Below, piece after piece: positions 1 through 52,867 of a DNA stretch of 52,867 nt. How positions within the stretch are numbered: the stretch's first letter is position 1; every line of letters begins with the position of its first letter. Source of the stretch: a virus; the IMG/VR virus record IMGVR_UViG_3300048927_000381, positions 1 through 52,867 of that record. The stretch is one strand, 5' to 3'. Under the pieces are notes generated by a model, which was not told the origin of the DNA, did not search any database, and saw only the letters and a program-made list of their open reading frames with translations. The position numbers were made by a program, and so were the translations under genes.

Positions 1-618
1 CCGTCGCGCGCAGCGCGGGCGGCAAGCGTGGCGCGCCTCGCTGACGTCCATCCCGTCGATCTGGCGGGTAAAGTCCTTGCAGGACTGGTCGACCGCTCCG
101 GCATCGACCCGGCAGCCGTCGAGGATATCATCATGGGTTGCGCCTGCCCGGGCCGAGAGCAGGGCGCCAACATCGCCCGCAACGCCGTGCTGGCGGCGGG
201 CCTGCCCGAAAGCGTCGCCAGCGCCCATGTCGACCGCCAGTGCGGTTCGTCGCAGCAGGCGCTGCACTTCGCCGCCGCGACCGTCATGGCGGGCGTGCAG
301 GACGTGGTGATCGCCTCCGGCGTCGAAAGCATGACCCGCGTGCCCATGAGCCTGCCCTGGACGCTGGCGGCCAAACATGGCTTCGGCACCTATCGCAGCC
401 CCGGCATCGAGGCGCGCTATCCCGACCAGCCCTTCAGCCAGTTCGGCGGCGCGAAAATGCTGGCGAAGAAATATGGCCTGACCGAAGCCCTTTTCGCGGG
501 TGTGGACGACCCGGATAATCGCGCCAGCTATGCCCCGCACGAAGCGCTCGCCATCGCCTTCGCCGAGCGTTTCGCGACCGGCCCGTCCGCCTTTGACGAT
601 GGCTTCTGGGACGACTGA
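1..618 (+). pseudogene. Decayed acetyl-CoA acetyltransferase (thiolase) N-terminal half
   Basis: The frame encodes a typical thiolase N-terminal domain, including the nucleophile region DRQCGSSQQALHF and the ASGVESMTRVPM segment. Two lesions are visible. The start of the family motif (VARSAGGKRG) is read in frame 3 from base 3, but the continuation (RLADVHPVDL) is in frame 1, so there is a frameshift near bases 30-34. The frame then stops at 618, about halfway through a family whose members are near 390 residues, so the C-terminal thiolase domain with its second catalytic Cys is missing. It is host DNA outside attL. Thiolases normally join or split acetyl/acyl-CoA units; this copy cannot be functional. 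Confidence 0.85.
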
Positions 619-770
619 ACGCGCATTTCTCAGCCGACCAGCTGTTGGAACTGGCCGCGCATTGCGTCAAATGGCTGGGCCTCGGTCGCCTCAACGCAGT
701 GTTGGAAATCAACACCTCCTGCCCGATCCGCATCGGCGCAGGGGTCGCCGATCGCGTCAAAAAACCATAG
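612..770 (+). pseudogene. Remnant, possibly of a carboxymuconolactone decarboxylase-like gene
   Basis: Directly after the thiolase frame stops, another frame runs open to a stop at 768-770 and reads RLNAHFSADQLLELAAHC and then KWLGLGRLNAVLEINTSCPI. The helix pattern resembles the C-terminal end of carboxymuconolactone decarboxylase/AhpD-like proteins. There is no start codon in a sensible place and no N-terminal domain, so it appears to be a tail fragment joined to the thiolase fragment by deletion. The family assignment is tentative. Confidence 0.4.
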
Positions 771-826
771 GGAACCAGAAGCTTAATCGGTTCGTTCATC
801 TGATAGAAAGAATCGGGAGAGGACCG

Positions 827-934
827 ATGAACGATGCAATCAAGCCTCACGCCATGTTCGGCATCTTGTTCGGACTGCTGGTGTCGATCCAACTCTGGTG
901 CTGCGCCGCGATCCTAATGACCGCGCTCACCTGA
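827..934 (+). CDS. Small single-span membrane peptide (35 aa)
   Basis: This short frame starts with ATG behind a purine-rich GGGAGAGG at a fitting distance. It encodes 35 residues with one hydrophobic segment (about residues 11-32: FGILFGLLVSIQLWCCAAIL). It is host DNA that ends just before the attL core, so before integration it lay just downstream of the tRNA-Lys 3' end. No function can be assigned. Its reality rests on the ribosome binding site and the membrane span only. Confidence 0.4.
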   Translation: MNDAIKPHAMFGILFGLLVSIQLWCCAAILMTALT

Positions 935-939
935 AGAGG

Positions 940-988
940 TGGTGAGCCCTGCTGGATTCGAACCAGCGACCTACTGATTAAAAGTCAG
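940..988. repeat. attL core (49-bp duplicate of tRNA-Lys 3' part)
   Basis: The 49 bases are identical to 52741-52789. On the minus strand they represent the tRNA from the anticodon stem through the T arm to the CCA end. The 5' part of the tRNA is absent, so this copy is not a functional tRNA. Identity ends abruptly on both sides (939 versus 52740, and 989 versus 52790), which defines the limits of the crossover core. Confidence 0.95.
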
Positions 989-1015
989 ATGATTATCCTT
1001 ATTTTTCAATGCCGA

Positions 1016-1081
1016 TTTCGACATGTTACACGTTTTGTTCACGGACGCTAGTCTGCGGCGTTGCGGAGATTGTCGAAATGA
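1016..1081. promoter_or_regulatory. Left integrase arm-type sites (TGTCGAAA motif)
   Basis: Within the first 100 bases of phage DNA at attL there is TTTCGACA (1016-1023, inverted) and TTGTCGAAATGA (1070-1081). The latter matches the first unit of the 12-bp tandem repeats next to attR at all 12 positions. The same short motif clustered at both phage ends, close to the cores, is what tyrosine-integrase arm sites look like. The binding role is inferred. The rest of 989-1196 shows no gene. Confidence 0.7.
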
Positions 1082-1196
1082 CGCCAGTGTCAGTAGGTCC
1101 GCCCTGAGCGGCTGACATTTTGCTGCTTGAGCGGATCGACTCCCGCGGAAACCTTCTCCAAAAGCTCCGAGAAGAATCGGGGGGTGACGACACGCC

Positions 1197-1418
1197 ATGA
1201 CATCGGAAGAGAAGGCTGCAGCGAAGCGGCTCAACGAACAGTTCAAGGCCGGGTCGTCCTTTATGTACAACGCCTCCCTGACCTCGTTTGTTGCTGGGTT
1301 CGGCCTATGGTATAGTGCCGCTGGTGACACATATTGGATTTTGGCTGGTGCGCTTGCGGGGCTGACATTCGGGGGCTTCGCAATCGCGCTGCTTCAAGAG
1401 CTGAGGCCAGAGGAATGA
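1197..1418 (+). CDS. Small membrane protein, first of a three-gene cassette
   Basis: The product is 73 residues with a charged N-terminus (MTSEEKAAAKRLNEQF) followed by two hydrophobic spans (about residues 23-40 and 46-64) and an acidic end. A GGGGGG tract about 10 bases before the ATG can serve as ribosome binding site. The stop overlaps the next start (ATGA). It is the first gene inside attL, a typical position for accessory genes that change the lysogen. I do not recognise the family. Confidence 0.6.
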   Translation: MTSEEKAAAKRLNEQFKAGSSFMYNASLTSFVAGFGLWYSAAGDTYWILAGALAGLTFGGFAIALLQELRPEE

Positions 1419-1822
1419 GCTTGGACCCGATCGTTTATCAGATAGCTTTGCCTGGGATTGCCGTCATCTTGGGCGGTGGCTCCCTACTGCTGGCAAAATG
1501 GGCGGGCAAGCGGCTTGATGCAAAAGCTACAGCGATGGATGCGGACACTTTGTCTGCTGAAGCCGATCTCGTCGCGAAAAAGTTGATGATAACCCCACCG
1601 CTGGGCGCCGTAGACGTCAGGGCTGATGAGGCGTTCGATCTGGGCCCGGCCGTGTTTCGATCTAAATCGGGATCAGGCAAAAGTCATGTATTGGCTTATG
1701 CGACGCACAGCTCTCCGATCCATGCATCAAGCAAGGTTCCGGCTGCCAAAAGCCCTCGTGGACGCTACCGCACAGCCCGGTCATCGAAGACCGGCAAATT
1801 CACCACGGCTAAAGCCGATTGA
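1415..1822 (+). CDS. Membrane-anchored protein with basic tail, second of the cassette
   Basis: The product is 135 residues. The start is the ATG that overlaps the stop of the upstream gene (ATGA), which implies translational coupling. There is a hydrophobic N-terminal span (about residues 10-28, ending KWAGKRL), a short helical region, and a low-complexity tail rich in Ser, Lys, Arg and Ala from about residue 95 on. The layout is N-anchor plus a basic, probably cytoplasmic, nucleic-acid- or membrane-contacting tail. The function is unknown. Confidence 0.55.
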   Translation: MSLDPIVYQIALPGIAVILGGGSLLLAKWAGKRLDAKATAMDADTLSAEADLVAKKLMITPPLGAVDVRADEAFDLGPAVFRSKSGSGKSHVLAYATHSSPIHASSKVPAAKSPRGRYRTARSSKTGKFTTAKAD

Positions 1823-1932
1823 TGCGGAAACGCATGTTGCAGATCGAGGTTTTCGTGATCGGCGGGCTGACCCTCATCAGCTCAGGGATGATGCTCCTGT
1901 CCGCCGCCCGCTGGATCGCCTCAAAGCTGTAG
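1822..1932 (+). CDS. Very small membrane peptide (36 aa), third of the cassette
   Basis: The frame begins at an ATG overlapping the stop of the previous gene (TGATG) and reads MRKRMLQIEVFVIGGLTLIS and then SGMMLLSAARWIASKL. It is a basic N-terminus plus one clear membrane span. It is short enough to be missed by length filters. Coupling to the two upstream membrane genes supports it. Its end overlaps the convergent HIRAN gene by 12 bases. The role is unknown; single-span phage peptides are often exclusion or lysis helpers, which is only a possibility here. Confidence 0.5.
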   Translation: MRKRMLQIEVFVIGGLTLISSGMMLLSAARWIASKL

Positions 1933-2331
1933 TCGCGTCGGAAAAATCCCGCAGAACTCATCGCGCGGCGGGCGTGGCGGTTCATGCGTCTCGCGCTTCG
2001 GCTTAGCGGGCGGCAACATAGGCGAGCGGCCGTCGAACCGTATGCGCGCCACAGCGCCGAAGGTATCCGGCCGATGGAAGATAGCGCGGGCCACAGCGAC
2101 CAGCCCCGCTACCCTCTCGGCATCGTCAGGCCAGAGATATCCGATCTGCACGCCTCGGGCCGAATAGACGCCGACCATCCGATTGCCGCCGCGGGTGCCG
2201 CGCTCGCGGCGCAGTTCCAGCGTCTCGCCCGGCTGGCAGTTTGCTATTTCGGTGCGGCGCTCGGCGGCGCGTGCGGTGCGCAAGTCGGCACCCAGAACCA
2301 TGAAAGCCCTGTCTCGCTGCCATCGATCCAT
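1921..2331 (-). CDS. HIRAN-domain protein
   Basis: The product is 136 residues from the ATG at 2331, which has AGGAA about 12 bases upstream; a longer TTG start at 2370 has no good ribosome site. The middle carries the HIRAN pattern: GETLELRRERGTRGGN, then MVGVYSARGVQIGYLWPDDA, then a final beta strand (ARIRFDG). HIRAN domains (as in HLTF/Rad5-type proteins) bind DNA 3' ends or stalled-fork structures; stand-alone copies occur in bacteria and phages. The C-terminus is a Pro/Arg-rich linker. It faces the membrane cassette. The domain call is good; the biological role is unknown. Confidence 0.75.
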   Translation of the reverse strand: MDRWQRDRAFMVLGADLRTARAAERRTEIANCQPGETLELRRERGTRGGNRMVGVYSARGVQIGYLWPDDAERVAGLVAVARAIFHRPDTFGAVARIRFDGRSPMLPPAKPKRETHEPPRPPRDEFCGIFPTRLQL

Positions 2332-2543
2332 GCCGATCAATTCTTCCTGCCCAGTGCGTCGTTCCACCAATCGGTATTCGCGCGGTGGTGCAGAAAGTCG
2401 CCAGCCGTCTTGGGCTTGCCTTTGCCTGCCTCTTTCCGCGCCGCTCGCTTTCCGTGGAAATATGCCGCCACAGCGCGCTCACCCGCGTTTTCGTCATCAT
2501 CATCATCCTGTCTCATGGTGAGAACGTAACAGGAACATTATTC

Positions 2544-2563
2544 GATTCGCTAGGGAGCGAATC
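2544..2563. repeat. Palindrome GATTCGCT-AGGG-AGCGAATC
   Basis: This is a perfect 8-bp inverted repeat around a 4-base centre, the size of a dimeric repressor operator. A related half-site (GATTCGCC) follows about 30 bases further on. It lies upstream of the HIRAN gene on the other strand, so it could control that gene. The operator role is inferred. Confidence 0.5.
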
Positions 2564-2943
2564 TTGCACCAGACTGAAATTGGTCGGGCGAAAACGATTC
2601 GCCTTACCTCGTTTTTGCCCCAGCGCCGTCCCACTACATATAGGCGCCCGCCGGTAGCACCGACGGCCTCGACCGGCCGCCTATTGCAAATACGTGGCAA
2701 GCCAAATTTATTTTCATTGGCAAATTGTTTCTCTTGCCTTCAAAAAAGGCCAACAAATCTGGGGTTTTTTGAGGATCTCTCGACCTGGTGGCCGACGGGC
2801 GCCGCCCGCTACCCGACCGGCCGGATGGTTCGACCGTCATTTACCCTCTTGCACCTGAATGCGGGTGTGCCACTATCCCTTGTATCGGGGCAACGCGAGT
2901 TACCCGATCTTCGGGCCTCAAAGCAGTCCATTGCTCTTGGGGA

Positions 2944-3019
2944 ACAGCGAAGAGATCGATCCCCTGCCTGGGTGACGATCCCTTCCACAAGGATCTTCCG
3001 TCATCGATCTCTTCGCTGT
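2944..3019. repeat. Long hairpin: 17-bp perfect inverted repeat
   Basis: Arms 2944-2960 (ACAGCGAAGAGATCGAT) and 3003-3019 are perfect reverse complements around a 42-base loop. The loop itself contains a smaller imperfect stem (GATCCCTT against AAGGATC). A nested stem of this length outside a gene suggests a structured RNA, a cruciform or a recombination remnant. I see no target-site duplication, so a miniature transposon is not supported. There is no T-run after it on either strand, so it is not a simple terminator. Confidence 0.6.
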
Positions 3020-3192
3020 CTCCGATGATACTCACGCGCAATGCGTATGCAACGTCAAATTTCCGCTGACAAAACGCGGCGCCTAATAATCGGCTGAATT
3101 CGGCGGTTTCATCACAACGATAAATTTTCCGTTCGTGTCATGTTCGCGGGCCCCAACTCTGCGGACGACCACCAGATCAGTTGCAAAAAGAA

Positions 3193-3237
3193 AAGCCACT
3201 TATCAAATTCCGCTTGCATGGGAATGATAAGTGGCTT
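3193..3237. repeat. 13-bp perfect inverted repeat hairpin
   Basis: Arms AAGCCACTTATCA (3193-3205) and TGATAAGTGGCTT (3225-3237) pair perfectly over a 19-base loop. The left arm is preceded by an A-rich run (AAAAAGAAA), so transcription on the minus strand would give a stem followed by a T-rich stretch. It could act as a leftward terminator, or as an operator upstream of the small regulator genes to the right. Confidence 0.5.
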
Positions 3238-3303
3238 ATCTATTGTCTTGTCAGACGGCGAGACCACCCCGGTAAGCCCGCTGACAGACCCGAAAGGAAA
3301 GAG

Positions 3304-3366
3304 ATGTCAGTCTCGATCCGGCTTCGGATTTGGAAAGTGAAGATCAGCTTCACAATCGAAATCTAG
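3304..3366 (+). CDS. Possible 20-aa peptide upstream of the XRE gene
   Basis: An ATG sits five bases behind a strong AAAGGAAAG ribosome site and opens a frame of 20 codons: MSVSIRLRIWKVKISFTIEI. The pattern is alternating basic and hydrophobic residues. The ribosome site is the main support. It could be a leader peptide for the downstream hairpin and regulator gene, or chance. Confidence 0.35.
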   Translation: MSVSIRLRIWKVKISFTIEI

Positions 3367-3371
3367 AAGCC

Positions 3372-3401
3372 CCCCGCCTCGGTCTAGCCACCGGGGCGGG
3401 G
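3372..3401. repeat. GC-rich stem-loop before the XRE gene
   Basis: CCCCGCCTCGG and CCGGGGCGGGG form an 11-bp stem with one mismatch and an 8-base loop. It lies between the possible 20-aa peptide and the regulator at 3434. No T-run follows on the plus strand. An attenuator or mRNA-stabilising role is possible. Confidence 0.45.
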
Positions 3402-3433
3402 ATAGGGGTTAGAATATGGGAAGGTGACGGATC

Positions 3434-3637
3434 ATGCAACCCGACGAATTGAAGGCGCTCCGCAAGGATGCCGGATGGACGCAGGATGAGATGGCGGAGG
3501 CAATCGGCGTTTCGCGTGTGCTGATCGGACAGATGGAACGGGGGCAGGCGCCCATCGAGCGCCGCACCGAACTGGCGGTCCGCTATGTCGTCGATCAGGC
3601 GAAGCTGTTCGCCCAAGGCGTAACGATTAACCCTTGA
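3434..3637 (+). CDS. Small XRE/Cro-type HTH regulator
   Basis: The 67-residue product is almost entirely a helix-turn-helix domain of the XRE class. It starts MQPDELKALRKDAGWTQDEM, with the recognition-helix region AIGVSRVLIGQMERGQAPIE. A GGGAAGG ribosome site precedes the ATG. It stands alone on the plus strand and converges with the SRAP gene. It probably binds an operator nearby, perhaps one of the inverted repeats to its left, to control accessory genes; it is separate from the main immunity repressor at 39.6-40.3 kb. Confidence 0.8.
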   Translation: MQPDELKALRKDAGWTQDEMAEAIGVSRVLIGQMERGQAPIERRTELAVRYVVDQAKLFAQGVTINP

Positions 3638-3674
3638 CGCAGGGGCGCGCGGATCGCTGTTCCCGCTTTCGATC

Positions 3675-4328
3675 TCAGAGCAGCGTCGGGCCGGGCGGCG
3701 CGCTGGCCTTTTTCCTGAACCACGGATTCGTTGTGTGCTCGACCGTCATCCGGTCGGCCGGATATGGGCGGTCGAACTGATATAGCTCTTCCAGCGGCGC
3801 GTGAAGCCAGGTGTCCCAATCCTGCGGATCGAGGATCACAGGCGAACGATCGTGAATATCGATCAGCTCCGGCGCATTGTCCGTCATCACGCCGGTATAG
3901 ACAGCGCCCCACTCATCGCTGTTCGACCACAGGCCCGCCCATGCGAAGATCGGCTGATCCCGCACCGATAGCCAAGTCTCGGTCATGCGCCCCGGTTCGC
4001 CCACGGCCTCCGCATAGCGTGCGGTCGGGATCAGGCATCGGTTGCGCGGGTCGACCGCCCAGCGCTTCCAATAGGTGCCCAGCTTGTCGAACCGGGCATT
4101 GTTCACCGGCTTCGGCTTCAGCGGCGCGCCGGTCTTCTTGCTCTTCTGCGCGAGCGGGAAGCCCCACGTCATCTGCTCCAGCACGCGCTGGCCGTCTTCC
4201 AGCCTCACGACCGTGCCGGGCTGCGCCGGATGCGTTTCGAGCGGGCCTTCATTGAACCGGATGCCACGGTGCGCGCCGAACAGGTTCAGCACCTTGTCTG
4301 TCGCGCCGCGTTCTGCCCGATTGCACAT
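3675..4328 (-). CDS. SOS response-associated peptidase (SRAP, YedK/HMCES family)
   Basis: The 217-residue product has the family's hallmarks. Cys2 directly after the initiator Met (MCNRAERG) forms the thiazolidine crosslink to abasic sites in single-stranded DNA. It also has the Asn/Arg motif (NNARFD, about residue 76), a Glu in the segment after RCLIPTARYAEAVG, and the His motif (HDRSPVILD). SRAP proteins shield abasic sites at forks and may act as autopeptidases. An alphaproteobacterial SOS box lies 49 bases upstream of the start, fitting damage-induced expression, although the YAEAV segment differs from the usual GFYEW. Confidence 0.92.
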   Translation of the reverse strand: MCNRAERGATDKVLNLFGAHRGIRFNEGPLETHPAQPGTVVRLEDGQRVLEQMTWGFPLAQKSKKTGAPLKPKPVNNARFDKLGTYWKRWAVDPRNRCLIPTARYAEAVGEPGRMTETWLSVRDQPIFAWAGLWSNSDEWGAVYTGVMTDNAPELIDIHDRSPVILDPQDWDTWLHAPLEELYQFDRPYPADRMTVEHTTNPWFRKKASAPPGPTLL

Positions 4329-4376
4329 GCACTTAGCGTGATCCGCGACCGGCCCAGAGTCAACCGACTCCCGTTT

Positions 4377-4391
4377 GTTCTCATTTCGTTC
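4377..4391. promoter_or_regulatory. Alphaproteobacterial LexA (SOS) box
   Basis: GTTCTCATTTCGTTC is an exact GTTC-N7-GTTC, the LexA target known in alphaproteobacteria. It sits in the 95-base divergent gap between the SRAP gene (minus strand) and the three-gene cassette starting at 4424 (plus strand), so one box could govern both directions. A box by chance in this window is possible (about 1-2 expected), but the placement before an SRAP gene makes it credible. Confidence 0.8.
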
Positions 4392-4423
4392 TATTATGGA
4401 GACCGACTCAGAAGGAGGTTTCC

Positions 4424-4711
4424 ATGGAACTGGAAAATCAGGATCAGCATATGTTCCGCGCGCCGGACGGGGCGGAAGACGTCATCCTCGACCATAAAGG
4501 AGGGCAGTGGTTTGTCGCTGTCCGGCTGGATGAACCGCACCCCGACTTTACGCATGAGCGGTTTGGCGATGGGTTCGATGAGCGAATGGACGCGCTGCGC
4601 GCCGCATATGATCTGGCTGTTGGCCAAGACCTTTCAATCGCGCCCGACCCCGCGATGACGGAGGAGGTAAAGGAGAGGTTTGGAGACGCGGAGCATTGGG
4701 ATGAACATTGA
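4424..4711 (+). CDS. Unknown acidic protein, first gene of SOS-box cassette
   Basis: The 95-residue product follows a consensus ribosome site (AGAAGGAGG, five bases before the ATG). It is acidic (MELENQDQHMFRAPDGAEDV at the N-terminus, EHWDEH at the end) with no membrane span. I do not recognise a domain. The start lies about 33 bases downstream of the SOS box, so it would be induced with the SRAP gene. The end overlaps the next gene. Confidence 0.7.
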   Translation: MELENQDQHMFRAPDGAEDVILDHKGGQWFVAVRLDEPHPDFTHERFGDGFDERMDALRAAYDLAVGQDLSIAPDPAMTEEVKERFGDAEHWDEH

Positions 4712-4883
4712 CGTCATCCGGGACGCGGTAGCGCGCGAATTGCAAAATCGGGGCATCGGCGATCGAGCGTTTTACGAGGAAATTCGAGAGGGGCGCCGGG
4801 ACGACAGTCCATTCATGGTCGGAGCTATCGCCTGGGCGAACACGGACGCATCTGCGATGGAGGTCGCCCATGGCGAGGGATAA
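4701..4883 (+). CDS. Unknown small protein, second gene of SOS-box cassette
   Basis: The 60-residue product begins MNIDVIRDAVARELQNRGIG and is mostly charged helices. The ATG at 4701 is inside the end of the preceding gene. A TTG seven codons earlier has a stronger AGGAG in front and is a real alternative. It overlaps the next gene by 14 bases. The function is unknown; tight overlap with both neighbours says the three are made together. Confidence 0.55.
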   Translation: MNIDVIRDAVARELQNRGIGDRAFYEEIREGRRDDSPFMVGAIAWANTDASAMEVAHGEG

Positions 4884-5130
4884 TGGCATTGCGAGCCGCC
4901 CCACTCGCGAGGAGATCAATCGGACGGCTTCGCGCCCCAGACCCGATGTGTTCGTCACGGACAACAGCGAGATTTTGCGGGAGATGAGCGCCCTGATGCA
5001 GCAGATGGAGAAGGGGCATCCAATGCACCCGCGCGAGGTTCAGGACATGGTGGATCAGCTTATCGCGGAAGGGTATCCCCGCGAAGCGGACAGGCTCGCA
5101 AGCATGGAGGCGAATTGGGATCATTCCTGA
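4870..5130 (+). CDS. Unknown helical protein, third gene of SOS-box cassette
   Basis: The 86-residue product is predicted helical, with EILREMSALMQQMEKG and then a charged amphipathic helix (QDMVDQLIAEGYPREADRL). GGAGG lies just before the ATG. It has no recognisable domain. It ends the cassette; 242 bases of apparently non-coding DNA follow before the acyltransferase gene. Confidence 0.6.
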   Translation: MARDNGIASRPTREEINRTASRPRPDVFVTDNSEILREMSALMQQMEKGHPMHPREVQDMVDQLIAEGYPREADRLASMEANWDHS

Positions 5131-5372
5131 TCGCCCCCACTCTTGAGCGCGGATTACCGTCTTGGGGTTGGGGGGGGCTGGATATCAGCAAACACCGGGA
5201 AGCCGCCTGCAACTCTGCAAATGACCATTAGATCAGATATTCCTCCTGAACCACAATCGACGCAAGTGTGCCATATCGGTGCTACTGCTACGCCAATTGG
5301 TGCCGTGCCAGTGAGGCACCGCTACCAAGTCGCTGAAAAACATAATATGCAAATTCGGACAGGGGGATTCGT

Positions 5373-6494
5373 ATGCGCTATTATTCGCTTGATGGCTTGC
5401 GGGGGCTGGCAGCACTAAGCGTTGTTTTGCACCATTGGCTCTATTGCTTCACTTCCTTTTGGAAGACGCCGTTTCAGTTGTTCGGTGCGGGCGATTTCGG
5501 GTTAGCGGCTCTATTGCTGCCCCCTTTATATCCATTCGTTAATGGTGGCGGGGCCGTGCTGATCTTCTTCGTCCTCAGCGGCTTTGTTTTGACGCTTGGC
5601 CTGGACCGGCCGCAGGCCCCATCCTACGGGGCGTATATCTTAAATCGCTTCGTTCGTATCTATCCCGCGTTCGCTGGCGGCATTTTACTCGCCGCTCTGG
5701 GCGTGGCGCTGGTTGGTTACGCTCCGATTGTCGGCCTAAGCGACTGGTTCAACCGAAATTGGTCGGAGTCTCTCAGCGCAGCTTTGATCGCGGGACACCT
5801 TGCCATGTTGGGCGGCGATGACTGGATCACCCTTAATAATGTGATGTGGTCCCTTGTGATCGAACTCCGCATTGCCATCATTATGCCGATAATCTGCATA
5901 GCCATGAAACGCGCGCCTGTTCGGGCGCTGGTAGCGTCCGCGCTCTTGAGTCTCGCTGGGCATATTGCAGCACGAATGTTTGACGGGCCGCTTGTGTCTT
6001 GGTTCGACACATTACGCTACGTCGTGCTGTTCGCGGCAGGGGCAGGTATGGCAATCTATCGCGAATGGGTCGTGGAAAAATTCCGGAATCTTCAAAAATG
6101 GCAACTTGTCGCCATGTTCGCGATTGCCATGGCCCTATACGGCTACCCATTCTCACGCGGCGTCCGCCTCTACGCCACCGCGCCAGCGGCAATCATCATC
6201 ACGGTTGCTGCGTTTGCATCCCCATACATTCGGGGCATATTGGAGCGCGCCCCATTCCAATATCTTGGCCGCGTTTCATACAGCTTGTATCTTGTTCACC
6301 TCCCCGTGATTTTGGCGGTGATGCACCTCTCTTATGGAAAGGTAGCGACGCCGATCCTTTTCGCCGTCAGCGTCGCCACCTCTTTTGCTCTGGCAGAGTT
6401 GCTTTACAGGACCGTCGAGAGGCCTTCACATAAGATTGCCCGCACCATTACTGGAAGGGCTACCGGCAAAACGTCGGTAGCATCCGTCGCATAA
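5373..6494 (+). CDS. Membrane O-acyltransferase (acyltransferase family 3, OafA-like)
   Basis: The 373-residue polytopic membrane protein starts RYYSLDGLRGLAALSVVLHH, the family signature with conserved Arg10 and His20. FFVLSGFVLTLGL and WSLVIELRIAIIMPIICI follow, also as in the family, and there are about ten spans. Members move acetyl groups from acetyl-CoA onto surface polysaccharide or LPS in the inner membrane. On prophages they typically cause serotype (lysogenic) conversion and block reinfection. A GGGGGA site precedes the ATG. Its GC content looks lower than its neighbours', a sign of separate acquisition. It converges with the tail spike gene, which looks like an esterase. Confidence 0.9.
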   Translation: MRYYSLDGLRGLAALSVVLHHWLYCFTSFWKTPFQLFGAGDFGLAALLLPPLYPFVNGGGAVLIFFVLSGFVLTLGLDRPQAPSYGAYILNRFVRIYPAFAGGILLAALGVALVGYAPIVGLSDWFNRNWSESLSAALIAGHLAMLGGDDWITLNNVMWSLVIELRIAIIMPIICIAMKRAPVRALVASALLSLAGHIAARMFDGPLVSWFDTLRYVVLFAAGAGMAIYREWVVEKFRNLQKWQLVAMFAIAMALYGYPFSRGVRLYATAPAAIIITVAAFASPYIRGILERAPFQYLGRVSYSLYLVHLPVILAVMHLSYGKVATPILFAVSVATSFALAELLYRTVERPSHKIARTITGRATGKTSVASVA

Positions 6495-6504
6495 ACGTCC
6501 GCGG

Positions 6505-8373
6505 TTATGCTGCCGGATACCTCGCCGGGCGACCAGCGTTGGACCATTCGGTTATCGCTGCGGCCTCAAGGACCGAAACCCATGTGGCCTCATGGGTGCC
6601 GTCCTTGGTAGCAATTCGCGTGACTGGATCGCCAACTGCATAGCTGACGCTGGATGGCGTGCCGCCCGTTTCGATCGTGAGCGTCTGCGTGCCGTTGCCG
6701 TTATCGACCGCCGCCGTCACCGGCCCCATGAGCTTCGTGCGGTCGAAGGTCGCGCCAAGGGACAACATGTCGCCCGGCTGGAACACGTTGCCGTTGAGGG
6801 TGATAGAAGTGCCAGTCGACCATGCCACCGCCACGGTGGACGAAGGGCCTGACGGGAAAGCGCTGCGCGCCTGATCGAAGCCGCCCGCGCCGTATGCCAT
6901 ATCCTTGGCCGCCGAACCGTATTTACCCATGTCGATGACGAAATCCCATATCGGGTTCCCACCGCTGGTGTTTGCCAAAATGAAGTTGTTGAGGATGGCA
7001 CGCTTACCATTGGGATAGGTGTCGTCTGCCGCTGGCGTCTGGCCAGCCGCGGTGCGATAATCGCCACCGGTGCCGATGCGCGGTGGTAGCGTGGTCTTCC
7101 CGTGCTTTGCGGCAGCACCGAGCAGCGAGGCGAGGCCAGCGCGCTCCGTCTGGATGTTCGTAATGTTCGCGGTCAGGTCGCCATTATTGCCATGGTTGCT
7201 GAGCGTGTACGTGAACGGGCTTTTCCCGCCATAGAGCGCCATGCACTGGCGGATACCCTCATAGCGGCAATCGGTGTCGCTGTCGGGCTTGGAGCCGGGA
7301 ATGGAAATGTTTGCGTGCGGGAAGCCCAGAGACACCATTGCCCGCGCGCCAGCCTGACGAGCGCCAAAGTTTTGGCTGGCAGGCAAGCCCGATCCGAAAT
7401 CGCCGACGCCATAAAAACGGCTGTCGCCGGTGAGCAGGAACGACACCAACTCGCCGGTTCCCGCATCTTCCGCCACCATCATCACAGGGCCGTAGCCAGC
7501 CGGGCTGTTGCTCAACTGCGCGATCGTCCCGGTAGAAGTCAGGAAGCTCTCAAACTCGGAGAAAGCACCAACGGTCGAGCCACGGCTGACATTCCCCGCT
7601 GCGGGCGCAGCAGATGCAATCTGAGAGGGGAAAACGTGCGCGGTGTTTGCCACCAGCACGATGGAGCAGTGCAGGAGGTCGCTGTTCGGCGGGATCAACA
7701 GGTCCGATCCGTCCGCTTCCTTGATCGGGTCCGTCCAGCAGCCCCAATCGTGGGTCGTATTGTAGCCATACAGCGAACCAGCGCCGCCCCGCGTTGTGCT
7801 GGGCTGGCCGCCGATCGTGGCCTTGCGCCGCTTGTTCGCCGCCCCGGTGCCGATACCCAGCGCGTACTCCACCTGAAACTGGTTCGGTACCTGCATCTCC
7901 GTCGGGCTGGCTCCGGTGTTGTTGCTGTAGAATCCTGGGAGCCAGACGCGAGGGTTTTTCAATGCGCGGTTGGGCGATTTGCCGGGGATAACCTGTAAGC
8001 TGGTCAAGTGGCTGCTGCTGTGCGCAACAGCCCGATCGGCAGGCCGCAAGCCGGAAGATGCAGGAACTGGAGTAGGTAAAGGTGCGGGCACGCCGTCTCC
8101 ACTCAGTGTTACCTCATACTCGACAGCATTTTTCCCTGACACGCCGCGCACGATAATGCTTTGAGAAACGCCTGCTGCGATTGCGGACGCCAACGCGATC
8201 TGGCTTCCGCTGACGCTCAAGTTCGCGTGCCCCGACACCTTGCTCCATGTAACAGGGGAAGCGAGGGGCGCGCGCAACGAGTAGACGTTTCCCATTTGCG
8301 ATTGTCCTACGGTCGATGCCTTGCCGGACACACTGCTCCCGGTGGCAGGATTTATGACTCCGCTGATAGGCAT
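6505..8373 (-). CDS. Tail spike/fibre protein with SGNH-hydrolase-like domain
   Basis: The 622-residue product is last in the late operon. Residues 1-100 are a Ser/Ala/Val-rich beta domain ending in a Pro linker (PAPLPTPVP), fitting attachment to the tail. The rest carries spaced motifs of an SGNH/GDSL esterase: LLTGDSRF (Ser318, block I), NHGNNGD (393-399, like block III) and DGTH (591-594, catalytic Asp/His pair near the C-terminus). Such enzymes remove acetyl groups from polysaccharides. A beta-rich insert lies between about 500 and 580. The esterase call is a motif-based inference. The neighbouring O-acyltransferase makes a deacetylating receptor-binding role attractive. Confidence 0.6.
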   Translation of the reverse strand: MPISGVINPATGSSVSGKASTVGQSQMGNVYSLRAPLASPVTWSKVSGHANLSVSGSQIALASAIAAGVSQSIIVRGVSGKNAVEYEVTLSGDGVPAPLPTPVPASSGLRPADRAVAHSSSHLTSLQVIPGKSPNRALKNPRVWLPGFYSNNTGASPTEMQVPNQFQVEYALGIGTGAANKRRKATIGGQPSTTRGGAGSLYGYNTTHDWGCWTDPIKEADGSDLLIPPNSDLLHCSIVLVANTAHVFPSQIASAAPAAGNVSRGSTVGAFSEFESFLTSTGTIAQLSNSPAGYGPVMMVAEDAGTGELVSFLLTGDSRFYGVGDFGSGLPASQNFGARQAGARAMVSLGFPHANISIPGSKPDSDTDCRYEGIRQCMALYGGKSPFTYTLSNHGNNGDLTANITNIQTERAGLASLLGAAAKHGKTTLPPRIGTGGDYRTAAGQTPAADDTYPNGKRAILNNFILANTSGGNPIWDFVIDMGKYGSAAKDMAYGAGGFDQARSAFPSGPSSTVAVAWSTGTSITLNGNVFQPGDMLSLGATFDRTKLMGPVTAAVDNGNGTQTLTIETGGTPSSVSYAVGDPVTRIATKDGTHEATWVSVLEAAAITEWSNAGRPARYPAA

Positions 8374-8376
8374 CGA

Positions 8377-8637
8377 TTAGTCCTCCACCAACACTGCGGC
8401 GCGACCCTTGCCCTTGACCCAAAAATGGTCGGAAGTGCCGGTAACAGCTTTCGCCCGTGTCATTGCAATTCCGTCTTTTTCGCCGGGCGCCGAAGCGCCA
8501 CCCATGAAAACGAGCATGGAGAATCCGGACTTCTGCTGGATCGTTACCTTTTGGTTGGCAATGGTAGTGTACCCGGTCGCGGCGGCTATATCCTGCCAAC
8601 TGCCGGTCATGATGAAATCAGGGTAGCTTTTGGCCAT
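8377..8637 (-). CDS. Small virion-associated protein (tail fibre/lysis border)
   Basis: The 86-residue product starts at the ATG behind GAAGGAA (8637), not at the upstream 108-codon start. It is beta-rich without a membrane span and contains TTIANQKVTIQQKSGFSMLVF. It sits four bases before the spike gene, so it is co-translated with it. Small beta proteins here are often spike-base or head-decoration-like parts. No family is recognised. Confidence 0.65.
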   Translation of the reverse strand: MAKSYPDFIMTGSWQDIAAATGYTTIANQKVTIQQKSGFSMLVFMGGASAPGEKDGIAMTRAKAVTGTSDHFWVKGKGRAAVLVED

Positions 8638-8783
8638 AGTAGGTTCCTTCGATGTCGTTGGTGTCGGGGCGGTCAAACGCTCAAAATTTAGGCCTTGGAC
8701 CAATGCGGGGCTGAAGGATCCTTATGGAAATGCCCGTATCCCGCCCCGCTCGACGCGGGACAGGGTGACATGAACTGTGGCCA

Positions 8784-9311
8784 TTATTTCTTCCCTTCCT
8801 GTTGATTGTCGACCTGAGACTGCTCAGCCACCCATCGCCGCAGAGCGATGAGATTCCACGCCTGCCGCTCGGCTATTCTGAGCTTGGCAAGAAGTCCGTC
8901 ACAATCGGCTCCTCCATAAGCTCGGCAGGTGGCTTCGCTGGCGAGGGACACTGGGGCTGCGTCGGAACTGCGGAGATCGGTGCGGGCGGCAAGCGCTGTC
9001 CGCACGCGCTCATAGCGAGCATCAACATCGGCAAGGCGAGCCTGATAGTCATTCACGGTCCTTTCGGTGATGGCGGCCTGATCGGCCTGCACGCGCTTCA
9101 CATTTGCGGCAGCCTGTCGCTGTGCTTCGGCGGTGGCGGCGCGGGCATTGGTGATGGTCTGCTGGTGCGCCTGCTGTTCAGCGGCGAGGCCGGTGCGGGC
9201 GGAGTCCCGTTGGGCGGTGCGAACCTCGACTTTCATGGCGAGCAGGGCGACGACGACAACTAGGGCAGCGATCAGCCCCTCGCGCCACCAGCGGGCGGCG
9301 GCCGCCATCAT
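8784..9311 (-). CDS. Rz-like inner-membrane spanin (i-spanin)
   Basis: The 175-residue product has one N-terminal membrane anchor (about residues 12-27, LIAALVVVVALLAMKV) followed by a long Ala/Gln/Arg-rich coiled coil (about 30-125). This is the architecture of Rz proteins that fuse inner and outer membranes in the last step of lysis. It is directly downstream of the endolysin and overlaps it by four bases. I could not find a clear embedded Rz1 lipoprotein; a 20-codon frame (8722-8784) starting at the stop (TAATG) has no lipobox. Confidence 0.75.
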   Translation of the reverse strand: MMAAAARWWREGLIAALVVVVALLAMKVEVRTAQRDSARTGLAAEQQAHQQTITNARAATAEAQRQAAANVKRVQADQAAITERTVNDYQARLADVDARYERVRTALAARTDLRSSDAAPVSLASEATCRAYGGADCDGLLAKLRIAERQAWNLIALRRWVAEQSQVDNQQEGKK

Positions 9312-9823
9312 GCCTCATTCCTCGACACCGGAGCGCCGTTGGCGGACAGATGCACCGGCCTGCCCAGCACCGGCACACCCCGCGGCCAGCGCCGGGCGAT
9401 GCACCGGCCCTTTGCAAGCCGCATGATGCTGACCGTGTCGCCCTGATTGCCACCCAGCACATGGTAGTGTGTGGCGTCCTCCCCGACATAGAAGGCGACA
9501 TGGCCGCCGCCCTCCCGATCGAAGACAAGGATAGCGCCGGGTGCCAGCACCGCTGCCCCAAGGTTCGCGCCCCATTCGGCCCACGCCTTGGCGCGCACTG
9601 CCACCTTCATGCCTGACAGGTCGATGCCCGCAGCTTTCAGGCAGTGAGCCACGAATAGCCCGCACCACGGGACGCTGTCGGCGTTGTAGGTGATGCCGAG
9701 GATTTTGAGGCCCAGCAGCTTTGCCCAGCCGAGGATGGTCGGGCTGTTCGCGGCTCCGGCCGCCTCGCGCGTGCCGAGCAGTTTCCGCGCAGCGAGCAGC
9801 CACGCCGGGTCGGTTGTGCCCAT
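9308..9823 (-). CDS. Endolysin, TIGR02594-type cysteine peptidase/amidase
   Basis: The 171-residue product starts at the ATG behind GGGAGATTGAA; the longer frame to 9892 would run through a terminator. It shows the NlpC/P60/CHAP-like pattern: VPWCGLFVAHCL (Cys54), EGGGHVAFYVGE (His108) and LGGNQGD (Asn126). The N-terminal helix (DPAWLLAARKLLGTREAAG) is typical of the TIGR02594 family. It should cut peptidoglycan at the end of infection. It lacks a signal peptide, so it needs a holin; the two membrane proteins upstream are candidates. Confidence 0.85.
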   Translation of the reverse strand: MGTTDPAWLLAARKLLGTREAAGAANSPTILGWAKLLGLKILGITYNADSVPWCGLFVAHCLKAAGIDLSGMKVAVRAKAWAEWGANLGAAVLAPGAILVFDREGGGHVAFYVGEDATHYHVLGGNQGDTVSIMRLAKGRCIARRWPRGVPVLGRPVHLSANGAPVSRNEA

Positions 9824-9837
9824 TTCAATCTCCCATG

Positions 9838-9860
9838 AAAAAAGGCGCCGGAAGCGCCTT
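9838..9860 (-). terminator. Intrinsic terminator before the endolysin gene
   Basis: On the minus strand a 7-bp GC-rich stem (AAGGCGC/GCGCCTT) with a 5-base loop is followed directly by TTTTTT. It lies between the membrane-protein genes and the endolysin, all on the same strand, so late transcription must read through it or restart after it. Confidence 0.8.
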
Positions 9861-9967
9861 GAAAATCGGTTGGTATTTGTGCGGATAGGCAAGTCAGCCG
9901 GGCGGACCTATTCAGGGTCAACCTCGCTCCGGACTTCCCCCCTTTTTCCTGTTCGGAGCGGGGACCA

Positions 9968-10381
9968 TCACGGCCCCGGCGGTGCTTTCCCTGCGCCGAT
10001 CAGCGCCTCACCGGCCGCCTGCATGGCTGCGCGAATCCGTCCGGTGACAAACCCCTTCGCCATGCCGATGATGCCGACGCCGACCGCCGCGATGCCGATG
10101 CCGGTAAGACCAGCTCCCAGCATGTCCAGTTGGTGCGCCTGCACCCACAGCACGGCCACCAGCAGGCAGAGCGCGGTGACGGCGATGTCCAGCGCCCATT
10201 GCGCCCGTCCCTTGGCCTGCAAGCCGATGACGACGCGGGTGATGATGACGCCGCAGATGCAGACGACGACTGGCCCGGCGGGAAAAGGATAGCCTGCGAT
10301 CCACCAGATGACGGGATCGCGCGAAAAGAGTGTGCCGGTCACGGCTGCTGACGCCCCCCATGTAAATCTCACCGCAGACAT
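9968..10381 (-). CDS. Holin-like polytopic membrane protein
   Basis: The 137-residue product starts at the ATG overlapping the end of the preceding gene; the much longer open frame upstream is a shadow. It has about three to four hydrophobic spans (near residues 24-50, 62-80 and 86-108) and a basic C-terminal stretch. Its position next to the endolysin and spanin makes a holin or holin-related function likely. No family signature was recognised, so the evidence is context plus topology. Confidence 0.6.
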   Translation of the reverse strand: MSAVRFTWGASAAVTGTLFSRDPVIWWIAGYPFPAGPVVVCICGVIITRVVIGLQAKGRAQWALDIAVTALCLLVAVLWVQAHQLDMLGAGLTGIGIAAVGVGIIGMAKGFVTGRIRAAMQAAGEALIGAGKAPPGP

Positions 10382-10920
10382 ACGGCTGCCAGTGCCGCGA
10401 CAAAGCTCAGGATCACGATAGCCCCGGCGCGGACAAGCACCGGCCAGCGCGACCACATATCGATGGGCATCGGTGCCTTTCGCAACTGGAACTCGATCCC
10501 AGGCTCGCCCAGGATGACGATCACCATCCAGAGGAAGCCGCAGCCGACCGCGATCGGGTCGATCCAGCGCTTGGCCATCACGACGCGGGCGACGGTGACG
10601 GGATCGTCCGGATTCCAGCCCCATAGCTCCAGCGCCGCCGCCCCGCACCGCAGGGTAAGCCCCAGCCCCGCCAGCAGGGTGATTCCCCGATAGAGCGTCA
10701 CAGGCTCCAACGGATGGTCGGCGAGGCGCGATGCCCAAATTCTGCTGGCCTGCTTCCCCACCATCATCGCCCCAAGGAACGTTGCGGCGGTCATGATGAA
10801 CAGGTTGAACAGGAACAGCGACGGGTCGCCATTGAAGCTGGGCGGCGCAAAGCTGATCGGCCCGGCTCGCACGGCTTCGGCGGCAACGCTCTGCGCGGCG
10901 CCCGCGACGGTGTGGATCAT
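10369..10920 (-). CDS. Polytopic membrane protein of the lysis region
   Basis: The 183-residue product has a soluble N-terminal segment of about 35 residues and then four probable spans (FLFNLFIMTAATFLGAMMV, a span near 78-95, VGCGFLWMVIVIL and AIVILSFVAALAAV). It overlaps the next gene by 13 bases. A pair of overlapping membrane genes just ahead of the endolysin suggests holin plus antiholin, but a fibre-attached or exclusion protein cannot be excluded. Confidence 0.6.
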   Translation of the reverse strand: MIHTVAGAAQSVAAEAVRAGPISFAPPSFNGDPSLFLFNLFIMTAATFLGAMMVGKQASRIWASRLADHPLEPVTLYRGITLLAGLGLTLRCGAAALELWGWNPDDPVTVARVVMAKRWIDPIAVGCGFLWMVIVILGEPGIEFQLRKAPMPIDMWSRWPVLVRAGAIVILSFVAALAAVCLR

Positions 10921-10969
10921 GAGGCCTCCTGTGCCTGATGGACGGGAATGCGGGCGGAGCGGCGAACGA

Positions 10970-11746
10970 TCAGACCGGCCACGTTACCGCGTCCATGATC
11001 GCGTCGATGTCATCCAGGCCGGGGGCATCTTCCAGCGCCTTTTTGGTGTCCAGCCGCACCTTGTCCACCAGCCGATCCAACACCTCCCAGTCGTCAGATA
11101 TAGCGAGGATCGCCGCAGCGGCTTCTTCCGGAGTGATGCCGAGCCGCGCTGCTTCATCGGTGATGCGCTCTTTCTGCGGGCCGTCCGGCATGTCGCCAGC
11201 GAGGAAAGCGCGCGCGGCCTCCGCCTTGCGGAGATACGTCATCGCCTGTCCGGAACCCGGCGTGATGACCCGGTTCCGACATGCTTCGGCGTCGGCGTCG
11301 ATCTGCGCCTTCTTGGCGAGGCGCAGCGCCGCCATGTCCACGGCCTCCAGTGTCAGCGTGTTCGAGCGGTGCGGGCCGGTGAGGCGAATGGCAATCAGCC
11401 CCGCCGATCCGCCCGACAGGATCAACTCGCCATCGCTGACCGCCTGCGCTTCGTCGCCGATGCACACGGTGCAATGCGTCGGAAGCCCGCCGACAACCGC
11501 CTCTTCCGCTCCGCCCGCCACGATCCGCGATTTGTCGATCGTCAGTTCAACGCTCTCGCGCCCATGCACCTCGCCAGCGTCGTCCATCCAATAGGCGTCG
11601 GGAAGGGCGTCGGGGACGATGGCATAGCGAGCGCCGTCTGCGTCGAGCATCGCGACATATTCGTCCATCCACGGCCAGGGCGCGGCGTGACTTCCGATCC
11701 CATCCGGCCCGAAGACGATGATCGACTGACCAACATACTGTGTCAT
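10970..11746 (-). CDS. Tail fibre assembly/accessory protein (DUF4376-like C-terminus)
   Basis: The 258-residue product begins MTQYVGQSIIVFGPDGIG. It carries, about residues 147-190, the pattern QIDADAEACRNRVITPGSGQ followed by a helix (YLRKAEAARAFLAG), reminiscent of DUF4376-type phage tail fibre accessory proteins. The last 70 residues are helical and acidic. It follows directly on the three small fibre-like genes. It probably helps fold or attach the fibre or caps the tail tip. Confidence 0.6.
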   Translation of the reverse strand: MTQYVGQSIIVFGPDGIGSHAAPWPWMDEYVAMLDADGARYAIVPDALPDAYWMDDAGEVHGRESVELTIDKSRIVAGGAEEAVVGGLPTHCTVCIGDEAQAVSDGELILSGGSAGLIAIRLTGPHRSNTLTLEAVDMAALRLAKKAQIDADAEACRNRVITPGSGQAMTYLRKAEAARAFLAGDMPDGPQKERITDEAARLGITPEEAAAAILAISDDWEVLDRLVDKVRLDTKKALEDAPGLDDIDAIMDAVTWPV

Positions 11747-12145
11747 TTATGCCTGACCTCTCACATTGAATATGGTGACGCGGATGTAATCGATCTGCGC
11801 GCTGGCGGCGGCGGAAGTGGTGGTCCAGTAGAAGGAATAGGCGCTGCTGCTGACGCCCAAGGCCATGCCGATCAGGTCCACGTTCAAGCCCTGACGCCAC
11901 TGACCAGCCGCGTAAACCTGTAGCTGCGCGCAAGGGACGTAAGGCAGCGATGGATAGGAGTAGGAAACGAATTTATAGATATTGAAGGGGTCGAAGGACG
12001 CAGGCCGGGCATGGATCGCGCTGTGCCAGACCTGCATGACGCGGTTCGTGTCCAGCAGCAATTGCGAGGGCGTCGCGCTGGAGACTGCGATGCCCGGCTT
12101 GGAAATTTTAAGGCCTGTGGCGTCCATACGGAGACGGTCCACCAT
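11747..12145 (-). CDS. Small fibre/tip protein, related to the next gene upstream
   Basis: The 132-residue product starts at the ATG that overlaps the preceding stop (TGATG); a GTG one codon earlier is possible. Its N-terminus MDATGLKISKPGIAVSSAT closely parallels the neighbouring protein's ASGVLRISKPGFDVNTAA, so the two share a module and probably dock to the same tail-tip site. The rest is aromatic and beta-rich, as in receptor-contacting phage proteins. No enzyme motif is visible. Confidence 0.65.
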   Translation of the reverse strand: MVDRLRMDATGLKISKPGIAVSSATPSQLLLDTNRVMQVWHSAIHARPASFDPFNIYKFVSYSYPSLPYVPCAQLQVYAAGQWRQGLNVDLIGMALGVSSSAYSFYWTTTSAAASAQIDYIRVTIFNVRGQA

Positions 12146-12522
12146 CACACATTCTCCGTAAACAGGTGAACATGGGCATAGGCGACTTGCCCCGAGGGCA
12201 GGGCGAAAGCGCTGCCAAACCCCACCACTGATGAGGTCGCCCAGACGTTATAGTCGCCGTGCGGCGAGTAGGTCGGGTTCCCTGACAGATACCACTGGAG
12301 GCCGTAGATCAGCAGCGGAACGACGCCCAGTCCATGACTGAGGGCGGTGCTGACGCGGGACGATCCATTGCCTGTAATCTGGAGCGTGTAGAAGGCCCGC
12401 TCGCGATAGAGGGCGTTGGCAGCGCTATCGAAAAGAAGATCGGACGAGGCGGCTGTGTTGACGTCGAACCCCGGCTTGGAAATCCGCAACACGCCAGACG
12501 CGGTGAGCTTGCACCTATCCAT
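12145..12522 (-). CDS. Small fibre/tip protein with LRISKPG module
   Basis: The 125-residue product starts at the ATG overlapping the preceding stop. Residues 8-25 contain the VLRISKPGFDVNTA module shared with the gene downstream, followed by a beta-rich domain (YTLQITGNGSSRVSTALSHG). The pair looks like a tandem duplication that diverged after the first 40 residues, a common way to vary receptor contacts. Confidence 0.65.
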   Translation of the reverse strand: MDRCKLTASGVLRISKPGFDVNTAASSDLLFDSAANALYRERAFYTLQITGNGSSRVSTALSHGLGVVPLLIYGLQWYLSGNPTYSPHGDYNVWATSSVVGFGSAFALPSGQVAYAHVHLFTENV

Positions 12523-12959
12523 TACGACCCCCCTGGCACGCGCAGGATGGCATAGTGCGCTGCCCAATTGGCGAGGCCGAACCTGTCGATCCAGATGGAA
12601 GAAGGGGTGATGATCGCGCTCGGCCCGTAGCCACGCGTAATGGTGACCGTCCCGCCGCTGCTGGGATTGTAGGCGTAGTAGGCGCTGGAGGACATCTGGA
12701 AGTAGTAATAAATGCCGTTGGCGGTGTCGTAATAGCCGATGATCGCCTGCGGCACATAGGCCAGCGCCGGGAAGGATACCGTCGTGCCGCCCACCGGTAT
12801 CCCGGTCATGATGCCCCGCGCATGGACCAGCGCGCCATGGGGCAGCATAGACGAGAAACTCAGGTCCGCGTCGCCAGCCGTGAAGGCGTCCACTGCCGGA
12901 GGAGATGTGAACAGCCCATAATCATCATTGGCGCGCCGCCCGTACACCAGCCTGCGCAT
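12522..12959 (-). CDS. Tail tip/fibre-associated beta protein
   Basis: The 145-residue product starts MRRLVYGRRANDDYGLFTSP and ends one base before the host-specificity gene's stop. A middle part rich in Tyr (YYDTANGIYYYFQMSSSAYY) suggests a carbohydrate- or protein-contacting beta domain. It is the first of three small genes between the large tip protein and the fibre accessory gene. Confidence 0.6.
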   Translation of the reverse strand: MRRLVYGRRANDDYGLFTSPPAVDAFTAGDADLSFSSMLPHGALVHARGIMTGIPVGGTTVSFPALAYVPQAIIGYYDTANGIYYYFQMSSSAYYAYNPSSGGTVTITRGYGPSAIITPSSIWIDRFGLANWAAHYAILRVPGGS

Positions 12960-12960
12960 A

Positions 12961-15900
12961 TCAGAGGCCGTCGTTCACGATGAGAGCGCCATTGGTCCAC
13001 GTCAGTGATGGCCCGCCGCCCGATTTGGTCACGCTCATGGCGTCCGCCTCGACGTCGAATGTCGATGTCGAGGCATTGCCGTCCAGCCTGACGCGCCCTA
13101 CGATCTTGCCAGCGACGTTCAGCGCTACGCCCCATTGGGCGACAACGCCGTCGACGCTTCGCTGAATGACCTCGACCGATGCGCGATCCCCTGATGGCAC
13201 ATATGCAGATGGGCCAACATAGGCGGACGTCACCTCGATAAACATCGGGCGGGTGATCCACATGTAGCTGTCGCCCTGCCCAGCATAGGTGCCGCCCTTG
13301 TAGGCAACAGGAACGGCGAAGGCCGCGTTCGCGGGAGCCTGCCCCTTCACATAACGGTTTGTCCATGCGTTGATGTCGGTGCCGCCAGTGCCTACCGTCA
13401 CATATCCCGCGTCGGTGGCGGATATGAAGCCATTCGCCGCCGTGTACCATTCGATCTTGATGCCACAATTGGCGCGGTGCGCGGCTTGGAACAGTTCAAA
13501 CGAGTACCATTTGTTGCCCTGCACGGGGATGCGCTGGGTATGCAACTGGCCCCAATCCCCGGTGTTTCCGTTCACTTGTCGCATACCAAAAGTATGCTCA
13601 CCTTGCCCGGCCCCAAAGTTACCACCGGGCCGCCACCCATCGCCAGCCAGATCACGAACTGCGAGTTCCGTATAGGAGCCGGGGAATGGCGAGTACCAAT
13701 CCCAGCCCGCAGGCCAGCCCGGAGCGGCAAAGCTGCTTTGCGGCAGGAGGTTGCCTGATCCCGTGGTGACGTTCTGCTGCAACAATGCGACGTTGCCCAG
13801 GGCCGTCGTCATGCTCGACTGGAGGACGCCGACCCGCCCGCCCGGCGTCATGACTTCGGTGTTCAGTTCGGAAAGCTGGGCGTTCATGCCCGCCATGACC
13901 GTATAGGCCTGCCGCAGCGAGGCCTCGCCCGAATAGGCGGTGGAGATGCTCCCGGCCTCCAGCTTCACGAGGCGCAGGTTATGCTCTACCGAGGTGCCGC
14001 TGGTCTTTTTGAAGTAGAATACGACGCGGAGCTTCACCGTGCCAGCCGCAGCAGTGACGGTGAACTTGCTCGCATCACGGTTGACGAGGCCCGTGTCGAA
14101 GCCGAAGTCGTTGTAGACGCGGCCCGGTGCGTTGACATAACCGATCAGTGCATCGCCTGCGCCCAGCCACTGCACCTGTGCGATTAGAGTGCCGGTGCCA
14201 CCAGAGATGTTGAAAGCGGCGTCATAGGTCAGCGTGTACGTTCCCGAAGACGCAGCGATGTCGGTGTAGATGAGGCTGTCAGTCCCGTTGGCTATGTTCG
14301 ACTGGTTGTAGGCATAGGTTCCCCAGATATTGTTGGTGGCCACGGACCACCCACTGAGGTTGGTCACCCACCCCGACAGGCCATTCTCAAAGCTGCCGTT
14401 CGGGATCAGGTTCGGATTGCCGGTTGCCCGCAGCGTGTTCGTCAGCGTGGCGAGGCTGCCCGTCAGCGCCGTTGTCGCGTTCAGCGCCTGCTGGACACGC
14501 CCTCCCGGCGTATTGACCTCGGTATTGAGGCCAGCGATCAACCCCGAGTTGGATACGCCGGTCTGATAGGTGCTGTAAGCCGAGGCCTCCGAGGAGAAAG
14601 CGGTCGCCTTGTCGCCTGTCTCCAGCTTCATGCGGCGGACGCCTGCATTTGTGAGGCCTGTCACACTCTCAAGAACGAACCGGCACTCAATGTATGCTGT
14701 TCCAGGAGGGCACTGGGCCGTGCATTTATATAGCTTGCGGTTTGTGTCACCCGTCGAGAAGTCGATGTTAAGCGGGAAGGGCGTTTGCGGGGCGTCAAGA
14801 ATTACCCCGTCGTCGCTATCACGAAATACCATGTCGACATAAGCAGCACCGCTGGTAGCGAAAAAGCTCACATCTGCTGAAAGGGTATAAAAAGCGCCTG
14901 CGCGGGGGGCGTCGAACCGCTTGGTTAAATTGTAGGTGCCGTTGGCAGAGGCGGGGCGATAGGCAAAAAGCCCCCATGATGGATCATTGACAGCTACCCA
15001 GCCACCATCGTGCGTCCATCCGTCCAGCGTAGCAAAGTCCCCGCCCAGCAACAGGTTCGGGTTCGCCGCCGACGAAATCCCGACAATCTCCTCGCTCAGG
15101 TCGATGATGCTGGCGTTGATCGTGTCGATTTCGGTGTTGATGGCGGCAAGGTCGGTATCGACCTGTGTCTGGACGACGGCGACCGTCGCTTCGGCGGCGG
15201 CTAGGTCGGTTTCAAGTTGGCCGATGATGTCGACCTGTTCGGCAAGCTGGCCCTCAATGATCGTGACCTTGCCCAGCCCGGTGGTCACGTTAGCGAAGAT
15301 CGTCTGATTGCCGTCGATGGTGCCGACCCGGTAGCCGATCCGGACGTCATAGGCGGTTTCGGATTCCAGCGGCGCGATGACATGGCTGACCGGAGCGATG
15401 GCCGAGAGGATGGCGCTATTGCTCCATTCCGTGTCCGCAGACCGCTTATAGTCGATGACGATCGCGTCTGCCGATGGCATTTCGCTTTCGCCCGTCACCA
15501 GGAGGGCCGGGAAGCCCTCGCCGGATGTCGTGCCTGCGACGCTCCAGCTCAATGCTTCAGGCGCGGCGGGGATGAGATCAGGCGCCGTCAGCGCGAACGG
15601 CGTCGGCGGCGTGGTGGACTGGCCGAGAGCATAGGCGTGCTTCGAGAACGTCTCCGTCTCGCCGGCGAACGCCACCTTGCCGGTGGACGGATCGGGCGCG
15701 CGGCGGGTGATCAGCACCGGCTGATTTACCAGCCCCTCTTCCGGCACATTGAGCAGGACGACGTCACCGGTTTTCAGCCCGATCCATTCCGGTCCGGTCG
15801 TCCATGTGAACGGCCCAGCTTCGCGGCTGTTGACGATGGCATAGGCGGCCAGTTGTCCTGGCTGCCTGGGTTCCTCGCCACTGAATACCTGCACCAGGGG

Positions 15901-17148
15901 GAAATCGATTTCCTTGGTCCGCTGGCCGCCGTCTGTCGCCACATAGACAGGCTCCGACACCTCCGTGCCGGAAATGACCGCCCAATCGCTGTCCTCATCG
16001 ACATAGCGTGGAATGACGGTGTTGAACCGGTCGCGGCGGCTTTTCGTCGTGGGCAGGCTCAGGCCGTCATGCAGATGCCTGCTCTCGATCGTCGCCACCG
16101 CCGTGCGTGGCGTGTTGACGATGCAGCCAACCATTGCACCGGTGCGCGTCGGCCGAGCGCCGCCGGCCTGAAGGATCCGCTTGAAGCTGTCCCACTTGCT
16201 GTCGGTCGTCCACTCGACGCCGCCCACCTTCCAGCCGTTCGCATCGCAGACGTTCGCGCATTCCACGAAATCAGCGACCCGGATGTTCGCCACCGGGGCG
16301 CCAATTCCGCAAACCCGCTTGCCATTCTGCCAGCGGCCGAGCGCCCACGTCAGAGCGTGAAGGCCCGGATTGTCCGACCATTCATAGGTCGCCTCGTTGA
16401 GCGCCCTGTGCGAGCCAGATCCGCCGGGATAGGTGCTGTCCTTGCGCGGGTCGTAAACCTTGACCCACTTGCCTATCCAGGCTGGTTCGGGAGGACCAGC
16501 GCCGTACAGCTTGCCCTTGGTGTCGAACCGCATCGCCCACTGAGCATGAGCGATACCGCTGAGCTTGTGATTGGCGGTCCAGCCCGGGAATTGCTTCCCG
16601 CCGAAGGTCATCGTCAGCGCGGGGCCGGTCGATGGCCCCAGCGATACCTTCTGCGCCATATAGTCGTCAAATCGCCCAATGGCATTCCCATTGGAGGCGA
16701 ATGTCACCACCTCATTGTCGGCGGTGAACCGCTCTATGCCCTGAATAGGCCCGGCAATCGAAAGCATCGCGACGAAGGCGAGAATGTCGTCCTTCGACTG
16801 CTGCTTGAAGCCGTCATATGTCCGGGCATAGATGCGAAGGCCCGACATGCGCGTGCGTCCCATCGCATAGGGGAGACCGCTCTGCGGGTTTGTGGTGAAG
16901 CTGGTCGCGCTACCCTGGGCGGACACGCCGGGCGCGGTGGCGGCGGCGGCCATCGACAGCGCCCCGGCGGCGAGTGAGCCATAGGTACCGATGGCGGTCA
17001 GCGTGGCGGCGGAAACGCCCGCTATGCCGCCTGCGCTCGCCGCTGTGGTGGCCGTGGCGGCGGCAGCAGGGGCGGCGAGACCGGCCGTAGCAGCGATGAT
17101 CGCGACGGCGCCGACAACCAGCGCGGCCTTGCGGAGGAAGCCGGACAT
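12961..17148 (-). CDS. Tail tip host-specificity protein (lambda gpJ-like)
   Basis: The 1395-residue product is the largest gene. Residues 1-80 are hydrophobic Ala/Gly-rich. Residues 80-500 form the conserved hub part (GRTRMSGLRIYARTYDG, GIGAPVANIRVADFVECANV). A fibronectin-III-like segment follows (about 530-625), then a coiled coil (630-692). Three jelly-roll carbohydrate-binding-like domains open with NPNLLLGGDF (697), NPNLIPNGSF (911) and NLLPQSSF (1133). Between them the linker LNTEVxTPGGRV recurs (874 and 1095). The end (about 1320-1395) resembles DUF1983 of gpJ proteins. It forms the tail tip and binds the primary receptor. Confidence 0.9.
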   Translation of the reverse strand: MSGFLRKAALVVGAVAIIAATAGLAAPAAAATATTAASAGGIAGVSAATLTAIGTYGSLAAGALSMAAAATAPGVSAQGSATSFTTNPQSGLPYAMGRTRMSGLRIYARTYDGFKQQSKDDILAFVAMLSIAGPIQGIERFTADNEVVTFASNGNAIGRFDDYMAQKVSLGPSTGPALTMTFGGKQFPGWTANHKLSGIAHAQWAMRFDTKGKLYGAGPPEPAWIGKWVKVYDPRKDSTYPGGSGSHRALNEATYEWSDNPGLHALTWALGRWQNGKRVCGIGAPVANIRVADFVECANVCDANGWKVGGVEWTTDSKWDSFKRILQAGGARPTRTGAMVGCIVNTPRTAVATIESRHLHDGLSLPTTKSRRDRFNTVIPRYVDEDSDWAVISGTEVSEPVYVATDGGQRTKEIDFPLVQVFSGEEPRQPGQLAAYAIVNSREAGPFTWTTGPEWIGLKTGDVVLLNVPEEGLVNQPVLITRRAPDPSTGKVAFAGETETFSKHAYALGQSTTPPTPFALTAPDLIPAAPEALSWSVAGTTSGEGFPALLVTGESEMPSADAIVIDYKRSADTEWSNSAILSAIAPVSHVIAPLESETAYDVRIGYRVGTIDGNQTIFANVTTGLGKVTIIEGQLAEQVDIIGQLETDLAAAEATVAVVQTQVDTDLAAINTEIDTINASIIDLSEEIVGISSAANPNLLLGGDFATLDGWTHDGGWVAVNDPSWGLFAYRPASANGTYNLTKRFDAPRAGAFYTLSADVSFFATSGAAYVDMVFRDSDDGVILDAPQTPFPLNIDFSTGDTNRKLYKCTAQCPPGTAYIECRFVLESVTGLTNAGVRRMKLETGDKATAFSSEASAYSTYQTGVSNSGLIAGLNTEVNTPGGRVQQALNATTALTGSLATLTNTLRATGNPNLIPNGSFENGLSGWVTNLSGWSVATNNIWGTYAYNQSNIANGTDSLIYTDIAASSGTYTLTYDAAFNISGGTGTLIAQVQWLGAGDALIGYVNAPGRVYNDFGFDTGLVNRDASKFTVTAAAGTVKLRVVFYFKKTSGTSVEHNLRLVKLEAGSISTAYSGEASLRQAYTVMAGMNAQLSELNTEVMTPGGRVGVLQSSMTTALGNVALLQQNVTTGSGNLLPQSSFAAPGWPAGWDWYSPFPGSYTELAVRDLAGDGWRPGGNFGAGQGEHTFGMRQVNGNTGDWGQLHTQRIPVQGNKWYSFELFQAAHRANCGIKIEWYTAANGFISATDAGYVTVGTGGTDINAWTNRYVKGQAPANAAFAVPVAYKGGTYAGQGDSYMWITRPMFIEVTSAYVGPSAYVPSGDRASVEVIQRSVDGVVAQWGVALNVAGKIVGRVRLDGNASTSTFDVEADAMSVTKSGGGPSLTWTNGALIVNDGL

Positions 17149-17573
17149 TACAGGACGCTCCAGGCGGCGGAGGGGGTCAGGTCGACGGTAACCAGGCCGC
17201 TTTCCAGATGATCCTCATGGAAACCGAGCACATGCCCGTTGCCCGCGTAAATCCCGATGGCATCCAGACCCGCATGCCCTTCGGCCGCGACCAGATCGCC
17301 CAGCAGCATCCGCGAGTAGGGTATCCGGCTCAGGCCGATGCCGTCGAGCAGCAGCGGGAGGCTGTCATAACCCATGCGCGTGATCGCGCGCCGGGCGCCC
17401 AGCGCCGTGCTGTACGCGCCCGCCTTGCTGATCTTCACGGGGTGACCCAGCTTCTTCAGGTGATACGCGGCGACCTTTGCGCAATCGACCTTGCCCCATT
17501 GGAAGGGCCGATCCCGGTAGCGGGACATGGTCGCCTCGATCGCGGCGTGGCGGCGTTCCAGCGGCGTCATCAT
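17148..17573 (-). CDS. NlpC/P60-like tail tip peptidase (DUF6950-type)
   Basis: The 141-residue product starts at the ATG that overlaps the previous stop. It has GKVDCAKVAAYHLKK with the putative nucleophile Cys, GDLVAAEG, and NGHVLGFHED with the catalytic His. This fits the NlpC/P60-type protein that sits before the gpJ-like gene in siphophages (the lambda gpK position). It likely digests peptidoglycan during genome entry or processes the tip. Confidence 0.8.
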   Translation of the reverse strand: MMTPLERRHAAIEATMSRYRDRPFQWGKVDCAKVAAYHLKKLGHPVKISKAGAYSTALGARRAITRMGYDSLPLLLDGIGLSRIPYSRMLLGDLVAAEGHAGLDAIGIYAGNGHVLGFHEDHLESGLVTVDLTPSAAWSVL

Positions 17574-18217
17574 GCGCCAAAGGCCGATATGATGGACCGG
17601 GAATTGGCCAATGCTGCCGCAAGCCCGGTTTTCTGGTTGCTGCCCTGCGGCGGCTTCGCGCCCCAATAGAGATTGACGTCGGTCCCCGTCATGAATTCCA
17701 GACCGAGTTCCCCCGGATTGATCGACTGGTGCCAGCCGTTGCTGGCGCGCTGACCCTCTTCAACCTCGAACAGGCGCTCGAACACGCTGACGACGGAATA
17801 TTCGACCTTGCGAGCGCCGCTCCCGTCGATGCTGATCGTGGGGACATCGATTTCGCCGAGGAACAGGACTTCGGGCGCGCCAATGGCGACACCGGACATA
17901 GGATCGACGGCACCGGCCATGATCTTGACCGGGCTGCCCTGCATAGCGGCGTTTACCAGCACCGCCGTGGCGCTGATATCGGGCGGGAAGAGGCTGACCG
18001 TCACCTCGGGCGCGCTGTCGTCAATCTCTTCGCTGATCTCCGAGATATCGGCGAGGGTTCCGAAGGTGGCGTCGATGCCCGTGTGCAGTTCGCCGCTGAC
18101 GACGACATTCGCAGATCCGTCGACCAGGCGGATCGTGTGATCGGGCAGGTCGATGCGCACGGCGCCGAACAGGAAGACGCCGGACAGCGCCAGCGCATTT
18201 TTCAGGGCGGTATCCAT
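17570..18217 (-). CDS. Minor tail/tail tip protein
   Basis: The 215-residue beta-rich product (AVRIDLPDHTIRLVDGSANV) lies between a tail protein and the NlpC/P60 gene, the place held by lambda gpL-type tip proteins. It overlaps both neighbours by a few bases. It has no Cys cluster for an iron-sulfur site as in gpL. The role is assigned from order alone. Confidence 0.7.
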   Translation of the reverse strand: MDTALKNALALSGVFLFGAVRIDLPDHTIRLVDGSANVVVSGELHTGIDATFGTLADISEISEEIDDSAPEVTVSLFPPDISATAVLVNAAMQGSPVKIMAGAVDPMSGVAIGAPEVLFLGEIDVPTISIDGSGARKVEYSVVSVFERLFEVEEGQRASNGWHQSINPGELGLEFMTGTDVNLYWGAKPPQGSNQKTGLAAALANSRSIISAFGA

Positions 18218-18816
18218 CAGGCGGCCTCCGCCACGGTAAAGGTGAAGCTGGCGAGGCGTTCGACGGCGATCTCCCAGGACATTTCGTCACCGGGGTTCAC
18301 GATTCCCTCGATCTTCGGATCGAGCTCGACGACGTCGTTGATCGACAGGGTCGTGCGCAGCATCGGCCAGACGACAGCGCTCAGCGTGCCATCGGAGGCG
18401 GCGACGCCGTCGGCGGCGAAGATGTGGATATACCGCCGGCCGCCATGGATGAAGGCGAAGAACTGGCCTTCGTGCACGGTCGCGCCGGGGGTGAATCCCT
18501 TCATGGCGACGCCCATGCCGCTGGTGACGGCGGCGGCGACCAGCGGAGCGCCGGGCGTGCCGATGTCGAAGTCGGGCTGGGGCCATTCGATGCGGAGGCG
18601 ATCGTCCATCGCGCGCAGCAGGCGCGACTGCACGGTGAGCGCCTTGTCGCGCGTGGGCATCGGGGGGAGGGTGACGCGCAGGCCGAAGCGGGTGCCCAGC
18701 CGGTTGATGAGCTGATCCGGGCCGCCCAGGAAGGGGGTCAGGACGCCGCGGAAAGAGCGCACGTAGGGGACGGCGCCGTTCGGCACCGCCCAGTCAGGCA
18801 TCGATATGATTGTCAT
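18217..18816 (-). CDS. Minor tail protein downstream of tape measure
   Basis: The 199-residue product starts MTIISMPDWAVPNGAVPYVR and ends with a beta strand pair (ERLASFTFTVAEA). It directly follows the tape measure gene, the position of lambda gpM-like distal tail proteins. The N-terminal WxVPNGAxP pattern recurs in sphingomonad and rhizobial siphophage tail proteins. No enzymatic motif is visible. Confidence 0.7.
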   Translation of the reverse strand: MTIISMPDWAVPNGAVPYVRSFRGVLTPFLGGPDQLINRLGTRFGLRVTLPPMPTRDKALTVQSRLLRAMDDRLRIEWPQPDFDIGTPGAPLVAAAVTSGMGVAMKGFTPGATVHEGQFFAFIHGGRRYIHIFAADGVAASDGTLSAVVWPMLRTTLSINDVVELDPKIEGIVNPGDEMSWEIAVERLASFTFTVAEAA

Positions 18817-21288
18817 TTACCGTCCCGGTATCCGGCGGCGACCGCGCTGAGCGATCCCATCCTGAGCCAAAGCACTGCCACCCATGGCGCCGCGCACCGC
18901 CGCGCCGTCGGCCATCGCGTTCATCTGGGCGAGTAAGTCGGCCGTCATCACTGCGCCGCGCAGGTCGAAGCTCAGGACGCGGCCGCCCCCATTGTCATTG
19001 CCGGGCTTGCGAATATCGACGATCTCGCCCCGGTTCGCGCGGAATTGCACAAGCTGCTGGTCGCCGACCGACGAAGACCCGCCGACCTTGAAACTGCCGC
19101 CGGTCGCAAAGCCAGTCAGATTTCGCGCAGAGATGCCCGAAGCGAGGCTCGATACATTCGCGCTTGCGGTGGAAAGGGAGCCTGCAAGAGGGTTGCCCCC
19201 TCCGAATACACCACCAAGCACGCTGGACAGCCCGCCGACAATCGCCTTCTGAAGTTGGATGCGGATCAGGTCAGCGATGATCTGCTGCGTAACCTGCTTG
19301 AAGACGTCGCCTAGCGAGCGTGCGCCGCTGGCGGCATCGGCCAAGCCGTTTATCAGCCCGTCGAGGCCGTTGACCTGAACCTGTTCCAATGCCTCTCGCG
19401 CTTCGGCAGCCGATTTGGGCAGTTGATCCAGATAGGATTCAAGCGGCCCTTGCGTTTGGCGCATCGCCTGAGACGTGGCACCCGCCTGTAACTGGGGCAG
19501 GGCGAGTAAGCGGGCGCGGGCGCGCAGCGCCGTTTCCATGTCGGTCGATGCGGCCTCAATCTCTAGCGTGCGACGCTCGACATCAAATTGCGCATCAAGG
19601 ATCCGCAGCTCGACGGCGCGGCGATCCTGTGCCGTACGAGCCGCCGCTGCGGACAATTGCAGCAGTTCGACGGCCAGATCGGCCCGATCGCGCTCCCGCT
19701 GGATCGTCCGCTGGTTGATCTCTTCCTGAGCGCGCTGCTGGGTGAGGCGTTTGCGCGCCGCGGCATTCTCATCGTTCAGATTGATTAACTGCTGCTTTTT
19801 CGCGGCGTCGATCTGGTCGTTGTCGTTGATGGAGCGCTCGCGCACCTGCCGCTCGACCTCGATCTGCTTGAGGTCGGCATCACGGCGGGCTTCGACGGTC
19901 CCGCTCAGATCGGCCAGGGCCGTTGCCAGATCTGATTGTTCGCGAGCAAGGTCGTCAGTGAACCGTCGCAGCGCGTCCGCGGCGCGCTCCGCCTCTTTCT
20001 GCGCACGCTTGCGAAGCGTTTCTTCCGACGGGCCGCTGCCCTTCTTTTTTGAGCCGCTGCTGGCAGCGGCGGGCTTATACCCTTCGCCCTTCCGGTTGCC
20101 CAGGATGTCATATCCGGACGTCATCGCATCGAAGCGACGCTGGTCAGCCTGACCGGAAAGACGGCGCTGCTCCTGCTGCTGCCGGGCGTCATAGTCCTTC
20201 AGCAGATGGCTGTCGTACTTACCGCCCGCGCCGAAGAAATTTGCGACGCTCGGCCCGATATTCAGCAGGCGATCGGCGTCCTTCAAGGTGGAACGGATCG
20301 TTTGCTGGAGATCGAACGCGCCGCCCCCCAACTGCTCAAAAACGGATAGCCCAGCCTCCAGCAGCGGATCGAAGGCGTTCGCCAGACCGGCAAGCGTGCT
20401 CCTGACGCTGATGCCCATCTCTTCGGCCGCCTTGGCCAGATTGGCGAAGCCATCCGCGCCGGTGCCGACGAAATCAGACAGCGCTTGGGAAAATTCGCCG
20501 CCTTGGTCGAACGCGCCGAACGTGACGGTCGCGGCGTTACGGACCTGCTCCATCGCCTCGCCGAAGGTGACGGGCATCTGACTGAACTCGGCGTCGATGG
20601 TGCCGGTGAATTTCTTATCGGTGAGCGCACGGAACAGGCGATCAGCGGTCAATTCGCCTTCTTCCGCCATCTTGCGGAGGTTGCCGATCGGCGTGTTGAG
20701 GCTGTCAGCCAGCAGGCGGGCGAGCCGGGGCGACGATTCCATGATGCTATTGAATTCGTCGCCGCGCAGCACGCCGGACGCCAGCGCCTGCCCAAATTGG
20801 AGCGTGGCGGAGGCGGCTTCGTTCTGATCGGCGCCGCTGATCTTCAGCGTCTTCGAAAACGTCTCTGTGGCCCTAGCCGCTTCGGCCTGAGTGCCACCCA
20901 GCTCGCGGGTCGCACGCATGAAATTGCCGTAAAGCGTGCCCGTCTCGGTCAAGCCGTTCCGGGTTTCATTGGCGATCCGGTTGACGTCCTTCTGGGCCTG
21001 CCCGAAGCTGCCGAAGCTGGATGTCGCCAGCTTCAGTTGCGCCGACAGTTGCTTGGATTTGTCAGCCAACTGGATGTAGGCGTTGCCCGCGGCGGCGATC
21101 GAGGAAAGGCCGAGCGCGCCCGCGAGGCCACGCAACGACGTGCTGATCAGAGACGCAGCCTGCTCGATCTTTTTGGCGCGGCGGCCGAACTGATCGACTT
21201 CCTTGCCCGACCGTTTCAACCCGGTTTCGAACTGCGCGGAATCGAGCCCCAACGTTACGCGGAGCGCGCCAATTACGGCTCGTGCCAT
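18817..21288 (-). CDS. Tape measure protein
   Basis: The 823-residue product starts at the ATG behind GGGGAA (21288); the open frame beyond it runs across a terminator. The N-terminal 300 residues match the lambda-type tape measure domain (LDSAQFETGLKRSGKEVDQF; SGVLRGDEFNSIMESSPRLA; MAEEGELTADRLFRALTDK). A long charged coiled coil follows (about 400-640), then a Gly/Ser-rich C-terminus with a possible membrane-inserting part. It sets tail length; at about 0.15 nm per residue it predicts a tail near 120 nm. It contains no lysozyme motif that I can see. Confidence 0.93.
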   Translation of the reverse strand: MARAVIGALRVTLGLDSAQFETGLKRSGKEVDQFGRRAKKIEQAASLISTSLRGLAGALGLSSIAAAGNAYIQLADKSKQLSAQLKLATSSFGSFGQAQKDVNRIANETRNGLTETGTLYGNFMRATRELGGTQAEAARATETFSKTLKISGADQNEAASATLQFGQALASGVLRGDEFNSIMESSPRLARLLADSLNTPIGNLRKMAEEGELTADRLFRALTDKKFTGTIDAEFSQMPVTFGEAMEQVRNAATVTFGAFDQGGEFSQALSDFVGTGADGFANLAKAAEEMGISVRSTLAGLANAFDPLLEAGLSVFEQLGGGAFDLQQTIRSTLKDADRLLNIGPSVANFFGAGGKYDSHLLKDYDARQQQEQRRLSGQADQRRFDAMTSGYDILGNRKGEGYKPAAASSGSKKKGSGPSEETLRKRAQKEAERAADALRRFTDDLAREQSDLATALADLSGTVEARRDADLKQIEVERQVRERSINDNDQIDAAKKQQLINLNDENAAARKRLTQQRAQEEINQRTIQRERDRADLAVELLQLSAAAARTAQDRRAVELRILDAQFDVERRTLEIEAASTDMETALRARARLLALPQLQAGATSQAMRQTQGPLESYLDQLPKSAAEAREALEQVQVNGLDGLINGLADAASGARSLGDVFKQVTQQIIADLIRIQLQKAIVGGLSSVLGGVFGGGNPLAGSLSTASANVSSLASGISARNLTGFATGGSFKVGGSSSVGDQQLVQFRANRGEIVDIRKPGNDNGGGRVLSFDLRGAVMTADLLAQMNAMADGAAVRGAMGGSALAQDGIAQRGRRRIPGR

Positions 21289-21307
21289 TGCCCGTTCCCC
21301 AAAAGAA

Positions 21308-21331
21308 AAGGGCGGCCCGAAGACCGCCCTT
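21308..21331 (-). terminator. Intrinsic terminator between membrane gene and tape measure
   Basis: On the minus strand the 8-bp stem AAGGGCGG/CCGCCCTT with an 8-base loop is followed by TTCTTTT. It ends the small membrane-protein gene upstream but lies inside the tail operon, about 20 bases before the tape measure start codon. Confidence 0.75.
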
Positions 21332-21355
21332 ATTAGATTTCGAGCTGTGTGCCCG

Positions 21356-21787
21356 CTATTCTCGGCATTTAAGGCCGACTTTCGCTGCCAGATCTGGAAC
21401 GCAGCCATCCCTGAGGGACGACCCTTCGCGGATCGCGGGCGGAGCTGACACCGATGGGGCCGTCTGCTCAGATGGCTGGAGCATGCTGGCAACGCCGCCG
21501 ATCGCAACTATCGCCAGCAGAATTCCCCCGGCGATGGTTGCGCGCCTGGCTGCGCCAGGTGTCGGGGCAACTATTGGCGCACCAGCGGGACGCATGGCGG
21601 CCAAATGATCGTTGATGGAAAGCAGTACTGCTGACGTGCCCACCATCATGACGGTGCCCGCAATTCCGAGCAGTCCGACCAGAAAACCGACGCCGCTCGT
21701 CCCCATCAGAATGACAGCAGCAAGCAAGGCGATGATGAAAATGGCCACGATGGCCCAACGGAAAAGACCGACAATCGCTTGAATCAT
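21356..21787 (-). CDS. Inserted small membrane protein (moron-like) in tail module
   Basis: The 143-residue product starts at the ATG behind AAGGGG. It has two adjacent N-terminal spans (about 7-30 and 34-58), a third at about 82-100, and a short soluble tail with two Cys (DGCVPDLAAKVGLKCRE). It has no counterpart in the standard siphophage tail order, where chaperone and tape measure are adjacent, and it has its own terminator. The ribosome site lies in a small GAAA-tetraloop hairpin (CCCCGAAAGGGG). An effect on the lysogen or on superinfection is plausible but unproven. Confidence 0.7.
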   Translation of the reverse strand: MIQAIVGLFRWAIVAIFIIALLAAVILMGTSGVGFLVGLLGIAGTVMMVGTSAVLLSINDHLAAMRPAGAPIVAPTPGAARRATIAGGILLAIVAIGGVASMLQPSEQTAPSVSAPPAIREGSSLRDGCVPDLAAKVGLKCRE

Positions 21788-21840
21788 AAGGCACCCCTTT
21801 CGGGGCACATTGATAGACCATCGGATCGCTTGCAACCCGA

Positions 21841-22199
21841 TCATGCTTTAGGCGGTGCGGGCACCTTGCGAAACGTCAGGCCGATGCCGCTCTTTTCCAT
21901 CTTGCGCAGCATCGTGACCATCTGTGCGTTTGAACGATATTTCGGCTGCGATTTCTCGCCCAGAGCATCGGACAGCGGGGGCATCCGTTTCGACCTGCCA
22001 AATGCCGCCTGATGCCACGCGACATACATATTCTCGCGGTGAGCAGCTTTCTCGCGCTGAATGTAGCCCCTGATAACCGATTGGATAATGCGGGGCGTCT
22101 GCCTCCAGAATGTGTCGGGATCAAACCCGGCTTCGCACCAGAGCTCTAGGAGTTTGAGCCAGTTCCAGCCGGTGTCGCGGCCTGATCCCGCTTTTGAGG
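21841..22199 (-). CDS. Tail chaperone extension (gpT-like), probably made by -1 frameshift
   Basis: This frame lies -1 relative to the chaperone gene and overlaps its end. Its meaningful part starts around KAGSGRDTGWNWLKLLELWC and contains FDPDTFWRQTPRIIQSVIRG and a helical end, the pattern of gpT/rcc01693-like extensions. The frame has no good start or ribosome site of its own. In siphophages the long chaperone form comes from a programmed slip, so product G-T fusion is expected. The overlap available for the slip is about 22146-22284; the run CCTCAAAAG at about 22190-22198 is the most A-rich candidate. Confidence 0.7.
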
Positions 22200-22520
22200 G
22201 TCCGCAGATGGTGCCCCATCGGCTTCTGGCCACGCATGGCGCATGGACGCGGCGACGGCATCGCGTACGGTCGGGAGCCCCCATGCCAACACGCGGTCGC
22301 GAAAGCCTTCATAGGGCAGGGCGTACTGACGGAACAGCCCCGCCCACGCCAACGCGGATGTCATGCCGAGATGCGCGCCGTTTTCGAACAAGCCGACAAT
22401 GGTGCTGATCGGCTTTCCCGTGACCTCCTCGGCCATCACCAGGGCGTCGGCATCCATGGTGATGGTGTATTCGACACCATCACCCTTCAAGATCGCCTCA
22501 CCACGCATCGCGTTCGCCAT
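22146..22520 (-). CDS. Tail assembly chaperone (gpG-like)
   Basis: The 124-residue product (MANAMRGEAILKGDGVEYTI; then MDADALVMAEEVTGKPISTI) matches small tail assembly chaperones (TAC/GTA chaperone group), which coat the tape measure before tube polymerisation. It lies directly after the tail tube gene. The last 20 residues are a disordered Ala/Pro tail over the frameshift zone. Confidence 0.85.
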   Translation of the reverse strand: MANAMRGEAILKGDGVEYTITMDADALVMAEEVTGKPISTIVGLFENGAHLGMTSALAWAGLFRQYALPYEGFRDRVLAWGLPTVRDAVAASMRHAWPEADGAPSADPQKRDQAATPAGTGSNS

Positions 22521-22963
22521 TACTCACCAGCCTCTTCGGTGCGAGCGCCGGTGAACTGAAGCGCGACCTGACAGGTCATACGATCATCGATGGGAATGGT
22601 CGGCGTCCGGCTGAGTACGTTGACGAAGCCGCCGATGACCCAAGTTGCGCCCTCATTGTCGGCCGGAACCTCGATTTCGAATGCGCGGGAACCCGGATCC
22701 TGATGAGCCTCACTGATGAGGACGTCGGTCGGCTTGCCGGGCAGCCAATTGACCTGAAAGCTGCCCTGGCCGGACTCGATCAGCGTCTTGATATATTCGC
22801 GACGGCGCCCCGGGCTTTTGAAATGGGTGCTTTCGGTCGTGCCCCACTCCTCGGAGCCGGGTTCAAGGGCGATCAGTTCGCCCACTTCCGTTAGAACGCC
22901 CAAGCCATTCGCCAGCCGGAACGCCGAGCCAAAGCCCGTGATTGCTTCACTCTCGCCTGCCAT
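22520..22963 (-). CDS. Major tail tube protein
   Basis: The 147-residue product begins MAGESEAITGFGSAFRLANG and has the compact beta fold pattern of siphophage tail tube proteins (TTHF-like segment TTESTHFKSPGRRREYI; then a lipocalin-like strand series ending in VALQFTG). It follows the tail terminator gene and precedes the chaperones, the canonical order. Hexamers stack to form the tail tube. Confidence 0.88.
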   Translation of the reverse strand: MAGESEAITGFGSAFRLANGLGVLTEVGELIALEPGSEEWGTTESTHFKSPGRRREYIKTLIESGQGSFQVNWLPGKPTDVLISEAHQDPGSRAFEIEVPADNEGATWVIGGFVNVLSRTPTIPIDDRMTCQVALQFTGARTEEAGE

Positions 22964-22972
22964 TTTTCGCTC

Positions 22973-23362
22973 CTATGAGAGAGGTTTCCACCAAATTCGA
23001 AAATCCGCGCTGATGCGGAACACATTGCCTATTTCCGGCACCAACTCGGGCGGGATGTCGCGTTCGGCTTCGAGTGTGGCCCGTCCGAAACGGGTAGCGC
23101 CGATGCTCGCGGGCTGCTCCAGCACAGCCAGCACCGCGAGAAAGAGCGGTTTGATGTCCCGTGCCGCCAATCCCCAAAAATCGAAGCGGGTCATCGTGTC
23201 CTGAAGGTTTACGGCGCCATCGAAGGTATATTCACGGCCGGGGCTCAGCCGCTGGAGAGTGATCCCCGGCATCTGGGCTTTCTTCGGTCGCTCCAGCCAC
23301 GAAATGCTGCCCGCCGCGACCGTTGGCGCCGACGTCAGCCGGGTGATCAGGTCGACATCCAT
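22973..23362 (-). CDS. Tail completion/terminator protein (DUF3168-like)
   Basis: The 129-residue product (MDVDLITRLTSAPTVAAGSI) has the DUF3168 layout: an N-terminal helix, a strand ending at ITLQRLSPGREYTFDG, and the segment TMTRFDFWGLAARDIKPLFL. The family caps the tail tube and joins it to the head (lambda gpU-like role). It starts on the last base of the preceding stop. Confidence 0.85.
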   Translation of the reverse strand: MDVDLITRLTSAPTVAAGSISWLERPKKAQMPGITLQRLSPGREYTFDGAVNLQDTMTRFDFWGLAARDIKPLFLAVLAVLEQPASIGATRFGRATLEAERDIPPELVPEIGNVFRISADFRIWWKPLS

Positions 23363-23793
23363 TACGGTTTCGCCTTTTTCGCCAGCCGGGCCGCCGTTTT
23401 CTCGATTTCAATCCCGAGTGACGTGCCGATGATGTCGAGCGCGTTCATGCGCTCTGCCTCCCATGCCGGCCCCATGAACGGCTGCGCGGGCTCCTTATAG
23501 GTGCCGAATTCCTGTGTGATCGCCTGCGGCATCTGGCCGGGGCCAACATGGACCTCAACCGGCGCGACCAGTTTCCGGTCGCCGCGCTGCGATGGCGCGA
23601 GTGTGGGGCTGACATCGATGCTTTCTGACAGAGTGCCTTCGCGGACGGGTACCAACCGACGGGCGGCGCGGGCGATTGGCTCGCCGCCTTGGCGGAGCGA
23701 CCGCATTACCGCGGCGCGGGCCGTGGCCTTCGGCATCTGACCGAGTGCAGCTTCCAGTTCCCGGAGGCCTTCGAGCTTGAATTTCTCGCCCAT
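23362..23793 (-). CDS. HK97 gp10-like head-tail joining protein
   Basis: The 143-residue product starts MGEKFKLEGLRELEAALGQM, the N-terminal helix typical of the HK97 gp10 family. The conserved ARRLVPVREGTLSESI and a C-terminal GPAWEAERMNALDIIG helix follow. It acts in the neck between head closure and tail. Confidence 0.88.
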   Translation of the reverse strand: MGEKFKLEGLRELEAALGQMPKATARAAVMRSLRQGGEPIARAARRLVPVREGTLSESIDVSPTLAPSQRGDRKLVAPVEVHVGPGQMPQAITQEFGTYKEPAQPFMGPAWEAERMNALDIIGTSLGIEIEKTAARLAKKAKP

Positions 23794-23794
23794 A

Positions 23795-24121
23795 TCAGGC
23801 CGCCGCCCGAACTGCTGTGAGCCGCCGTCCGCCGTTGTCGAGATCGTGCGCCGCCGTGATGTTCCAGATGCCGCCGTCGAACGCGATGCGGTGGTCGATC
23901 ACGCTGACGGCGCGGGTTTTGCTGTTGCTCAGCACTTCGAACGATGCGCTTTGCGACCCGCCCTGCTGCGCCGCTTCGCGCTGCTCGGAGCCGGTGCCGT
24001 AATAGACGGCGGCATATTCCGGAGCGTAGTTCGCCCAGGTCTCCACTTCGCCGCCATAGACGTCGGACGCGGTCGTCCGCACCTCAATCATGATGCGGTG
24101 GCGACGATTGCGAGCTTTCAT
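23795..24121 (-). CDS. Head closure protein (TIGR01563 family)
   Basis: The 108-residue product is a compact SH3-like beta protein: MKARNRRHRIMIEVRTTASD, then a conserved WANYAPEYAAVYYGTGSE segment and a final beta hairpin. This is the SPP1 gp16/HK97 gp7 type that plugs the connector after DNA filling. It overlaps the connector gene by four bases. Confidence 0.87.
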   Translation of the reverse strand: MKARNRRHRIMIEVRTTASDVYGGEVETWANYAPEYAAVYYGTGSEQREAAQQGGSQSASFEVLSNSKTRAVSVIDHRIAFDGGIWNITAAHDLDNGGRRLTAVRAAA

Positions 24122-24405
24122 GCGACGGCCGGATCGCGATCACGGTGCAGCAGCGCCCTGGCAGCGGCGCTCAGCGGCTCCCCTTCATCGCTGAAGAACA
24201 GAGCGCGCAGCACAAGGATCACAGCCGCCTTGATACGGAACGGGACATTCTCCGAGGTCCATCCCAGTTCGTCCAGATCCTTCTTGATGTAGCCCATGAC
24301 TATGTCGGTCGCCATTTCCGCGTCCAGCAAGATGGTTGCATCTTCATCGTTAGCAAGGATGCTTAGCTGGGCTTTCGCTTCTGCGAGGGAAACAAGGGCC
24401 ACCAT
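24118..24405 (-). CDS. Head-tail connector (HK97 gp6-like)
   Basis: The 95-residue all-helical product starts at the ATG overlapping the upstream stop (TGATGG), with GGAAGG upstream; the longer open frame is a shadow. MVALVSLAEAKAQLSILAND followed by DEDATILLDAEMATDIVMGY is the gp6/connector pattern. It forms the ring under the portal. Confidence 0.87.
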   Translation of the reverse strand: MVALVSLAEAKAQLSILANDEDATILLDAEMATDIVMGYIKKDLDELGWTSENVPFRIKAAVILVLRALFFSDEGEPLSAAARALLHRDRDPAVA

Positions 24406-25376
24406 CAGCGAGCGTCCTTCCCATCGCGGCCCTTTTTCACGCAAAGCGTCCAGTCGCCGCCGTCGGGCTTGCCACCGGCGGCTTTGTCGCAGTGCCAAAG
24501 GCTGCCGCCCCAGGTGCAAACGTCGCCTTCCGTATAGGCCTGTCCATCGCGCCACACGCCGCGGTAGATCATTGCCGGGACTGGAATTTCGAACGCGTAC
24601 TGGCTCTCACCTTTCGCGAAGGCCATCCGGATCGTGCGGCCGTCCTCCATGAGCGTCATGTTCAGATCTTCGACGCCGAACGGAATTCCGTCCGTCCCAT
24701 CCCGGCCGACGATGATGCCCAACTCTTTCATCCGCCCATCGGTGAAGGTCGCTACCAAATTGCCGACGCGATCGATCACCAGATCTGCGATGCCGGCGCC
24801 GTCTTCTCCATCGGTTCCATCACGCCCGTCTTTTGGGGCGGGGATCGCGGCAACAGATTTGGCGACCTCGTCGGCGATCAGCGCCGCCACGGCATCCATA
24901 TCGGCGTCAGCACCGTCTTTCGGGGTCGGGCGGGCTTCGACGGCCGCGTCGATCAGGCGCTCGATTTCCGCCATGTTGACGTCCGTGCCGTCACGTCCGT
25001 CCTTCGGAGCGGGGATGGCGGCAACCGATTTGGATACCTCGTCGGCAATCATGGCTGCGACGGCGTTCATGTCGACATCCGCACCGTCTTTCGGTGCTGG
25101 GCGGGCTTCGATAGCCGCGTTGATCATTCGCTCGACCTCCGCCATGTCGACGTCCGCGCCGTCACGGCCATCCTTGGCCGTCGGAAGTGCTGCAACCCGT
25201 TCATCGAGCAGGGTAGACAGCCTCGGAACTGCTAAGGCCAAGAGGTCGACGCTCTCCAGCGCCACGACCCGATCGCGCAGCGCGCTGTTTTCCGCTATGA
25301 GGGGTGCCGTCGCACGCTCCACCTCGTCTGCGACGATTGCGGCGATCTCCTCGGCAAGAACCGCCATATCAAGCAT
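24405..25376 (-). CDS. Putative head fibre: repeat protein with CBM5/12-like domain
   Basis: The 323-residue product lies between portal and connector. Residues 1-67 form an N-terminal coiled-coil-like helix region. Residues 68-181 are two tandem copies of a 57-residue unit, each made of KDGRDG + (V/I)ERxIxAA(I/V)EARP and KDGADxDMxAVAAxIADEV. Residues 182-230 hold more KDGRDG/RDGTDG turns resembling collagen-like spacers. Residues 272-312 (YRGVWRDGQAYTEGDVCTWG, then SLWHCDKA and DWTLCV) match chitin/carbohydrate-binding modules of the CBM5/12 kind. This suits a protruding capsid-vertex fibre that sticks to sugars. It is not part of the minimal head gene set. Confidence 0.75.
   Translation of the reverse strand: MLDMAVLAEEIAAIVADEVERATAPLIAENSALRDRVVALESVDLLALAVPRLSTLLDERVAALPTAKDGRDGADVDMAEVERMINAAIEARPAPKDGADVDMNAVAAMIADEVSKSVAAIPAPKDGRDGTDVNMAEIERLIDAAVEARPTPKDGADADMDAVAALIADEVAKSVAAIPAPKDGRDGTDGEDGAGIADLVIDRVGNLVATFTDGRMKELGIIVGRDGTDGIPFGVEDLNMTLMEDGRTIRMAFAKGESQYAFEIPVPAMIYRGVWRDGQAYTEGDVCTWGGSLWHCDKAAGGKPDGGDWTLCVKKGRDGKDAR
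24834..25175 (-). repeat. Two tandem copies of a 171-bp coding repeat
   Basis: Copy 1 spans 25005-25175 and copy 2 spans 24834-25004; they encode residues 68-124 and 125-181 of the head-fibre protein. The copies differ mainly by conservative changes (IEARPAP versus VEARPTP; ADEVSKSV versus ADEVAKSV). The unit is a multiple of three, so gain or loss of a copy would keep the frame and lengthen or shorten the fibre. Confidence 0.85.
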
Positions 25377-26754
25377 CGGGCATCCTCTTTACGCGCAATG
25401 CCCGCCGGATTTCCCCGCCAAGGGCGAAGGAGGCCGCACGGGCTTGCTGATTGTCGTTTGCTGGCTCTTGGGCGTCGGTACCCGGCGCTGGCGAAGGGGC
25501 GGGGGCGGTGTTGAACGGATCCGCCTGCGCATCGCGGCGCGCGAGAGCCGCGAGTGAATAGTTTTGCTGTTGGAGATAGGGGCTCTCGCCGCCCTCCACC
25601 GATTTGCGATCGATTTTCGCCCGCGCTTCATTGGGCGACAGGATGCCGCTGCTGACACCCTCTTTGAGGGCCGACATCTGGGTGACGCTGTCCATGCGAA
25701 GCAGATTGTCGACCTCGAATTCGGTGCCAAGTCTGTCACCAGTCCCCAGCCCCTCATCCAGGCAGAGCTCGATCGCCTCGATGAGGATTTGCAGGCACTG
25801 GCTGTAATATTCTGTGTTCAGTGCCTGCACATTGTTATAGGTCGGTTGCGCCCCGATCCCCACCTTGTATGGAGGTACGTGATAGGTGGAGCAGCACATT
25901 TCGGCGGACCACTTAAGCGTCTCGACCACTTGGGCATCGACCGCCTTCATGGTCATCGATTCGAACTTCAGATTGTCGCCCAAGACGGCGACCTTCCCGG
26001 CATTGGCGCCGGAATAATTGTTGTCCCAATGATCTTTCAAGCGCTTCGCCGTCTCGTCGCTAATCGCGCCGGGCGCGGTCAGGATGCCGCCCGGGCGCGC
26101 GCCATTCTGGAACAGCCGCGCGCTGGCGTTCTGCGCCGCAAGCCCCTGCGTCGCCGCAAGTCCGTTGGCATAGATGGGCGACAGGCCGACCAGGGGGTGG
26201 AAAAAGCAATTGAACCGATCGTGGATAATCTCGCGAGCGGGAACAGTGACCTGGTCCACCACGCCCGAAAGGCGATCCGTCGAAAGCTGGTAAAAGACCT
26301 CGCCGTTCTCCGCGATCAGCGGGCGGCAACGGTCCGGCGAAAGAACATACAGCTTCGTGACGACGTTGCGTGCGTCCCGCTGTTTCAGAATATAGGCGTT
26401 GCCCGACTGGAGCTTGCTGAGGATCCAGCTTTCAAAGAACTGGATACGGTTCTGATAATGGTTCGGCTTGCGCAGCACGGGGCTGTAGGCCGGATTCGAA
26501 ACTTCCGACCAGATGCCGTCGTTATCCTGCTCCACAAGCTTACAGCGCAGTTTCGCGACGTCGGAGGCGATCAGGGTCTGGCATGAAAACACGGCATGAT
26601 AGGCAAGGACGCTGTCCGCCTTCACCTCGACATTTTGCTGCCACGCGCCAGTGAAGGACTCACGGATCAGCGGCCACCATCCGCGGTTGTCGACGCCAGA
26701 CATCTGTCCGGCGGACTTCTCACGCGTGATGTTATAGCCGAGGATGCGCATCAT
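25369..26754 (-). CDS. Portal protein, HK97 family
   Basis: The 461-residue product shows the HK97 portal signature: an N-terminal KADSVLAYHAVFSCQTLIAS, the stem/wing segments, VPPYKVGIGAQPTYNNVQAL, and a C-terminal disordered Pro/Ala tail. Twelve copies form the ring through which DNA enters and leaves. It overlaps the head-fibre gene by eight bases. Confidence 0.94.
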   Translation of the reverse strand: MMRILGYNITREKSAGQMSGVDNRGWWPLIRESFTGAWQQNVEVKADSVLAYHAVFSCQTLIASDVAKLRCKLVEQDNDGIWSEVSNPAYSPVLRKPNHYQNRIQFFESWILSKLQSGNAYILKQRDARNVVTKLYVLSPDRCRPLIAENGEVFYQLSTDRLSGVVDQVTVPAREIIHDRFNCFFHPLVGLSPIYANGLAATQGLAAQNASARLFQNGARPGGILTAPGAISDETAKRLKDHWDNNYSGANAGKVAVLGDNLKFESMTMKAVDAQVVETLKWSAEMCCSTYHVPPYKVGIGAQPTYNNVQALNTEYYSQCLQILIEAIELCLDEGLGTGDRLGTEFEVDNLLRMDSVTQMSALKEGVSSGILSPNEARAKIDRKSVEGGESPYLQQQNYSLAALARRDAQADPFNTAPAPSPAPGTDAQEPANDNQQARAASFALGGEIRRALRVKRMPDA

Positions 26755-26987
26755 CCTTCCGCGCGCTTTTCAGCGATCTTCGCGATCAGCGTCTCAGCAT
26801 CCCAGCCATGATAGGCGCGCTTGCCGATCACCTCAAAATATGTGTCGCGCAGCGCATCGATGTCTTGCTCGACCTGCTCATCCGAGGCCGCCATGTCGGC
26901 CGTCTGGTATCCGAGCTTGCCGAACACGCGAGCGAACCGGCGATCCTTCGCCTTCATCGCACGGGTGAAATAGGATTGGTGCTTCAT
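26751..26987 (-). CDS. Small protein between capsid and portal
   Basis: The 78-residue charged helical product starts at the ATG with GGAGG five bases upstream; a TTG four codons earlier is the other option. It reads MKHQSYFTRAMKAKDRRFAR and later DIDALRDTYFEVIGKRAYHG. It overlaps the portal start (ATGATGA-type coupling). Small genes at this spot sometimes encode scaffold or decoration parts; no family is recognised. Confidence 0.65.
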   Translation of the reverse strand: MKHQSYFTRAMKAKDRRFARVFGKLGYQTADMAASDEQVEQDIDALRDTYFEVIGKRAYHGWDAETLIAKIAEKRAEG

Positions 26988-27048
26988 ATGAGCCTCCAAG
27001 AATGCCCCGGCCGCGCTGAGGCAGCCGGGCGCATTTCCATTATGGCGA

Positions 27049-28431
27049 TCAGCCGCCGTAGTTCGCGCTGTCGATGTATTGGACGGCGCCCGCGCGGCGC
27101 TTCGCCCAGTTGATGTAGCGCTCGGCCCGAATACCGATCATGTTCATCTGCCAAAGCGAGACGAACACGGTCGTGGCCGACGGAGCGGCGTCCGGAGCGC
27201 TGTCCATCTGGAGAGACGCTTCCGAGCTCACGTCCAGCATCGTTTCCCCGTCGTCGGCAAGTAGGATTTCGCTGGCCTTGGCGAGGATGATGCGGGTGCC
27301 CTCACTGCCGCTGGTCGCATTTGCCGGGATGTTTTCCGACAGAATGACCGGGAGGCCCATGAACGTGCCGCCGCTCGCGCCGTTGATCTGCAAACCGGGG
27401 AATTCCGGTTGCCCCAGCGGGTTGGTCATCAGCGCGAGGCCCAAGGCCTGCATCTCGGTCATGATCCAGACGGCGCCCGCCAGCGACAGGTTGGCCGTCA
27501 GGAATTTGCCCATCAGTTCCTTGGCATCGGCACGAACGGCGTCGGCATCGGTGCCGCTGGCGACGACCGGCGTCACGCCGTTGGTGATCGAGGCCGGGGA
27601 CACGCCCGCAGAAGCGGCCTTCGCCGGGTCCACGAACTGGCTGTCGAGGAACTGCGCGGTCTGAGCGACGAGATCGTCGCGGACAACGCCCTCGGCGGAC
27701 GGCGAAGATGCGCGCGCGAGTTCGTCGGTGATGACGACGATGCCCGCGGTCTTTGCCATGCCGAGGCTGACCTGATCGAACGACAGCGCGCTAACCGGCT
27801 TCGGCTTGCCTTCACCCACCCAGCCGACGGACGAGCCGCCGGTCTGGCGAGGAATTTTGATGTTGAAGGGCACATTGCGGAGGCCCGGAATACGGCCGAT
27901 GATCGTCGCCGGGCGCAGCAGTTCCGCGAATTCGCTCGCCATGTTCTGATATTCGACCAGCGGCTTCGCCCAGGCGGCGTCGGTGGTGTTGCCGGCTGCG
28001 ACAGCAGCCTTCAGGATCGTCTCGACCTCGGGCGTGCTGTCGCGCCATCCCTTGGCGATCTCCGCGGCCTGCATCAGGTTTCCCTTCGAGCGGGCGAGCG
28101 CCATGGCATAGCGAGTGAACGTAGTGCCCTTGGGCAGATTGGCGCCCTTCACCTCGATGCGACCGCCGCCGCGGACTTCGGAGCCCTGCGCCAGCGTTTC
28201 CGGCGTATCGACGGCGGTGGCGGTCTCGCCGGCCGCCTTTTCCATGGCGCGCAAGCGCTTCAGGTGGTCGTCGATCTCGACAATGTCGGCGGCGTTGCCG
28301 TCGAATTCTTCCTTTTGGGCGGCGTCGAGCGTGGTGCCCTCGGCGGTAGCCTTTTCCATGATGGTCTGGTTGGCAGCAACCAGCGAAGCGCGCTTCGTTT
28401 CGAACGCGCTGATCTGTTCGGCGAATTTCAT
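27049..28431 (-). CDS. Major capsid protein, HK97 fold
   Basis: The 460-residue product has an N-terminal delta-like coiled-coil region (about 1-95, MKFAEQISAFETKRASLVAA) that the prohead protease would remove. The HK97 core follows: PFNIKIPRQTGGSSVGWVGE in the E-loop region, VVITDELARAS, and LSENIPANATSGSEG. It is the shell building block. Confidence 0.95.
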   Translation of the reverse strand: MKFAEQISAFETKRASLVAANQTIMEKATAEGTTLDAAQKEEFDGNAADIVEIDDHLKRLRAMEKAAGETATAVDTPETLAQGSEVRGGGRIEVKGANLPKGTTFTRYAMALARSKGNLMQAAEIAKGWRDSTPEVETILKAAVAAGNTTDAAWAKPLVEYQNMASEFAELLRPATIIGRIPGLRNVPFNIKIPRQTGGSSVGWVGEGKPKPVSALSFDQVSLGMAKTAGIVVITDELARASSPSAEGVVRDDLVAQTAQFLDSQFVDPAKAASAGVSPASITNGVTPVVASGTDADAVRADAKELMGKFLTANLSLAGAVWIMTEMQALGLALMTNPLGQPEFPGLQINGASGGTFMGLPVILSENIPANATSGSEGTRIILAKASEILLADDGETMLDVSSEASLQMDSAPDAAPSATTVFVSLWQMNMIGIRAERYINWAKRRAGAVQYIDSANYGG

Positions 28432-28446
28432 CGGGTCTGTCCTTGA

Positions 28447-29061
28447 TCAGGTCCGCTTGATGGAGCGAATAACAAAGGGTTCGGCCCGGTCGCGGGCAGG
28501 ATCATTCAGCTTCACGACGCGCGTTTTGCCGGACGCGGCGGGCGTGCCAGAAGCAGGAATTTCAGGATCGGGAACACCGGCGGATTTACGCAGTCCCGCG
28601 TCGATGGACTTGACGGAGGTAATCGTGGCTTCGGCCTGCGCCGGAATGGTCACCGCGCTGAGCTCGAACCACTCCCATTCCTCGAAATCGATGCCGCCGT
28701 CGGCTATGAAGGCATATTTCACCGGCCGGAAGCCGATGGACACGGCGGCGACCAGTTTCATTTTGATCGACTGCCAAGCGAAGTCGAGCAGATCCTTCAG
28801 TTTGCCGGACTCGTCGGTCTTGGCGATCTGTGCCTTGAACTTGATTCCATCCTTCGTCGGGGTGGCTTCGATCACATGGCCGATAGGCTCTTCGTGATTA
28901 TGCTGCCAGAGGAAGGGTAGGGGTAGTGAGAACTTTGCGCCCATTGGCTGCACGATGTCGCCGACCCGGTCGGGCGCGGGCGTCGTGGCAATGCCCTCGA
29001 TAATACGGTCTTCCTCGTTCATCGCCTTGATGGTGATGAAGGAATAGGCTCGATTTTGCAT
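28447..29061 (-). CDS. Prohead protease, HK97 family
   Basis: The 204-residue product contains the U35-type serine protease motifs: PFLWQHNHEEPIGHVIEA with the catalytic His, AAVSIGFRPV with the catalytic Ser, and FELSAVTIPAQAEATI. The C-terminal about 45 residues are a Pro/Ala-rich linker that is probably self-cleaved. It matures the capsid by trimming the delta domain and sits just upstream of the capsid gene. Confidence 0.93.
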   Translation of the reverse strand: MQNRAYSFITIKAMNEEDRIIEGIATTPAPDRVGDIVQPMGAKFSLPLPFLWQHNHEEPIGHVIEATPTKDGIKFKAQIAKTDESGKLKDLLDFAWQSIKMKLVAAVSIGFRPVKYAFIADGGIDFEEWEWFELSAVTIPAQAEATITSVKSIDAGLRKSAGVPDPEIPASGTPAASGKTRVVKLNDPARDRAEPFVIRSIKRT

Positions 29062-29070
29062 GATGTTCCC

Positions 29071-30939
29071 TCAGAGGATCAGCATCTGGAATGCGGCTTC
29101 GCGCTGCTGCGGAACCTTCGATGCGACACCGATCGCCATGCAGAGCGCAACGGCGGCGTCGATTTTGTTGACGGCACGCTCCTTCGCGAGCCAATAATTT
29201 CCCCATCGATCAGCATCCGTCACGGCGCTCATCATTGCCGAGATCAGAACCGGATTGCGCTTGATGCGAATCCGGCGCTCCATCATGGCGCTTTCAAGCT
29301 CGCGAACGGACCCGGGCATCCATAGCCCTTCGGGCTCAACCTTGTTCGCCTTCGCCTCAGCGATCATCGCTTCGGTCGGCTTGCCCTTTTTCGTGCCACC
29401 CTGCGGATGTTCGACAAACTGAATACTTAAGCCCAGTTGCGCGCACTCATTTTCGAACTGCCGGAACGCGTACCGGTCATACCCGACCGCCACGATGTCG
29501 AAATTCCGGTCATCATCCGCGAGCGACTGGGCGACATGGTCGAACCTGATGCTCTGGCCTGGCGGCGCCGCGATGTGTCCTTGCTTCGCCCAAACATTAT
29601 ACGGCGCCTTATCGCGCGTGGACCGTTCCTCCAGGGTGTCGCCGGGCGTCCATGCTTCGATCCAAGCATCATAGGTCGGCTTGGTGACGATCTTCTTCTC
29701 GCCTTCGACCTCGACCTCGACCTCGACGCTCCCGGTGACGACGATGCTGGCCTTGGCGGTGATGTCGCGGCTTTGTGAAAGATCGAGACCGTTCGCAATT
29801 TTCTTCCCGTAATGCTCGGCCGGATCAAAGTCCGCCAGGCATGGCTCCAGGATAGCGCGAGACATCCAAGCCGAAGCCGCGTCTGTCCACACACAGAAAT
29901 GCAGGCGGAGTATGCCGTTCAGCTTGCCGGGGATCGCCTTGGCCTGAGCAACGACGTCGCGCAGATAATCATGACTCAAGATCGTGCCGAGCAGGGGATT
30001 TGCCTTAACCCAGCAGGTCGGATCGTTGAGCGGATCGTCGTTCGGATCGAGTGAGCAGACAAAGCTGAACGTGCTGTCATCAATCGGCTCACCGACATAG
30101 GCGAAATCCTCGCCTGGCGTCATAGTGCCAGCGGCGACCCTGACGGCGTGCTCATGCTCCTCGTAACAGATCGAATTGCGGTCGGTGCCGCTGTTGGTGA
30201 TCATCAGCAGCAACGGCTGGCGGCGGAACTTGAACCCGCGCTCGATCATCTCCACCGCGTCGCGGTTTGGATGCTCATGCATTTCATCGGCAAGGCCGAT
30301 ATGCGGGCGCAGGCCCGATCCTGATTTCCCCGCGCTGCGGCTCAGCGGCCGGAAGAACGAACTCTTAGCGAGCCAGGCGAGGTTCCAAACCTTGCCAGGG
30401 CCACCGCTTTTTGTGATCCGCTGATCAAGGGCAGGGGACTGCTCCACCATCGCAACGGCGTCATTGAACAAAATTCGCGCCTGGTCGCGATGAGCGGCAA
30501 CGGCATATATCTCTGCACCCGGCTCATCGTCGGCCATCATGCCGTAAAGGCCGACGCCGCCCGCGAACGGCGATTTGCCGTTGCCCTTACCCTCCTCGAT
30601 GTAGGCTCGTCGAAATCTCCGCGTCCCATCTGCGCGAAGCCAACCGAAAATGCATGACAGCTTGAAAGCCTGCGAAGGGTGCAGGATGAAAGGCTTGCCC
30701 TCGAATTGCCCGCCGTTCAGTCGCAGCCGGGTCTCGAAAAACCGCAGCACGCGCTCGGCTTTTTCGACCGAATAGGTCAGCCCCCGCTTCGGCCCATTGA
30801 TCAGATCGTCCAGATGTCGGCGGCATGCGTTACGGATATGCGGTCCAGCGACCACCTTACCCGCCACCACGCTCTGCGCCCACTTCGTGCCCCGGTCAGT
30901 TGGAACCGAAGAACTCGTCTTCCTCCTTTTTGCTGCCAT
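29071..30939 (-). CDS. terL: Terminase large subunit (HK97-like)
   Basis: The 622-residue product starts at the ATG with GGGG upstream; a GTG three codons earlier is also possible. The ATPase domain has Walker A (EGKGNGKS, about residues 116-123) and Walker B (IGLADE, about 215). The nuclease domain begins near GLDLSQSRDITAKASI and continues to YDRYAF and the C-terminal KIDAAVALCMAIGVA, with the acidic metal ligands expected of the RNase H-like fold. A hexanucleotide tract encodes VEVEVEVE. The motor packages and cuts concatemeric DNA. It overlaps terS by 44 bases. Confidence 0.95.
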   Translation of the reverse strand: MAAKRRKTSSSVPTDRGTKWAQSVVAGKVVAGPHIRNACRRHLDDLINGPKRGLTYSVEKAERVLRFFETRLRLNGGQFEGKPFILHPSQAFKLSCIFGWLRADGTRRFRRAYIEEGKGNGKSPFAGGVGLYGMMADDEPGAEIYAVAAHRDQARILFNDAVAMVEQSPALDQRITKSGGPGKVWNLAWLAKSSFFRPLSRSAGKSGSGLRPHIGLADEMHEHPNRDAVEMIERGFKFRRQPLLLMITNSGTDRNSICYEEHEHAVRVAAGTMTPGEDFAYVGEPIDDSTFSFVCSLDPNDDPLNDPTCWVKANPLLGTILSHDYLRDVVAQAKAIPGKLNGILRLHFCVWTDAASAWMSRAILEPCLADFDPAEHYGKKIANGLDLSQSRDITAKASIVVTGSVEVEVEVEGEKKIVTKPTYDAWIEAWTPGDTLEERSTRDKAPYNVWAKQGHIAAPPGQSIRFDHVAQSLADDDRNFDIVAVGYDRYAFRQFENECAQLGLSIQFVEHPQGGTKKGKPTEAMIAEAKANKVEPEGLWMPGSVRELESAMMERRIRIKRNPVLISAMMSAVTDADRWGNYWLAKERAVNKIDAAVALCMAIGVASKVPQQREAAFQMLIL

Positions 30940-31297
30940 GATCCCCACGATTGCGCTCGTCGGTCAGGCCCAGCTCGCTCATGTAAGCGCGCATCTGGCC
31001 ATGCTTCGACGCCGGGAAACCGGTCGGGTTGAAAGTGAACTCGCGCCACAGTTCGCAAAACGCGATCGCCGCAGGTTCGCGGGATCCGTCCAGCCACCCG
31101 GCGGGCTCGATGAATTTTTTCCAAGCCACGGCGGCCGCGCCCTTCAACGACGACGGTTTGGTGAGTTTGCCGAATGTAGTAGCAGCCTCTTCGACCGCTT
31201 CTTTCGCTTTTGCCGCGGCGCCGTGTCGCGTCGGGCGGTGCGTGCCATCGACCAGCCGCAGCTTCACCGCCTTGGGCTTCGCTCCCCTGGTCGCCAT
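30896..31297 (-). CDS. terS: Terminase small subunit (P27 family)
   Basis: The 133-residue product starts at the ATG with AAAGG upstream (31297). MATRGAKPKAVKLRLVDGTH is the typical basic N-terminus of P27-type small terminases. Helices (AAAVAWKKFIEPAGWL; AAIAFCELWREF) and an acidic end follow. It recognises the packaging site and activates the large subunit. Confidence 0.88.
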   Translation of the reverse strand: MATRGAKPKAVKLRLVDGTHRPTRHGAAAKAKEAVEEAATTFGKLTKPSSLKGAAAVAWKKFIEPAGWLDGSREPAAIAFCELWREFTFNPTGFPASKHGQMRAYMSELGLTDERNRGDHGSKKEEDEFFGSN

Positions 31298-31410
31298 ATT
31301 GGACCTTTCAGACAATCAATCTGGCTTTGCGCGAATTTCAGGTCGCGCCGGTGTCCGCCCGAAGGGGGCTCTGACTTTCGACCTACCCCCCCCTGGGAGA
31401 GGCGGCGGGG
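31298..31410. other. Gap between HNH and terS; possible cos region
   Basis: The 113-base gap has no gene. In HNH-TerS-TerL phages the cohesive-end site normally lies here. The gap is GC-rich with a run of eight C and several short inverted elements, but no overhang can be fixed from one sequence. The call rests on position. Confidence 0.35.
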
Positions 31411-31725
31411 TCACTCGATCGGCCACCCGTCGACCCCGACAGGCGACCCCAGCCGCTGGCGATGCCCGAACTGTTCGGCCGTGCGAGCATCGTGGCAAGG
31501 GCCACAGAGGCACCTGATGTTTTTGTCATCGTCCGTGCCGCCTTGTGCCAGCGGCGTGATGTGGTCGGGCACGGTCGAGGCGGTGACTATGCCGCGCTCT
31601 TTGCAGTCTCGACACAGCGGCTCAGCCTCCAGGCGGCGGCGGCGCTGAGCCTGCCCAGCCCTGCCACGCAGACGCTCGACGCGCTCGCGTGGCCGAACCT
31701 TACTATTCGGCGGCCTGCTCGGCAT
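31411..31725 (-). CDS. HNH endonuclease next to terminase
   Basis: The 104-residue product contains CRDC (Cys38/Cys41), VPDHITPLAQGG (the Asp54-His55 pair), an Asn at about 69 and CGPCH (Cys74/Cys77/His78), that is, an HNH finger with two zinc Cys pairs. In HK97-like cos phages this protein partners the large terminase to cut DNA at cos. It is the first recognisable gene of the packaging block. Confidence 0.92.
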   Translation of the reverse strand: MPSRPPNSKVRPRERVERLRGRAGQAQRRRRLEAEPLCRDCKERGIVTASTVPDHITPLAQGGTDDDKNIRCLCGPCHDARTAEQFGHRQRLGSPVGVDGWPIE

Positions 31726-31915
31726 TGGTGTGCGGGATCGGCAACTCGCGGAACGACAGGGACCGCGTGCTGCTCAGGTGGAACGTCTGCGAACTGTTCG
31801 GGCCCATGGTGCTGGTGGCCGCATGATAGACATGCCCGCTTTCCAGATCATAGTCATCGGTGGTCGTCACTTCGACCGGCCAACTGTGCGTGGTGATGGT
31901 GACGGTGGTGGTCAT
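31703..31915 (-). CDS. Small beta protein before the HNH gene
   Basis: The 70-residue product starts at the ATG behind GGAGG (31915). It is Thr-rich and beta-like (MTTTVTITTHSWPVEVTTTD). It overlaps the HNH gene by 23 bases and follows a terminator, so it is the first gene of the late transcript. The function is unknown. Confidence 0.6.
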   Translation of the reverse strand: MTTTVTITTHSWPVEVTTTDDYDLESGHVYHAATSTMGPNSSQTFHLSSTRSLSFRELPIPHTNAEQAAE

Positions 31916-31939
31916 GGCGGCCTCCGGCTGAAACGAAAA

Positions 31940-31966
31940 ATGCCCGCTGCGATCAACAGCGGGCAT
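31940..31966 (-). terminator. Intrinsic terminator between regulator and late genes
   Basis: The 10-bp perfect stem ATGCCCGCTG/CAGCGGGCAT with a 7-base loop is followed on the minus strand by TTTTTCGTTT. Its other side (TAATTTT on the plus strand) makes it partly bidirectional. It separates the 354-residue regulator candidate from the packaging operon, the place where lambda-type late antitermination acts. Confidence 0.8.
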
Positions 31967-32032
31967 AATTTTCCAAGGCCGTTTTTGGAACATTTCGGGG
32001 CCACTTGCAAGCCAAAAAGTGAACGGCGTTGT

Positions 32033-33097
32033 TTATGCGGCCTCATCCTCTACCGTGCCGAAGCGCGCGCGGATGATGTCGGCTATCTCCTTCCACTCCT
32101 TCAGCAATCCGCGCTCGTCCAAGAACTCGGGATCAATCGGCCTCGGTCCTTCGCCAGCGGCGAAGTCCATGCCGATCAGGATGGGCTTGCCCGCCGGCGG
32201 GAGATCGCCTGCTATCGTGTTCAAATCTTTCTTGATCGGCCCATCCAGCCAGCCGGGAACGACCTTCTGCCCGGCATTGAGCGCATCCACCGTGGACCGG
32301 TCCACCATGGAAAAGGCATGGGCGACACACGCAGGCCAGCGGTTCAGCGCATCGAGCAGGAAACGCTTGGCCTTGCGCTTATGGACGCGATACCGATGAG
32401 CAGCGACGGAATAGCCGATCGTATCGCCAACGACCATGTCGAGCACCATCTGCCGGGGCAGGGGCAGCATGTCGCGCCAATAGCCATAGGCCAGATGCAT
32501 GCGCACTCGATATACGCTTTCCGCCGCCATGCCGCCGTGGCGCTTCGACTGATCGACGCGCGCCTCCAGGCTGGCGACCTTCACCGCGACGTCGGCCTCC
32601 AGGCTGCGATAGACGTTCGCGATCTGCGCCGCCCATTCGAGCTGGTCCTTATCGATGGTCCCGTTGCGGTGAAGCTGGACGAGTGATCCATCATGCGTGC
32701 GCGTCGAGCGATCCCATGTCTCGGGCGTGCCATAGGCTTTGTGGCTCCACGCTTCCTTGACCTGCATCGCTTCCTCGATGCCGGGCTCCAGCCGAATGGG
32801 GCGTTCGATCAGCTTGGGCCTGCTGCGGCCTTTCCGCTTGCCCTCCGTCACGCGTTCGATCGGGCGCGGCAGGCCGAGCACGAGATGGTCGATCCGTTGC
32901 CGCTCGCGCTTCCGGGCCGCATCCATGCGCGCCAGCCGGGCATTGAGCGCCGTGACCGCCTCCGGGCAGCGCCGCGCATCATCGACCAGCGCCTGCCGCG
33001 CCGCCACGATCATGGCCGTGCGCGCTTCGACCGGGCTCGCGCCCTCGAAGACCTCGCCCAGCCGATTCACGATTTCAAACTTCGGCTTGTCCGCCAT
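32033..33097 (-). CDS. Putative late-gene regulator (large HTH-like protein)
   Basis: The 354-residue product starts at the ATG with GGGG upstream; a GTG four codons earlier is possible. It is basic and helical. Around residues 225-265 the segment IGYSVAAHRYRVHKRKAKRF followed by LLDALNRWP looks like a helix-turn-helix. Its place directly upstream of a terminator and the late genes is that of the lambda Q antiterminator, so a late activator or antiterminator role is plausible. It has no recognisable Q homology and no enzyme motifs. Confidence 0.5.
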   Translation of the reverse strand: MADKPKFEIVNRLGEVFEGASPVEARTAMIVAARQALVDDARRCPEAVTALNARLARMDAARKRERQRIDHLVLGLPRPIERVTEGKRKGRSRPKLIERPIRLEPGIEEAMQVKEAWSHKAYGTPETWDRSTRTHDGSLVQLHRNGTIDKDQLEWAAQIANVYRSLEADVAVKVASLEARVDQSKRHGGMAAESVYRVRMHLAYGYWRDMLPLPRQMVLDMVVGDTIGYSVAAHRYRVHKRKAKRFLLDALNRWPACVAHAFSMVDRSTVDALNAGQKVVPGWLDGPIKKDLNTIAGDLPPAGKPILIGMDFAAGEGPRPIDPEFLDERGLLKEWKEIADIIRARFGTVEDEAA

Positions 33098-33112
33098 GTC
33101 CCCGCTCACTCC

Positions 33113-33127
33113 GTTCTATGCTTGTTC
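33113..33127. promoter_or_regulatory. Second possible LexA box (GTTC-N7-GTTC)
   Basis: GTTCTATGCTTGTTC fits the alphaproteobacterial SOS consensus exactly. It ends on the stop codon of the small XRE gene and lies 16 bases before the regulator start. One or two such matches are expected by chance in a window of this size, so this site needs binding or induction data. Confidence 0.4.
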
Positions 33128-33321
33128 TAACGCTGCGCTTCGATTTCCGCCAGATTGACGCCCTGCCGGGTCAATAGCTGCTCGATCGCGATGACCCGCT
33201 GCTCGGTCGGTTCGCGCTTGCCCTGCTCGTAGCGCCGGACGGTGTTGACGGTGACGCCGATCTCGGCGGCATACCGGCGAAGCGTAAGGCCGGACGCGCG
33301 GCGCGCTGCCTTCATGTTCAT
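33127..33321 (-). CDS. Small XRE-type HTH regulator
   Basis: The 64-residue product (MNMKAARRASGLTLRRYAAE, then IGVTVNTVRRYEQGKREPTE) is a minimal Cro/XRE helix-turn-helix protein. Its start overlaps the stop of the replication loader gene, so it is expressed with the replication block. It could control the putative late regulator just downstream. Confidence 0.8.
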   Translation of the reverse strand: MNMKAARRASGLTLRRYAAEIGVTVNTVRRYEQGKREPTEQRVIAIEQLLTRQGVNLAEIEAQR

Positions 33322-33902
33322 GGCTGTGCCCCCACCGATTTGCGTCGGATCACATAGCGTTCCTCCGCTTCCACCCAGCGCAGCAATCCGCGCTCCATGG
33401 CTATGCGCCGCCACTGTTCGGGCACTGCATCGACAACAGCGTCAGATGCATCGGGATCGCGCAGCTCGGCCAGCCAGTCGTCGAACCGGCTTTGCCAGAA
33501 TTGCTGACACATGCTCAGCGCGCGATCGCGATCTGTGGGCGGGCTGACGAATGCCTCGAGGATCGCGACGCATTCGGCTGGTGTCGGAAAGAAGCGGCAC
33601 GTCTCTGCGGCCTTCTCCACCATGCGCCGGATTGATTCCGGCGCGTAGCGGCCGAGTATCTGGGTGTAGACCGCCACGCGCCGCTTCCCTGTGTCGATGT
33701 CCGTCGGGCGGCTGGGCAGGATCGAGCGCAGATAGCGCATCTGTTCCGCCAGCTCTTCCGGGCTTGTTCGCGCATCCGGTTGGGCCGGTTGCCGTTCGGC
33801 CCATGCCTGGAGGGCGCGAGCCTCAGCCACGGTTGCCGGTGCGACGATTTCCCGATCCTCGAGCAGCGACAATGCCGAGGGCTTCGTCGAAGCCGTCTCC
33901 AT
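33318..33902 (-). CDS. Helicase loader-like replication protein (lambda P position)
   Basis: The 194-residue product starts at the ATG with GGAGG five bases upstream; an upstream ATG at 33947 lacks a ribosome site. The central RVAVYTQILGRYAPESIRRM followed by CRFFPTPAECVAIL is the pattern of phage proteins that follow lambda O-like initiators and recruit host DnaB helicase. No Walker motif is present. The prophage lacks its own replicative helicase, which fits use of the host's. Confidence 0.6.
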   Translation of the reverse strand: METASTKPSALSLLEDREIVAPATVAEARALQAWAERQPAQPDARTSPEELAEQMRYLRSILPSRPTDIDTGKRRVAVYTQILGRYAPESIRRMVEKAAETCRFFPTPAECVAILEAFVSPPTDRDRALSMCQQFWQSRFDDWLAELRDPDASDAVVDAVPEQWRRIAMERGLLRWVEAEERYVIRRKSVGAQP

Positions 33903-34587
33903 GCTGCCCTCCAGCACCGCCAGTGCTGCTGTTCCGATACCCTGCATTCGATCCTCGCTTCTGCTGCCATTCGTCGGATTTGATCACCCAGGTCCGCCAT
34001 GCGGCCTGCCAGTCATGTTTCCGGGCGGTCGAGCCGCTCGCCGCCGCCCAATGGTCCCGGAACTTGGACAGCTCCCGTTCCAGCATGCCTGGCTCCCAGC
34101 GGCTGACGGTGTCGAACGCGACCGTACCGGGCTGGAACAGATCGGGTTGCCAGTCGGCGGGGAGACGCGTCGCGCGCTTCCCCGAAGATGCGTCAGCATC
34201 TGAGGGTATGATGGTTCTTGACGGTTTGTCCGAAGCGGCTTCGGGGGTTCCCGTTGCTCCTTTCGGGGGGAAGCGCTTTCGGGGGGAAGCGGCTTCGGGG
34301 GGAAGCGGCTTCGGGGGCGAAGCCTTTTCGGAGGCGATGACGGGATGAACGCAATATCGGCATCCGCGCCCAGGCACCTCAATGCGGGTCACATGCCCAG
34401 CCGTCACGAGGCTCTTCATGGCAGCCTGCACCGTGCGGTCGGTCTTGCTGCACTTCCGCGCCAGCGTCGCCATGGACGGCCAGCACTGGCCCTCGTCATT
34501 GGCACAGTCGGCCAGGGCGAGAAGCACGATCTTCTCGCTGTCGGGCAGATTGATTTCCCAGACGAGGGACATCACGCGAACGCTCAC
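33823..34587 (-). CDS. Lambda O-like replication initiator (HTH plus DnaT-like C-terminus)
   Basis: The 254-residue product starts at the GTG overlapping the previous stop (GTGA), with GGGGG upstream. Residues 1-85 are a winged helix-turn-helix (CWPSMATLARKCSKTDRTVQ). Residues 93-125 are a Pro/Lys-rich hinge encoded by the iteron array. The C-terminal segment DWQPDLF followed by RELSKFRDHWAAASGSTARK and DWQAAWRTWV is the DnaT-like DNA-binding/primosome pattern. It should bind the iterons within its own gene and open the origin. Confidence 0.8.
   Translation of the reverse strand: MSVRVMSLVWEINLPDSEKIVLLALADCANDEGQCWPSMATLARKCSKTDRTVQAAMKSLVTAGHVTRIEVPGRGCRYCVHPVIASEKASPPKPLPPEAASPRKRFPPKGATGTPEAASDKPSRTIIPSDADASSGKRATRLPADWQPDLFQPGTVAFDTVSRWEPGMLERELSKFRDHWAAASGSTARKHDWQAAWRTWVIKSDEWQQKRGSNAGYRNSSTGGAGGQHGDGFDEALGIVAARGSGNRRTGNRG
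34260..34323. repeat. Four 16-bp iterons: probable phage replication origin
   Basis: Units start at 34260, 34276, 34292 and 34308; the consensus is (C/G)(T/C)TTCGGGGGGAAGCG, with the last unit one G shorter and slightly altered. A partial unit occurs at 34235-34247. Each unit is itself a small palindrome (GCTTC/GAAGC around Gs). The period is not a multiple of three, so the repeated DNA encodes different residues in each copy; selection for the DNA is more likely than for the protein. Iterons inside the O gene are exactly how lambdoid origins are built. Confidence 0.8.
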
Positions 34588-35006
34588 TTGATCCACCCCC
34601 ATTCACGCACGACGGTCAGGGCCTCTTCCGGCTGGCGGATCATCGCCCACGGGAAGCCCCAGGCGCGCAGGTCGTCACGCCAGATTTCCTGATCTTCCGA
34701 CAGGTCGTTGCCGATCTCGCGCTTCACCTCGATAAAGCCGACCTGGAGCGTCATTTTGCGGTTGAACAGGATCAGGTCGGGGAAGCCCGCGCGCAGGCCA
34801 TCCGCTTTGAATGCTGCCGCCTGTTTGATGCGCGCCAGCTTGTCGCCGGTGAAGCGCACCCCGTTCGGGACATGCACGGCCTCAATCCCCTGCATAGCGA
34901 GCAGACGGATAGCGCCGCGCTGCACCGGCCGCTCGGCCATGCCGCCGGCACGACTGCCGCCGCCCGTGCGCTTGCGCGGCTCCTTCATGAACCAAGCGGC
35001 CGCCAT
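34584..35006 (-). CDS. VRR-NUC domain nuclease
   Basis: The 140-residue product has the PD-(D/E)XK-type VRR-NUC core: GLRAGFPDLILFNRK, then LQVGFIEVKREIGNDLSEDQ. Stand-alone VRR-NUC proteins are common in phage replication blocks and cut branched DNA. It overlaps both neighbours and has a GGGGATG ribosome region. The acidic and Lys ligands are present, so it is probably active. Confidence 0.88.
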   Translation of the reverse strand: MAAAWFMKEPRKRTGGGSRAGGMAERPVQRGAIRLLAMQGIEAVHVPNGVRFTGDKLARIKQAAAFKADGLRAGFPDLILFNRKMTLQVGFIEVKREIGNDLSEDQEIWRDDLRAWGFPWAMIRQPEEALTVVREWGWIK

Positions 35007-35611
35007 CAGATCATCCCCGAGGCGACGCCGCCCAAGGTGAAGCCGTGGTCCGCGGCGCGGGGTTCGAACCTGCTGACGAGGCGAGCACCATTCTGCACGC
35101 GGCGAAGCTGCTCGTCGAAGCTGAGGCGGCGGCCACGGTTCGCCCGTTCCCGTTCCATCTCGGCTTCGACCACCTGCCGGGCGTCAGCCGCCAGATAGCC
35201 CTTGCGGTTGGTCAGGTCGCGATACACGTCGCGTAGATGTTCCGGGCACCAGCTCAGGTGTCGTTCCGTCGTCAACCGACCGACGCGCATACGGGGCGCG
35301 GAGCCGGGCGGCTGGGCAGCATGGCCAAGGCCTGAGCGGTAAAGCGCACGACCGGATTCACGACGGCGCTCTGCCTCCTGGGGGTCGTTGGCGATCTTGG
35401 CGCGCAGGGCGGTGCTGGTGCGCTCGACATGGGCGGTCCTGAACGCAGGGTCGGCCATCCGGCGCTTCATCGCTGCGCTGGACTTCTTCGCGCGATCGGG
35501 ATTGCTGCCGTGGACGCGGCCACAGCACGAACGGCAAAACCGCGTCTTGCGGCGCGGCCTCTCTTCTATCTCCCGGCCGCAGCCGCCCTCGCATTGGAAT
35601 GTGGTCGACAT
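35006..35611 (-). CDS. Zinc-ribbon protein of the replication block
   Basis: The 201-residue product starts at the ATG behind GGAGA (35611); the longer frame is a shadow. Residues 8-30 hold CEGGCGRE and FCRSCCGR, a likely zinc ribbon, followed by a long basic helical part (AKKSSAAMKRRM; AEMERERANRGRRLSFDEQL). Near residue 140 it has LTTERHLSWCPEHLRDVYRD, with another Cys/His pair. It may bind nucleic acid; the family is not recognised. Confidence 0.6.
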   Translation of the reverse strand: MSTTFQCEGGCGREIEERPRRKTRFCRSCCGRVHGSNPDRAKKSSAAMKRRMADPAFRTAHVERTSTALRAKIANDPQEAERRRESGRALYRSGLGHAAQPPGSAPRMRVGRLTTERHLSWCPEHLRDVYRDLTNRKGYLAADARQVVEAEMERERANRGRRLSFDEQLRRVQNGARLVSRFEPRAADHGFTLGGVASGMI

Positions 35612-35796
35612 CAGTTCTGGGTCTCCCCACGGAGGCGGGCGGCCTCTGCGCGCACGGCGGCGCGATGGGCAGCGTGCGAACTGGCGGCAGCCTTGGTGGC
35701 CACCCGGCGACGTTCCCGCTGGGCGACGACGGCAGGATGCGGGAAGACCCGGCGATAGGCGTTCACCAGCCGGGCGCGGATATAGAGAGATGCCAT
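35611..35796 (-). CDS. Small basic Ala/Arg-rich protein
   Basis: The 61-residue product starts MASLYIRARLVNAYRRVFPH and continues as an Arg/Ala-rich helix. It overlaps the zinc-ribbon gene by one base. There is no strong ribosome site; a GTG three codons upstream is the alternative start. A hairpin (GGCGGGCA/TGCCCGCC, 35816-35841) without a T-run precedes it. The function is unknown. Confidence 0.5.
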   Translation of the reverse strand: MASLYIRARLVNAYRRVFPHPAVVAQRERRRVATKAAASSHAAHRAAVRAEAARLRGETQN

Positions 35797-35852
35797 AACG
35801 ATCACCGATCATGAGGGCGGGCACCCTCTCGGATGCCCGCCGGGTTGCTGGA

Positions 35853-36803
35853 TTATTCGGGAGCGCCGACGAAGATCGGCAGGCTGGTTTTGCTGGCCAC
35901 CTCTTCGAGGGCCTCATTGAACGCCGTTTCGAACGTCAGATCGGGACGCCACAATTCGTACCAGAACAGCAGCCCGTCGCTGGTCTTCCGGTAGCGGAAC
36001 CGGGCGATCAGGCGGAACACGTCGACGGAGCGGGCGAACACCGGGATGGTGATGGAGAACATCGTCGGCAGGGTGAGCGGCTTGCCGTCGCCGTCCGTAT
36101 GCTCGCTGTCGAAGGTGAATTGAGCTTCACCGGTGGACAGGTTCTTTGCTTCCTTGATGACGGCCCGCTCATAGACCTGGAGCCCGCGCGAGATCTCGAC
36201 CAGCTTGGAGGGTGTCGCGAGCGAGCCGCGATTGGCGCTGACGAAATCCTGCGATGCCTTGGCGAAGACGTCCACGGGGTCGGCGGACACGTCGACGATG
36301 TTGTCTTCGATGAACCGGGCGAAATCACCCATGCCCATCGGCTTCGCGTTCATGTTGATCCAGGCCTGCCATTCCTTGGACAGCGGGAAGGCGTAGCTGG
36401 CCTTATGGCGCATGGCCTGAACGGGGTTCACCGATACCTCGCCATCTGTCTCGGCGTTGTCCGGATGATAATCGAAGATCGCGGTCAGCGACGGCTTCGT
36501 GAAATCGTCGCTGGCGAAGATCGCCGAATGCAGAAATTTGAACCGGTTCACCAGATCGATGAAGGATTGAAGCTGGGTCAGCGCCACGATGCCGGTACGG
36601 TGGAGCGGGAAGGGGCGGAAGGCATCCCACGAGCTCGGCGACACGGGGGTCAGGCCGCCGGGCGTCATGGCGAAATGCGCGAGCGTGCCGTCGCGCGGGT
36701 CGGCCAGTTCGATCGGCTTCGCCTGGATATGATTTTCGGCAACCGTGAAGGCGGTTTCCATCAATTCGCCGGTGCGGTCGGCAACAGTCTTGGTATCGGT
36801 CAT
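35853..36803 (-). CDS. DUF2303 family protein
   Basis: The 316-residue product matches DUF2303 (YfdQ-like): a mid part with ASYAFPLSKEWQAWINMNAK, DFARFIEDNIVDVSADPVDV and a C-terminal ARFRYRKTSDGLLFWYELWR. The family occurs in early regions of many proteobacterial phages and is not characterised biochemically. It is followed closely by its usual small partner gene. Confidence 0.88.
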   Translation of the reverse strand: MTDTKTVADRTGELMETAFTVAENHIQAKPIELADPRDGTLAHFAMTPGGLTPVSPSSWDAFRPFPLHRTGIVALTQLQSFIDLVNRFKFLHSAIFASDDFTKPSLTAIFDYHPDNAETDGEVSVNPVQAMRHKASYAFPLSKEWQAWINMNAKPMGMGDFARFIEDNIVDVSADPVDVFAKASQDFVSANRGSLATPSKLVEISRGLQVYERAVIKEAKNLSTGEAQFTFDSEHTDGDGKPLTLPTMFSITIPVFARSVDVFRLIARFRYRKTSDGLLFWYELWRPDLTFETAFNEALEEVASKTSLPIFVGAPE

Positions 36804-36817
36804 GTCTACGTCCTTGT

Positions 36818-37243
36818 TCAGCCGCGAACGACGCGGGCTTCGGTGTTGATTTCGCGGATGGCGCCGAACAGGTTCCCCTGGTTCGGCTTGTTGGGGCTGA
36901 GCCGGCCGTCGCTGGTGAACCAGGCCACGGTCGCGCCGTGCTTCTCGACGGGCAGCTTGAATGCCAGGCTGGGCGTCAGCACCGAGAACTCGCGGTCGTG
37001 GTCATAATCGACCTCGATCGTCAGCGTGATCTTGCCCTTGGCCTTCTTGCCGGTGTCGATGCCGACCGCCTCCAGTTTGGTGGCGAATTCCCGCAGCGGC
37101 TCGCAACTGTCCGCATTGAACTGGCCATCCTTCAGCATGAGGATGAGGTCGGATAGGGTGGAAGCCGCGGGGAATCGGCGACCGCCGTCGGCGGCGTGCT
37201 GCTCGATCAAATCCCCGTCGCCGGGGCCGTCCTGGTTGTTCAC
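36818..37243 (-). CDS. Conserved partner of the DUF2303 gene
   Basis: The 141-residue product has an acidic N-terminus, then a beta-rich part (GKITLTIEVDYDHDREFSVL) and the ending GNLFGAIREI. A gene with this GKIxLxIxVxxD segment next to DUF2303 recurs in related phages (from memory), so the two may form a complex. It lies 14 bases upstream of the DUF2303 start. No known activity. Confidence 0.65.
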   Translation of the reverse strand: MNNQDGPGDGDLIEQHAADGGRRFPAASTLSDLILMLKDGQFNADSCEPLREFATKLEAVGIDTGKKAKGKITLTIEVDYDHDREFSVLTPSLAFKLPVEKHGATVAWFTSDGRLSPNKPNQGNLFGAIREINTEARVVRG

Positions 37244-37485
37244 TGCTTTTCTCCTGAGGCAGGTTCGGATCCGGTGAGATGCAGGCCCTGCTCAACCTGC
37301 TCCACGAAGGCGGCCAGCCGGGCGCACAGGAGCGATCCGCTCTCCGTGTCGACCGTCCCGACGGCGATGAGATTGTTGACGGCGGCGATCTGCCACCGGC
37401 CGAACTCGGCGACCTGCGCGCGTTCCGCGGCGCGGGCCTGCGCGGTGACCTCGGCGAAGGTGCGGCGGCGGTAGCGGCGGCTCAT
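37240..37485 (-). CDS. Small helical protein
   Basis: The 81-residue product (MSRRYRRRTFAEVTAQARAA) has a basic start and a long helix, with four-base overlaps on both sides, so it is translated with the methyltransferase upstream and the DUF2303 pair downstream. No domain is recognised. Confidence 0.6.
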   Translation of the reverse strand: MSRRYRRRTFAEVTAQARAAERAQVAEFGRWQIAAVNNLIAVGTVDTESGSLLCARLAAFVEQVEQGLHLTGSEPASGEKQ

Positions 37486-38237
37486 GCGGCGCGCTCCAGA
37501 CCTTGCGCTTCGGCCAGCCGGGCGCAGGCGGTCGCAAAGTGCTTGGGGTTCTTCTCGATGCCGATGAACTGGCGGCCCGCCTTCACAGCGGCGACACCGG
37601 TGCTGCCCGTTCCCATGAAGGGGTCGCAGATCAGGCCGGGCGCGCAGTTGGTGATGATCTTGTCCATCACCGCATCGGGCTTGACCGTCGGATGGCCGAA
37701 CTTCGCCTCGCCGCGCGGCGACATCGCAACTATCTCGCGATCGAGGTCGTCCAGTGTGCCACGCGGGTGGAAATCCTCATTCCACGCGTGGACGTAGAAT
37801 TCCATGACCGGGCGATAGTGCTTGTTCGCCACGGGCTGGGGGTTTTTCTTCCGCCAGATGCAGACCGCTTGGCGCTTGAAATTGCCGTCGAGGTACGGGA
37901 GCAGCTTCGGTAGCTGGTCATTGTGGCAAAACACGATAGCCGATCCACAGAGCAACGGGTTGATGATGCTGTGGTCGAAACCGCTGGAGAGTCCGTCTGC
38001 AAGTATTTCGTCCATGCCGGTCCGGCTGGAACGATAATGCCCGCCACCCTCGGCGCGGAACTCATAGGGCGGGTCGGTGACGAGGTTCGGAACCCAGCCC
38101 AGGCGGGGCAGGATCTGGTAACAATCGCCCAGATACAGCGTGGCCGCGCCGATGATGGCGACGGTCGTTGTAGCAGGCAAAGAAAGATCGTTCGCGGAAC
38201 CGGCCTGCGCCAGCGCCGCGCTAGTTGCGCAGGTCAT
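37482..38237 (-). CDS. Orphan N6-adenine DNA methyltransferase (beta class)
   Basis: The 251-residue product has the catalytic DPPY (residues 55-58) before the AdoMet-binding DPFMGTGSTG (205-214), the motif order of beta-class amino-methyltransferases. GGAGTG precedes the ATG. No restriction endonuclease is adjacent, so it is solitary. It may shield phage DNA from host restriction, or act like the CcrM type, which methylates GANTC and regulates alphaproteobacterial genes; the target site cannot be read from the sequence. Confidence 0.9.
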   Translation of the reverse strand: MTCATSAALAQAGSANDLSLPATTTVAIIGAATLYLGDCYQILPRLGWVPNLVTDPPYEFRAEGGGHYRSSRTGMDEILADGLSSGFDHSIINPLLCGSAIVFCHNDQLPKLLPYLDGNFKRQAVCIWRKKNPQPVANKHYRPVMEFYVHAWNEDFHPRGTLDDLDREIVAMSPRGEAKFGHPTVKPDAVMDKIITNCAPGLICDPFMGTGSTGVAAVKAGRQFIGIEKNPKHFATACARLAEAQGLERAA

Positions 38238-38275
38238 GGTCCATTCACTCCAGGGCTTGTCGCGCCCGCTCAGGG

Positions 38276-38716
38276 TTATTCCTTGATGATGTGCGCCCGA
38301 AGGGTCGGGATCAGCGCCTCGGCGGTACGGGAGAACGCGGCGCGCTCGCCCGGATCAATGATGCCGTCCGCCAGATACTCATTGCCGTCCGCTACCAGTT
38401 GGGACGCCTGCGCGAGGGCGCGGCGCATGCAGGCCGCTTCTTCATCCTCAATGCGAGGCGGGGCGCAAAAGCCCATAGCGGCGTTGATGCGCGCCCAGGC
38501 TGCGGACGGCAGGATAGCGAATACGCGCATCATCAGCGGGGCCGACATCTCGACCGGCGGCGTCGCGGCATAGGTGCGCAGCGTGCCTGCCCTTTCGCCA
38601 GTCGCAGCCGCCAGGTCTTCCCAACTGATCGCCTTCCCGCGCCCGACGAACAACTGTAGCGTGTCCGCGATTACGCGTTTTGCATTCTCGTCAGAATTTG
38701 AAGCGTTCATTTCCAT
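38276..38716 (-). CDS. HTH-like early regulator
   Basis: The 146-residue product starts MEMNASNSDENAKRVIADTL. Residues 31-60 (SWEDLAAATGERAGTLRTYA) fit a helix-turn-helix, with a second helical domain (AILPSAAWARINAAMGF) and a C-terminal helix bundle. Its position, upstream of the methyltransferase in the leftward early operon, suits a CII/early-regulator role. Divergent to it is the plus-strand gene at 38862. Confidence 0.65.
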   Translation of the reverse strand: MEMNASNSDENAKRVIADTLQLFVGRGKAISWEDLAAATGERAGTLRTYAATPPVEMSAPLMMRVFAILPSAAWARINAAMGFCAPPRIEDEEAACMRRALAQASQLVADGNEYLADGIIDPGERAAFSRTAEALIPTLRAHIIKE

Positions 38717-38787
38717 GGTGAAACCTTCGAATGGGCGGCAGTACAGTCGCCATGAACAAGGGGAAAAATCGTCAGGCCATTACCTCG

Positions 38788-38827
38788 CCGGGAGCGCGAT
38801 TGACCGCGCTCCCGGTCCGGCTATCGT
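38788..38827 (+). promoter_or_regulatory. 11-bp palindrome overlapping a predicted promoter
   Basis: CCGGGAGCGCG and CGCGCTCCCGG (38788-38798 and 38805-38815) are perfect inverted repeats around 6 bases. A promoter-like TTGACC-N16-TATCGT (38800-38827) overlaps the right arm and points at the isolated gene at 38862. No T-run follows, so it is not a terminator. It reads as an operator of a repressor not shared with the immunity region. Confidence 0.5.
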
Positions 38828-38861
38828 GTGAGATGGAACCAACACACGAAGGGAAAGCGGA

Positions 38862-39110
38862 ATGGGCGAACAGGCTGACGTCGAATTTGGGCATCGCCAC
38901 GCCATGCACCTTATTCTTGAGCGCCTGCTGGTCCGCGTTTTTGAAGACGACCCGGTCGGCCTGGCTGACCTTGAGGCCGAATGCATGGCATCTGTCGACA
39001 ACCTGCCGAGACAATGGACCGAAGGCGAGAAGCGCGGAAAAGCGGAGCATATGTCTAACTCCGTCCAGGCGATTTTTTCGGGAGCCCGCCGCTTGCTTGA
39101 AGCTGATTGA
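38862..39110 (+). CDS. Isolated plus-strand gene within the leftward early region
   Basis: The 82-residue product follows a strong GAAGGGAAAG ribosome site. It is an acidic helical protein (HAMHLILERLLVRVFEDDPV, then LADLEAECMASVDNLPRQWT). It points against all its neighbours and has its own promoter candidate and palindrome, so it may be expressed in the lysogen. Its last 56 bases overlap the convergent gene at 39055. No family was identified. Confidence 0.65.
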   Translation: MGEQADVEFGHRHAMHLILERLLVRVFEDDPVGLADLEAECMASVDNLPRQWTEGEKRGKAEHMSNSVQAIFSGARRLLEAD

Positions 39111-39231
39111 CGAATTCCTCGGTCACGGACGGAGGAATAACCCTGCGCGAACGATCAGCAGTGCGGCGGCTAAGCTCCTCGCGCACGATCTCGCGAATGC
39201 GGGCTTCCTGCTCGGGGGTGAAGGGCATCAT
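39055..39231 (-). CDS. Small charged protein after the Cro-like gene
   Basis: The 58-residue product starts MMPFTPEQEARIREIVREEL and ends QLQASGGLPKKSPGRS. Its ATGATG start overlaps the stop of the Cro-like gene, so it is translated from the same early message. It is helical and charged, of unknown function. It overlaps the opposing gene at 38862 by 56 bases. Confidence 0.6.
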   Translation of the reverse strand: MMPFTPEQEARIREIVREELSRRTADRSRRVIPPSVTEEFVNQLQASGGLPKKSPGRS

Positions 39232-39530
39232 GCTGCAACCTTCGATTGGGCAGGTGCCGGAAGAGCCGGGCGTCCTACCCCCACAAGCGCCTTGCGGGCA
39301 CCGCCGGGGATGCTGCTTGCGGGCCAGTTGCTCGGATCGCGAAACCAATCGAACAGACGTCCAAGGCTTCGGCTGGAGCAACCGGCTCCATCACGCAGAC
39401 GATCGAAGAACGATCCGCGATTGACAACAATAGTTGCCACCCGAGCAAGTGACTTGCCGCCATGGGCTGCCGCCTCCGCAGCATATGCGTCAGCGACCTT
39501 TAGCAAAGCGGCTTCATAAGTCATGTCCAT
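39228..39530 (-). CDS. Cro-like first gene of the leftward early operon
   Basis: The 100-residue product begins MDMTYEAALLKVADAYAAEA and has an HTH-like segment (GKSLARVATIVVNRGSFFDR; CSSRSLGRLFDWFRDPSNWP). It is transcribed divergently from the repressor with operators between, which is the Cro position. There is no Shine-Dalgarno sequence: the predicted -10 box ends seven bases before the ATG at 39530, so the message may be leaderless. An in-frame ATG at 39524 is an alternative. Confidence 0.7.
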   Translation of the reverse strand: MDMTYEAALLKVADAYAAEAAAHGGKSLARVATIVVNRGSFFDRLRDGAGCSSRSLGRLFDWFRDPSNWPASSIPGGARKALVGVGRPALPAPAQSKVAA

Positions 39531-39536
39531 GGCGTC

Positions 39537-39565
39537 GATATACGGCATATATGCCGCATCGTCAA
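39537..39565 (-). promoter_or_regulatory. Leftward early promoter
   Basis: On the minus strand TTGACG (39560-39565) and TATATC (39537-39542) are separated by exactly 17 bases, and that spacer contains the perfect operator 39543-39556. Transcription would start about at the ATG of the Cro-like gene. Repressor bound here would block polymerase directly. Confidence 0.75.
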
Positions 39566-39614
39566 CGGCACATTTGCCGCATGACTTGCCGGTCTCGGCG
39601 CGGCACAATTGCCG
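39543..39614. promoter_or_regulatory. Left operator cluster (three CGGCA-N4-TGCCG sites)
   Basis: Perfect sites lie at 39543-39556 (centre TATA), 39566-39579 (CATT) and 39601-39614 (CAAT). Centre-to-centre distances are 23 and 35 bases. The third ends one base before the repressor's ATG, so it can serve for autoregulation. They are the same motif as the cluster on the other side of the repressor gene. Confidence 0.88.
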
Positions 39615-39615
39615 C

Positions 39616-40341
39616 ATGTCCAAAGACATCGAAATCCTTATCCAGCGCATTGCGGCTAAGCTGCATGAACGCAATCTATCGGAACGCGAAGCGTCAATAG
39701 ACGCCACCGGCAAGCCGGACGCGATCCGCTATATCCGGGTTCGGAAAGCGATGCCCGGCGGGGATCGCCTTGCCGCATTAGCACATACGCTCGGCACGAC
39801 GCCTGAATGGTTGCTAGGTAAAAACGACGCGCAAGAGCGTGTTGAGGCTCGTGATGTTGTTGTATCCCCAGAAGAATTTCGCAGACTTCCGAGAGATTTG
39901 CCCGTGTATGGAACCGCCCTTGGCGCAGACGTAGAATTGCTGACCGTTGAGGGCGCGCCGCTTGGGGTTGAACAAATCGACGTCGATCTGGCGCATCCGA
40001 CTGACTACATGTCGCGCCCTACCGGCGCAGCGGGTCGGCCAAAAATGTATGTGGTCACTATCCAGGGCCATTCGATGGAGCCTCGGCATGACTCCGGGCG
40101 CAGGGTTTTAGTCGATGGAAGCCGTAGTGGTCGACCTGGCGAAGATGTCGTCGTCCAGCTTCGGCGGCGTGTGGACGACCACGAAGAGATTTACGCCGTG
40201 ATGGTCAAGCAATTGATCCGTCAGCGCGCTGGTTCCTATGTTTTGCATCAGTTCAAGCCCGAGATAGATTTTGAACTGCCCGCAGCTATGGTTGCTGCGG
40301 TACATCCTATTATCCCTTGGGAAGACGTCTTGGGGTACTAA
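39616..40341 (+). CDS. Prophage repressor, LexA/S24-type autocleaving
   Basis: The 241-residue product has an N-terminal DNA-binding half (EILIQRIAAKLHERNLSERE, then GGDRLAALAHTLGTTPEWLL) and a C-terminal S24 peptidase with GHSMEP (Ser153) and VMVKQL (Lys198). RecA-stimulated self-cleavage would remove it in DNA damage. No ribosome site precedes the ATG, which follows an operator directly; a leaderless message as for lambda cI from its maintenance promoter is likely. Upstream in-frame extension to 39523 would run through the operators and is rejected. Confidence 0.92.
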   Translation: MSKDIEILIQRIAAKLHERNLSEREASIDATGKPDAIRYIRVRKAMPGGDRLAALAHTLGTTPEWLLGKNDAQERVEARDVVVSPEEFRRLPRDLPVYGTALGADVELLTVEGAPLGVEQIDVDLAHPTDYMSRPTGAAGRPKMYVVTIQGHSMEPRHDSGRRVLVDGSRSGRPGEDVVVQLRRRVDDHEEIYAVMVKQLIRQRAGSYVLHQFKPEIDFELPAAMVAAVHPIIPWEDVLGY

Positions 40342-40369
40342 GCGAGCAAAATGCCGCAGAATCAGTGTG

Positions 40370-40435
40370 CCGCATTCATGCCGCACAATGTAAGGCATAT
40401 TTGCCGCATTTTTCATTGACACGGCATATTTGCCG
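40370..40435. promoter_or_regulatory. Right operator cluster (three sites)
   Basis: Sites are at 40370-40383 (CCGCA-TTCA-TGCCG, one mismatch), 40393-40406 (AGGCA-TATT-TGCCG, one mismatch) and 40422-40435 (CGGCA-TATT-TGCCG, perfect). Centre distances are 23 and 29 bases. The perfect site lies inside the rightward promoter. The 3+3 layout mirrors lambda's OL/OR. Confidence 0.85.
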
Positions 40436-40445
40436 CATGTATTGA
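40416..40445 (+). promoter_or_regulatory. Rightward early promoter
   Basis: TTGACA (40416-40421, perfect -35) is followed by TATTGA (40440-40445) at 18 bases. The perfect operator 40422-40435 fills the spacer. It would drive the plus-strand operon from 40506 through the integrase to 52615. Confidence 0.75.
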
Positions 40446-40505
40446 TGCTCCATCACCTGAGCCGCCGCGCATCCAGCCGGTCGGCCAGCAGGTGGGGAGA
40501 TCACC

Positions 40506-40808
40506 ATGTCCCAGACCAGCTATTCCGTCGGATCGGCGTTCGCTGAGGCACTGAGCCAGGCGGGCGCATTCCAGCGCGATCCCGACCGCACCGACTATCG
40601 CACCGTCGATTTCGTCAACATCGGCAGCCATTCGGCGCAGGTGGCACACGCCCTGATGCAGAGCGACCCGGCCGAAGCGCGCCGGATGCTGATCCACGGC
40701 GCCAGCCGCATGTTGATCGCCGCCGAGCAGTTGGCCGGGCAGGGGGCATCCGCTGACGTCATCCCTTTCCCGCGCGATGCGCGCCCGCGTCTGGCGGTGG
40801 TGTCGTGA
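40506..40808 (+). CDS. First gene of rightward early operon, unknown
   Basis: The 100-residue product follows GGGGAG and starts MSQTSYSVGSAFAEALSQAG. It is a soluble helical protein (AEARRMLIHGASRMLIAAEQ) with a Pro/Arg tail. It is the gene most directly controlled by the repressor on this side. Unknown function; immediate-early position suggests regulation or host takeover. Confidence 0.7.
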   Translation: MSQTSYSVGSAFAEALSQAGAFQRDPDRTDYRTVDFVNIGSHSAQVAHALMQSDPAEARRMLIHGASRMLIAAEQLAGQGASADVIPFPRDARPRLAVVS

Positions 40809-41170
40809 GCGCTGGCGTTTACACTCCCGGCCCGTGGGCGCAGGGCGTCCTGTTGCGCACGGCATCGGTAAATCGCTGGACGGATGCGCAGCGCGCCGAG
40901 CAAGCGGCTATTGAGGCGCTGTGCGTCTTCGCGAACTTTTCCGCCAAGGACGAAGGGCGCGGGCGCAAGCTCGTGGCTCGGTTTGAAAGGCGCGCCGACG
41001 CTCGCCTAGCTGCTGCCGCCCCGGCGATGCTCGATGTTCTTCGTGCGTTCGTGAGCAATTACGATACGGCCAACCCCATTCGCACCGCTGACTTCCATAT
41101 CGATTGCGATTGCCTCCGTTGCTTTCGGGACAAGGCAAGCGACATCATCGCGAAGGCGGTCATGCCATGA
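40805..41170 (+). CDS. Small early protein with TPGPW start
   Basis: The 121-residue product uses GTG overlapping the previous stop (GTGA). Its N-terminal VYTPGPWAQG is a motif seen at the start of many small phage early proteins. It has three Cys near the end (IDCDCLRCF), which may bind metal. Unknown function. Confidence 0.65.
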   Translation: MSAGVYTPGPWAQGVLLRTASVNRWTDAQRAEQAAIEALCVFANFSAKDEGRGRKLVARFERRADARLAAAAPAMLDVLRAFVSNYDTANPIRTADFHIDCDCLRCFRDKASDIIAKAVMP

Positions 41171-41301
41171 GCGCCGCCCTTTACCCGCTCGTCGGCGCCG
41201 CGATTTCGTGGCTGGGCCTGATCTGCGCCGGGATGATCGTCAACGATCTCGCGGTTTATCGCGACAAGATCGTCGCGGCCCTGCTGATGGAGCCACGCTG
41301 A
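41167..41301 (+). CDS. Small membrane protein (44 aa)
   Basis: The product reads MSAALYPLVGAAISWLGLIC then AGMIVNDLAVYRDKIVAALL: one or two spans. ATGA overlap on the left and one-base overlap on the right show coupling. The function is unknown. Confidence 0.6.
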   Translation: MSAALYPLVGAAISWLGLICAGMIVNDLAVYRDKIVAALLMEPR

Positions 41302-41453
41302 TGCGCTTTGAACCGGACCCCGTTCGCTTCACGATGCACCCGGCTGTCTGGGGCGCCTGCTGCCTGACCGGCGCTGCGCTGTGGCTGGGCTCGTTCAAGC
41401 TGATGGCCGCCGTCTGCGGCCTCATCGCCAGCGTGACCGGTGTCGCCCAGTGA
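41301..41453 (+). CDS. Small membrane protein (50 aa)
   Basis: The product starts MRFEPDPVRFTMHPAVWGAC and has two hydrophobic segments (CCLTGAALWLGSF and MAAVCGLIASVTGVA). It overlaps both neighbours. The pair of tiny membrane genes may act together. Confidence 0.6.
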   Translation: MRFEPDPVRFTMHPAVWGACCLTGAALWLGSFKLMAAVCGLIASVTGVAQ

Positions 41454-41758
41454 TCGAGCACCCAACCATTCTTCTCGCAGGCATCGCGGCCCGGGCGTCC
41501 CACGTCACCGAGCGCCACCTTCGCCTGCTCAACAAACCCCCACTGTCCGATCTGCGCGCTGGCCCCCTTGGCGCGCACCGGGCGGGAGCCTCGGACGACC
41601 ATTCCCCCTCCCGGTCGTCAAACCTCCCCAGCGGGTCGGCCGTCGAGGCCGGTCGGCCCGCCAAACGATCCCCCGCGAGCGACGAGTGCGATTGCGCCGT
41701 CTGCTCCAACGACCTGGCGGGCCTCGTGCCGTGCCCATTGGAAAAGGACGAGAAGTGA
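41450..41758 (+). CDS. Unknown Ser/Pro-rich protein with Cys pair
   Basis: The 102-residue product uses the GTG overlapping the previous stop. It starts IEHPTILLAGIAARASHVTE, has a disordered middle, and ends with CDCAVCSNDLAGLVPC, a possible metal site. The codon context and overlaps support it; composition of the middle is less convincing. Confidence 0.5.
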   Translation: MIEHPTILLAGIAARASHVTERHLRLLNKPPLSDLRAGPLGAHRAGASDDHSPSRSSNLPSGSAVEAGRPAKRSPASDECDCAVCSNDLAGLVPCPLEKDEK

Positions 41759-42234
41759 ACATCTCCTACGCCACCCCAGCCGAGATGGCGGCCTGGGCGC
41801 TGTCCGCAATGACGCGCCAGCCGGATTTCATCATCGGCGACGATCCCGACGCGCCATACATGCTTCGTTGGTGGGTCGTCCCGCGCAACGAACAGATGAA
41901 CGTCTATTTGCACAAGATCCTGCGCGATGACGACGACCGGGCGTTGCACGATCACCCTTGGGCGAACACCTCCTATGTGATCGCCGGGCGCTATCGCGAG
42001 ATCACCCCCGACGGCGAGTTCATCCGCGGGCCGGGCGACGTCGTGACCCGCGAGGCGGGGGCGCTCCACCGCCTTGAGCTGATCGGCGGCGAGCCTTGCA
42101 TTTCCCTGTTCATGACCGGGCCGAAGGTTCGGGAATGGGGCTTCGCCTGCCCGAAAGGCTGGGTCCACTGGCGCGACTTCACCGGCGGCGTGAACGGCGA
42201 GCGGATCGGGCGCGGCTGCGGGGAAATGGCCTGA
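41755..42234 (+). CDS. Cupin-like phage protein
   Basis: The 159-residue product starts at the GTG overlapping the previous stop. The core ALHDHPWANTSYVIAGRYRE, then GDVVTREAGALHRLELI is a cupin pattern with a likely metal site formed by the HxH pair, a Glu and the later His. Cupin-fold phage proteins can be oxygenases or sugar-nucleotide enzymes; the substrate is unknown. It ends with GRGCGEMA. Confidence 0.65.
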   Translation: MNISYATPAEMAAWALSAMTRQPDFIIGDDPDAPYMLRWWVVPRNEQMNVYLHKILRDDDDRALHDHPWANTSYVIAGRYREITPDGEFIRGPGDVVTREAGALHRLELIGGEPCISLFMTGPKVREWGFACPKGWVHWRDFTGGVNGERIGRGCGEMA

Positions 42235-42644
42235 TGAAACTCGGGGTCGGCCATCACGAATATACGATCGTGAAGACGCGCTGGGGGCCGTGCCACGCCT
42301 TCAAGCAGGGCGATGGCCGTCTCATCCATTGCAGGCGCAATCCGGCGACCTGCGTCGCCTGCCACAACGACGGGGTGCCGCTGACGCCGCCCGATCCCAT
42401 CAACGCGATGATCGACGCCCTGCGCGTCAATTGGCGCAAACGCTGGGCGGAGAGCAACCGCCACCCGTCAGCACTGGCGGAGAACGAGATCTGGCAGGGC
42501 AATGGCCTGCACATCGTCGCACTGGCTGACGAAGACCCGGCCGACCGCACGGTGCTGGTCAGCTTTGGCAACGACCACACTATCACCGCCGCCGTCAGCG
42601 CGCTGGTGCATGTCCACAATGAAATGATCGGGAAGGCAGACTGA
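42234..42644 (+). CDS. Unknown protein between cupin and methyltransferase
   Basis: The 136-residue product (MKLGVGHHEYTIVKTRWGPC) has CRRNPATCVACHN, which may hold zinc, and a C-terminal half with VLVSFGNDHTITAAVSALV. One-base overlaps on both sides place it in a unit with the cupin-like protein and the C5 methyltransferase. Not recognised. Confidence 0.65.
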   Translation: MKLGVGHHEYTIVKTRWGPCHAFKQGDGRLIHCRRNPATCVACHNDGVPLTPPDPINAMIDALRVNWRKRWAESNRHPSALAENEIWQGNGLHIVALADEDPADRTVLVSFGNDHTITAAVSALVHVHNEMIGKAD

Positions 42645-44542
42645 TGGCTGGAATCATCGTCGACAATTTTGCAGGCGGCGGCGGCGCTTCGACCGGGATC
42701 GAGGCAGCGCTGGGCCGTGCGGTGGATATCGCCATCAACCATGATGAACAGGCGATACGCATGCATGAGGTGAACCATCCCGGCACCATGCATATTCGGA
42801 ACAATATCTGGCAGATCGACCCCAAGGAAGTCACCGGCGGCCAGCATGTCGAGCTCGCCTGGTTCAGCCCCGACTGCAAGCATTTCAGCAAGGCAAAGGG
42901 CGGCAAGCCACGCGAGAAGTCGATCCGGGATCTGGCGTGGGTGGTGGTTCTCTGGGCCCAGCGCGTGAAGCCCGACGTCATCCTGCTGGAGAATGTCGAG
43001 GAATTCCGCACCTGGGGGCCGCTCTGCGATGAGGGCAAGCCGATCAAGGAACGGGCGGGGGAGACGTTCGCCAAGTGGACCCGCGAATTGCGGAAGGCCG
43101 GGTATAAGATCCAGTGGAAGGAACTGCGGGCCTGCGACTACGGCGCGCCAACCATCCGCAAGCGCTTTTTCATGATTGCCCGGTCGGACGGGAATCCGAT
43201 CGTCTGGCCTGCGCCAACGCATGGCAAGCCCGGTTCGCCCGACGTGGTCAGCGGTAAGGTGCTGCCGTGGCGCACCGCGGCGGAGATCATCGATTGGTCG
43301 ATTCCGTGCCCGTCGATCTTCGAGCGTAAGAAGCCGCTGGCGGAAAAGACCCTGCGCCGGATCGCGCACGGCATCATGAAGTTCGTCATCAACAATCCGT
43401 CGCCGTTCATCGTGCCGCTGACCCATCACGGCAGCGCCGGGCGGTCCTATGGCCTGTCCGATCCGCTCTGCACCGTCACAGGTGCGAACCGAGGTGAGAT
43501 GGCGCTGGTGTCGCCGCACATCACAAAGTTCCGCGCGGGCGCGATCGGCCATGCTGTCGATGAGCCGATGCATACTGTCACCGCCAACAGCTACATCAAA
43601 CGGCCCGGTGGCTCCGCGCCTTTGGGCGTGGTCGAGGCGGCCATCGCACCTTTCTCGACCTATGCCCAGCAGGGCGGAGCGAATCGCTCGGTCGAAGACC
43701 CGATGCACACTATCTGCGCGTCGAAGAAGGACCAGAACTGCGTCGTCACCGCCGCGCTGTCTCCGGTGATCGTCGGATGCGGCGGTCGGCGCGGGCAGAG
43801 CGGGCCGGTCGGTCCTGAGCAGCCATTCCCGACGACCACGACAAAGGCCGACGCCTGCGTGGTCGCGGCGTTCATGCAGAAGTTCGCGGAGAACGGCCGT
43901 GGCGTTGATCCCAGCGAGCCGCTGCATACGGTCATGGCCGGCGCGCCCCGGCATGCCGTGGTCTGCGCGCATCTTGAACAGGCCAACGGCGGCCCGAACA
44001 ATGAGAACCTCGCCGGGCGCGCGGCGGATGCTCCGTTGTCGACGGTCGCCACGGCCGGGTCGCAGCAGCGGCTCGTCACGTCGAACCTGATCAAGCTGCG
44101 CGGGACAAGCGATCGGCACATCGAGGGCAGCGGCGCCGCTGTCGATGAACCCCTCAACACGATCAGCGCAGGCGGCATCCATACCGCAGAGGTCCGCGCG
44201 TTCTTGCTGAAATACTATGGCACGGACCAAGATCCGCAGCTTGGCGAGCCACTGCACACCGTGACGACCAAGGATCGCTACGGGCTGGTGACGGTCACCG
44301 TCGGCGGCGAGGAATATGTGATCGTGGACATCGGCATGCGGATGCTGACGCCGCGCGAGCTGTTCAACGCGCAGGGCTTCCCGGCGGACTATATCATCGA
44401 GCAGGACGCCCACGGGCTGCCCATCACCAAAACCGCCCAGGTCGCCAAGTGCGGCAACAGCGTCTGCCCGCCGATCGCGGAAGCGCTGGTGCGCGCGCAG
44501 TTCCCGGCCGAAGCGGAGCAGGGAGAGCGGGAAGCCGCATGA
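42644..44542 (+). CDS. C5-cytosine DNA methyltransferase with repeat-filled recognition region
   Basis: The 632-residue product is well above the usual 330-450. Motif I is DNFAGGGGASTG (7-18), the catalytic loop is FSPDCKHFS with Cys78 (PDC rather than the usual PPC), motif VI is ENVEEF (116-121), motif VIII is RKRFFMIA, and motifs IX-X are near ELFNAQGFPADY and GNSVCPPIAEAL. Between them, residues 273-541 hold eight copies of a (D/E)P(L/M)xTVT-type unit at about 30-50-residue spacing, replacing a normal target-recognition domain. It is solitary, with no endonuclease. It probably protects or marks phage DNA; the site is unknown. Confidence 0.92.
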   Translation: MAGIIVDNFAGGGGASTGIEAALGRAVDIAINHDEQAIRMHEVNHPGTMHIRNNIWQIDPKEVTGGQHVELAWFSPDCKHFSKAKGGKPREKSIRDLAWVVVLWAQRVKPDVILLENVEEFRTWGPLCDEGKPIKERAGETFAKWTRELRKAGYKIQWKELRACDYGAPTIRKRFFMIARSDGNPIVWPAPTHGKPGSPDVVSGKVLPWRTAAEIIDWSIPCPSIFERKKPLAEKTLRRIAHGIMKFVINNPSPFIVPLTHHGSAGRSYGLSDPLCTVTGANRGEMALVSPHITKFRAGAIGHAVDEPMHTVTANSYIKRPGGSAPLGVVEAAIAPFSTYAQQGGANRSVEDPMHTICASKKDQNCVVTAALSPVIVGCGGRRGQSGPVGPEQPFPTTTTKADACVVAAFMQKFAENGRGVDPSEPLHTVMAGAPRHAVVCAHLEQANGGPNNENLAGRAADAPLSTVATAGSQQRLVTSNLIKLRGTSDRHIEGSGAAVDEPLNTISAGGIHTAEVRAFLLKYYGTDQDPQLGEPLHTVTTKDRYGLVTVTVGGEEYVIVDIGMRMLTPRELFNAQGFPADYIIEQDAHGLPITKTAQVAKCGNSVCPPIAEALVRAQFPAEAEQGEREAA

Positions 44543-44886
44543 AACGCCCGCTCCCCGACTATCAGATCGGCGACGTCATGCCCGTGCCAGCCGATGCCGA
44601 CATGAACCTCGCCCAGATCCTGATGCGCAAGCGCGGGCTCATCGAGCGCAATGCCTCTCCTCGCTACCGGGGCGCCGCGGGGATCACGGCCCGGCGGATC
44701 AAGGCGAAGATGGACGAAGCGGAGCGCATCCGGACGGATCCGTTCGAGCAGGCGCAGACCTTCCTGCGGCGCAAGGGCTTCGTGCCGGTGTTCGCGGATG
44801 GAAAGCAATTTCGGGTCGGACGCCGCCTGTTCGCCAGCCGGGCGGAGGTCATTGAATTCGCTAAGTCGAAAGGATTTGAAGGATGA
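44539..44886 (+). CDS. Small basic protein after the methyltransferase
   Basis: The 115-residue product (MKRPLPDYQIGDVMPVPADA) is basic and helical, ending with a possible DNA-contact segment (RRKGFVPVFADGKQFRVGRR). ATGA overlaps on both sides. It may assist the flanking DNA enzymes. No domain recognised. Confidence 0.65.
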   Translation: MKRPLPDYQIGDVMPVPADADMNLAQILMRKRGLIERNASPRYRGAAGITARRIKAKMDEAERIRTDPFEQAQTFLRRKGFVPVFADGKQFRVGRRLFASRAEVIEFAKSKGFEG

Positions 44887-45458
44887 GCATTTTGGAACAG
44901 GCCACTCATATCGAAGTCGAAGCGCCCGTCCTCGCCACGCATGTCATGAACGACATCGAGACGCTCGGCACCGGCGACGATGCCCTGATCACATCGATCG
45001 GCGCGGTGAAGTTCAACGCCAACGGCATCATCGACGGCTTCCACATGGGCATCGACCCCAGCGATGCGCAGGCGATGGGCCTGAAGCTGGACGCGCGCAC
45101 CGTCTTCTGGTGGTTCGATGACGAGCGCGCCGCCGCCCGCCGTGCGTTGCTCGCCCTCGAGCGCCACCCGCTTGCTGTCGTGCTCTACCGCTATCGCGAA
45201 TGGTATGGCGACGAGAGCCTGCCGACGTGGGGCAACGGAGCCAGCTTCGACAATGTACTGATGCGCAGCGCTTTCCGCGTGGCCGGGCGCCTGATGCCGT
45301 GGGATTTCCGCTTTGACCGCTGCTACCGCACGATGAAGTCGCTGCCGGGCGCGCCTGCGATGGTGCGCGATGGCGTCCACCATGATGCGCTCGACGACGC
45401 GCGCAGCCAGGCGCTGCACCTAATCGACATCGCCAAGCATTTGGGGGTGCCGCTGTAA
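44883..45458 (+). CDS. DEDDh 3'-5' exonuclease (Rv2179c/RNase T-like)
   Basis: The 191-residue product shows the exonuclease motifs: NDIETLGTG (Asp24, Glu26), WGNGASFDN (Asp123) and HHDALDDA (His167, Asp172). WWFDDERAAARRAL is typical of the Rv2179c-like 3'-5' exoribonuclease family. It could trim RNA or single-stranded DNA during phage takeover. All catalytic residues appear present. Four-base overlap with the upstream gene and one base downstream. Confidence 0.88.
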   Translation: MSILEQATHIEVEAPVLATHVMNDIETLGTGDDALITSIGAVKFNANGIIDGFHMGIDPSDAQAMGLKLDARTVFWWFDDERAAARRALLALERHPLAVVLYRYREWYGDESLPTWGNGASFDNVLMRSAFRVAGRLMPWDFRFDRCYRTMKSLPGAPAMVRDGVHHDALDDARSQALHLIDIAKHLGVPL

Positions 45459-46462
45459 TGGTTGAGAACACGAAAATCGAATGGGCCGATCACACCTTCA
45501 ATCCGTGGATCGGTTGCACCAAGGTCGGCCCCGGCTGCGACCATTGCTATGCGGCCGACCTGTCGCAGGCCCGCCTGGGCGTGCCGTGGGGACCGGGCCA
45601 GCCGCGCCGCCACACTGCCGCGTCGACATGGACGCAGCCGCGCGCCTGGAACAACCGTGCGGCCAGGCTGGGCATCCGCTATCGCGTGTTCTGTGCCTCG
45701 CTAGCCGACGTGTTCGACAATGAGGTTCCAGCCGAATGGCGCGCCGAGCTGTTCCATCTGATCCGCGAGACGCCCCACCTCGACTGGCTGCTGGTGACGA
45801 AGCGCATCGGCAATGCCGCGAAGATGGCAGAAGCCGCGGGGGGCCTGCCCGATAACGTCTGGCTGGGAATCACCATCGTCAACCAGGCAGAGGCCAGCCG
45901 CGACATTTCGAAGCTGCTGGCTGTCGATGTCGGGGTTCGCTTCCTGTCGGCCGAGCCTCTGCTGGGGCAGATCGATCTGACCGAGGTGTCCGACGACAGC
46001 ACAGCGCTCGATCCCGAATGCTGGGGTGATTGCGCGTGCGACAGCCTCTATGGGCGTGATGCCGGTTGCCGCCGCAATGGCGGGGACGGCGACCTTCAGC
46101 GCAAGATCGATTGGGTGATCGTCGGCGGCGAAAGCGGGCCGAAGGCGCGGCCGATGCACCCGGATTGGGCGCGGAGCCTGCGCGATCAGTGCGAAGCCGC
46201 TGGCGTCCCATTCCTGTTCAAGCAGTGGGGCGAGTGGGAAGCCTCGCTCGACCGTGAGCGCGAGGATCCTGACTGGCGCGCCGATTACAGAAACGATTAT
46301 GTCGACCACGGCAAATCGCGCTGGCTCAATCTGGCGGGCGGCTGTGGCTTTCACGGTGAGCGCTTCCACGTGATTCGCCGCGTCGGGAAGAAGGCGGCCG
46401 GGCGACTGCTCGACGGTGTCCAGCATGACGGGGTGCCAGTGATGGAGGCCCGCCATGGATAA
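45458..46462 (+). CDS. Phage Gp37/Gp68 family protein (DUF5131, radical-SAM-like)
   Basis: The 334-residue product starts KIEWADHTFNPWIGCTKVGP and has Cys20, Cys27 and Cys30 (CX6CX2C), a predicted iron-sulfur cluster motif. NVWLGITIVN, RFLSAEPLLG and DWVIVGGESGPKARPM follow, all signatures of DUF5131. The activity is not established; a radical-SAM-type nucleic acid or nucleotide modification is the usual prediction. A Cys-rich insert (CWGDCACDSLYGRDAGCRRN) near residue 190 may bind a second metal. The three-Cys-motif partner gene often found beside DUF5131 is absent. Confidence 0.9.
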   Translation: MVENTKIEWADHTFNPWIGCTKVGPGCDHCYAADLSQARLGVPWGPGQPRRHTAASTWTQPRAWNNRAARLGIRYRVFCASLADVFDNEVPAEWRAELFHLIRETPHLDWLLVTKRIGNAAKMAEAAGGLPDNVWLGITIVNQAEASRDISKLLAVDVGVRFLSAEPLLGQIDLTEVSDDSTALDPECWGDCACDSLYGRDAGCRRNGGDGDLQRKIDWVIVGGESGPKARPMHPDWARSLRDQCEAAGVPFLFKQWGEWEASLDREREDPDWRADYRNDYVDHGKSRWLNLAGGCGFHGERFHVIRRVGKKAAGRLLDGVQHDGVPVMEARHG

Positions 46463-46877
46463 GCGCGATGCCCTCGCAAAGCTGTTCTTCCTGATGGAGT
46501 CGTTCGCGGGCGAGGAGATGGGTCACGTCTATGGCAACGGCCAGGTCATCGAATCGACCGACGTTGTGACCGAACTGTGCGCCGCCTTCGGGATGGAGCC
46601 GGAAAGCGGCTGGTGGCGGACTGTCGCTGACCAGATATTTGCGGATGCGGCCCGTCTCGATTTCCTCGATCGCTGCAATGAGCGGCTGAATGCCCAGAGC
46701 GGCACGACCTACCGCTGGTCGCTGATCATGAACCACAACATCAATCGGCTGATGCTCGGGCATATGTACGTCGATCTGCACGATAGCGCCCCACCGTCGC
46801 AGGGGCTGCCGTCGTGCCGCGTCGCCATCGACCGTGAAATGCAGCGGATTGAAGCGGAAAGGGTCGCCCGTGGCTGA
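46455..46877 (+). CDS. Unknown soluble early protein
   Basis: The 140-residue product starts MDKRDALAKLFFLMESFAGE and is helical with several aromatic residues (PESGWWRTVADQIF). It overlaps the Gp37/Gp68 gene by eight bases, suggesting linked expression. No motif identified. Confidence 0.6.
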   Translation: MDKRDALAKLFFLMESFAGEEMGHVYGNGQVIESTDVVTELCAAFGMEPESGWWRTVADQIFADAARLDFLDRCNERLNAQSGTTYRWSLIMNHNINRLMLGHMYVDLHDSAPPSQGLPSCRVAIDREMQRIEAERVARG

Positions 46878-47121
46878 GGAAGATTTCACCTGCGCCATCT
46901 GCGAGCGCAACATCTGCATGCGCTGGAACACGCGAGGCAGGGAACGCCAGATCGCGCCGATCTGCACCTATTGCGAGAACTGGTACAGCGAAGGCGTCGG
47001 CAAGCCGACGGCCGGGTCATTCATGGATCGCCGGATGGTGAGCCGTGGAATCGCCTTGACCGTTGCCCTGCATGACATGGCCGCTCGCCAGCAGTGTGAG
47101 CCCCGCCATGTCGCAGCGTGA
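46870..47121 (+). CDS. Small four-Cys zinc-finger protein
   Basis: The 83-residue product starts with GTG and has FTCAICERNICMRW with CTYCENW about 20 residues on, forming a two-CxxC zinc ribbon. The rest is helical. Zinc-finger miniproteins of this kind often bind nucleic acid or polymerase. Overlaps both neighbours. Confidence 0.65.
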   Translation: MAEEDFTCAICERNICMRWNTRGRERQIAPICTYCENWYSEGVGKPTAGSFMDRRMVSRGIALTVALHDMAARQQCEPRHVAA

Positions 47122-47362
47122 TTATGTCAGCGCGCCCGTCTCGGCCCAGCTTGGGCTGGAGAGCGTCATCACCGGCCTCGTCGGTGATCTGGAGGCGCTG
47201 CGGGCAGGGCGGATCGGCGTCAACGACGCGATAGCCCGGTCGATGCTGGCCAAGCAGATATTCAACGGCGTCCGCATCTATCTGAACGGAACCAAGATCC
47301 TGTCGGAAAACGCCAGGGCGCTCACCAGCGAAAAGGAAGAAGCCGATGGGCCTCGCGCTTGA
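47108..47362 (+). CDS. Unknown helical protein before the excisionase-like gene
   Basis: The 84-residue product (MSQRDYVSAPVSAQLGLESV) is a helical bundle with a charged end (SENARALTSEKEEADGPRA). It overlaps both neighbours, in the position where recombination directionality or structural helpers occur. Not recognised. Confidence 0.55.
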   Translation: MSQRDYVSAPVSAQLGLESVITGLVGDLEALRAGRIGVNDAIARSMLAKQIFNGVRIYLNGTKILSENARALTSEKEEADGPRA

Positions 47363-47576
47363 GAAGCTGCCGGACTGGCCGGCAGGCATGAACCGCGAAA
47401 TGGCGCTGGCCTATACCGGCGTCAGCGGTGAGCAGATGAAGGAATGGGAGCGGTCGGGCAAGGTGCAGTTCTGCCCGCGCGGTCCGCGTGGTCAGATGCT
47501 GGCCCTGCGCTCTACCCTGGACGCCGCCCTTGCGGAACTGTTCGGCGCCGCTGCTGGCGGAGCGCCCGAATTCTGA
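47346..47576 (+). CDS. Excisionase-like small DNA-binding protein
   Basis: The 76-residue product has NREMALAYTGVSGEQMKEWE followed by a wing-like GKVQFCPRGPRGQMLAL and a final helix. This MerR/Xis-type winged-helix pattern, directly before the integrase with a TGATG overlap, suggests the recombination directionality factor. Placement in the same message as the integrase means both are made after induction. Confidence 0.7.
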   Translation: MGLALEKLPDWPAGMNREMALAYTGVSGEQMKEWERSGKVQFCPRGPRGQMLALRSTLDAALAELFGAAAGGAPEF

Positions 47577-48868
47577 TGGGCAAGGCAACGATCAAACTCC
47601 CGGCCTATGTCAGCCGCGTTCGCCTTGCGTCCGGCGAATATGCCTATTTCTGGAAGCTGCCGAGCTGGGCCCGGCCGACGAAGGACAAGAAGACCGGCAA
47701 GGAAACCCCGGTGATTCGGCATGGCCATCCGTGCCCGGTCGCATCCTCGCCTCTCGGCACCAGCTTCGATGCGATGGTGCAGAAGGCGGAGGCCCTGAAC
47801 GACACGCTCAGGGAGTGGCGCCTTGGCATGGAGCGTAAGACGATCAAGCCGGGCACGATCGCCTGGCTGTTCGTCTGGTATCGCGAACAGGACCGCTTCA
47901 CGAAGAACAAGCCGAAGACCCAGCGCGACTATAAGCGGCTGATGGATATGCTGGTGGATTTCCCGACCAGGTCCGGCACCAAGCTCGGCGTCTGGGCGGC
48001 GGGCAATCTCGATGCCGGGTCCGTCGACGGGCTCTACAAAAAGATGCGGGAGACGAAGGGCGAGCGCGAGGCGTCCTATGCGATGCAGGTCTGCCGCCTC
48101 GTCTGGAAATGGGCGGTCCGCTACAACAAGACGACCGGCGTCAACACCAACCCGTTCGCGGGCATGGGTATCAAGAGCACCGCCGCCGGGGAGAACCGGG
48201 CGACCAGCCGCGCCGAATACGACCTCTATCGCGCGACGGCGCGCGAACTCGGCTATCAGAACATGGCCGCCGCCGCCGCGATCTGCTTCGAGGGCTGCCA
48301 GCGCGTCAGCCAAGTGTTTGGCCTCTGGCCTGACGAAGAGAAGGAGCGGGAGGGCAAGGTGCCGCCGGCCGGGCTGCAATGGTCCGTCTACAAGCCGGGC
48401 ATTGCCATCGCGCTCAACCAGCGGAAGACGGGCAACCCGGTCTGGCTGGAACTGACGATCGAGGTCGATGGCGAGACGGTCGAGCTATATCCCGACCTGG
48501 AGCAGGAGCTGCGCGACCTGCGCGCCCGCGCGCCGCGGGACGAGCTCGACCAGCCGACCGGGCCGATAATCGTCGATGAGCGATCCGGCAAGCCGTTCGA
48601 CCCGCGCTGGCTGTCCACCGTCCACCGGCGCATCTGCGACAAGGCGGGCTTGCCCAAGGCGATGACGTTCACCGGGTTCCGGCACGGCGGCATCACCGAA
48701 ATCGGCGATTCGGGCGAGGTCGATGTCCGGCCGATCTCCGGCCACAAGACGCTCGCCCAGACGCGCACCTACAACAAGGCGACGGCCGAGAAGGGCCGCC
48801 GCATCGCACTCAAGCGCCGCGAGCACATCGAGCAGCTCGGCGCCCGGGAAGAAGGAAAGGGAGATTGA
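47576..48868 (+). CDS. int: Tyrosine recombinase integrase
   Basis: The 430-residue product starts at the ATG that overlaps the upstream stop. Its N-terminal part binds arm sites, a SAM-like core-binding domain spans about 90-190, and the catalytic domain has Arg243 (CQRVSQVF), Lys284 (NQRKTG), Arg369-His370 (FTGFRHGG), His390 (SGHKTL) and Tyr399 (RTYNKAT). The first His of the usual HxxR is a Thr (Thr366). It should join attP to the tRNA-Lys 3' end. Unusually the gene is about 3.9 kb from attR, with five further genes between. Confidence 0.94.
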   Translation: MGKATIKLPAYVSRVRLASGEYAYFWKLPSWARPTKDKKTGKETPVIRHGHPCPVASSPLGTSFDAMVQKAEALNDTLREWRLGMERKTIKPGTIAWLFVWYREQDRFTKNKPKTQRDYKRLMDMLVDFPTRSGTKLGVWAAGNLDAGSVDGLYKKMRETKGEREASYAMQVCRLVWKWAVRYNKTTGVNTNPFAGMGIKSTAAGENRATSRAEYDLYRATARELGYQNMAAAAAICFEGCQRVSQVFGLWPDEEKEREGKVPPAGLQWSVYKPGIAIALNQRKTGNPVWLELTIEVDGETVELYPDLEQELRDLRARAPRDELDQPTGPIIVDERSGKPFDPRWLSTVHRRICDKAGLPKAMTFTGFRHGGITEIGDSGEVDVRPISGHKTLAQTRTYNKATAEKGRRIALKRREHIEQLGAREEGKGD

Positions 48869-49116
48869 TGACCCACCCCCATGAAGGGCTTCAAGAGCCT
48901 GCGCTGAGAGAGGCGCTGGAGAAGGAAGAGTTCTGCCGCCGCTTCAAGGCGCGGATGCTGGAGCGCTGCCACCCGCGCACTCATTTCGATGATGGCGAGA
49001 GCATCGCGGAATATGCCGACGATACCGCGCCCACCTATTGGGAAGATCATGGCGGGCCGCTTTGCGAAACGCCGGAAGAGTGCGCGGATGCTGATATGAG
49101 CTATTGGGGAGAATGA
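48868..49116 (+). CDS. Small acidic protein after the integrase
   Basis: The 82-residue product (MTHPHEGLQEPALREALEKE) starts on the integrase stop (TGATG). It is acidic with ESIAEYADDTAPTYWEDHGG and ends CADADMSYWGE. Unknown function; it starts the block of variable genes beside attR. Confidence 0.6.
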   Translation: MTHPHEGLQEPALREALEKEEFCRRFKARMLERCHPRTHFDDGESIAEYADDTAPTYWEDHGGPLCETPEECADADMSYWGE

Positions 49117-49118
49117 CG

Positions 49119-50579
49119 ATGGCCGAGGAAATGACGCTTTGCCAGAAGGTCGAGATCGCCATTAAGCAGGCGGCTACCGACACGGACAAGGCTTGGGCCG
49201 CTCTGTGCGTCATGCAGGCGCATAACCGCACCGCACCCCCCATCCATCAGTATCAGGGGCTACGGGATGCGGGCCGGTTTCTTCTCGACCGCATCGATGA
49301 TCTTTCATGGACAGATGGTGGATACGACGACCTTGTTCGTGACTGGATGGGCCATGTCGATCCCGCTCTTGATCGCTTCCGCCAAGCCCTATCCACTCTC
49401 CCCCAGCAAGCAGCGACCGACGAGGGGGAGAAGGACCGAGCGCGTAAATTGCTGGCTGACTTGGACGCGCTGCTTGGCAAGCCGATCCGCACCGGCCCGG
49501 TTGCCGAGGATGCGTTCAAGCTGATCCTGTCCGCCCTCTCCTCCCCCACATCCCAGCCACTCGCAGCAGAAACGAGGCTGATCGAAGCGGAAAGGCAGTT
49601 CGCCCGGATCAAGGACGTTGAGCAGGCGCTGGCGAATGGCGCGCACTATGCCGACGATCCCGAATGTCACCCCTGCTATCCGACACTGGTAGCGGCGCGG
49701 CAGATACTGGAAAAGCTGTTCGCCGCCCTCACGCAACCCGAACCCCCATCCCAGCAAGGGGGTGGGGAAAAGTGGAAGGAATATCATCCACTGTTCTCCG
49801 ACTTCGCGGTTGAACATGATGACGGTGAGTTCACGATCTACACGCCATCTGGTTACTCTGTGTCTGTCTTTCGGGATGGCGAAAAGCTGGTCGTCTGCAA
49901 CCCATCGAAGGAAGGCTTCAAGGCGTTTAGCGCCAATCTCGCAACCCTGTCAGCCCAGCAAGCGACTGTCTGCTCAGGATGCGAAGGTAAGCCCGCGCCC
50001 GAAAACAACCCGTGCGCTGTCTGCGGTAAGCAAGCAGCGGGGGAGGCAGAGGCGCGTGAACGCCTAAAGCTGGCCGAATTGGTGAGAACTAGACTGCTTG
50101 GCGTTCACCATGACGAACAAGACCTTTACCTCGAAAATCACGATTGGCAGCGCATCATCGCAGCCCTGTCATCCCCGCAAGCAGCGGGGGAGGCGGAGGC
50201 GGTTGCGTGGCGGTATGAGCGCGAAGACGGCATGATCGAATATCTGACGGAGCAATTTCCGTGGATGGTCGAGCATGGTTGGACCGAAACACCCCTCTAC
50301 GCCACCCCACAGCCGACAGAGACGCAGCGGATCGTTGCGTGGCGCACAGATGATCCTCCCAAGGACGGGACCGTCATCTATCGCCGGGTAATCAGCGTCT
50401 ATCGCTTCCAGCCTTATAAGCTGAACAGCCAACAGGCAAAGCGCGGACAGAAGGGGCGTTGGCAGGAAATGAACGAGTATGGCGGATGGGATAACTGCAA
50501 TCAGCCGCTCGGAAACGAATGGACGGCTGACGATCCGTTCGCTGCCAGCGGCGAGCATCTGGCGGGAGAGGGGCAATGA
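49119..50579 (+). CDS. Large mosaic protein with zinc ribbon and 'AWRY..TPLYATP' module
   Basis: The 486-residue product starts at the ATG about six bases behind GGGGAG. It is a string of modules: an N-terminal helical part, helices to about residue 210, a beta segment (FTIYTPSGYSVSVF), a zinc ribbon (CSGCEGKPAPENNPCAVCGK), and then AEAVAWRYERED with WTETPLYATPQPTETQRIVAW near residues 357-410, and an ending GEHLAGEGQ. The last three elements recur in the protein at 51118. Such patchwork is common in accessory genes of temperate phages; no function is known. Confidence 0.75.
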   Translation: MAEEMTLCQKVEIAIKQAATDTDKAWAALCVMQAHNRTAPPIHQYQGLRDAGRFLLDRIDDLSWTDGGYDDLVRDWMGHVDPALDRFRQALSTLPQQAATDEGEKDRARKLLADLDALLGKPIRTGPVAEDAFKLILSALSSPTSQPLAAETRLIEAERQFARIKDVEQALANGAHYADDPECHPCYPTLVAARQILEKLFAALTQPEPPSQQGGGEKWKEYHPLFSDFAVEHDDGEFTIYTPSGYSVSVFRDGEKLVVCNPSKEGFKAFSANLATLSAQQATVCSGCEGKPAPENNPCAVCGKQAAGEAEARERLKLAELVRTRLLGVHHDEQDLYLENHDWQRIIAALSSPQAAGEAEAVAWRYEREDGMIEYLTEQFPWMVEHGWTETPLYATPQPTETQRIVAWRTDDPPKDGTVIYRRVISVYRFQPYKLNSQQAKRGQKGRWQEMNEYGGWDNCNQPLGNEWTADDPFAASGEHLAGEGQ

Positions 50580-51121
50580 GCGCGGGCCTGCCAACGCCAC
50601 TTAGGCCATGGGTTAAAACGCCTCTGCAATACGCGATCCTAGATTTCTTATGTCGCGACTTGAACGGGGGCGATCGCGACGCGATCCGCCAAGCCCAAGA
50701 GCGGGCAGATGGCAGATTTTATCCCATTCGGGACGTATACGCCACACTCACTGAGCCAAGCAACAAGGACATGCCGATAACTGGAGCGAAATGCCTCAAC
50801 CGCAAAGGTGTCATCGCGCGGGAAATGCTGGTCAGCCATGGCGATGAAATTGAATACCTTGCCAGCGATCCGCTCCGTCGCTCTCTGGAACGGGTAGCAG
50901 CGCAAATGAACCGTGGGTGGGATGGCCCCGGCTGGTCACCCGGCGACGTTATGTTGATCCGATATTACATCGAAACCAGCGATATTTTCAACATTGACCG
51001 AGTGATGGCGATGCGTGCGCAAGCCCAAGGTTGGATCAAGGAAGCAAAGCGCCGGTGGTCCGCTGGCTTTGTTCCGAACCCTTTTGGGGAGCCTGTTACC
51101 ATGGAGGGGGATAAGGCATGA
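50576..51121 (+). CDS. Unknown protein in mosaic block
   Basis: The 181-residue product overlaps the previous stop by four bases and starts MSAGLPTPLRPWVKTPLQYA. It is soluble, with FYPIRDVYATLTEPSN and a helical C-terminal half (AMRAQAQGWIKEAKRRW). The last codons and the downstream start lie in a 25-bp block repeated at 51841. Not recognised. Confidence 0.65.
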   Translation: MSAGLPTPLRPWVKTPLQYAILDFLCRDLNGGDRDAIRQAQERADGRFYPIRDVYATLTEPSNKDMPITGAKCLNRKGVIAREMLVSHGDEIEYLASDPLRRSLERVAAQMNRGWDGPGWSPGDVMLIRYYIETSDIFNIDRVMAMRAQAQGWIKEAKRRWSAGFVPNPFGEPVTMEGDKA

Positions 51122-51546
51122 GCGAGCGCAAGCTGAACCACGAAGCATGGGCGCGCTCCATGATCGGCTTCATCCGTGAGCGCGGACTGGAAAGCGAGTT
51201 TCAGGGCTGGTGCGGAGGGTGGCCTTGCCGCGTTGCATCGCCGGATGAACCACCCCCATCCCTGCATCGTGAGCCGGTGAAGGCGGAGGCGGTTGCGTGG
51301 CGGTATGACCATGCCGACGAAGCGCCGATATTCCAGACGGAACGCCGTTCCTATGTCCCGAAAGGCTGGACCGAAACACCCCTCTACGCCACCCCACAGC
51401 CGACAGAGGCGCAGCGGATCGTTGCGTGGCTGCGGGAACGGCAGGAGGTTCACCGCAGCAAGTGGGGCGTGTCGATCGACACAGCGACCCGCGACATTGC
51501 CGACGCCATTGAGGCGGGCGAGCATCTGGCGGGAGAGGGGCAATGA
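51118..51546 (+). CDS. Mosaic protein sharing modules with the 49119 gene
   Basis: The 142-residue product contains EAVAWRYDHADE and WTETPLYATPQPTEAQRIVAW, and ends GEHLAGEGQ. At DNA level the shared blocks are 28, 64 (one mismatch) and 34 bases. It also shares HREPV near residue 50 with the gene at 51857. Only the N-terminal 40 residues are unique. This looks like recombination-built gene variety. Confidence 0.7.
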   Translation: MSERKLNHEAWARSMIGFIRERGLESEFQGWCGGWPCRVASPDEPPPSLHREPVKAEAVAWRYDHADEAPIFQTERRSYVPKGWTETPLYATPQPTEAQRIVAWLRERQEVHRSKWGVSIDTATRDIADAIEAGEHLAGEGQ

Positions 51547-51860
51547 GCGCCATAGGGCTTGACAAGCTTCCTGCCGACACTTGTGGGCTGAAGCTGTACA
51601 AGATTGTCGGGGAGCGACTGATTGCCAGCGAAAGCGTTATCTTCAACGGAGGCCGCGATGCAGTCAACACGGTGCTGCGCCGTGCCGCCATATCTGGCCG
51701 CGTTGAAGTTGAACCGGAAGGTGACCTGCCGGATTTCTATGCCGATGTTTTGACCGATCCGAACGGCTCGTGGGAAGCGTCCGTCGCCTTAGATCGCAAC
51801 AGCTATTCCAAACTGAAAAACCATTGGATGCGCTGCAATCTGGAGGGGGATAAGGCATGA
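51543..51860 (+). CDS. Small unknown protein in mosaic block
   Basis: The 105-residue product (MSAIGLDKLPADTCGLKLYK) has an alpha/beta look and ends NLEGDKA, the same EGDKA ending as the gene at 50576. Both flanking junctions lie in repeated DNA, so the gene appears to be an exchangeable cassette. Confidence 0.65.
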   Translation: MSAIGLDKLPADTCGLKLYKIVGERLIASESVIFNGGRDAVNTVLRRAAISGRVEVEPEGDLPDFYADVLTDPNGSWEASVALDRNSYSKLKNHWMRCNLEGDKA

Positions 51861-52615
51861 GCGAGGAACTGGACCTGCGTCCGTGGGGTTGGGCACCCGG
51901 CTTCTATTGCTTCAAGTGCAAGGACTGCCCAGAGCCTGACAATGTGTTTATGAACGGTGCGCTTGGGGCCAAGCGATCAATCCGTTGCCAGAAACACGCG
52001 ATGGAAGCTCGCGAACGGGCCCTGTCCACCCCACCCCCACCCCTGCATCGTGAGCCGATAGAGGCTGACCGGGAGCTATATTTGAAACTCGGCATTTTCC
52101 ACACATGTGAAGACCGTATGATCCTCGCTGGCTGGGCTGACGATAGTAAGGAGATGCAGGAGATAGTCGCCCACCGCCTTGCGTTCTCCACGCCAGCAGC
52201 AAGCGATGCGGAGGTGATGCGGGAAGCGTGCGCGATTGCAGCCAGGAACGCGCTTGTTGCCCACGAGTGGCCGCCGCAGGACGGCGACCGCCAGATTGAC
52301 GAAGTGCTGGCCGCAATTCGCGCCCTTCCTCTACCCAAGGCCGGGGAGGGGGAAGCCAGCCCATATGCTCCGCGTCCAAATTGCCACACGATTGCGACCT
52401 TTGACGCTCTTCTGGATTGGATGCGGTCCGTCAGTGCTGGTGAATGGACATGGCTTCGCAACAGCGTCTGCAAATATGTGACTATCAAGCTGGATACACG
52501 GGCGGGCGCTTACAGGATCGAGGATCGAAACGACAACAGCCTGTCTCTCGATGATCTGGTCTATCAGTTTAACAGCATCGCCACCCCTTCAACCGAAGGG
52601 CGCAAGGGGGAGTAG
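51857..52615 (+). CDS. Last gene of the rightward operon, unknown mosaic protein
   Basis: The 252-residue product begins with a Cys cluster (FYCFKCKDCPEPDN and a later RCQKH), a probable zinc site. It continues with PPPPLHREPIEADRELYLKL, an Ala-rich helix (EVMREACAIAARNALVAHEW) like other phage accessory proteins, and a C-terminal beta part. It shares the 27-bp LHREP-encoding block with the gene at 51118. It ends 33 bases before the arm-site repeats. Confidence 0.65.
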   Translation: MSEELDLRPWGWAPGFYCFKCKDCPEPDNVFMNGALGAKRSIRCQKHAMEARERALSTPPPPLHREPIEADRELYLKLGIFHTCEDRMILAGWADDSKEMQEIVAHRLAFSTPAASDAEVMREACAIAARNALVAHEWPPQDGDRQIDEVLAAIRALPLPKAGEGEASPYAPRPNCHTIATFDALLDWMRSVSAGEWTWLRNSVCKYVTIKLDTRAGAYRIEDRNDNSLSLDDLVYQFNSIATPSTEGRKGE

Positions 52616-52647
52616 CGGGCCAGAACGGATCGGGAACGATCCCCCAT

Positions 52648-52683
52648 TTGTCGAAATGAATGTCGAAACGTTTGTCGAAACGG
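52648..52683. repeat. Right integrase arm-type sites: three 12-bp tandem repeats
   Basis: Units 52648-52659, 52660-52671 and 52672-52683 each contain TGTCGAAA at the same phase. The first unit recurs unchanged at 1070-1081 next to attL. About 60 bases separate them from the attR core. Contiguous short direct repeats at this distance are typical of P'-arm sites. Confidence 0.8.
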
Positions 52684-52685
52684 CG

Positions 52686-52732
52686 CACGACAACAGCCCG
52701 CGCAAAGCGGGAAAAATCCTTTAGTTGTCGTG
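52686..52732. repeat. 9-bp inverted repeat beside attR
   Basis: CACGACAAC (52686-52694) and GTTGTCGTG (52724-52732) are perfect reverse complements, eight bases before the core. A small stem (CCCGC/GCGGG) lies between. It may take part in the integration complex or bind an accessory bending protein. Confidence 0.45.
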
Positions 52733-52740
52733 GGTTCGAA

Positions 52741-52789
52741 TGGTGAGCCCTGCTGGATTCGAACCAGCGACCTACTGATTAAAAGTCAG
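52741..52789. repeat. attR core (49 bp)
   Basis: Identical to attL 940-988. It forms the 3' part of the intact tRNA-Lys, so the phage attP sequence restores the tRNA end from the CCA to the anticodon stem on integration. Confidence 0.95.
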
Positions 52790-52816
52790 TTGCTCTACCG
52801 ACTGAGCTAAGGGCCC
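52741..52816 (-). tRNA. tRNA-Lys (anticodon UUU)
   Basis: The 76-base minus-strand gene folds to a full cloverleaf. The acceptor stem is GGGCCCT with AGGGCTC (one G-U pair), the anticodon arm has loop CTTTTAA, the T arm has TTCGAAT, and CCA is encoded. It is the integration target and remains intact because the phage core supplies its 3' part. Its 5' end and promoter belong to the host flank. Confidence 0.96.
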
Positions 52817-52867
52817 TCATGTCCTGAGGTCCGCACGCACTAGAGGCGGCGATGCGGATGGTCAACC

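Follow-up and report, generated by a model that had tools for sequence, protein, structure and literature searches.

The window analysed here, a viral stretch of 52,867 nucleotides (IMG/VR virus record IMGVR_UViG_3300048927_000381, positions 1 to 52,867), contains a head module transcribed in the order terminase large subunit, S78 protease, major capsid protein, small ORF, portal, X, gp6-like connector, head completion protein and HK97-gp10-like protein, where X denotes the gene for the 323-residue fibre-like protein that is our subject (Table 1). Because X overlaps the end of the portal gene by 8 bp, has the sequence AAGAGG 7 nt upstream of its start codon and has one base of its stop codon in common with the likely connector start at 24405, it is an in-operon gene that is probably translationally coupled. 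Searches of NCBIfam and PADLOC returned no result, and a single-sequence search of the PDB with X gave chance matches only. Elsewhere, the window carries a separate tail-tip gene (phrog_5616), an O-acetyltransferase or O-antigen acetylase-like gene (5373-6494, plus strand; phrog_3333, 5.7e-43) that is likely a lysogenic-conversion gene, and a short 16-bp tandem repeat of about four copies at 34261-34331 (consensus TTCGGGGGGAAGCGGC).

Table 1. Coordinates of X, its parts and its neighbours in the window, and of satellite-like elements at other loci.
Sequence	Feature	Coordinates	Strand	Evidence or content
Window	Portal protein gene	25369..26754	(-)	HK97-type portal; PF04860, 3.4e-92; 3' end overlaps X start by 8 bp
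Window	X (PHROG 1289 family)	24405..25376	(-)	Intact ORF; phrog_1289, E=1.5e-62, residues 5-322
Window	X, N-terminal helical base, residues 1-63 (putative attachment end)	25188..25376	(-)	AF2 helices 4-42, 45-63
Window	X, stalk repeat 1, residues 68-124 (57 aa = 28+29-aa subunits)	25005..25175	(-)	TRF, unit analysis
Window	X, stalk repeat 2, residues 125-181	24834..25004	(-)	81.9% DNA and 80.7% protein identity to repeat 1
Window	X, longest GXY run (4 triplets), residues 184-195	24792..24827	(-)	
Window	X, beta-rich neck, residues 196-265	24582..24791	(-)	AF2 strands 196-265
Window	X, C-terminal CBM5/12-fold tip, residues 271-317	24426..24566	(-)	Foldseek, VIA, PDB profile search
Window	gp6-like head-tail connector (Ad1)	24118..24405	(-)	PF05135, 3.5e-05; phrog_40; likely start 24405
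L183	Satellite-like element	6987-8207, 11599-13029		Integrase, protease, mini-X, 70-aa gene, sialate-esterase-like gene
L186	Satellite-like element	9036-10257, 15432-16763		Protease, mini-X, 70-aa gene, MmeI-type restriction-modification gene, integrase
L184	Satellite-like element	7099-18428		Additionally AAA ATPase and tape measure protein
L185	Satellite-like element	581-7289		Lone S78 prohead protease beside mini-X

The AlphaFold2 (AF2) model of X places helices at residues 4-42, 45-63, 78-91, 103-120, 135-148 and 160-177, after which come beta strands and, at the C-terminus, a compact beta domain; the first 40 residues reach a pLDDT of 91-96, and because the mean pLDDT is 78.5 and the pTM 0.35 we do not trust the overall arrangement. 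The base follows the loose pattern M.D..ALA..TA.IV......A.APL..R..ALE, and the four short helices beyond it are parted by PAPKDG turns. TRF reports a 171-bp tandem repeat of 2.1 copies with 82% matches at 24820-25175, in which each 57-residue repeat consists of a 28- and a 29-residue helix-turn subunit, and the two repeats differ at 29 codons, 11 of them with a residue change. The helical base and the two 57-residue tandem repeats proposed in a first-pass annotation of this DNA are thus both borne out, and of its collagen-like KDGRDG turns only short GXY turns stand: at most four triplets occur in the window X and PF01391 (Collagen) finds no match there, so that we do not class this protein as collagen-like. 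The same Pfam profile matches 19 of 53 relatives. When the stalk of an E. coli X was used in a PDB search, designed helical repeats were the only match (E 0.017).

Near-identical relatives differ in repeat number by whole units, which upholds, and goes well past, the further proposal that in-frame repeats let the stalk change length. One inserted unit separates the members of each of two pairs that are otherwise 99.8% identical, adding 52 residues in one (L022/L020) and 54 in the other (L009/L001), and the sphingomonad X proteins form a series of 329, 378 and 427 residues, in steps of 49. Length differences among E. coli prophages are exactly 162 or 486 bp: in the 56 places tabulated of 60 listed, the X span is 1500-1502 bp in 51, 1339-1340 bp in four, which are shorter by one 162-bp unit, and 1015 bp in one, shorter by three. 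A further candidate pair, L058/L068, was dropped as it is not a single insertion. The stalk itself can also be replaced, as in L032 and L071, which have an identical base, a 94% identical tip and collagen versus helical stalk segments, and across the family the stalk switches between helical repeats and true collagen. In relatives the GXY stretch can grow to 123 triplets, and at 0.286 nm per residue the uninterrupted runs of two portal-adjacent relatives would correspond to rigid rods of about 105 nm (L155, 369 residues) and about 67 nm (L169, 234 residues). Different tips likewise occupy X in the same slot behind the portal and are in this sense exchangeable.

By tblastn, X was found in PAJU2, IME307, FSL SP-016, JLK-2012, PPompW phages, RHph_X2_26, SOVA965 and EBPR siphovirus 3, where it is always the next gene after the portal, and searches of sequence collections added 160 further loci. 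PHROG 1289 matches all 53 aligned relatives. A same-strand portal lies directly upstream, with at most 30 bp from portal stop to X start, at 153 of 169 tip-bearing loci, the commonest overlaps being 8, 4 or 1 bp, and the connector is the next gene after X in 139 of 150 relatives. Since the 169 loci had been collected by their tip, we removed this bias with a survey led by the portal, which covered 136 unique portals with enough downstream sequence. X with a CBM tip follows 98 of them, eight more are followed by an X running off the contig and three by an X base without CBM, that is, 11 more with the base; another gene follows the remaining 27, many of these being short genes of base-like or collagen-like type that end in a different tip, and the connector follows directly in none of the 136. 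From these counts, the slot after the portal is standard for X in this portal clade and its occupation is near-universal, and the earlier view that no such gene is standard at this position was mistaken. Correlations of portal distances with those of the X base (0.43) and tip (0.34) were set aside as not discriminating, the tip appearing over-conserved in them because of the way the loci were collected.

Several variations on this arrangement were seen. At several loci between L235 and L279 only a base-like gene of 60-100 residues, often ending in RIERDxDGxLVPIYDEP, follows the portal. In two Oceanospirillum and Shewanella phages (L010, L011) the gene behind the portal combines an X-like stalk with an unrelated tip that matches phrog_2725, for which the label 'acetyl-CoA acetyltransferase' is probably a mislabel. 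In two other prophages (L188, L193) a short helix-plus-CBM gene stands directly after the major capsid gene and not the portal. Two portals carry a CBM5/12-type domain at their own C-terminus with no stalk, one in Mcat9 (L008:2717-4165, 480 residues) and one in a sphingomonad prophage (L189:142-1689, 515 residues), and two PHROG profiles span portal and X. Such fusions are rare, a scan of viral_contigs for the Mcat9 type having found none, and a reading of the H3-H13 annotations as portal fusions proved wrong, portal and X being separate genes there. Beyond the portal clade X can be missing: in the Moraxella phages Mcat1 and Mcat4, whose portals share about 61-63% identity with that of Mcat9, the next small gene comes directly after the portal and X is naturally lacking, from which it follows that X is dispensable in some related phages.

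The profile that spans the whole of X, PHROG 1289, bears the label 'portal protein', and RefSeq names the E. coli copies 'phage portal protein'. X contains no portal domain, PF04860 or other, by Pfam, and on this ground the family name is a mislabel; the second 'phage portal protein' of RefSeq, for example in E. coli Sakai prophage Sp10, belongs to the same family as X and occupies the same position after the portal. The JLK-2012 X matches 1,237 of 5,426 complete E. coli genomes (about 23%), and in 1,157 of these the match extends across 80% of the query or more. In the text of a catalogue of E. coli collagen-like proteins the word 'portal' is absent (PMC3368898). X is thus a widespread structural phage gene that goes under a wrong name and for which the literature searched describes no function.

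Residues 271-317 superpose on the CBM5 of Serratia chitinase B (ChiB) with a VIA Z of 7.2 (1.7 A over 45 residues), Foldseek matches the tip to 2rts with a probability of 1.00, and CBM5/12 domains of Streptomyces ChiC and Bacillus ChiA1 share the fold. The best 35 VIA matches are all CBM5/12 domains or phage and injection-system parts with the same small domain, and they cover residues 268-323, mostly 271-317; the model of the isolated tip was weaker (pLDDT 72) and left unused. The CBM5/12-like domain of the first-pass annotation therefore holds as a fold, and its Pfam match in the window X is sub-threshold (PF02839, 17.7 bits against a cut-off of 26.2), the profile being matched at E<=0.01 in 21 of 53 relatives (best 4.8e-9) and exceeding its gathering score in the mini-X (see below) of one relative (28.9). 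In two enterobacterial phages (L001, L003) a second tip-like stretch, YPRGSYATHNGGLWRAYEKT..GWECLVDG, precedes the C-terminal tip and looks as if the CBM domain had been duplicated in tandem and had diverged; Pfam reports the last one only.

The ligand face differs from that of ChiB, whose sequence was verified against the PDB. W479 and Y481 of ChiB, which we take to be ligand aromatics and for which the literature searched yielded no statement of a ligand role, align with K298 and A300 of X, and in 158 unique family proteins positions 297-300 never hold an aromatic. The family has thus retained the CBM fold and lost the known chitin-binding face, and the binding of chitin or mucus that had been envisaged for the tip is unsupported by the sequence. 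Agrobacterium phage Milano has the tip fold in its receptor-binding complex and phage 7-7-1 has it in its tail fibres, and by this analogy an envelope-binding or cap role is plausible.

We favour, with moderate confidence, the reading that X is an accessory virion fibre with its base on the head or portal vertex, a variable stalk and an exchangeable tip for contact with the envelope. The N-terminal helical base would attach the protein, presumably a trimer, to the head, most probably at the portal vertex or close to it; the stalk would consist of helix-turn repeats or, in relatives, of true collagen; the CBM5/12-fold or another exchangeable tip would be the first part to touch the cell envelope, with low affinity; and gain or loss of repeat units would tune the reach of the fibre. 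A same-strand portal directly upstream, the connector as next gene, clean unit insertions, stalk swaps, long collagen runs, exchangeable tips and natural absence all argue for a fibre, as do the tip fold in Milano and 7-7-1 and the window's own tail-tip gene. Counting against this reading, the canonical chitin-binding aromatics are absent, and some relatives keep only a base-like gene of 60-100 residues in the slot, which suggests an independent function for the base. In the literature searched we found no virion proteomics or microscopy of the X family.

Known appendages offer partial parallels. The RcGTA head spikes GhsA/GhsB (Rcc01079/Rcc01080) bind capsule polysaccharide reversibly (PMC7296036) and resemble the proposed X in being flexible head fibres, anchored by the fibre N-terminus, on an HK97-type particle of an alphaproteobacterium. 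They differ in comprising two proteins, a jelly-roll base and 11 vertices, and their fibre attaches to the GhsA base through an N-terminal star with five points, the (I/L)-rich IALGLGLGL (PMC7296036), whereas X has no star and starts MLDMAVLAEEIAAIVADEVERATAPL. A title cited in PMC12796354 describes the phi29 head fibre gp8.5 as having a supercoiled stalk of repeating helix-turn-helix units, to which the X stalk may be likened. X differs in its short helical base and its CBM-type tip; a PDB search gave no sequence match of X to gp8.5 chains, and matches to the CBM domain took up the fold lists. In lactococcal 936 phages, the neck passage structure is a neck appendage with whiskers that varies between close phages (PMC4759559) and whose proteins exchange C-terminal domains (PMC10684548). 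It is like X in being accessory, variable and, by our proposal, located at the neck; its gene, however, lies upstream of the major tail protein gene in phages of Gram-positive hosts, and no homology to X was detected.

In a variant of the fibre reading, one that overlaps with it and that we rate a serious contender, a little short of even, the tip is a protein-binding or structural cap and the CBM fold a reused scaffold that ends the fibre. The absence of aromatics at the chitinase B ligand positions in all 158 family members and the occurrence of the fold in baseplate and cap proteins of contractile injection systems (7b5h, 7b5i) are consistent with a cap, against which carbohydrate-binding domains dominate the fold matches in the PDB search and glycans could bind through other surface residues.

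The position of X next to the portal allows a different placement, in which X is an internal head protein on the portal crown in the capsid lumen, acting in portal or prohead assembly or ejected with the DNA, in which case the CBM-like tip could touch peptidoglycan. Counting towards the lumen and against an external fibre are the two portal-CBM fusions and the PHROG profiles joining both genes, given that in solved portals the C-terminal crown faces the DNA inside the capsid (PMC10541612); the strict portal coupling, with gene overlap in most relatives, and the adjacency of mini-X to a prohead protease in satellite-like elements point the same way. Collagen rods of 67-105 nm, however, would fit poorly in a capsid of about 60 nm, and rapid unit-wise length change, stalk swapping, interchangeable tips and absence from some related phages all tell against a luminal protein. 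We regard this placement as unlikely and favour a fibre that stands outside, on the head or at the portal vertex.

The satellite-like elements bear on the same question. In sphingomonads, a stalkless mini-X of 97-104 residues, made of base and tip, directly follows a lone S78 protease, and no capsid or portal homologues were detected inside mini-X elements, which look like phage satellites. One contig (L183) also holds a neighbouring, complete-looking prophage head module of protease, capsid, portal and X, whose protease is 64% identical to that of the element. No paper on satellites with prohead protease and tape measure was found in the literature searched. It is conceivable, if decidedly improbable, that the portal ring itself, whose gene overlaps X in one operon and is sometimes fused to its tip domain, holds X as a fibre or arm, and that satellites carry mini-X and a decoy prohead protease to seize this part of the helper head; if so, X would be a portal-anchored, length-tunable appendage targeted by satellites. 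That X length serves as an internal ruler for capsid size is hardly credible, for all that lengths change in whole units and mini-X occurs in small satellite-like elements, because genome sizes show no trend in the few phage records (462 residues with 43.8 kb, 408 with 57.2 kb, 335 with 46.9 kb) and Mcat1 and Mcat4 do without X.

If X is a head or neck fibre, as we favour, many temperate phages of proteobacteria would possess a length-tunable adhesin separate from their tail fibres, among them the prophages in about 23% of complete E. coli genomes. The natural length series together with the natural absences make X easily testable in laboratory strains.

Follow-up and report, generated by a model that had tools for sequence, protein, structure and literature searches.

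The C5-cytosine methyltransferases of the Bacillus phages SPR, phi3T, H2 and SPbeta (mtbP) are described as multispecific enzymes with tandem target-recognition domains (TRDs), each of which reads one target (PMC8936443, PMC12707154, PMC5923457). A short motif of C5 methyltransferases, the TL motif, has also been published (PMC2413257). Two m5C enzymes from P. aminophilus that belong to the family analyzed here have been assayed under another label; they are related to a ~700-aa enzyme from a Sinorhizobium prophage, with homologs that include one from Rhizobium phage RR1-A (PMC5537653). The same report names p29 of Aeromonas phage ARM81mr as an m5C methyltransferase with relaxed specificity, and describes one homolog, Phi2LM21_p23, as inactive in E. 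coli (PMC5537653). Our literature search, outside of which subscription papers mostly lay, returned no link between relaxed specificity and repeats or TRD cassettes.

Here, we analyze a methyltransferase of this family encoded in a 52.9-kb virus record (hereafter the window, meaning the whole stretch of 52,867 nucleotides), together with 200 of its homologs, and propose that its long repeat region is an array of small, exchangeable TRDs.

Results

The methyltransferase gene and its surroundings

The gene starts with ATG and encodes a 632-aa C5-cytosine methyltransferase (Table 1), which matches PF00145 over residues 6-184 (E 6.7e-31) and phrog_116, annotated as 'DNA methyltransferase', over residues 4-629 (E 1e-100). 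Motifs I, IV (with its Cys), VI (ENV), VIII, IX and X follow one another in that order, and the sequences FAGGGG, ENV, RKR, RMLTPRE and GNSV are all intact. The active-site loop SPDC, already pointed out in the preliminary description, occupies residues 75-78 and is invariant in an alignment of 90 homologs; Cys78 is the predicted catalytic cysteine. AlphaFold models the catalytic part with pLDDT values mostly above 85, and the Foldseek matches are C5 methyltransferase cores only. In CmoX carboxymethyltransferases, an Arg replaces the motif X Asn (N304 in HhaI) (PMC12783734). We rejected this activity for the window enzyme because the corresponding Asn605 is kept in GNSV, with no Arg.

Stop and start codons overlap along the run of neighboring genes, as in a translationally coupled operon, and the run includes the cupin-like, DEDDh exonuclease and DUF5131 genes of the operon originally proposed. 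The cupin-like ORF scores 25.6 bits against Cupin_2, which is under the 27.2 cut-off. The scanned neighbors include no restriction endonuclease, and the window carries phage terminase, portal, capsid and tail genes as well as an integrase (47576-48865). The methyltransferase is thus phage-borne and, as first described, solitary. Its nearest homologs are found in Novosphingobium genomes, which suggests that the window is a sphingomonad prophage.

Several other features of the window deserve mention. A tRNA-Lys (ttt) gene lies near the end of the record (52741-52816, minus strand) and may, with the integrase, mark an attachment site. An O-acetyltransferase gene (5373-6494, plus strand) matches phrog_3333 and also phrog_6705, O-antigen acetylase, and is a possible lysogenic-conversion gene. 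The DUF5131 protein begins with a cysteine-rich sequence, GCTKVGPGCDHCYA. It matches TIGR04471, 'radical SAM mobile pair protein A', below the threshold (E 7e-13), and also the PADLOC models PDC-M30B and PDC-M41B.

Table 1. Features of the methyltransferase gene and its operon, in window coordinates.
Feature	Position	Strand	Basis
Cupin-like gene, upstream in operon; phrog_4786 'cysteine dioxygenase'	41761..42234	+	Cupin_2, phrog_4786
Gene of unknown function, upstream in operon, overlapping the methyltransferase start	42231..42644	+	ORF call; context only
C5-cytosine methyltransferase, whole ORF	42644..44542	+	PF00145, phrog_116
Catalytic N-terminal part, residues 1-254: motif I FAGGGGAS, motif IV SPDC, ENV, motif VIII RACDYGAPTIRKRFF	42644..43405	+	PF00145; invariant columns in 90 homologs; AlphaFold
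Unit 1, type G: FIVPLTHHGSAGRSYGLSDPLCTVTGANRGEMALVSP	43406..43516	+	45 copies in 200 homologs
Unit 2, type H: HITKFRAGAIGHAVDEPMHTVTANSYIKRPGGSAPLGVVEA...	43517..43648	+	45 copies in 200 homologs
Unit 3, type J: PFSTYAQQGGANRSVEDPMHTICASKKDQNCVVTAA	43649..43759	+	40 copies in 200 homologs
Unit 4, type I: PVIVGCGGRRGQSGPVGPEQPFPTTTTKADACVVAA	43760..43870	+	42 copies in 200 homologs
Unit 5, type R: FMQKFAENGRGVDPSEPLHTVMAGAPRHAVVCA	43871..43969	+	20 copies in 200 homologs
Unit 6, type P: HLEQANGGPNNENLAGRAADAPLSTVATAGSQQRLVTS	43970..44083	+	22 copies in 200 homologs
Unit 7, type B: NLIKLRGTSDRHIEGSGAAVDEPLNTISAGGIHTAEVRA	44084..44200	+	110 copies in 200 homologs; common penultimate unit
Unit 8, type A: FLLKYYGTDQDPQLGEPLHTVTTKDRYGLVTVTV	44201..44302	+	164 copies in 200 homologs; near-constant last unit
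C-terminal motif IX (RMLTPRELFNAQGFP) and motif X (CGNSVCPP)	44303..44542	+	Motif alignment; hhalign register
Gene of unknown function, downstream in operon	44539..44886	+	ORF call; context only
DEDDh exonuclease, Rv2179c-like	44883..45458	+	PF16473; context only
DUF5131 protein	45458..46462	+	Profile match; context only

Eight units with TL-motif cores

The stretch between motifs VIII and IX consists of eight units of 33-44 aa each (~35 aa). The preliminary description had put it at about 270 residues; the region is real, but slightly longer, at ~299 residues (255-553). The eight units score 17.5-38 bits with a profile HMM, a score that is not independent, as they are among its seeds. For an independent repeat test, we used the core of the literature TL motif in the simple form P..T[ILV][TASV]. 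The window's repeat region contains five exact cores, compared to 0.12 in shuffled sequence. Across the 200 homologs, the repeats hold 4.5 cores per protein, compared to 0.10 in shuffled sequence and 0.01 in the catalytic part, and 898 of 1204 units match the motif with their core. These results confirm a C5 methyltransferase with eight repeat units between motifs VIII and IX, as had been read from the sequence at the outset.

The structure prediction suggested for the repeats succeeded only outside them: whereas the catalytic core is modeled confidently, the repeats reach pLDDT values of ~30-50, both in the window protein and in a three-unit homolog, and give no usable fold. Because AlphaFold is confident in the core only, none of our claims rests on the fold of the repeats, which are rich in glycine. 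A search of the PDB with a profile of 20 units gave no significant match.

Unit types are shared between phages and never repeated within a protein

The methyltransferase belongs to the widespread phage family phrog_116. In tblastn searches, it matched 551 phage records and 397 plasmid records, with many of the weaker matches restricted to the catalytic core. Starting with three queries, we collected 276 proteins from phage records and from contigs of viruses and bacteria. By our criteria, 250 were complete, and 202 were non-redundant; 200 were analyzed. They contain 1204 units, from two to ten per protein, which we sorted into 94 types; 47 types recur three times or more. Unit boundaries were derived by script, and a few insertion-bearing cassettes may be split. 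The window array is one of the larger recognition arrays of the family. Its repeats had been taken for degenerate copies of one motif, but are rather units of different types, and every one of these types is conserved in many phages. Type J (QQGG.NRSVEDP.HTI.AS.KDQN), for example, is present in Novosphingobium, Rhizobium, Nostoc and Paracoccus phages, and type I is the first unit in one homolog (L002) and the second in another (L006).

Tandem repeats usually arise by internal duplication. In the present family, with each protein's last unit omitted, we found no two units of the same type within one protein among ~1000 units, compared to ~104 such duplicates expected (minimum of 300 shuffles, 79) when units are shuffled among proteins. 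The count stays at zero throughout clustering thresholds of 0.4-0.6, for which the shuffled means are 48-123. Correspondingly, the median normalised score of a unit's best match is 0.20 inside its own protein and 0.88 in another protein. Although the shuffle ignores phylogeny, common descent by itself would not keep a protein free of duplicates.

The sample also shows some local peculiarities. A zinc-ribbon-like insertion (CxxC...CxxC) occurs in some cassettes or adjacent linkers of the repeat regions of L021, L037, L060, L072, L075 and L085; examples are HCAACGEENGGTRWPTCEWCGHE (L021) and HCRHCSAEFDVEPTCGCTACGHE (L085). In L008, a MAG, the repeat region of the homolog at 1891-4311 has ~170 low-complexity, apparently out-of-frame residues between two units, perhaps due to a frameshift or an assembly error. 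A further multi-unit family member, L285, is a 761-aa open frame in the same genome as the homolog L005. In Rhizobium phage RR1-A (L033) and Escherichia phage Eeyore (L339), a phosphoadenosine phosphosulfate reductase-like gene adjoins the methyltransferase gene.

Cassettes are gained, lost and replaced while each unit is conserved

Of 89 protein pairs whose catalytic parts are at least 93% identical, 80 differ in their arrays. The differences in close pairs are single-unit gains, losses or replacements, as illustrated by O-S-N-A versus O-N-A (L178 and L180), D-C-B-A versus K-D-C-B-A (L121 and L150), and K-I-F-C-B-A versus K-I-Bl-C-B-A (L219 and L233); in the pairs examined, the shared segments and flanks are mostly 80-97% identical at the DNA level. 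Even at 90-100% catalytic identity, cassettes are only partially shared (Jaccard 0.54). The order of the units is largely, but not strictly, kept, the minority order accounting for 6.7% of instances. The E. coli genomes hold few, nearly identical copies and gave no information on cassette exchange. Within shared types, dN/dS is 0.09-0.26 for the window's eight units and 0.09 for the catalytic part; these are rough values, with dS near saturation, and they indicate purifying selection on each unit.

A single unit makes up the TRD of DISARM relatives

When a profile of the last unit and the C-terminus was compared to ordinary C5 enzymes with hhalign (probability 98, E 2.6e-13), PLHTVTT fell on the ordinary TRD core, in register with motif IX. 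The unit HMM alone is at noise level on the TRDs of ordinary C5 methyltransferases and gives -1.2 and -2.3 bits for the two TL cores of SPbeta. Any homology of the units to ordinary and SPbeta TRDs therefore rests on the register and the short TL motif.

A one-unit form is seen in the DrmMII-type enzymes, found via the PADLOC model PDLC02654. Their core is related, and its motif IV reads SPEC. These enzymes contain exactly one unit, for example, FLIVYYGSDAAGGWQPLDRPIRTLTTLDRFGLV, which fills the whole stretch from the catalytic part to motif IX and scores 18.6-19.9 bits, compared to 3.0 for the best shuffled control. One of the genes (L375) lies beside drmA and drmB. The single unit is nearest to type A in L345 and L375, while types Ag and A score about equal in L349. 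As one unit constitutes the entire TRD in these enzymes, a unit is able to act as a complete TRD, to which the phage enzymes add as many as nine others, and this one-unit form is the strongest evidence that the units are target-recognition domains. The repeats had been thought to look unlike ordinary TRDs, a view that we abandon given that the units share the TL motif of ordinary TRDs as their core, that the last unit lies in register and that the DrmMII-type TRD is one unit.

The window methyltransferase itself scores 90.7 bits against PDLC02654. No drm genes, neither drmA nor drmB, were found among its scanned neighbors in the window. At 7722-10213 of L375, the DISARM operon also has, adjacent to the one-unit methyltransferase, a protein that matches PDLC03203, a methyl-directed restriction enzyme of type II (E 2.5e-160). 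In the original DISARM system, DrmMII reportedly methylates CCWGG. Such a mark would be in line with the reported protection of CCWGG in P. aminophilus.

Discussion

A model for the enzyme

We consider it likely, with a probability of roughly 0.8, that the window encodes a multispecific solitary phage C5 methyltransferase in which each unit is a mini-TRD with its own target, one being used at a time, and which probably serves anti-restriction. Several target specificities had been among the initial suggestions for the repeats, and this is the one favored by the evidence. The enzyme has the architecture of a multispecific C5 methyltransferase, with tandem units, TL-type cores and the last unit in the TRD register, and the catalytic core, the units and their motifs, the non-redundancy, the cassette turnover, the selection and the one-unit relatives are all matters of observation.

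Mechanistically, the catalytic core would methylate cytosine using SAM, rather than carboxy-SAM, since the motif X Asn is kept. Each unit, as a compact TL-motif TRD, would read its own short DNA target, and the enzyme would engage one unit at a time. With eight units, a single gene could methylate up to eight kinds of sites in the phage DNA, the product being 5mC in several motifs. The benefit would most likely be protection against many host restriction systems. Because cassettes are gained, lost and exchanged whole, the repertoire could be altered rapidly around an unchanged core.

Other ways to account for the repeats seem less satisfactory. If the units jointly bound DNA loosely, so that many cytosines were methylated with little sequence preference, the published term 'relaxed specificity' and the partial protection of many sites (PMC3925955, PMC5537653) would be readily explained. 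However, a non-specific binder needs no non-redundant set of ~47 recurrent types that are conserved between phages and under purifying selection, and in the single-unit DrmMII form one unit can be a complete TRD, for which reasons we regard low specificity as unlikely. It is more improbable still that the units form one superhelical array on one long DNA site in the manner of TALE or PUF repeats. Tandem units of ~35 aa in a partly conserved order speak for such joint reading, but a modular base code would reuse its modules, whereas no type is reused within any of the 200 proteins. The number of units moreover varies between near-identical enzymes, so the length of the site would shift each time, and for one relative, methylation of several short sites that are unrelated to one another has been published (PMC3925955).

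The repeats might, finally, have nothing to do with DNA recognition and instead bind proteins or build a scaffold or filament. Their glycine content and low AlphaFold confidence would be compatible with this, but the protein has no other TRD, the unit core is a correctly placed TL motif, and DrmMII has one unit only. We therefore give this explanation very little credence, and nothing in the analysis supports the filament or the scaffold role raised in the preliminary description.

Implications

Beyond the preferred model of one mini-TRD per target, we tentatively suggest that phages share a library of exchangeable mini-TRDs (the 94 types, of which 47 recur three times or more), from which non-redundant sets of up to ten are assembled on one core. 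The near-constant last cassette would then be the counterpart of the DISARM DrmMII unit, so that the DISARM self-mark would be copied as well; we hold this whole proposal to be possible rather than probable. If these ideas are correct, one ~35-aa cassette is a complete, portable recognition module for C5 methyltransferases, of which dozens have been assorted in nature in countless combinations, and the 'relaxed specificity' published for the family would be explained. The targets of individual cassettes could then be assigned by comparing methylomes between phages that have a given cassette in common or differ in it. This would also reveal the means by which temperate phages keep up with restriction by their hosts, and would provide parts for engineered site-specific methylation.

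Comparison with known systems

Multispecific phage enzymes with tandem TRDs are already known; what is new here is the unusually large and modular recognition array. Like the Bacillus phage enzymes, the window methyltransferase is a solitary phage C5 enzyme that carries a tandem series of TRDs from motif VIII to motif IX, and SPbeta mtbP has two TL-like cores ahead of motif IX. However, the eight units of the window enzyme, and up to ten in its family, are far more numerous and shorter, its motif IV is SPDC rather than of the PC type, and the match to SPbeta at the level of unit sequences is not significant. The phrog_116 enzymes of phages and prophages (those of Paracoccus prophages, ARM81mr p29, RR1-A and F116) are members of the same family and carry the same unit types, the window protein showing 41-49% full-length similarity to many phage members. 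The papers covered here describe them only as m5C enzymes of large size and relaxed specificity; we parsed five units, D-X-C-B-A, in ARM81mr p29 and nine in RR1-A. DrmMII of DISARM (PDLC02654), in turn, shares a related core (SPEC) and a unit that is closest to the window's last, type A, but has this single unit and belongs to a host defence operon, whereas the phage enzyme of the window carries eight.
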